Shown one piece after another: positions 1 to 23,055 of a stretch of DNA of 23,055 bases (its first letter is position 1; each line of letters starts with the position of its first letter). Under the pieces are notes generated by a model. It had not been told where the DNA came from. It saw only the letters and a list, made by a program, of their open reading frames with translations, and made no database searches. A program made the translations under genes and the position numbers. The stretch comes from a virus: positions 1-23,055 of IMG/VR virus record IMGVR_UViG_3300030099_000598, one strand, 5' to 3'.

Positions 1-951
1 CGGTAAAGGCGAACTAATCTGTTTAACTGGAGGAGTTGCCGAAACTGTTTGTAGTCGAGGAGCGGTTATCGTCTGCTGCATGTCCGGTCTTACCTGATCA
101 ATTGGAGCCTGACGCGCTAACTTTTGTGCTGTATCTGCGCCCGATAAATTTGCGCCCGGAACATTGGCCGGAGGTTGCACCGTGGTAGAACCTGCCGGAA
201 CTTGTGCCGGAGGCAATGCCTGATTAGCGGCTTGCGCGGCTGTCTGATTGAGAGCCGCTGCTTGAGAAGCCCTCATGGCGTCTGGCAAACCAGATTGTAT
301 GCCCGCTTTGAAACCACTGCCAAATGTGCCACCTTGCATTTTTGAACCAATACCGCCCGTAACACCTTTAAACAGTCCTGCGGTCAAGCCGCCTATCGCA
401 CCCATCTTGAGTGCATCTTTGAGACTACCGCCCTGTATAAGCGTACCAATACCGCTCCCTAAAGCTGAACCAGCAATTGCACCGAGGGGCGTGAAAGACA
501 AACCAATAGACAGCGCAATTGGCGCTACCTTCTTGATAACCTTAACAACTTTCTTAACGGCTTTTTTAAGGCCCCGAAACAGTTTTTTCAAAAAGAATTC
601 AGGCTGTCCTGTCACCGGGTTTAAAGAGTTAAGTTCGCTACCAACCACGTATTGCTCTGGATCAATGCCCATCGCACGCATTTGGTTAAACAAAGTCTCT
701 TTTAGACGAGGGTTCTCGTCAAACACAGCCATCGGAATAACTGTCTCGCCTTCGGCAGCATGGACCATGTAAGTGTCTTCGTAACGTCCGTACTCGGCCA
801 ATTTGTCAGCTACAGACTTTACGCCGCCTATGCCGCTTGGGGGAATGTAGCCCTCATTGTCGTCTGCCCAATCGCCTACAGTAGCTGTAAGAAACGTGGC
901 TAGACCGCCATCAGGGACTTCCATTGATTCTGGACGCACAAAATCGTTCAC
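1..951 (-). CDS. Putative ejection/membrane-active virion protein (C-terminus cut by window edge)
   Basis: The frame is open from a GTG at 951 to the window edge: 317 complete codons and no stop, so the gene is truncated here. The GTG is preceded by GGAG five to six bases upstream, and an in-frame TAA lies just before it, so no earlier start is possible. Residues 62-120 form a conserved-looking block (HAAEGETVIP, ELNSLNPVTGQPEFF). Residues 121-142 form a strongly cationic amphipathic helix (LKKLFRGLKKAVKKVVK), followed at 143-200 by a Gly-rich hydrophobic segment. After about residue 225 it becomes Ala/Gln/Pro-rich and probably disordered. From memory, the EFFLKKLF block followed by a poly-Lys helix recurs in uncharacterised structural proteins of marine phages. 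Its place after the tail hub and ADP-ribosyltransferase suggests an internal or ejected protein; this role is inference. Confidence 0.75.
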   Translation of the reverse strand, partial: MNDFVRPESMEVPDGGLATFLTATVGDWADDNEGYIPPSGIGGVKSVADKLAEYGRYEDTYMVHAAEGETVIPMAVFDENPRLKETLFNQMRAMGIDPEQYVVGSELNSLNPVTGQPEFFLKKLFRGLKKAVKKVVKVIKKVAPIALSIGLSFTPLGAIAGSALGSGIGTLIQGGSLKDALKMGAIGGLTAGLFKGVTGGIGSKMQGGTFGSGFKAGIQSGLPDAMRASQAAALNQTAAQAANQALPPAQVPAGSTTVQPPANVPGANLSGADTAQKLARQAPIDQVRPDMQQTITAPRLQTVSATPPVKQISSPLP

Positions 952-1013
952 AAAAAGACTCCGTTATTATGCTGCTTATTATTGCCCAAAGTGGGGTTGT
1001 TGTCACTCGTCAT
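948..1013 (-). CDS. 21-residue micro-ORF bridging two genes
   Basis: This ORF starts with ATG in an ATGA overlap with the stop of the 98-residue gene. It ends with TGA in a GTGA overlap with the GTG start of the next gene, so it exactly fills the only gap in this stretch. The product would be Asn-rich (MTSDNNPTLG...GVFL). The ribosome-binding site of the downstream gene lies inside its last codons. The stop/start geometry matches the coupled junctions elsewhere in the operon. The peptide is too short to recognise, and it may only carry ribosomes to the next start. Confidence 0.35.
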   Translation of the reverse strand: MTSDNNPTLGNNKQHNNGVFL

Positions 1014-1306
1014 ACTGTCACCGTTACTTGCCCAACCGCTGTCGTGGCAGAAGTACCCGCCAAGTAAGCTTGATTAACTAAGGTAATATGCAGCACGCCG
1101 TCAACTTGGAATACCGCACCTACTTCTAAACCTTGATTATTAGTTTGTAAATCCGTCAGCGTAAGGGTCGTGGCCCGTAAATCGCCGGGATTCTGCACTT
1201 GCTCAAGAAACACAGAAAAGGCCCTAACTACTTCCGCCGTATAGTTTTGACTGTAGTCCGCCGGGGCTTGTGGAAACAGAGGTCTTACTACTTTACGAGT
1301 GCTCAT
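1010..1306 (-). CDS. Conserved small phage protein, function unknown
   Basis: A 98-residue protein beginning MSTRKVVRPLFPQ. Its ATG overlaps the TGA of the preceding gene (ATGA), which argues for this start. The N-terminal half looks helical (NYTAEVVRAFSVFLEQV). The C-terminal half is beta-rich, with alternating hydrophobic residues ending in VGQVTVTV. There is no signal peptide, membrane segment or catalytic motif. It sits between the putative ADP-ribosyltransferase and the putative ejection protein, so it is probably a small virion or tail-assembly component. I recognise the type from marine phage structural operons but know no assigned function. Confidence 0.75.
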   Translation of the reverse strand: MSTRKVVRPLFPQAPADYSQNYTAEVVRAFSVFLEQVQNPGDLRATTLTLTDLQTNNQGLEVGAVFQVDGVLHITLVNQAYLAGTSATTAVGQVTVTV

Positions 1307-2481
1307 AACGTAACAATGCCTCCTTGCGCGTAAGATATGTTACTTTCCAACTCGCGTCGTGGATCGAACTGTGCGTTCACTGAACGCACTTTATCAGGAC
1401 CTAACGGTATAATTTGTGGTGCTACCCGGCCCATATCCGGCACGTTGTCCATCTCAAGGTAACCGTATCCTTTTTCTTTGGCCGCCCTTAAAATAGCGTC
1501 AATTTGTTCGGGTACATTTAACTCGTCAATATTTATATTAAGCTTTTCCGCCGCTTCCATACGCATTCGTGCGCCAAACGGCCCTGACCTGTCTTCTATT
1601 TTTAAACCCGGTCCTTTGACATACACCGGAATTACATTTGGTTGAGGAGGTGCTTCCAAATTAATAAAACGGTTAGCAAACTTGTTTGCTGTTTCTACGT
1701 CAGGCGTGAGATAAGGTCCAGCGTCATATTGTAGATTAGGGTCACGGTCTATTCCACTTATGTCAGGAAAATCAAACGTGTCCGAAGAAAATTTGTTGTC
1801 AGGCTCAAAGAAAGGTTTTTCTGTGCCGTGGTACAACACTCGATCTGTTTCAAACTTTAGCGCTTTGGCTCGTTCTAATCGGGGAAGCTCAGATATTTGC
1901 TGTATTTTGGCTGCATCCAAAGTATCTGTTCTTTGCTTTACATCTTTTGGAGATTCTTGCAAATCAATTTGACGACCTTCTCCTAGATCTTGCCTAGCTG
2001 GAGCGTCAGCCGGTTTATTCTTAATCTTCTGCTCTAATTTCAAAAGTTTTTCATCAATGTTGTTAGGCGTCATCATGGCTTTACGAGCCACTTTGCCAAA
2101 CTTAGGCACAAACGGAATGCCGCCAGATGCCGATAACACCGCAAGTTGACGCAGCGTGCTGGCTTTTTGAGCATCGCCCGCGTCTTCGGCAGCCAAAGCT
2201 TGACTAATTAAATTGTCTGCATCCATTAACGATTCTGTTTCAGCGATTACAGGAATCATGCCACGTGCAGTAGCGACAGGTTCGTCTTTAGCTACTTGTC
2301 CCATACCTTGCAAAAGGCCACGCGCATCTGCACCCATTGCCATCAAGCCTTGTATTACGTCTGTTCCGGTAGGCAAACCAAACGGACCACTGGTTGGTAT
2401 ACTCTCGGCAACATACTCCATTGTCGTGCCGGGTATCTCACTGAGTCCTTGAAAATATGCGCCAAGCTTAGAGTCAGCCAC
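1303..2481 (-). CDS. Putative virion ADP-ribosyltransferase-like protein
   Basis: A 392-residue protein starting at GTG. The junction is TAGTG, sharing one base with the preceding stop, with GGGAGG five bases upstream. The N-terminal 130 residues have hydrophobic stretches (GLPTGTDVIQGLMAMG), followed by a charged linker at about 140-210. The C-terminal part matches the layout of phage ADP-ribosyltransferases of the polyvalent-protein type. It has YHGT at 217-220, GPYLTPD at 255-261 where the family has a conserved G-x-Y/F-x-T strand, VIPVYVKG at 283-290, GYGYLEMDN at 338-346 with Glu343 as a candidate catalytic acid, and a closing KVRSVNAQFDP at 364-374. Such enzymes move ADP-ribose from NAD+ to host targets, as T4 Alt does after ejection. 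The tail GGIVTL is a common ending in phage virion proteins. Function rests on motif resemblance; activity is unproven. Confidence 0.6.
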   Translation of the reverse strand: MADSKLGAYFQGLSEIPGTTMEYVAESIPTSGPFGLPTGTDVIQGLMAMGADARGLLQGMGQVAKDEPVATARGMIPVIAETESLMDADNLISQALAAEDAGDAQKASTLRQLAVLSASGGIPFVPKFGKVARKAMMTPNNIDEKLLKLEQKIKNKPADAPARQDLGEGRQIDLQESPKDVKQRTDTLDAAKIQQISELPRLERAKALKFETDRVLYHGTEKPFFEPDNKFSSDTFDFPDISGIDRDPNLQYDAGPYLTPDVETANKFANRFINLEAPPQPNVIPVYVKGPGLKIEDRSGPFGARMRMEAAEKLNINIDELNVPEQIDAILRAAKEKGYGYLEMDNVPDMGRVAPQIIPLGPDKVRSVNAQFDPRRELESNISYAQGGIVTL

Positions 2482-4403
2482 TAGCGCCTCCCGTCAGGGC
2501 GCACGTCAACCCGTGGTGTGCCTAGCCGCCACTGTATGTCCGCCGTATTGGAGTCTATTTTTAGCGCAAACGATCTGCCGCGCAGTCGGATATACGTTTC
2601 CTCGGTAAATTGTTCCACGGGCGTTGTGGCGGTCTGCGTGACAGCCGAGGCTTTGTTTTGCAAATAGTTGCCACCGGGATAGTTGCGTGTTTGCAAGGTC
2701 ATGTTGAGGCTTGCAGCCGCATCGGTAGACGCATCAAATGTTACGTCGGGTATTAATCGCGTCAAAAACACAAAGTCATTGCCTTCGCCAATGCTTAGCT
2801 GACTGCTTTCTATAAAACTTGTAATCGGTGAAGCCGGTGACGTGCTGCCATCATTAAGACCAAACTCTTGGTTGTACAGATAGCCGTCAGTACCTGCTGC
2901 CATCGGATAATCGTTAACTCCGCGATCTAACCAAAAAGTACGCACCAAACTACCGTAAGACCAGACTTTTTCTTCGTAATTATAAATCACGTACTTGTCA
3001 ATCTCGGTAGAGTCACTGGACGGGTAAAACCACCAGATCTCACCAAACGAGCTGTTTAGAGCAGCAGTAACCAGTTCTTTTTGTTCTAAGTTAAAATCGT
3101 TAAAAATGTAAGAGCGCACGGTACAAGGCAACTTTTGAACCTGTCCGGTATAGATGTAGAACTCTTCAACGCCCATCCAAAACACCATGTCGTCTACAGC
3201 TTTGGCAGCGATGGGTCCGGCAATGGTAATGTTTTCGGATATTTGATCAATACCAAAAGTAAACGGAGGTCCAAGAAACTGCATGGCGTGTAAAGACACA
3301 TCGGTAAACACTAATATCTGTTGTCTTGTTTCTACTGCACAGACAATTTCTGAACCTACGCCAACTCTTAAATCACCAGCGGTGTTTTCTACGGTAGCGG
3401 TCCACGTAGTCAAAGACTCCTGACTGCTAAAGCGAATTAGCAAAGGATCTTGTACACCGGGATTAGTCTCCGAATCGCAACCAAACACAATTACGTGACG
3501 ATCTCTGTCGCTTACCAGAACTTGTTTGGCAACTGTAGGAGTAGTGGCGTCTGTGCCTAGTGTAGATAAGGCAACAGCTCGATCAGTACCCAGAGTGTTA
3601 GCACTGACATCCCAATAAAATATATTCCCATCACGCACGTTAAAAATAAGATCTTCACCAAAGTTGTCATGCGTGTATACCCGTAGTTCATTAGTGGTCG
3701 TAGAAGTAATTCCTGAACCCCAAGTAGAACGTCCCCAAGTACCTGCACCCCAACCTGTGCCCGCTACTGCCAGCGTTAACCCTGTGTTGATTTGATACGC
3801 GCCAACCACAGAAGCACCACCGTTACCCGTGTCAGCACTGTCAGCTAAAACGAGAGTCGGACTCAGTTGACCGTCTACAGTTATACTTTGTATCGAAGTT
3901 CCCGCAGTACGGGCTTGTATCTTGTAGTTGCTGTCATCAACTATTTCGGTAATCTGGTATTCTTGATTTAGTACAGCAGCAGTAATATTTCCGCCCAGAG
4001 AAACAGCACCGCTAAAAGTAACAAAATCGTTAATAACCGCTCCATGTGCAGCATCCGTAACAGTAAGCACCGCTGACCCGTTGACAGCGGTAAAAGTGAC
4101 ATCACCGGCAGCAGTGGTTACACGCAAGGGCGTAATGTCGTAATACTGGCCGCCTTCGTTGACATAATATTTTTCGGAAGTACCTACACCCGTAAGCTGT
4201 GTGCCACCCAACGTAACCCACGTATGGAGGGCGCGGCACACGCCTAAAAAGCTGTAGACAGAAGTTTTAACCCATCCGCCTATTTTTTCAGGCAAACCAA
4301 AACGAAACCGTACTTTATCCGAGTCAAACCACCCGCCTTCATTAGTATACGACGTAGTTTCCCTGTTTACTCCCGGTCTAAATTGTAACTTCGTTAACGG
4401 CAT
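2481..4403 (-). CDS. Tail hub / packaged-DNA stabilisation protein (P22 gp10-like)
   Basis: A 640-residue protein with the N-terminus KLQFRPGVNRETTSY then EGGWFDSDKVRFRFG, which I recognise from short-tailed phage proteins annotated as stabilisation or tail-hub proteins related to P22 gp10. Beta-propeller-like strands recur at residues 290-515 (DRDRHVIVFG, DDMVFWMGVEEFYIY, EIWWFYPSSD). An Ig-like beta-rich insert occupies about residues 92-190 (VTFTAVNGSAVLTVTDAAHG). A short Trp-Gly repeat (GWGAGTWGRSTWG) follows at 217-229. In P22, gp10 seals the portal/gp4 channel. Here it lies next to the tail-tip genes rather than beside the connectors. The ATG follows the preceding stop directly, and the last codons of that gene supply GGGGAG. 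Confidence 0.65.
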   Translation of the reverse strand: MPLTKLQFRPGVNRETTSYTNEGGWFDSDKVRFRFGLPEKIGGWVKTSVYSFLGVCRALHTWVTLGGTQLTGVGTSEKYYVNEGGQYYDITPLRVTTAAGDVTFTAVNGSAVLTVTDAAHGAVINDFVTFSGAVSLGGNITAAVLNQEYQITEIVDDSNYKIQARTAGTSIQSITVDGQLSPTLVLADSADTGNGGASVVGAYQINTGLTLAVAGTGWGAGTWGRSTWGSGITSTTTNELRVYTHDNFGEDLIFNVRDGNIFYWDVSANTLGTDRAVALSTLGTDATTPTVAKQVLVSDRDRHVIVFGCDSETNPGVQDPLLIRFSSQESLTTWTATVENTAGDLRVGVGSEIVCAVETRQQILVFTDVSLHAMQFLGPPFTFGIDQISENITIAGPIAAKAVDDMVFWMGVEEFYIYTGQVQKLPCTVRSYIFNDFNLEQKELVTAALNSSFGEIWWFYPSSDSTEIDKYVIYNYEEKVWSYGSLVRTFWLDRGVNDYPMAAGTDGYLYNQEFGLNDGSTSPASPITSFIESSQLSIGEGNDFVFLTRLIPDVTFDASTDAAASLNMTLQTRNYPGGNYLQNKASAVTQTATTPVEQFTEETYIRLRGRSFALKIDSNTADIQWRLGTPRVDVRPDGRR

Positions 4404-4892
4404 TTACTCCCCGCCTAGTCCAAAGATTAAAGCTACCGCGCCAAAAATAAAAATAACCGCCCCTATAATCCACGCAAACATTACTGCTAAATCGTGTATT
4501 AAAATATCTTCTGCTTTTTCTGCGGCGGCTTTTTGTTTTCTTTTAACTTCCCGTTTCTTTTCTATTTTTACCGCTTCTTTTTTAATCTTGACCCAACGAT
4601 GCGTTTGACCTTTGCGGGAGTAATAGTCCCCCACTTTTTTCATCATTTTTTCGATGCGTTCTTCTTGCTGATCAATGGTAATCGCTTCTTCCAACGCAGA
4701 ACCTACCATCAAGTCATCAGTACCTGCTTGACGAGCTTTTTGTATATGCTCCTCAACTTTTTTCTTGGCCGTGAAGAAGCGCCCAACTTCACCGGCCATG
4801 TCCTCAACTTCTTTTTTCTTGGCGATAGCGTTTTGCACAACGACAAATGCGCTGTCCAAAGCCTTAATTGCTAGGATAGCCTCGCCAATCAT
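4404..4892 (-). CDS. Coiled-coil protein with C-terminal membrane segment
   Basis: A 162-residue protein with the N-terminus MIGEAILAIKALDSAFVVV. Residues 24-125 are rich in Lys and Glu and predict as long helices or a coiled coil. A strongly hydrophobic segment covers about residues 133-158 (LAVMFAWIIGAVIFIFGAV) and ends in GLGGE. I have seen the same N-terminal pattern in marine phage structural operons, always unassigned. A tail-anchored coiled coil next to the tail hub could be an ejected membrane-channel component or a lysis-related protein. It does not look like a typical holin because the membrane segment is single and C-terminal. Function is inference. Confidence 0.75.
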   Translation of the reverse strand: MIGEAILAIKALDSAFVVVQNAIAKKKEVEDMAGEVGRFFTAKKKVEEHIQKARQAGTDDLMVGSALEEAITIDQQEERIEKMMKKVGDYYSRKGQTHRWVKIKKEAVKIEKKREVKRKQKAAAEKAEDILIHDLAVMFAWIIGAVIFIFGAVALIFGLGGE

Positions 4893-4905
4893 TTAAAGTC
4901 GTTAC

Positions 4906-5268
4906 CTACAACGCTTTAATACGATCTATTTCGGCTTGGACTGCATCGGTAAAAGTAGAACTGTATGTGGCGTTAGCGGCATAGCGTACCTTATCCGCCT
5001 CAAGCATTCCTGCTGCGGGGTCTACCCATCCGCTGACATCGCCCCAAGAGCTGCCGTCATAGGTGTGCTTACCACCGACCCATCCATCTGGAGCAGTTAC
5101 GCCCGTATGAAGAGTTGCGTTGCTGGCGTTAAGGTCACCGATGTCAAAATCGTTGCCGCCATTGTTACGCACAGTGGCATTAGGTGTAGCTGAAAGATTG
5201 ACTTGAACGCTGTCGTCAAATACATAAACGCTTACGTTGCCGTCATTTCTTGTAATAGTCTGGCTCAT
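4906..5268 (-). CDS. Small protein downstream of the adhesins; possible fibre accessory
   Basis: I place the start at the ATG at 5268 (MSQTITRND, 120 residues) rather than the in-frame ATG at 5283. The later ATG has GGAG nine bases upstream and lies one base after the stop of the preceding adhesin. The earlier one would overlap that gene and has no visible ribosome-binding site. The protein is beta-rich with a WVGGKHTYDGSSWGDVSGW segment and ends in a helix (DAVQAEIDRIKAL). A small protein ending in such a helix right after tail-fibre genes recalls fibre-assembly chaperones, but I see no specific family signature. Confidence 0.7.
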   Translation of the reverse strand: MSQTITRNDGNVSVYVFDDSVQVNLSATPNATVRNNGGNDFDIGDLNASNATLHTGVTAPDGWVGGKHTYDGSSWGDVSGWVDPAAGMLEADKVRYAANATYSSTFTDAVQAEIDRIKAL

Positions 5269-5269
5269 G

Positions 5270-7834
5270 CTATGAGTCTCCATTTAGTAATAATGATGTT
5301 GTTGAAATTGCTAATCCTGCATTGACGCTAGGGTCACCTGCTGAACTTGAAAAGCCACCAGAAGTGGTGACGTAATATTTGGTTCCTACTGTCAGGGGTA
5401 GATCACCCGCAGTTGTCACTGCACTTTCAGCCGCAGAGTCTCCCGCATTAGCAAAAAGAATTAACCCCTTATCCGCATTGGCATCATACGCTGGAGTGCC
5501 TAGTCCGTAACCAAAAGCTGCATCTAACAAAAGAGTTGAAGCTGAAGACCAAGAAATAGATGTCCCCGAAACGGTTCCGATATATCCGTAATAGTTGGTG
5601 GCTCGACCAAAAGCCACAATAGTCTGGTCGGTAGAGTCGTAATAGTTCGCTGTAAAGTCAGGGTTAATACTTGCGTCAACTACTACTTGGGTTCCAAACG
5701 AAACAGATGTTCCTGAAATGGTAGCTACTTGTGAACCCATACCCCCCGCACCGATTCTGTAGGTTACAACTACTTTTTGTGCGTTTGAATCGTAAGAACC
5801 CCAACCCACTGATAAGGATTGAGTAGTTGTTGCAGAGGTGGCAGAACCCCAACTGACACTTGTTCCTGAAATTGTACCCACATAACCCTCAGCAACCGTT
5901 CCGCTTGTTCTGGGCCTAAAGAACAAATGCTTTTGTGCATTTGCATCGTACGTCAAACCGCCAATCATTTGATAACCCCAAGAACCATCAACTAATACTC
6001 TAGTGCCAAAGCTGATTGAAGTGCCTGACACGGTTCCTACAATGCTGTAGTTATACGCTGTACTATTATCCTTCCATATAATTAAAACCTTTCCTGCATT
6101 GATGTCAAAATCAATACCAATATAAAAATCATTAACCGTACTGTCGGCGACAACAGGAGTACCCCACGAAATAGAAGTTCCTGATACTGTCCCTACCGCA
6201 ACTGTTAAATATCCGCTATTTGCTCCGTCTGAATAAGCTACAACGACACGTTGATTAGTGCTGTCGTAAGTTACTTGACTCATACGTGCATTACCTCCAC
6301 TGTATTGAACGGCAGAGCCGTAGCTTACCGAGGTTCCACTAATTGTAGCGACAATACCGTAACCTGCACCTGAACCTGCACCGTCATAAACGACAACAAC
6401 CTTATTGTTTGTAGAGTCATACACCGAGTCAGCCGCATAAACATCAGCCAAGTTACTTGCCGAATACTGAACAGCAGTTCCCGCAGAAACGCCAGTACCA
6501 CTTGATACGCCTGTCACCGTACCACCCTGCACGATTATGCTACCCGCAGCACTGGCTGATATTGCAGAGTCGGCTACGCCTACGAAATTAGTAGCGTCAA
6601 GATTGGTTCCTTCATAAGAACTTTGATAAGCAATGGCGTAGCATTTAGGAGCAACATCATTAGCCGTGGCGATTACTGTTACTTTTTGATCTTCATCATA
6701 CGCTGCACCAATGTAATCTAAATAATCACTAGACCAATCAGTGGTTGTTGCGTTAAGTGTTGGGGTCGTTCCGCTAATGGTGACATCTCTAGCTTTTCCT
6801 GCCGAACCTGTACTCCACATAATTACATGACTTGCTGATGCTGCGTTGTAAACAGCTTTGATGTAACCTTCGCTACTCCCCGTATTATTAACTTGCGATC
6901 CGCTTGATAAAGTCGTACCCGACAAAGAAAGTACCGCTACTTTTCCTGTATTAGCGGTTGAATCATTAAAGTATTGCAGGGTTTTATCTTGTACAGGATC
7001 ATACGAAACATCAGCGCTTCCATTACAAGGGCCGATACTTAAATAAGTTCCATAAGACCAATTTGTTCCAGAGATAGTCACAGGTACAGAAAACAAAGTA
7101 TTTGCCGATGTTTGTATGGTCGTAATTATTTTTTGAGCAGTTGAGTCATAGGTTATGCCTAAAGGATAGTAATAACTGCCAAAACTAGCAGGACTTCCAG
7201 AACTGAAACCTGTGCCTGAAATGGTATGTACCGTTCCATAAGCACCAACATTGTAGCTATCGTAATAAGCGGTAAAAACCTTACCTGCGTTAGCATCATA
7301 CACAGCTTCAATGTAACTTGCTTTATATGGGTTTCCTCCGTCTATACGACTTGACGTTCCATAAGAAACACTGGTTCCACTAATTGTAGCGACTTTTGCC
7401 TCACCTTGACCGCCAGAGTTTGAATAAGCGACAAAAACTTTATTATTACTAGAATCAAAACAACAAGAAGTCCAAGTTGTAGCGGAGCCTTCAAACACAA
7501 CCGGGGTTCCTACGGATAAAGTAGTACCAGAAACCGTACAAACAACCCCTGTTCCGTAATTAGAATTTCCAGCATCTGCGTAAGCAATAAATATTTTATC
7601 GTTAGCCGTGTCATAGCAAACCGATGCGTAATAACCCTTACCAGTAGAAGCCCCTCCACTAAAATCTATTGCTGAACCTACTGCTATAGGGAGAGTCGTT
7701 GCCCCTACTTCAGCAACCGTCCCATCACTGTTCAGTATCACAGGCTTCTTGGTGGCTATACCGCTACCACTGTCAGTAAAGGTCAGTTGTTTTGCTGCCG
7801 CTCCTGCGGGGAGTAAATCAGATAAATTGCTCAC
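5270..7834 (-). CDS. Adhesin paralogue 3: two seven-repeat beta-propeller arrays
   Basis: An 854-residue protein starting at GTG, which overlaps the stop of the preceding paralogue (GTGA). Residues 1-45 form the module shared by all three adhesins (NLSDLLPAG, KKPVILNSDGTVAEVG). The first array spans about 52-402, with seven Tyr/Phe-Asp-type turns near 74, 125, 178, 229, 277, 328 and 378, separated by (V/I)SGTxxSxG strands. Next comes half of the shared C-terminal module (GTNLDATNFVGVADSAIS, 408-446). A second seven-repeat array spans about 452-803, with turns near 472, 522, 575, 628, 680, 731 and 782. The other half of the C-module (LTVGTKYYV, SAGDPSVNAG) ends the protein. Two seven-bladed propellers, one nested inside the C-module, is the simplest reading. 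Probable role: receptor binding at the tail. Confidence 0.75.
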   Translation of the reverse strand: MSNLSDLLPAGAAAKQLTFTDSGSGIATKKPVILNSDGTVAEVGATTLPIAVGSAIDFSGGASTGKGYYASVCYDTANDKIFIAYADAGNSNYGTGVVCTVSGTTLSVGTPVVFEGSATTWTSCCFDSSNNKVFVAYSNSGGQGEAKVATISGTSVSYGTSSRIDGGNPYKASYIEAVYDANAGKVFTAYYDSYNVGAYGTVHTISGTGFSSGSPASFGSYYYPLGITYDSTAQKIITTIQTSANTLFSVPVTISGTNWSYGTYLSIGPCNGSADVSYDPVQDKTLQYFNDSTANTGKVAVLSLSGTTLSSGSQVNNTGSSEGYIKAVYNAASASHVIMWSTGSAGKARDVTISGTTPTLNATTTDWSSDYLDYIGAAYDEDQKVTVIATANDVAPKCYAIAYQSSYEGTNLDATNFVGVADSAISASAAGSIIVQGGTVTGVSSGTGVSAGTAVQYSASNLADVYAADSVYDSTNNKVVVVYDGAGSGAGYGIVATISGTSVSYGSAVQYSGGNARMSQVTYDSTNQRVVVAYSDGANSGYLTVAVGTVSGTSISWGTPVVADSTVNDFYIGIDFDINAGKVLIIWKDNSTAYNYSIVGTVSGTSISFGTRVLVDGSWGYQMIGGLTYDANAQKHLFFRPRTSGTVAEGYVGTISGTSVSWGSATSATTTQSLSVGWGSYDSNAQKVVVTYRIGAGGMGSQVATISGTSVSFGTQVVVDASINPDFTANYYDSTDQTIVAFGRATNYYGYIGTVSGTSISWSSASTLLLDAAFGYGLGTPAYDANADKGLILFANAGDSAAESAVTTAGDLPLTVGTKYYVTTSGGFSSSAGDPSVNAGLAISTTSLLLNGDS
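5426..6481 (-). repeat. Second seven-repeat array of adhesin 3
   Basis: Seven roughly 50-codon units coding YDx(S/N)xxKVxVxY ... GTVSGTSxSxGT. These units are more uniform than those of the first array in the same gene (for example YDSTNNKVVVVY, YDSTNQRVVVAY and YDSNAQKVVVTY), which suggests younger duplication or homogenisation. Confidence 0.7.
6629..7681 (-). repeat. First seven-repeat array of adhesin 3
   Basis: Seven roughly 50-codon units with the pattern aromatic-Asp turn, beta strand, (V/I)SGT, beta strand. The fifth to seventh units have drifted from the consensus (YDPVQDKTLQYF, YNAASASHVIMW, YDEDQKVTVIAT). Confidence 0.7.
7551..7577. repeat. 27-bp perfect direct repeat, copy in adhesin 3
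   Basis: Identical over 27 bases to 11,365-11,391 in adhesin 1. Both copies encode the end of the first repeat of the first array (DAGNSNYGT). This supports a shared origin or recent exchange between the two genes. Confidence 0.85.
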
Positions 7835-9375
7835 GATGTGTACTCCAAATTAATTGCTGTGGCTGACAGGGCTTTACCCGCTTTAACGCTAGGGTCACCC
7901 GCAGAAGTGCCAAATGTTCCATCTATCTGAACATAGTAATCACTGCCCGGAGTTAGCGAACTTAGACCTGTAGCTGCTATGCCGCCTTTAATTGTTATGT
8001 TTCCGGTGGCTGCGTTTGAGATGGCTGCGTCTGATATGCCGAGGAAGTTAGTTGCGGTGAGGTTTGTTCCGCTTCCTTCTGGGGTGTACACATAAGTCCC
8101 CACTTTATTTGCATCATTCCCATTGCAAGCCATATATACAACAAGGTTTGAGGTTGTATCAAACGTAGCGTCAGTTGTTGCGGCTTGCGAGCTAATACCA
8201 CCGTTAGTCGTATGCGTTCCAGAAAGAACGGGTGTGGTTGTTGAAATTGTAGCCTGTGTTACATATTGGGCCGCATTATCAGCCAAGTAAGAAATAGCAA
8301 AAACTTTTCTAAAAGAATCATAAACAAGGCTGTTCCAATAACGCCCTGCGTATTGATTAGAACTAGCAGCACTTACAAAAGCTATTGGCGTATTTACTGT
8401 TGTCGATCCAGAGCTAGTGCTTACAACTACCAATGAAGTTGTTGCAATACCTGTACCACTGCTTGGACTTACTCCATACATCACTAAGGCTTTTTTCTCA
8501 TCAGCATCCCAAGCCGCTCCTAGACAGTTATTCACAAGCGTTGTCGTAACTATGGTTTGAGGAGTGGTTCCCGTAATTGTTGTTCCTGACACCGTTAATG
8601 CTTGGCAAGCCACGGATGAATTAGCGACTTGATACACTATAAAAAATTGATCTGTAATTGCAGTATCGTACATTAACTGTGCAAAACTGGGATAATTGGT
8701 TATAAGACCACTTGTAAAATAAGCCTCTGAACCAAAACTTAGGGAGCTTGCTCCACCTACTGTGCCAACTTGCATAATCCCCCGATAACTTGTGCCTGTG
8801 TCTACAAATAAAGACGCAATAACAAACTTGTCAGTTCCGGGCCATTCTTCAATTTGGTGGTACAAATAAGTTGTTGTTTGGGAATAAGCCTGAGTCTGAC
8901 CCGCCCAAGAAATTGTGGTATAGGGGCTAGAGCCAAATGTGCCGATTATGCACTGAGCTTGAGAAGAGATTGTATAAATCAATACTAATCTGCCAGTGTT
9001 TGAGTGGTAAATAGCATCAAGCCAATCTACTGCATTACTTGTAATAACAACTGGCGTTCCCCAAGTGATTGAGCCACTTGACATTGTTCCTATAGAATAT
9101 TCTGGGTATGAAGAGGTATTGTTATTTGAGGATATAGCAACAAACCTATCCTCAGTTGACGCATAAACAATCGCATTATAGTTATACTCTGTGGTTGAAG
9201 CCCATATGTCTTGAACATCCGCTATTGCCGCTGACGTAGTAGAACCCGACACTTCGGTAACTGTCCCATCGCTATTCAATATGACAGGCTTACCAGAGCT
9301 GGTGACGTTACCACTGGCGGTGAAACTTACTTGCTTACCTGCACCCGCAGGAAAAAGATCAGAGAGATTCGTCAT
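7831..9375 (-). CDS. Adhesin paralogue 2: single seven-repeat propeller, uninterrupted C-module
   Basis: A 514-residue protein whose ATG overlaps the stop of paralogue 1 (ATGA). It has the shared N-module (NLSDLFPAG, GKPVILNSDGTVTEV). One array runs over about residues 52-432 with seven repeat turns near 70, 122, 175, 235, 288, 351 and 404. The complete C-module follows (GTNLTATNFLGISDAAIS, LTPGSDYYVQIDG, SAGDPSVKAGKALSATAI). Because its C-module is continuous, this copy is the reference against which the insertions in its two sisters show. Its repeats are more divergent from one another than those of paralogue 3. Probable host-recognition protein at the tail; no enzymatic motif is seen. Confidence 0.75.
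   Translation of the reverse strand: MTNLSDLFPAGAGKQVSFTASGNVTSSGKPVILNSDGTVTEVSGSTTSAAIADVQDIWASTTEYNYNAIVYASTEDRFVAISSNNNTSSYPEYSIGTMSSGSITWGTPVVITSNAVDWLDAIYHSNTGRLVLIYTISSQAQCIIGTFGSSPYTTISWAGQTQAYSQTTTYLYHQIEEWPGTDKFVIASLFVDTGTSYRGIMQVGTVGGASSLSFGSEAYFTSGLITNYPSFAQLMYDTAITDQFFIVYQVANSSVACQALTVSGTTITGTTPQTIVTTTLVNNCLGAAWDADEKKALVMYGVSPSSGTGIATTSLVVVSTSSGSTTVNTPIAFVSAASSNQYAGRYWNSLVYDSFRKVFAISYLADNAAQYVTQATISTTTPVLSGTHTTNGGISSQAATTDATFDTTSNLVVYMACNGNDANKVGTYVYTPEGSGTNLTATNFLGISDAAISNAATGNITIKGGIAATGLSSLTPGSDYYVQIDGTFGTSAGDPSVKAGKALSATAINLEYTS
8080..9222 (-). repeat. Seven-repeat array of adhesin 2
   Basis: Seven divergent units of about 50-60 codons. The strand pattern is kept, but the Tyr-Asp turn varies (VYAST, IYHSN, EEWPG, MYDTA, AWDAD, VYDSF, TFDTT). 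The count of seven matches the other adhesin arrays. Confidence 0.6.
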
Positions 9376-11633
9376 CCTGTGTAATCCTTGATATTAATCT
9401 GTGTGGCTGTGATTGCTTTGCCTATAAGATGGTCCGTTGTAAAAGAAGTGGCAGTTGTCGCGTATTGATAGACAGAATCATTTTGCCCTCCAACCACATA
9501 GAGTTTTGTTCCGTCAGAATTAAACGCCATTCCCATTGGCGAGGTATCTTGACCAGCCACAGAAAAACTTACTGAAGCATAGGAAGCGGTAGATACATCA
9601 AAACCACTAGAGAGCGTGTATTGAAAGATAGAATCATTGTCATCTCCTACAATCCACATTGTCGTTCCGTCAGAATTAAATAATAAATCCTGCGGGTTAG
9701 CATCTTGACTCGATATGCTAAAAAGATCGGTAAAAGAAGCACTGGATACATCATATGCACTGGATAAAGCGTACTCATTAACATCATCTCCACCAATCCC
9801 TGTAATAAGCATTACAGTCCCGTCAGTGTTGAAAGCTACTCCGCGAACATCTGCTTCTTGAGCCGCAACACTAAAGTTATGAGTATAGGATGCGGAAGAC
9901 ACGTCAAAAGCCGAACTCAAGGCGTACTGGAGAATGCTAGAGTTATAAGCCTCAGCCACAAACATTATTGTTCCATCAGGTTTAAAAGCAATGCCTGAAG
10001 GGGCTGTTGATTGACTAGCGGTACTAAAACTCTGCGTGAAAGAAGCACTCGAAATATCAAACCCCGTGGATAAGGCATATTCGTGAATTGCGTTAGCTGA
10101 GTTTCCCACGACAAACATTTTTGTCCCATCAGTATTAAACGCTAGGCCAGTTGGGGCTGTATCTTGGGATGATACTGAAAATGCTTGAGTGTAAGTAGGT
10201 GAAGAAATATCGTAAGCAATGTTTGTCGATCCCGCCGCTATTGTTCCATCTGTCTGAACATAGTAATCAGAACCTATCGTCAAACCTGTTTGCACCTCGT
10301 TCCTAGAACCCCAAGTGTTTATCGTGCCTGTCGCTGTGTCGCTTATTGCGCCAGAGGCGATGCCTAAGAGGTTGGTTGAGGTGAGGTTTGTAATGTTGCC
10401 TGATGCTGTGTAAGTACGCATATAGGCGGTCGTGGTAGTGTTGTCCGTAATAGCGAGAATACTTTTATTTGCCACAGGATCAAAGCATTGAGCGCCACTG
10501 TACTGAGCGTTGTTTCCATTATCCGCCGACACTGGAGATGTCCAAGACATCGTTGTTCCGCTCATCGTTCCTTCTACAAGAAATCTATATTGATCTGCCC
10601 CTGCATCTTTTGTGTAAGTCGTAACGTGTTTATTGACTGAAGTGTCAAAACTACCTCTTATCTCATAACCGTATTCGCTTGCAACTACAGCTTCAGTACC
10701 AAAACTTACAGACGTTCCTGAGACAGTGGCTACGATATAATAAACATAGCTACTTACTGAAAGGTTTGTAAAACAAATTGCAATTTTTTCATTTACCGAG
10801 TCATAGGTTGCGCTAGGAGAATTTGGGTTTGTTGTCCAATCGACATGAGTACCAAAACTTACCGAAGTTCCTGAGACAGTGGCTACAGCGGCCCGACCCT
10901 CGTAACCTGTTCGATAAATTATTAAATTTTTGGTGCTTGAAGGATCGTATATGTTGGTTGCAGTAGACATCTCGCGTCCAGTGCTTTCTATTCGCACCAA
11001 TGTTCCAAAGCTAACTGATGTGCCTGAGATTGTCGCAACGCAGCCATAGGGATAATTACTATAACCCCCTCCTTCTGCATAGCTAAAACTTACGACTGAA
11101 GCATTAGCAGAAGCGTTGTAAGCCGCGTGCGTCCGATAACCCTGATAGCTACCTATTTGAGTCGCAGAGCCAAAGCTAATGCTAGTTGATGAAACCGTAC
11201 CTACAATTCCTTTCAGCTGACTGTTTGTATCATCACGAAAAACAACTAAAATTTTACTTTGTGACGCATCATAAGTCGCAGAAATATAATCACAATGCAC
11301 TGTTGCAAAGACTACGGCTGTTCCAAAAGTCAAAGTTGAACCAGACACCGAAACAACACGAGCCGTTCCGTAATTAGAATTTCCAGCATCTCGGTAAAAA
11401 ACAACATCGTTACCACTAGCTGTATCGTGAACTAACGCAGGGTAGTAAGCTCTGTCCGTATCATAATCGGCTGTGCTGCCAAAACTTGCGCTTTGAGCAT
11501 CTTCGCCAACTGCTTTAGCCTTCCCCGCCGCCGTAAGAATGACAGGCGCACCAGAACTGATATTACCGTCAGCTACAAAGTCTGTGTTGTTTTGACCGCC
11601 ACCTGCTGGCAGCAGATCGGCTAAATTCGTCAT
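9372..11633 (-). CDS. Adhesin paralogue 1: seven-repeat array plus five-repeat second array
   Basis: A 753-residue protein whose ATG directly follows the fibre stop. It has the shared N-module (NLADLLPAG, GAPVILTAAGKAKAVG). An array of seven repeats covers about residues 52-408, with turns near 69, 121, 172, 229, 277, 329 and 384. The first part of the C-module follows (NLTSTNLLGIASGAIS, LTIGSDYYVQTDGTI). A different array of five 51-residue repeats comes next (473-727), each with a GxAFNxDGTxMxxVG strand and an (H/Q/N)EYALSS(G/A)(F/Y)D turn, resembling YVTN/NHL-type propellers. The C-module then resumes (LIGKAITATQINI). The five-repeat domain therefore sits in a loop of the C-module. Probable receptor-binding tail protein. 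Confidence 0.75.
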   Translation of the reverse strand: MTNLADLLPAGGGQNNTDFVADGNISSGAPVILTAAGKAKAVGEDAQSASFGSTADYDTDRAYYPALVHDTASGNDVVFYRDAGNSNYGTARVVSVSGSTLTFGTAVVFATVHCDYISATYDASQSKILVVFRDDTNSQLKGIVGTVSSTSISFGSATQIGSYQGYRTHAAYNASANASVVSFSYAEGGGYSNYPYGCVATISGTSVSFGTLVRIESTGREMSTATNIYDPSSTKNLIIYRTGYEGRAAVATVSGTSVSFGTHVDWTTNPNSPSATYDSVNEKIAICFTNLSVSSYVYYIVATVSGTSVSFGTEAVVASEYGYEIRGSFDTSVNKHVTTYTKDAGADQYRFLVEGTMSGTTMSWTSPVSADNGNNAQYSGAQCFDPVANKSILAITDNTTTTAYMRTYTASGNITNLTSTNLLGIASGAISDTATGTINTWGSRNEVQTGLTIGSDYYVQTDGTIAAGSTNIAYDISSPTYTQAFSVSSQDTAPTGLAFNTDGTKMFVVGNSANAIHEYALSTGFDISSASFTQSFSTASQSTAPSGIAFKPDGTIMFVAEAYNSSILQYALSSAFDVSSASYTHNFSVAAQEADVRGVAFNTDGTVMLITGIGGDDVNEYALSSAYDVSSASFTDLFSISSQDANPQDLLFNSDGTTMWIVGDDNDSIFQYTLSSGFDVSTASYASVSFSVAGQDTSPMGMAFNSDGTKLYVVGGQNDSVYQYATTATSFTTDHLIGKAITATQINIKDYTG
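9453..10217 (-). repeat. Five-repeat 51-codon array of adhesin 1
   Basis: Five regular 51-codon units (strand AFNxDGTxM near residues 496, 547, 598, 649 and 701). They are of a different family from the seven-repeat arrays, and the even spacing indicates clean tandem duplication. Confidence 0.75.
10410..11480 (-). repeat. Seven-repeat array of adhesin 1
   Basis: Seven units of about 50 codons. Their SGTSVSFGT strands are near-identical in units 3 to 6, and 17-bp stretches recur in the DNA. Confidence 0.7.
11365..11391. repeat. 27-bp perfect direct repeat, copy in adhesin 1
   Basis: Partner of 7,551-7,577. It lies in the first repeat of adhesin 1 at the matching protein position. Confidence 0.85.
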
Positions 11634-12623
11634 TTATACGCTCCAACCAATGGTTCCATCGATGTAGGTCATAACAATTTCGGTAAAGTTTTTATCAAAC
11701 GTCAGATCAGTAGCTGAACTGGCTATGTTGCTACCGTTTCTGGCTACAGTAAAACTTGTAGTTGCAGCAGCTCCAGTTCCATCCTTAATTGTAATGGTAT
11801 CTCCAGCCGATGGACCAGAAGGCAAGGTGATTGTAATTCCTCCCGCTGTAGCTATGATGTAATCTCTATTGACCGCAGAGTAACTAACTCCTTTCAACAA
11901 AGGAGTTATCGCGCCAGAACCACCGTTAGCAAAAGGTAATACTCCTGTCACGTTAGCAGTAAGATCACAATACTGAACTGCTGTTGATCCTGTACCACCG
12001 TTAGCCGTAGGCAATGTTCCTGTGACGTTTGAAGCTAAGTTACAATAAGCAGTCGCGGTAGAACCTGTTCCTCCATTAGCAGTCGCTAGGGTTCCAGCCA
12101 TAGTGATTGTTCCGCTAGAGGTTATTGGGCCACCACTATAAGTTAACCCCGTAGTTCCTCCAGAAACATCTATAGAAGTAACAGTACCTCCACCAGTTTC
12201 TGTAAAGTTAGCATTAATAACTGCTGCTCCTGCGCCAGCTCCGTCTGCGTAGACATAAGCTTTAGAGCCGTTGGCAATAGTTACTGTACCACCCGAACCC
12301 TGTTTGATTGTAATACTCTGACCGCCAGTGGTAGAGTTCTCAATCATCCAGACCTTGGATACCGTATTAGGGCCAAGAGTAACTTCTCTTGTTGTGGTTA
12401 AAGAAACCGCAGAAGTAATCTTTAAAAACAAGGAGCGGGTAGGATCAGCCGTAGCGTCAGCCATCGTAAAGGTTTCATTGGAATCAGCAGCCATCTGCTT
12501 TGTTCCATAACTAAAAGCATCAGCCACTAACGAAAGGTTCGTGTTGGTAGATGTACCCCACGTTCCGCTTTCATCACCTGTCGCTATTTCTTTTAGTCTT
12601 AAATCATTTGCGTAAGTTGCCAT
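11634..12623 (-). CDS. Tail fibre protein with GGTG repeats
   Basis: A 329-residue protein. The ATG at 12,623 has GAGG upstream (GAGGTATAGAAATG). The N-terminal region (RLKEIATGDESGTWGTSTN, then SLFLKI and GPNTVSKVWMIENSTTG) is a pattern I recognise from marine phage tail fibres and probably anchors it to the tail. Residues 178-237 hold three repeats ending in (L/P)xANGG(T/S)G and containing NVTGxLP, common in trimeric fibre shafts. The C-terminal 60 residues (GDTITIKDGTG, NGSNIASSA, GTIGWSV) form a beta-rich tip seen in other fibres. It comes just before the three adhesins, which suggests that all are parts of one host-recognition apparatus. Confidence 0.75.
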   Translation of the reverse strand: MATYANDLRLKEIATGDESGTWGTSTNTNLSLVADAFSYGTKQMAADSNETFTMADATADPTRSLFLKITSAVSLTTTREVTLGPNTVSKVWMIENSTTGGQSITIKQGSGGTVTIANGSKAYVYADGAGAGAAVINANFTETGGGTVTSIDVSGGTTGLTYSGGPITSSGTITMAGTLATANGGTGSTATAYCNLASNVTGTLPTANGGTGSTAVQYCDLTANVTGVLPFANGGSGAITPLLKGVSYSAVNRDYIIATAGGITITLPSGPSAGDTITIKDGTGAAATTSFTVARNGSNIASSATDLTFDKNFTEIVMTYIDGTIGWSV

Positions 12624-12640
12624 TTCTATACCTCAAGTTA

Positions 12641-13366
12641 TCAAGGGATGCTTGTCCAATTTGGTGTTTGAGAAGGAGTCATATTAATCCAGTTAGGATT
12701 TTGCGAAGGATCAATGTTTTGCCAGATAAGGACTCGACCCACCTCACCTGTTGCACTTAACCCTGTCGGATATACATTGGTTGCAGCCTCTACAACAAAA
12801 GCCGTACCAATCTCTGATGTGGCTGATAAGCCAGTAACAGGTATTTCTATTAACAAGTCAACAGTAACGCCATTGAGTACGCCTGTCGCTTGCAGTCCTG
12901 TTGGAGAAACAGTAGCTGGAGCAACAACACTAAAGCCTGTTCCTAATTCAGACGTACCTTCTACGCCTGTAGGATAAACTCCCGTTTGTTCTAAAACTCC
13001 TGCGCTACCAACTTCACCTGTAGCCTCTACTCCCGTTGCCGAGATTTGAGCGTTGTGATGTACAGTAACGCTACCTACTTGCCCAGTAGCTACAACACTA
13101 CTTACCGCCACTTCCCCCGGAGCTAGAACATTGGCTGAACCAACCACTCCAGTAGCGGCAACTCCAGTTACGTTGACTGTTGCTCCAGCGACAATCCCAG
13201 CAGAAACTGTTCCTACCTGACCTGTCGCTTGAAGTCCTAGAGATTCTCCCCAAGCGCCGTCACCCCAAGCGCCTCGACCCCATCCCCCAATAACAATGGT
13301 GGCGGTTGTGTCTTCACCCCATGTTCCATCACCCCATGCGGCGCGACCCCAACCAACCCCAGACAT
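12641..13366 (-). CDS. Repeat-built virion protein with Trp-Gly N-terminus
   Basis: A 241-residue protein whose start shares one base with the preceding stop (TAATG). Residues 1-42 carry repeated WGRxAWGDGxWGE units. Residues 44-217 consist of about eight 23-residue repeats of the form G(V/L)xATGxVGSxxV followed by a variable strand and V(T/Y)PTG. The C-terminus has two copies of (D/T)PSQ(N/T)PNW. The repeat unit also occurs in the cupredoxin-like virion protein at 15,313-16,470, which ties the two functionally. An elongated beta-repeat shaft is likely. I recognise the type from marine phage structural regions without a defined role. Confidence 0.7.
   Translation of the reverse strand: MSGVGWGRAAWGDGTWGEDTTATIVIGGWGRGAWGDGAWGESLGLQATGQVGTVSAGIVAGATVNVTGVAATGVVGSANVLAPGEVAVSSVVATGQVGSVTVHHNAQISATGVEATGEVGSAGVLEQTGVYPTGVEGTSELGTGFSVVAPATVSPTGLQATGVLNGVTVDLLIEIPVTGLSATSEIGTAFVVEAATNVYPTGLSATGEVGRVLIWQNIDPSQNPNWINMTPSQTPNWTSIP
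12692..13237 (-). repeat. Array of about eight 23-codon repeats
   Basis: Units start near residues 44, 68, 91, 113, 135, 158, 180 and 203 of the 241-residue protein. The core ATGxVG motif is conserved; in units 5 and 7 it reads (G/A)TSE(L/I)G. Confidence 0.7.
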
Positions 13367-13800
13367 TAAGCAATCCTAATCAACGCATTTGAAGCATCCG
13401 CCGTAGGCATAACAATTTTAAAATCACCAGCAGTAGATGTCTTATCACCACCAAAATCTAATACAACAATACTAGGGTCGCCAGCAGCAGTATCATTATA
13501 AATAAGTGCGCCTCTAGCTGTTATGGTCGCTGTGCTGAAAGTTAGATCATCAAAGTCCGTAAAAGCTGTGGTGCTACTTGATGTAGGCGTTACATTAGTA
13601 AGAGTACCTCCGCCTGCTGAATATCCGCTTCCTGATATTTCATTAGAAGTCGTATATGCAGTAGTAGCTGCGGTAAAAGATGCACTGTTATCATACAAGG
13701 CTAACTTAAAAGTATTGCCTGTACTTGCTGTAAAATTGTGTGTCCCAGTCATAAGTTCAGTCTTAAAACTGGTACACATATAGTTACCTGAAAAAGCCAT
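13366..13800 (-). CDS. Conserved structural protein of marine phages
   Basis: A 144-residue protein. The start has a strong AGGAGG six bases upstream, formed by the two Arg codons at the end of the previous gene. The sequence is beta-rich and Ser/Thr-rich: TFKLALYDNSASF near 30-42, EISGSGYSAGGGTL, TARGALIYNDTAAG and VVLDFGGDKTS. This succession is familiar from structural proteins of marine phages. It probably forms part of the head-tail or tail surface, being flanked by adaptor genes and fibre genes. The exact role is unknown. Confidence 0.75.
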   Translation of the reverse strand: MAFSGNYMCTSFKTELMTGTHNFTASTGNTFKLALYDNSASFTAATTAYTTSNEISGSGYSAGGGTLTNVTPTSSSTTAFTDFDDLTFSTATITARGALIYNDTAAGDPSIVVLDFGGDKTSTAGDFKIVMPTADASNALIRIA

Positions 13801-14091
13801 TTAAAGCCTCCTAATGTGTTCTGCCAAAGAAGCTTCCCCGGCATTAAGTAAAAGATTATAGATAGTTGTTCGCTCACTTTTTGCAGATTGCTTCATGTAA
13901 TATAAAACAATTTGTTGGATTTGAGATTTGAAAGCTTCTGCTTGTTGCCTTAATACAGGGTCAGCACTTTTAGAGATTGAAATTATTTTATTAGCACAAT
14001 CAACTGAAAGTTCTTCAGGAGTGAAACCGCGATGGTGAGTGGTTTCTACACCGACCTGACCAACGTCAGATTTTATATCAACAGTAAACAT
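13801..14091 (-). CDS. Conserved small helical phage protein
   Basis: A 96-residue protein whose ATG shares a base with the preceding stop (TAATG). The N-terminal 20 residues are beta-type (FTVDIKSDVGQVGVE). The rest is helical: RGFTPEELSVDCANKIISISKSADPVLRQQAEAF split by short turns, then YYMKQSAKSERTTIYNLL and the ending AEHIRRL. The RGFTPEE ... ERTTIYN ... IRRL pattern is widespread in phages, always next to connector genes and without an assigned function. The final RRL codons double as the ribosome-binding site of the next gene. Confidence 0.8.
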   Translation of the reverse strand: MFTVDIKSDVGQVGVETTHHRGFTPEELSVDCANKIISISKSADPVLRQQAEAFKSQIQQIVLYYMKQSAKSERTTIYNLLLNAGEASLAEHIRRL

Positions 14092-14732
14092 TAGATTCTT
14101 ACACTCCTCACAGCTCCTGACCTAAAAGCATCAGTAGTATCGTAACCCTCACCAAGAGATTTAAGTCGAGATACAGCATCCTCATACTTTGCGTTATACC
14201 AATCCATCTGGTCAGCCTCTCCCTTTAGAAAGGTGTAACCCTCAACAAGACAAGCATAGAGCAAAGCGTTTTCAGCATTTGAACCAAGCCAACTCTCACC
14301 GCTTGCTGTGGTAGTTATGGATTCAGGTTCAAACATATAATGAAGCTCAACCGCGTAATTAGCATCAGGTGTTGGACCAATAATAAAACGAGTGTCATCG
14401 AATATGCTGTAATACTTAGGAACACCCTGAGTAGCTTCTACTGGATAAGCCTCACGCATAAAGTTAACGTCTTTAAAAATTAAATATTGATAACCAGTAT
14501 TATCAATCGCTAAAGAATAAGACGCTAAAAATCCATCAGGCATAGTCAGATAGGGATTTCCCTGACTTAGTGTTCCTGTATCATTCCTGCGTAAATCAGG
14601 TATCTGACACGTTCTAAGAATTCTTTGTTCTGCCTGCGTAATAATCGTAGGCAAGTTAGCAACGAAAGTAGTCTCGCTACTTTCTAAATAATCCTGTATA
14701 GCCGTCTTTAATGTCGTAAAAGTAAAAGCCAT
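14091..14732 (-). CDS. Head-tail adaptor/connector protein
   Basis: A 213-residue protein whose start overlaps the preceding stop by one base (TAATG). The pattern is that of podovirus adaptor proteins: helical N-terminus (TLKTAIQDYLESSETTF, LPTIITQAEQRILRTCQ), central beta region (PYLTMPDGFLASYSLAI, RFIIGPTPDANYAVELHY), and C-terminal helices (NAENALLYACLVEGYTFL, WYNAKYEDAVSRLKSLG). This layout recalls the SU10 or P22-type adaptors that sit below the portal. A second connector-like protein lies at 16,467-17,162. Assignment is by recalled similarity and context. Confidence 0.65.
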   Translation of the reverse strand: MAFTFTTLKTAIQDYLESSETTFVANLPTIITQAEQRILRTCQIPDLRRNDTGTLSQGNPYLTMPDGFLASYSLAIDNTGYQYLIFKDVNFMREAYPVEATQGVPKYYSIFDDTRFIIGPTPDANYAVELHYMFEPESITTTASGESWLGSNAENALLYACLVEGYTFLKGEADQMDWYNAKYEDAVSRLKSLGEGYDTTDAFRSGAVRSVRI

Positions 14733-14971
14733 TATCTGTGCCTAGCCGTTTTTCTGGCGATTCGTTTGGGTTGCTTAGAATGTTGCTTTCCAGCTTTCGT
14801 ATCTTTTCTTTTCTTTCTTGTTGTTGCTGCATACTCTTTTGCAGACAAAGACTTGATAGCAGAAGAAGGCAGATATCTTTCTCCTGTTTTAGCGCTAGGC
14901 TTTCCTGACTTTGTTCGCCATTTTTGCTTTGTCCAGTTTTTTAATGATTTTTGAGATTTTTTAAGAGCCAC
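14732..14971 (-). CDS. Very basic small phage protein
   Basis: I place the start at GTG 14,971 (79 residues, reading VALKKSQKSLKNW). A TTG 13 codons upstream would also be open, but it would lie deep inside the 45-codon gene. The GTG has GAGG about 11 bases upstream and gives an 11-base overlap with that gene. The protein is Lys/Arg-rich: SLKNWTKQKWRTKSGKPS, then GERYLPSSAIKSLSAKEYAATTRKKRK and a C-terminal QPKRIARKTARHR. I recognise the W-x-x-Q-x-W-R-T-K-S-G-K-P-S pattern from marine phages and large viruses. A nucleic-acid-binding virion role is inferred from composition only. Confidence 0.65.
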   Translation of the reverse strand: MALKKSQKSLKNWTKQKWRTKSGKPSAKTGERYLPSSAIKSLSAKEYAATTRKKRKDTKAGKQHSKQPKRIARKTARHR

Positions 14972-15098
14972 GTTTTTTGCTACCTCGTTTTTTAGGTAAC
15001 GATTTTTCAAGTTTGTCAGCTTGTCCTGCGTGTAATTTAGAAGCCTTGCGTAATTCTCTTATCATTTTACGTTTTGCTGCGTCAGTAAAATTAGCCAT
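14961..15098 (-). CDS. 45-residue basic protein
   Basis: A short gene beginning MANFTDAAKRKMIREL and ending PKKRGSKKRGS. Its ATG overlaps the stop of the preceding gene (TGATG), with GGAGG 12 bases upstream inside that gene's last codons. The peptide is a charged helix with a basic tail, like its neighbours on both sides. It fills exactly what would otherwise be a gap. The junction geometry and the family-like composition make it more credible than its length suggests. Confidence 0.7.
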   Translation of the reverse strand: MANFTDAAKRKMIRELRKASKLHAGQADKLEKSLPKKRGSKKRGS

Positions 15099-15307
15099 CA
15101 GCTTTTATAACCTCCGCCTTTTTTCTTATATTCAGAAGCAAGCATCTGCGCTTTTCGTGCAGACCACTGACCCGGCTTTCCACCTTTTGACCCTGCTTTT
15201 ATTCTGTTAAAAAGATTCTTACGCATGGTTGGTTTTGTATAATTACCAGCCTCATTTACACGAGACTTTGCCTTTTTCTTTGCTGGTGCTTTTTTTCTTG
15301 CTGCCAT
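15098..15307 (-). CDS. Small basic protein with GQWSARKAQML motif
   Basis: A 69-residue protein. A Lys-rich N-terminus (MAARKKAPAKKKAKS) is followed by VNEAGNYTKPTMRKNLFNRI, then KGGKPGQWSARKAQMLASEY and a GGGYKS end. I recognise the YTKPxMRKxLFxxIK ... GQWSARKAQ pattern as frequent in marine phages and some giant viruses, without assigned biochemistry. The start lies five bases after the preceding stop and lacks a clear ribosome-binding site, so it probably depends on coupling. Probably nucleic-acid binding, by inference. Confidence 0.8.
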   Translation of the reverse strand: MAARKKAPAKKKAKSRVNEAGNYTKPTMRKNLFNRIKAGSKGGKPGQWSARKAQMLASEYKKKGGGYKS

Positions 15308-15312
15308 AATAA

Positions 15313-16470
15313 TTAAGGCGTATTAGCCTGTCCTCCCATTCCGCTATGATTAGTACAATAATAATGAAGAGTAGGCGCTCCAATAGCTACAGTTATTTGA
15401 GTATAAGCTCCAGCATTACCGGGAACACCTGTGGTAGTTACACCTGTGGTGTACTCCACACCACCTCCCCAAGTTCCATTTGGTGTGGTAGAAAATCTTA
15501 AAGGATGATTAAGGTTGGTGCTGTCAGATTGGTCAAACCTATAAGTAGAACCCTCCACCAGAGAAACAGTAGGACTTACTGCTCCACCTATATAATATTT
15601 ATTACCTGTTCCATAAGAGTTTGTTCCTGTTGCGACCGTAACAGCAAATCCAGTGTATACGTTTACCGTTCCACCCATATTAGAATGATTTTGACAGTAG
15701 TAATATAAGGTAGGAGCATCAGAAGCTACTGTAATTTCTGTGTAAGCTCCTGCTGAACCCGGCACTCCGTTTGTTACCACACCTGTAGTGTACTCAGTCC
15801 CTCCAGAGTGAGTACCATTAGAGGTAGTAGATAAACGAAGAGGATGGTTTAAATTAGAAGAATCAGATTGATCGAATCTGTAAATATTCCCTGCCTTTAA
15901 TGTAACAGTAGCTTGTTGTGCGCCATCTACATAATACCTATTACCAACCCCCGGATTTGCAACGGTTATTGCAAAAGTTTCAGAAACCACACTAACAGAG
16001 CCAACAGCAGAAGTAGCACTTACCCCAGTTACAGATACACTTACATCAACCGCTCCTAATTCAACACTTACGTTTCCTAAATTAGTTGTACCTACAACAC
16101 CCGACACGCTTACTGTCGAATCAGGCTCTGTAATTTCTACTTGGACTCTTCCTACATGTCCTGACATGTCAAGACCAACGGTACGGCTTCCCATTGCTGT
16201 ATTACCACCGCCCACTGGATCAAAAGCCGAAAGCTCTCTGCTTTGAAAAAATCCACCATCGGGACGCGGATTTCTCAAAGCCTGCGGATCAGACATGTTA
16301 ATCATCCCCAATCTCCACTGAGGATTGTCTTTATCTACCACATCTCTACCAACAAGCATTCCGTTGGGTCTGCCGTTCTCTATCTGAGGAACGAGGTCTT
16401 TTAGCTTGTAACGAAAACCTGTTCGGTCACAAAAGCCGAAAGCATGTTTTCCACTAGCGTAATTGCTCAT
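15313..16470 (-). CDS. Virion protein with two tandem cupredoxin-like domains
   Basis: A 385-residue protein whose start overlaps the preceding stop (ATGA). Residues 1-100 form an N-terminal module seen in marine phage structural proteins (HAFGFCDRTGFRYKLKDL, NPQWRLG, DPQALRNPRPDGG). Residues 105-162 hold two of the VSVxGVxATxxVGSVSV repeats also found in the 241-residue protein. Two near-duplicate domains follow (163-272 and 273-384). Each has a His in LNHPLR and a C-terminal YYC-x2-H-x2-M-GG loop, giving candidate type-1 copper ligands His209/Cys259/His262/Met265 and His322/Cys372/His375/Met378. Plastocyanin-type loops are C-x2-H-x4-M, so the Cys-to-Met loop is two residues shorter here. 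Metal binding is unproven, and the domains may be purely structural. Confidence 0.7.
   Translation of the reverse strand: MSNYASGKHAFGFCDRTGFRYKLKDLVPQIENGRPNGMLVGRDVVDKDNPQWRLGMINMSDPQALRNPRPDGGFFQSRELSAFDPVGGGNTAMGSRTVGLDMSGHVGRVQVEITEPDSTVSVSGVVGTTNLGNVSVELGAVDVSVSVTGVSATSAVGSVSVVSETFAITVANPGVGNRYYVDGAQQATVTLKAGNIYRFDQSDSSNLNHPLRLSTTSNGTHSGGTEYTTGVVTNGVPGSAGAYTEITVASDAPTLYYYCQNHSNMGGTVNVYTGFAVTVATGTNSYGTGNKYYIGGAVSPTVSLVEGSTYRFDQSDSTNLNHPLRFSTTPNGTWGGGVEYTTGVTTTGVPGNAGAYTQITVAIGAPTLHYYCTNHSGMGGQANTP
15319..15984 (-). repeat. Tandem duplication of the cupredoxin-like domain
   Basis: Two units of about 110 codons (15,655-15,984 and 15,319-15,654). They share YRFDQSDS(S/T)NLNHPLR, GVEYTTG or GTEYTTG, GVPG(S/N)AGAYT and YYC(Q/T)NHS(N/G)MGG. 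Confidence 0.85.
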
Positions 16471-17162
16471 AGATACTGATAACCGCCGGGAACAACATCG
16501 TAAGATGATTTATCTCTGACTGAATCAGAGGCCATAGTCCACTGCTCTTCATATATTTCTTTAAGCATAGGAATTCTGTTTTCTGCTTGCGGTCTCTTTA
16601 ACGCAATCATGTAAGCTAACCCTGCGGTTAAACAGGTCAAAAAAGTAGGAGGTATGTTCATCTCCAAAGAAGCTGGGGAACCAGCATCTTCAATCCGTTC
16701 CATGTAGTAGTAACCAAATGTCCATGTTTGAGATGAGTCTGGTACAGGCCACACGTTAATCGTTATTCCACTAGGCGCTCTTTCAACCCAGTACTGTATA
16801 GGTCTTCCTTGTAACAGTTTATTAGTTTGTTGAGAATAAGTAGCAATAGACATCCGTTGCATAGTTAGGTCTGACTGTTTTGTAGTGTCGCCTGCGTTTG
16901 TTCGCATGTAGGCTTCAACTATGTCTAACCTGTCAACAGGAAGAGCATAAGCTCCCTGTCCCGGCGTTAATGTCAGGTTATCATTCTTTACCGTCCAAAG
17001 ACTTAAACCCCTGTTCTGCCAATCAAGCATCAAAAGATTAAGGCTTCTTCTCGCTGTCTTATAGTCGTAGCCAGAACGCAACTCTAAACCACAGCGTTCA
17101 TAAGCTTCTTCCATTACCTCGCCCAAATCGAGATTAAAATTATAAGTTCCGCTAGTCGCCAT
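16467..17162 (-). CDS. Head-tail connector, P22 gp4-like tail accessory factor
   Basis: A 231-residue protein whose start shares one base with the preceding stop (TAATG). The N-terminal helices (DLGEVMEEAYERCGLELRSG and TARRSLNLLMLDWQNRG) followed by LSLWTV are the pattern I know from P22 gp4-like tail accessory proteins, which extend the portal. A beta-rich centre follows (GAYALPVDRLDIVEAYMR, PIQYWVERAPSGITINVWP). The C-terminal helix (TFLTCLTAGLAYMIALKRP, LKEIYEEQWTMASD) completes the family layout. Together with the adaptor at 14,091-14,732 this argues for a short-tailed virion. Confidence 0.7.
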   Translation of the reverse strand: MATSGTYNFNLDLGEVMEEAYERCGLELRSGYDYKTARRSLNLLMLDWQNRGLSLWTVKNDNLTLTPGQGAYALPVDRLDIVEAYMRTNAGDTTKQSDLTMQRMSIATYSQQTNKLLQGRPIQYWVERAPSGITINVWPVPDSSQTWTFGYYYMERIEDAGSPASLEMNIPPTFLTCLTAGLAYMIALKRPQAENRIPMLKEIYEEQWTMASDSVRDKSSYDVVPGGYQYL

Positions 17163-17368
17163 TAGACTATTCTACCTCGCGTTTGTCCCTGAACAGCTTT
17201 GCCGTCACCGACTCTGCCTCCTGAAAACATTTTTTTGTTAATACCAGCCTCACTCAGCGCAATAGCCATAGCTTGATTTCGATCAGTGACTTTTTTGCCA
17301 GAACTAGATTTGAGCTTACCGTCTTTAAACTCGTTCATAACGTAGCTAACTTTCTCTTTGCCTTTCAT
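17162..17368 (-). CDS. Small basic phage protein
   Basis: I choose the ATG at 17,368 (MKGKEKVSYVMNEF, 68 residues). It has GGAGG five bases upstream and forms an ATGA overlap with the previous stop. The in-frame ATG at 17,380 would place that ribosome-binding site inside the gene. The core KVSYVMNEFKDGKLKSSSG followed by KKVTDRNQAMAIALSEAG is a known small phage/bacterial domain of unknown function (I believe DUF6496-like, from memory). The C-terminus is Gly/Arg-rich. It belongs to the set of small basic proteins in this operon. Confidence 0.75.
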   Translation of the reverse strand: MKGKEKVSYVMNEFKDGKLKSSSGKKVTDRNQAMAIALSEAGINKKMFSGGRVGDGKAVQGQTRGRIV

Positions 17369-17889
17369 CGACACCTCCATCTTTTCCTAGCTTGACGCAA
17401 ACGACTGTTCGGGTCTTTTGCCGCTTTAGGAAACTTTTTCATTTGTCCTTCAGAACGAGCGCAATATGACTTCCGTCTTTTTGCATTAGCCTTTGATGGT
17501 TTCTTTTCAGTAACCGCAGTTTTTAATTTGCTACCGGGGTTAGCTTTACGATAAGCCTTAACTCCTTTCTCAGTCATTCCTGCGCCTTTCTTCGTTGCGC
17601 GAAAGTTACCTGACTTAACAGAAGTTTTTATGCCCATCCCTTTCTTCTTGGTAGCACCACCCTTCTTGAGAGTACGTTTGCGATTAGTCGTTTGAGAGGT
17701 TACCACCAAGTTAGACGATGAGTTATTTCTGGGATTTCCATCTCTATGATGAACATCCTTTCTATCGCCTTTACTTACCTTGCCTTTCGACTTCAAGGTA
17801 TTGCGAGCCGCGTTACGACCCGCTCTATCTTTTTTCTGCTTAGGCTTTGAGTGGTAATTAGCATACTCAGAACGATAGTTTCTAGCCAT
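17365..17889 (-). CDS. Basic HNH-like protein fused to a second conserved basic domain
   Basis: A 174-residue protein starting at ATG 17,889; a TTG one codon earlier is less likely. Residues 45-75 contain DVHHRDGNPRNNSSSNLVV, which fits the H-H-x-D-G-N ... N-N ... N-L core of HNH endonucleases. The N-terminal part of a full HNH fold is replaced by a Lys/Arg-rich stretch. From about residue 105 a second domain starts (GVKAYRKANPGSKLKTAV, RRKSYCARSEGQMKKFP, DPNSRLRQARKRWRCR), which I recall as a separate family in phages (DUF6321-like, from memory). The whole protein is extremely basic. It could be a nuclease, but a DNA-binding virion role is equally possible. Confidence 0.75.
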   Translation of the reverse strand: MARNYRSEYANYHSKPKQKKDRAGRNAARNTLKSKGKVSKGDRKDVHHRDGNPRNNSSSNLVVTSQTTNRKRTLKKGGATKKKGMGIKTSVKSGNFRATKKGAGMTEKGVKAYRKANPGSKLKTAVTEKKPSKANAKRRKSYCARSEGQMKKFPKAAKDPNSRLRQARKRWRCR

Positions 17890-18229
17890 CAAACTGAGCC
17901 TTGTAAGCTTGCTTTACAAGAGTTTCTTTTTTTTCCCTGCGATCTAACTCAACACCAAACTCACGAGCAAATTCTTCAAGCTCGACTTTGGTCATTTTGT
18001 TTAGATCAGCCTTGGTTGTCTCTTCAACTTCTTCTACTGGATCAGCAGCCTTAGCAGCAGACTTAGAAGAACCACCCATACTCTTGAGCTTTGCTTTTGC
18101 TTCCGATTCAGTCATCAGGTCAAAAACTGCTATCTCACGATCACCATCAGCATTGATGCTACCAATCTGAAAAACTGGATCGCCATTACTGAAGTTACCG
18201 TTTTGAATTACCTGTAATTTATTAGCCAT
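17882..18229 (-). CDS. Small protein with C-terminal HeH/LEM-like domain
   Basis: A 115-residue protein whose start overlaps the previous gene by eight bases. Residues 1-45 are beta-rich (LQVIQNGNFSNGDPVFQIGS, EIAVFDLMTE). An acidic linker (DPVEEVEETTK) leads to a helix-extended-loop-helix motif at about 76-108 (MTKVELEEFAREFGVELD then RREKKETLVKQAY), similar to HeH/LEM or Rho-N-like modules that often bind nucleic acid or act as small adaptors in phages. It lies between a putative virion protein and the HNH-like gene. A structural or packaging-related role is inference. Confidence 0.75.
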   Translation of the reverse strand: MANKLQVIQNGNFSNGDPVFQIGSINADGDREIAVFDLMTESEAKAKLKSMGGSSKSAAKAADPVEEVEETTKADLNKMTKVELEEFAREFGVELDRREKKETLVKQAYKAQFDG

Positions 18230-18629
18230 AATTTTTTACGCCTGTAATAATTACCATGTAGGTATCTAAGTTTGCTGCGCCACGAGTGCTAAACAAAATA
18301 TCTCCTGTCTTACCCGTACCAGCATTGTTTGGCAAACCTGTGTATGAACTGAAGTCTAAAGTGTCAGCATAGTTCTCTGGTAGAGTTACCAAGAACTCAT
18401 TGCTCGTAGCATCTAAAAATATATCAACCGACATACCGCTTGTGGAAAACTGAATACTAGAAATAGTAATACTTGTACAAGCTGCTTCAGTTCTAGGATG
18501 CGTACTTAACGCAGAGACATCTACTTTAGTAACCAAAGATTCTCCAGTGCCATCACTAAGATTAGTGAATTTCATGACAAGGTTTCGAGGCCCGTCATTA
18601 ATTATTTGTGAATTGACATCATCTGCCAT
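18222..18629 (-). CDS. Conserved beta-rich virion-type protein
   Basis: I start it at ATG 18,629 (MADDVNSQIINDGPRNLVM, 135 residues). A GGAGG sits six bases upstream, and the alternative TTG at 18,641 would swallow that site. The NDGPRNLVMKFTNLSDGTGE opening and the later DILFSTRGAANLDTYMVII strand are typical of structural proteins in marine phages. It is the first gene after the hairpin at 18,642-18,663, so it depends on readthrough or on an unseen promoter. No function is assigned. Confidence 0.75.
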   Translation of the reverse strand: MADDVNSQIINDGPRNLVMKFTNLSDGTGESLVTKVDVSALSTHPRTEAACTSITISSIQFSTSGMSVDIFLDATSNEFLVTLPENYADTLDFSSYTGLPNNAGTGKTGDILFSTRGAANLDTYMVIITGVKNYG

Positions 18630-18641
18630 ATAAACCTCCAA

Positions 18642-18663
18642 TAAAAGCGGGGCAAGCCCCGCT
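18642..18663 (-). terminator. GC-rich intrinsic terminator or attenuator
   Basis: Read on the minus strand, AGCGGGG-CTTG-CCCCGCT forms a perfect 7-bp stem with a four-base loop, followed by TTTTATT. It lies a few bases after the stop of the 178-residue gene and just before the GGAGG of the next gene. The U-tract is short, so partial termination is likely. Confidence 0.7.
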
Positions 18664-18668
18664 ATATT

Positions 18669-19205
18669 CTAGCCACTAAAAGGAGTTGCTAAAGTGCCGC
18701 TGCCAAGGTTTACACCTTGAACCAGATAACGATTAGCAAATACAGCAGTTATAGAGAAGTAAGTCCCCGCTACACCACCTGTTGTTGTTCCATCAAAAAC
18801 CAACTGGTAGTTAGAAGAACCGTTTGGCTCGAAGACATGAACAAGACCTAGACCAGCCTTACCCTGCACCATAGAACCAATCATGAGATCAGAGGATGAA
18901 GAGCTACCGATTGTAGTACTTGTTCCAGAAGAGGTTAACATCAAGAACTTATACTCAATACCCACATTGCTTAATGTGTTAGGACCGCCACCTTTACGAA
19001 AAGGGCCAGCAGACGCATTAAGAGCTGCCGCGTTTACAGCAGGAAGAGTAATAGTTAGTGTAGAGTTATTTATAAGAATTAGTTTACCCGCATGATCGGT
19101 AGGATTAATTGTAGTATCAGCCGTTAATGCAACCACTGATTCTGGTCCTTGATTGTAAGAACCACCCATTGATCTGATCGGGCCTTGAAATGTTGATAAA
19201 GCCAT
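18669..19205 (-). CDS. Putative head decoration or fibre protein
   Basis: A 178-residue protein (MALSTFQGPIRSMGG). I choose ATG 19,205, which has AGAGGTGA five bases upstream; a GTG three codons earlier overlaps that site. The protein is Gly/Ser/Thr-rich and beta-predicted, with HAGKLILINNSTLTITLP near 41-58 and NYQLVFDGTTTGG near 134-146. The QGPIRSMGGSYNQGPESVV opening is one I know from proteins encoded just after the capsid gene in marine phages. It is the only long gene between two terminators, so it may be expressed at its own level. Decoration of the capsid surface is inferred from position. Confidence 0.7.
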   Translation of the reverse strand: MALSTFQGPIRSMGGSYNQGPESVVALTADTTINPTDHAGKLILINNSTLTITLPAVNAAALNASAGPFRKGGGPNTLSNVGIEYKFLMLTSSGTSTTIGSSSSSDLMIGSMVQGKAGLGLVHVFEPNGSSNYQLVFDGTTTGGVAGTYFSITAVFANRYLVQGVNLGSGTLATPFSG

Positions 19206-19210
19206 TAGAG

Positions 19211-19302
19211 TCACCTCTTTACGAAAGGATTAGTCTTAGCGTCTTCGTAAATGTCCACTAGGCTGGTCGCTAAAACTGCATGTTTCCTAGAATAAAAATC
19301 AT
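19211..19302 (-). other. Coding-like short frame needing a frameshift; leader of the 178-residue gene
   Basis: The 30 codons ending at TGA 19,211-19,213 read DFYSRKHAVLATSLVDIYED then AKTNPFVKR. They end inside the ribosome-binding site of the next gene, as most true genes here do. No good start codon lies in this frame. An ATG at 19,302 (ATGATTTTTATT) enters it only by a -1 slip on a T5 run, or if one T were missing from the sequence. A 13-codon frame (19,304-19,345, MSKKMLKCSSFYG) stops two bases upstream of that ATG. This may be a tiny gene with an indel, a decayed gene, or chance. The remaining bases to 19,416 show no convincing gene or promoter. Confidence 0.3.
19218..19251 (-). promoter_or_regulatory. 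Small hairpin beside the ribosome-binding site
   Basis: An 8-bp inverted repeat TTTACGAA / TTCGTAAA with an 18-base loop. Its 3' arm abuts the AGAGGTGA of the 178-residue gene. It could affect mRNA stability or translation of that gene. It is AT-rich and may be fortuitous. Confidence 0.25.
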
Positions 19303-19416
19303 ATTAACCGTAGAAGGAAGAACATTTGAGCATTTTCTTACTCATCAAGCGTTTCGCTTCAGCTTCATAAATTTCACCAAAACGTGATTAAGGTTTTAGG
19401 CCAGTTAATATGACGT

Positions 19417-19480
19417 AAAAAAAAGAAGCGGCAGACATCTAACAAGGGATAAACAAGTAGATGCCTGTTATCCGCTTCTT
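19417..19480 (-). terminator. Strong intrinsic terminator after the major capsid gene
   Basis: On the minus strand, AAGAAGCGG pairs with CCGCTTCTT (9 bp), and an inner 10-bp stem CAGGCATCTA/TAGATGTCTG (one G-U pair) stacks on it with an ATAA bulge and a 16-base loop. Eight or more T residues follow. It starts about nine bases after the capsid stop codon and closes the head module. Confidence 0.85.
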
Positions 19481-19488
19481 ATTCTACT

Positions 19489-20427
19489 TTAGGAACTACC
19501 CGGAGAACCGAATATTCCTAATGGGTCAGAGACACCGAAGCTGTAACGCTCTCGCGCCTTGTAGCGCACGTTACCAGTATCGAAATCGCCATCCATCGAA
19601 GTCTCAAGCGGAGTACGCTCGAAATGCTTCATACCATTAGGAACATCAGTAATCAAATAGAAGGAGTTATTGTCAGTCAAATAGTGATTGACAGAATATC
19701 CCTCTGGGATAGAACCGTTGTTCTTAATAGCATTGATGTCGTTGTCAGCGGTGCTAACACGCAATTCAGAATCTAGGATTCTAGTTGCAACAAACATCAG
19801 GTTAGGCGGAACAATCAAGCGTCTTGGTCGAGCAGCGATCAAAAGTCCACGCTCATCTGTGTAAGCAGCGATTTGAATTATCGCATCTTCCAGAGAGGTT
19901 TCGTTTAAATCTGCTGCTGTAGCAGGACGGTTTGAGTTAAAACCACCATTAACTAGAGGGTGACCACCACCACCAACAACGCCATCGCCTACCGCAGTAA
20001 ACAAGTTAACACCATCGCCAGATTGAAAAGCGTTAGTGAAACCATTATTTAATGGGAAAGCAGCTTTAACTTGCTTGGTGTAAGCCATCGCTCTTGCCAA
20101 AGCTTTAGTGTATCGCTGAGACAAAGACGCATAGAGGTTGTCCTCCATTGCTTCTTCAGTAATAGCGAAACCCTGAGCAATAGTTTCATGAGTGTAACGA
20201 GCGGTGAAAGCTTCTTGTGCTGAATCATAATTGATTGCAGAACCTTCAGGCTTCACAGGCGCAGCGCCAAACCCACTCAACTTTACTTCTTCTTCAAACG
20301 AACGATCAGATGTTTCTGTTTCATAGATCATCTTATCTTCGTCTTCGTACTTTGCATACTCTAAGCCAAACAGGGCGTTAAGACCCGGAAGTAGCTCTTT
20401 GAGCATTTGCGCTCTTGATATAGCCAT
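19489..20427 (-). CDS. Major capsid protein (HK97-type fold)
   Basis: A 312-residue protein. The ATG at 20,427 has AGGAGG nine bases upstream. The sequence follows the widespread Mu gpT-related/HK97-fold capsid family: LLPGLNALFGLEYAKY at the start, FEEEVKLSGFGAAPVKPEG, ARYTHETIAQGFAITEEAME, GLLIAARPRRLIVPPNL, STADNDINAI, VNHYLTD, VPNGMKHFERTP and a closing ARERYSFGVSDPLGIFGSPG. There is no visible prohead-protease cleavage site or long delta domain at the N-terminus, so assembly probably relies on the separate scaffold-like gene. It forms the icosahedral shell. The strong ribosome-binding site and the following terminator fit the most abundant virion protein. Confidence 0.92.
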   Translation of the reverse strand: MAISRAQMLKELLPGLNALFGLEYAKYEDEDKMIYETETSDRSFEEEVKLSGFGAAPVKPEGSAINYDSAQEAFTARYTHETIAQGFAITEEAMEDNLYASLSQRYTKALARAMAYTKQVKAAFPLNNGFTNAFQSGDGVNLFTAVGDGVVGGGGHPLVNGGFNSNRPATAADLNETSLEDAIIQIAAYTDERGLLIAARPRRLIVPPNLMFVATRILDSELRVSTADNDINAIKNNGSIPEGYSVNHYLTDNNSFYLITDVPNGMKHFERTPLETSMDGDFDTGNVRYKARERYSFGVSDPLGIFGSPGSS

Positions 20428-20439
20428 TCGCTAAGCCTC

Positions 20440-21021
20440 CTATACGCCTGTGGCGTTTCTATATTGGTGCATTCCAAAGTTGTACGTTAATAGCACATCT
20501 GTAAATGCGTCACCTACAGCACTGTCAGGACCATCCATAAACTCAAGAATCCGTAAGGGAAGAGTATCGGTGGTTGCAGCGGTACTTGCGTCAACCGCAT
20601 TTTTGCTGCGCCCAATAGTTGTAGAACCAGAAGTTTGGATAATAGCAATGTTATTACCTAAAGTAGTTTGTGCTAAAGAGCCATCAGCTTGCATTCTAAA
20701 TACAGCATCAGGATCATCAAGCACATAAGCCATAGCGTCATCCGCTACAGTTCCAGTAGGAAACATTTGATTGAACGTAGGTTGGCTAGTGCTAGGGTCA
20801 GTGTAAAAACAGCCCATAAAAATACCAACCGGAGTAGCTGTTGCAGTACCAGTATCTTTTTCAATAGTTCCGGTATTGACCAGCTTTACAAAATCACCAT
20901 AAAAAATATTAGTAGCATAGCCACTAGCTATTTTTATATGGCGAACTTTTCCAGAGAAAGAACCACAAGCGGATAATCCGCCGACTGGTTCCGCTCCCAT
21001 AGGGGTCGCTGTTGCAGACAT
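20440..21021 (-). CDS. Capsid accessory/decoration-type protein
   Basis: A 193-residue beta-rich protein just upstream of the capsid gene (12-base gap). The opening is MGAEPVGGLSACGSFSGKV. YATNIFYGDFVKLVNTGTIE near 35-54, TATPVGIFMGCFYTDPS, AMAYVLDDPDAVFRMQADG and a closing TYNFGMHQYRNATGV give a repeated short-strand pattern typical of capsid-stabilising proteins. The start is preceded by GAGG. Position next to the capsid gene supports a head role; whether it decorates the capsid or is an internal protein is undecided. Confidence 0.75.
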   Translation of the reverse strand: MSATATPMGAEPVGGLSACGSFSGKVRHIKIASGYATNIFYGDFVKLVNTGTIEKDTGTATATPVGIFMGCFYTDPSTSQPTFNQMFPTGTVADDAMAYVLDDPDAVFRMQADGSLAQTTLGNNIAIIQTSGSTTIGRSKNAVDASTAATTDTLPLRILEFMDGPDSAVGDAFTDVLLTYNFGMHQYRNATGV

Positions 21022-21060
21022 AGTAAAGTCCTCGTTATGAAGACAATCCTACTAACAAGA

Positions 21061-21516
21061 TTATCTTCTACCAAAAGTTGTCCTCGAAGAGTTCTCTTGG
21101 AACTTAGCCATTCGAGGGTCTTGGTCGCTAAGAAAACTGTTGTCTACTGCTTCCATTTGATTAACCGCCATCTGACTGTAATACTCAGTACGCTTGTCTA
21201 ACATTTCGCTCGGAATCGAGCATAACAATAGACCGCCATATTCAATATTTTCAGGATAACGACTTGTCTTATCAGGAACGTAGTCAATTTCAGGATAGTC
21301 AGTAGCTTTAACTGCCACCCATCCCTCTCTCATTTTCTGCGACACGTTAGTGTTATCAACTTGCCCCAAGACCGAAGTACGAATCCATCTATGAGAGATT
21401 CCATCTCGCGGATTTGGAGAAGGCAAAGAAGAAGCAGGAATCCATGAATCATTCGGCCTCTTCGTGTTTTCCCTTGAGTCTAGCTCTTGGGGTGCGCGGT
21501 TTATTTCTTCAGTCAT
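21061..21516 (-). CDS. Conserved head-module protein of unknown function
   Basis: A 151-residue protein whose start shares one base with the previous stop (TAATG). It has a disordered N-terminus, then SLPSPNPRDGISHRWIRTSV, NVSQKMREGWVAVKATDYPE, NIEYGGLLLCSIPSEMLD, and a C-terminal helix with YYSQMAVNQMEAVDNSFL followed by DPRMAKF. I recognise this run of motifs as a conserved companion of the scaffold-like and capsid genes in marine phages. It is probably an assembly or minor head protein. No enzymatic motif is visible. Confidence 0.8.
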   Translation of the reverse strand: MTEEINRAPQELDSRENTKRPNDSWIPASSLPSPNPRDGISHRWIRTSVLGQVDNTNVSQKMREGWVAVKATDYPEIDYVPDKTSRYPENIEYGGLLLCSIPSEMLDKRTEYYSQMAVNQMEAVDNSFLSDQDPRMAKFQENSSRTTFGRR

Positions 21517-22634
21517 TAGCCAATCTCCTGTTTTAGCAACTGTTCGGCATAGGCTTCATTAGTAATTCCCAAACGCTTCGCGAGAGCTGTTTGAGTTTTC
21601 GATAGCTGGACTTTGCGTGTCTTTGCGCCATTGTTCCTACTGGTACTCGGCGCTACCACGGTGGTATTGCTGCGTTGGCGTTGCGGAGCGCTTCGTTCCT
21701 CCTGCACTTCCTCGACTTCTTCAGCTTGCTCTGTTGGAGCAAAGCCAGAGTAATCGGGAAAACGCTGACGCATTCTTCGATCAACTTCAGCGTAATAACG
21801 CTGAGGGTCTCCTGTAGCAGTAATACCTTCATGATAAAGATTGTCATGAATAGCTAAACCTACTGCTGTCATTTCTTTGTGTAGTGGATCAATCTGTCCA
21901 TTTACAGGGTTAGGTTGAAACCACGGATTCTCGCTGTTCCACTTATCTTGCTGTGGAGTTACCTGAACTCTCTGTTGAGGTTGAGGTTGTTGAGGCTGTT
22001 TAGCAAGTTCTTCTTGCCTGCGCTTTTGAGCTTGTTGGGCCTGCTTATACTTTCGTTCACGCTGCTCCATCTCGTTTATCTTAGCTGTTGCAGCAGCCAA
22101 AGCTTTTTGGCTTTGAACTAACTTATCGGCATCGCCTTCCTCATGCGCTTTCTTCAGCTCTTTCTCAGCACTGTCCAGCTCCACTTGCGCTTTGCCTTTG
22201 GTGCTTTCAATTATAGCGCCCTGACTGTTAGCCAACAGTGACTCATACTCTTCAATCTTCTTTTGTTGAGATTGCGCTACTCTTACAGCCTCATCACGCA
22301 TACGCTGAGCTTCCCCAACCTTGCGCCTGTCTGAGTGGTTAATTGCCCTGAGCTGATTAATCCGCTTTTGGACACCCTTGCTATAAGTTTTTAGTTCTTC
22401 GTCAGTAAATCCGTCATCGAACTTTACGTGAGGCTCGGCTAATTCCTTAGTTCGCTTAACGGGTTTCTTCTCTTCAGGCGGAGTATCGTCTACAACTTCT
22501 ACTTCAAATCCGCCTTGCTCAGCCTCGTCAGAAGCTGGTTCAGCATTTCTGCTGTGCTGCGTCTTGACCCCAAAGAACTTGTCTTCAGGTGACGTAGGGG
22601 GTTGAACCTCTGTTTCGGTTTCTGCTTCGCTCAT
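21516..22634 (-). CDS. Scaffold-like head assembly protein
   Basis: A 372-residue, highly charged protein whose ATG overlaps the GroES-like stop (ATGA). Residues 1-65 are acidic and disordered. A long coiled coil spans about 78-215 (RKVGEAQRMRDEAVRVAQSQ and later units), interrupted by a Gln/Pro-rich stretch at 213-228. A short folded part (NSENPWFQPNP, AIHDNLYHEG, YYAEVDRRMRQRFPDY) lies at 233-295. After another acidic linker, the C-terminus carries a small helical motif (KVQLSKTQTALAKRLGITNE at 341-360). Coiled-coil body plus a short basic C-terminal helical element is the usual layout of capsid scaffolds, whose C-terminus binds the capsid protein. Position two genes before the capsid pair supports this. 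Confidence 0.75.
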   Translation of the reverse strand: MSEAETETEVQPPTSPEDKFFGVKTQHSRNAEPASDEAEQGGFEVEVVDDTPPEEKKPVKRTKELAEPHVKFDDGFTDEELKTYSKGVQKRINQLRAINHSDRRKVGEAQRMRDEAVRVAQSQQKKIEEYESLLANSQGAIIESTKGKAQVELDSAEKELKKAHEEGDADKLVQSQKALAAATAKINEMEQRERKYKQAQQAQKRRQEELAKQPQQPQPQQRVQVTPQQDKWNSENPWFQPNPVNGQIDPLHKEMTAVGLAIHDNLYHEGITATGDPQRYYAEVDRRMRQRFPDYSGFAPTEQAEEVEEVQEERSAPQRQRSNTTVVAPSTSRNNGAKTRKVQLSKTQTALAKRLGITNEAYAEQLLKQEIG

Positions 22635-23029
22635 ACCTTCATCACTCCTCTAGGGTCTTCGACCACAGCTTCTACACTGTCGTCATTGATGAGCCTGAAC
22701 TCTTTGCCATGCACCTTAAAGCGTGTGCCAGAGTACGACCTCATCATAATGAAATCACCCTCTTTGCAATAAGCGCCGCTAGGAAACCGTGACTTATCAC
22801 TATAAGCGTCTGGGCCTAACTTGATAACAAAGCCAATTATGGAGCCTACCTCTTCCGCCTCAATAGTTTCTTGGGCTTTGAGAATACCTCCTTCACTGGC
22901 TTCTTCAGGTTCGGGAAGATTTATCAAAATCTTGTACCCTTTCGGGTCAGGTAGTTTATGAGCTGCACGAGGTTTTTTCGCAGTATCCTCTTCGGATACC
23001 GTATCTACTTCTGCTAATGCTTCTGCCAT
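22631..23029 (-). CDS. Virus-encoded GroES-like co-chaperonin
   Basis: A 132-residue protein; ATG with AAGGA upstream. After a 25-residue acidic extension absent from bacterial GroES, the Cpn10 pattern follows. It has GYKILINLPEP (strand 1), a mobile-loop-like EASEGGILK near 43-51 with the GGI/L triplet that contacts GroEL, VGSIIGFVIKLGPDAYSD, CKEGDFIMMRSYSGTRFKV and EFRLINDDSVEAVVEDP. By analogy with T4 gp31, it probably replaces host GroES on host GroEL to fold the phage capsid protein. Its place just before scaffold and capsid genes agrees. No GroEL gene is in the window. Confidence 0.85.
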   Translation of the reverse strand: MAEALAEVDTVSEEDTAKKPRAAHKLPDPKGYKILINLPEPEEASEGGILKAQETIEAEEVGSIIGFVIKLGPDAYSDKSRFPSGAYCKEGDFIMMRSYSGTRFKVHGKEFRLINDDSVEAVVEDPRGVMKV

Positions 23030-23055
23030 TAGTTTTTCCTTGCACTGGAAGAGTG

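What the first reader, a model, noticed from the sequence alone, without database searches (positions are those of the whole stretch)
5270..11633. Three tandem paralogous adhesins, each built on exactly seven repeats
Counting the aromatic-Asp turn motifs gives seven in the array of adhesin 1 (753 aa), seven in adhesin 2 (514 aa), and seven plus seven in adhesin 3 (854 aa). Repeat length is about 50 residues with four strand-like segments. A constant seven despite strong divergence implies selection for a closed seven-bladed beta-propeller. Seen: the counts, the shared N- and C-modules and the overlapping gene starts. Inferred: the fold and the receptor-binding role. A triple propeller adhesin set in one tail would be an uncommon host-recognition design.
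Basis: partly seen in the sequence, partly recalled or inferred. Interest (0 to 1): 0.7.

Follow-up and report, generated by a model that had tools for sequence, protein, structure and literature searches.

The report
Swappable propeller adhesins of marine phages
An uncultured marine virus of bacteria carries three neighbouring genes for surface-binding proteins; each is a small conserved holder into which ring-shaped binding heads are plugged, and related viruses swap these heads as whole units while one face of them changes fast, as expected of a part that grips varying host cells.

Summary
The counts hold: 7 repeats in A1's first array, 7 in A2, 7+7 in A3. Seven is nearly invariant: 138 of 146 N-to-C-module spans in relatives estimate to 7, with one clear six. 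The second repeat type is always five (26/26). AlphaFold models of A1 and A3 give closed seven-bladed propellers; best solved matches are seven-bladed lectins and YncE (Z 29-33). A2 was not modelled.

The shared N and C modules form one ~110-residue carrier domain. It also occurs empty (94% nucleotide identity on both sides of the missing propeller). Propellers sit in three of its loops and are exchanged whole: nucleotide identity runs 91% / 46% / 86% across A3 versus its relative.

Carrier ends track gene position (8 changes versus 56 shuffled); propellers do not (60). Exactly three genes is usual (25 of 38 bounded clusters), so the design is common among uncultured marine phages.

In near-identical-blade arrays, differences concentrate at six top-face positions, amino-acid-changing at about twice the silent rate; window A3 shows the same concentration (p=1e-5). 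Receptor binding is likely but unproven. New variant of propeller-type receptor-binding proteins.

The parts
9372..11633 (-). Gene 1 (A1, 753 aa): carrier with a 7-bladed propeller at site 1 and a 5-repeat array at site 3
11496..11633 (-). A1 carrier N-module (residues 1-46)
   Evidence: shared and position-specific ends
10383..11495 (-). A1 first array: seven blades (residues ~47-417)
   Evidence: model pLDDT about 93; BP39L lectin Z 32.8, 319 aligned, rmsd 2.7
9435..10211 (-). A1 second array: five YVTN/SGL-type repeats (residues ~475-733), inserted in carrier site 3
   Evidence: fold not resolved by the model
7831..9375 (-). Gene 2 (A2, 514 aa): carrier with one 7-bladed array
   Evidence: not modelled
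8086..9225 (-). A2 array: seven blades (residues ~51-430)
   Evidence: blade-profile hits
5270..7834 (-). Gene 3 (A3, 854 aa): carrier with two 7-bladed propellers, at sites 1 and 2
6602..7690 (-). A3 first array: seven blades (residues ~49-411)
   Evidence: YncE Z 32.0
5399..6496 (-). A3 second array: seven blades (residues ~447-812); replaced by a different 7-blade array in L002
   Evidence: (PHL lectin Z 29.5 on residues 459-811)
4906..5283 (-). Small gene, one per cluster, chaperone-like (W-G-x-K-x-x-x-D-G-x-x-W type motif); follows gene 3 here, lies between genes 1 and 2 in the other lineage
   Evidence: function inferred by likeness to tail-fibre assembly proteins, no profile match
11634..12623 (-). 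Tail-fibre-like gene directly upstream (329 aa), candidate shaft
   Evidence: phrog_31104 1.5e-20 (no known function) and phrog_972 tail fibre proximal subunit 3.3e-07; 60-73% identical and adjacent in many relatives
2481..4403 (-). P22-gp10-type tail stabilization/hub protein, marks the tail module
   Evidence: phrog_3287 1.1e-62

Best explanation
A1-A3 are three position-locked subunits of the host-recognition end of a short-tailed marine phage. Each is a small beta-rich carrier domain (~110 residues, weakly like phage cement proteins) whose loops take self-contained propeller cassettes: a seven-bladed propeller at site 1, a second seven-bladed propeller at site 2 (A3), and a five-repeat array at site 3 (A1). 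The carrier ends fix the protein's place in the virion; the propellers point outward and bind host-surface glycans or proteins with the face formed by the DA and BC loops. Recognition evolves on two levels: replacement of whole cassettes by recombination within the carrier, and rapid amino-acid change at about six top-face positions per blade. Blade number is held at seven (or five) because ring closure needs it. Shown: counts, closed seven-blade models for A1 and A3, carrier with and without insert, cassette replacement, position-locked ends, top-face diversification. Inferred: presence at the tail tip, receptor binding, hetero-assembly of the three.
For: Fold; split first/last blade. Constancy of 7 and of 5. 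Carrier as a separate domain: empty carriers L080, L104, L105, L122; L080 empty versus L117 gene 2, 94% nt identity on both sides of a 377-residue insert. Insert sites. Cassette exchange: window A3 versus L002 gene 3 nt identity 0.91 / 0.46 / 0.86; L002 gene 1 versus L004 gene 3 0.43 / 0.93 / 0.46; window A1 versus L046 0.86 / 0.45 / 0.90. Ends track gene position, arrays do not: 8 and 60 changes versus about 56 shuffled. Three genes usual. Diversifying selection: held-out halves give pN 0.48-0.50 against pS 0.24-0.30 at the six positions, pN 0.05-0.07 elsewhere; third codon positions 0.25 and 0.26. Window A3 array 1 versus L002: 12 of 39 top-face sites differ, 16 of 286 others, p=1.3e-5; the only A3 difference from sibling contig L001 is at blade position 4. 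Tail context.
Against: No virion proteomics, ligand or mutant was found for any member. The carrier's weak likeness to capsid cement proteins leaves the capsid possible. Carrier and five-repeat array are not resolved in the models, and A2 was not modelled. The array tree is poorly resolved, so absence of a gene-position signal there partly reflects saturation. pN/pS comes from 17 arrays of relatives, not from the window's own blades, which are too diverged; in the window-versus-L002 pair pN (0.19) does not exceed pS (0.27), so that pair shows concentration but not excess of change.
Confidence: 0.75

Rival explanations
1. Capsid decoration: the carriers are cement-like proteins on the head that display propellers for weak, general adhesion to cells or particles.
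For: Carrier matches Phage_cement_2 in 12 of 18 sequences scanned, best E 3.6e-6, most of the 18 being joined N+C constructs; natural empty carrier L122 E 0.014 along its length; weak near-full-length match to a capsid stabilization protein, 8qsy, E 0.15.
Against: Genes lie between a fibre-like gene and the tail hub gene, not beside the capsid gene; the unit occurs at the C-terminus of tail-fibre proteins (L081, phrog_38058 4.6e-27) and an empty carrier follows an Mtd N-terminal domain (L104, 8.8e-14); a tail-fibre-chaperone-like gene accompanies most sets.
Confidence: 0.13
2. Polysaccharide-cleaving propellers (glycosidase or lyase) acting as depolymerases rather than plain receptor binders.
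For: Seven-bladed fold also matches virginiamycin B lyase and a glycoside hydrolase.
Against: No Pfam or PHROG enzyme match to the 7-blade arrays; nearly invariant residues are mostly Gly, Ser, Thr, Val, Asp and Tyr of the repeat itself; the usual ligand face is the most variable part.
Confidence: 0.08
3. Top-face variation is made by targeted mutagenesis (a diversity-generating retroelement), not by selection alone.
For: Codons at the variable positions often keep the third base while bases 1-2 vary, e.g. G-N-T at position 26.
Against: Third-base change is the same there as elsewhere, 0.25 versus 0.26; no reverse transcriptase in 27 records, though most are fragments.
Confidence: 0.07
4. Open solenoid: repeats stack without closing, and seven is inherited rather than selected.
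For: All arrays may descend from one seven-repeat ancestor.
Against: Models close; first and last half-blades complement each other; arrays with near-identical blades, so recently homogenised or re-amplified, still have seven in 16 of 17; the second repeat type has a different fixed number, five.
Confidence: 0.03

Closest known systems
Receptor-binding protein of Staphylococcus phage phi11
   Same: Phage receptor-binding protein with a beta-propeller domain as presumed glycan binder (PMC4901313)
   Different: One five-bladed propeller per homotrimer subunit on a helical stem; here seven-bladed, in three paralogous proteins, inserted into loops of a small carrier
phiKZ gp131C
   Same: Seven-bladed propeller in a phage tail, suspected of receptor binding (PMC4901313)
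   Different: Single protein of a Pseudomonas myophage; sequence not compared here
PLL / PHL / BP39L seven-bladed lectins
   Same: Among the best fold matches, Z 28-33, about 306-320 residues, rmsd 2.4-3.0, tied with YncE
   Different: Bacterial lectins; no sequence match to the arrays; sugar sites not tested
Podospora HNWD NOD-like receptors
   Same: Near-identical propeller repeats with a few hypervariable sites under diversifying selection (PMC12222747)
   Different: Fungal intracellular receptors with WD40 repeats
Lentibacter phage vB_LenP_ICBM2 gp49 and gp51
   Same: Cultured phage with the carrier plus 7-blade-type array (gp49) and the 5-repeat array (gp51)
   Different: Not three tandem carriers; gp51 lacks the carrier; each is followed by its own gene annotated as tail assembly chaperone; both annotated as hypothetical

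Membership tests
Seven-bladed beta-propeller fold | Seven four-stranded blades | tested here: met
   Counts and strands per blade in models for A1 and A3; A2 by count only
Seven-bladed beta-propeller fold | Closed ring, matching solved seven-bladed structures | tested here: met
   (predicted models of A1 and A3, not experiments)
PLL/PHL/BP39L lectin family | Sequence similarity to the family | tested here: not met
   No match to PDB sequences with two profiles
PLL/PHL/BP39L lectin family | Conserved sugar-binding residues between blades | not tested
   -
Phage receptor-binding / tail-fibre proteins | Linkage to tail-fibre parts | tested here: met
   Unit fused to fibre region and Mtd_N in relatives; gene context
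Phage receptor-binding / tail-fibre proteins | Binds host receptor, determines host range | not testable with these tools
   Only indirect: diversifying selection on one face
Phage_cement_2 / DUF2190-like domain (carrier) | Curated profile score | tested here: inconclusive
   Natural carrier L122 below cut-off (16.2 versus 24 bits); best E 3.6e-6 in a mixed set containing joined constructs
YVTN/SGL-type propeller (five-repeat array) | Profile match | tested here: met
   PF08450 39.3 bits versus cut-off 26.3; PF10282 29.8 versus 21.7; 1l0q E 1.9e-9
YVTN/SGL-type propeller (five-repeat array) | Six or seven blades closing one ring | tested here: not met
   Always five repeats, 26 of 26; fold unresolved
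Diversity-generating retroelement target | Reverse transcriptase in the same genome | tested here: inconclusive
   None in 27 records, most of them fragments

The most novel reading that the evidence does not exclude
Three position-locked carriers assemble into one hetero-oligomeric tail tip that displays four or five different swappable propellers at once: a modular multi-receptor head that evolves by whole-cassette exchange and by blade-level diversification with homogenised blade cores, a phage counterpart of the repeat-based recognition receptors of fungi.
Probability: 0.4. Interest if true: 0.75.

Novelty: new variant of a known kind. Interest (0 to 1): 0.62.

Why it matters
It gives fold, anatomy and a likely mode of evolution to a large, unannotated family of marine phage proteins (at least 482 hits in one capped scan; the 7-blade arrays themselves have no meaningful Pfam or PHROG match). 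It names the residues that probably contact the host. The natural pairs of filled and empty carriers, and of the same propeller in different carriers, are ready-made material to test how phages change receptors by swapping whole binding heads.

Tried and rejected
Pfam, PHROG and PDB sequence searches with the 7-blade arrays: nothing convincing. A first automatic repeat count mixed weak leading half-blades and merged two arrays; replaced by the motif-to-motif span. Retroelement idea: the fixed third bases looked suggestive, but third-base change equals background and no reverse transcriptase was found. Three apparent 'five-blade' spans were motif hits inside arrays. The five-repeat array and the carrier could not be modelled with confidence. 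Literature searches found no description of this family, but only openly licensed papers are held.

Full report
WHAT IS THERE. The window is a 23 kb uncultured virus record whose minus strand carries the structural genes of a short-tailed phage: capsid protein at 19489-20427, two adaptor-type proteins, a fibre-like gene, the three genes in question, and a P22-gp10-type tail hub protein. Its capsid protein is 72% identical to that of a Planktothrix phage and 59-63% to those of Pelagibacter phages. Genes A1, A2 and A3 overlap by 4 nt each.

COUNTS. Blade-profile hits give 7 in A1's first array, 7 in A2 and 7+7 in A3. In relatives, the distance from the N-module motif to the C-module motif, which needs no repeat detection, is tightly unimodal at seven blades: 138 of 146. 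True sixes are rare (L105; second array of L064 gene 3), and L105's near-identical repeats may be collapsed by assembly. A 2350-residue relative has 28 = 4 x 7. The second repeat type is five in 26 of 26 proteins. Two repeat kinds with two different fixed numbers in the same proteins argue for ring closure rather than inheritance alone.

FOLD. The A1 and A3 models show closed seven-bladed propellers (array pLDDT about 93 in A1; about 90 and 78 in A3). The best solved structures are seven-bladed: BP39L lectin Z 32.8 (319 residues, rmsd 2.7), YncE 31-32, PLL/PHL lectins 28-32; these are partly tied, so the fold is shown but not the family. Each array starts with the outer strand that its last blade lacks, the classical closure. 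A2 was not modelled.

CARRIER. The N and C modules are one domain of about 110 residues. In L080, L104, L105 and L122 they are contiguous with no array. L080's empty carrier matches L117 gene 2 at 94% nucleotide identity on both sides of a 377-residue propeller insert. Inserts occupy three loops: before 'NLTxxNFIG' (site 1), before 'LTxGxxYYVQ' (site 2) and after 'YYVQTDGTI' (site 3). The carrier resembles phage cement domains weakly.

CASSETTE EXCHANGE. Nucleotide identity between window A3 and L002 gene 3 is 0.91 over the N end and first propeller, 0.46 over the second propeller, 0.86 over the C end. L002 gene 1 and L004 gene 3 share only the second propeller (0.93), in carriers at 0.43-0.46. 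Window A1 and L046 share the N end and five-repeat array but not the propeller between. Across 117 proteins of three-gene sets, carrier ends follow gene position (8 label changes against 56 shuffled) while first propellers do not (60 against 56). The careful carrier tree gives 11 changes. The array tree is poorly resolved, so the pairwise mosaics are the stronger evidence.

THREE GENES. Of 38 bounded, deduplicated clusters, 25 have three carriers, 5 two, 8 one, none more. One small chaperone-like gene goes with most sets.

DIVERSIFICATION. In 17 arrays with near-identical 52-residue blades, differences between blades of one array fall mainly at positions 4, 6, 7, 24, 26 and 30. In the models these lie just before or at the start of strand A, at the end of B, in the BC loop and just before C, all on the top face (face assigned from the strand order, as no coordinates were at hand). 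Choosing positions in half the loci and testing in the other half gives pN 0.48-0.50 against pS 0.24-0.30; elsewhere pN is 0.05-0.07. Third codon positions do not differ (0.25, 0.26), and no reverse transcriptase was found, so selection is favoured over targeted mutation. The window's own A3 shows the same concentration against L002 (12/39 versus 16/286, p=1.3e-5), and its single difference from sibling contig L001 is at position 4.

ROLE. Relatives carry the unit at the C-terminus of tail-fibre proteins (L081), and L104's empty carrier follows an Mtd N-terminal domain. With the diversifying face and the lectin-like fold, receptor binding at the tail tip is the best reading, at about 0.75. That the three proteins form one hetero-oligomer is inference from their position-locked ends.

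NOVELTY. Propellers in phage receptor-binding proteins are known (phi11, PRD1 P2, phiKZ gp131C; PMC4901313), and repeat propellers with hypervariable sites are known in fungi (PMC12222747). The plug-in carrier, whole-cassette exchange, three position-locked paralogues and fixed seven/five counts were not found described together (openly licensed literature only).

Noticed in passing
window 9435-10211: Five YVTN/SGL-type repeats, always five in relatives, while profile relatives (SGL, lactonase, 1l0q) are known as six- or seven-bladed rings (own knowledge); whether five close alone, or pair with another chain, is open.
   Followed up: partly
window 14091-14732 and 16467-17162: Two divergent SU10-adaptor-like genes (PF24175, 1.1e-23 and 3.4e-12). 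A doubled fibre-attachment ring protein is described for phage PhiGT1 (PMC10386132), whose authors suggest it could impose three-fold symmetry; possibly linked to the three adhesin genes.
   Followed up: no
window 22631-23029: Phage-encoded GroES-like co-chaperonin (phrog_3188, 1.3e-12).
   Followed up: no
window 15313-16470; L124 5035-12084: Two copies of a domain with a 'YYCxNHSxMGG' motif (cupredoxin-like; Pfam Copper-bind only E 0.13); the same domain is at the N-terminus of the giant 28-blade protein of L124.
   Followed up: no
L124 5035-12084: A 2350-residue fibre-like protein in a contig binned as a Euryarchaeota MAG with four carriers, each holding a seven-blade array (28 blades).
   Followed up: partly
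L030 5794-10551; L125: Long proteins with irregular blade hits (5 and 6, or scattered), not explained.
   Followed up: no
L105 5980-7260; L064 8206-10650: Apparent six-blade arrays; assembly collapse of near-identical repeats not excluded, at least for L105.
   Followed up: partly
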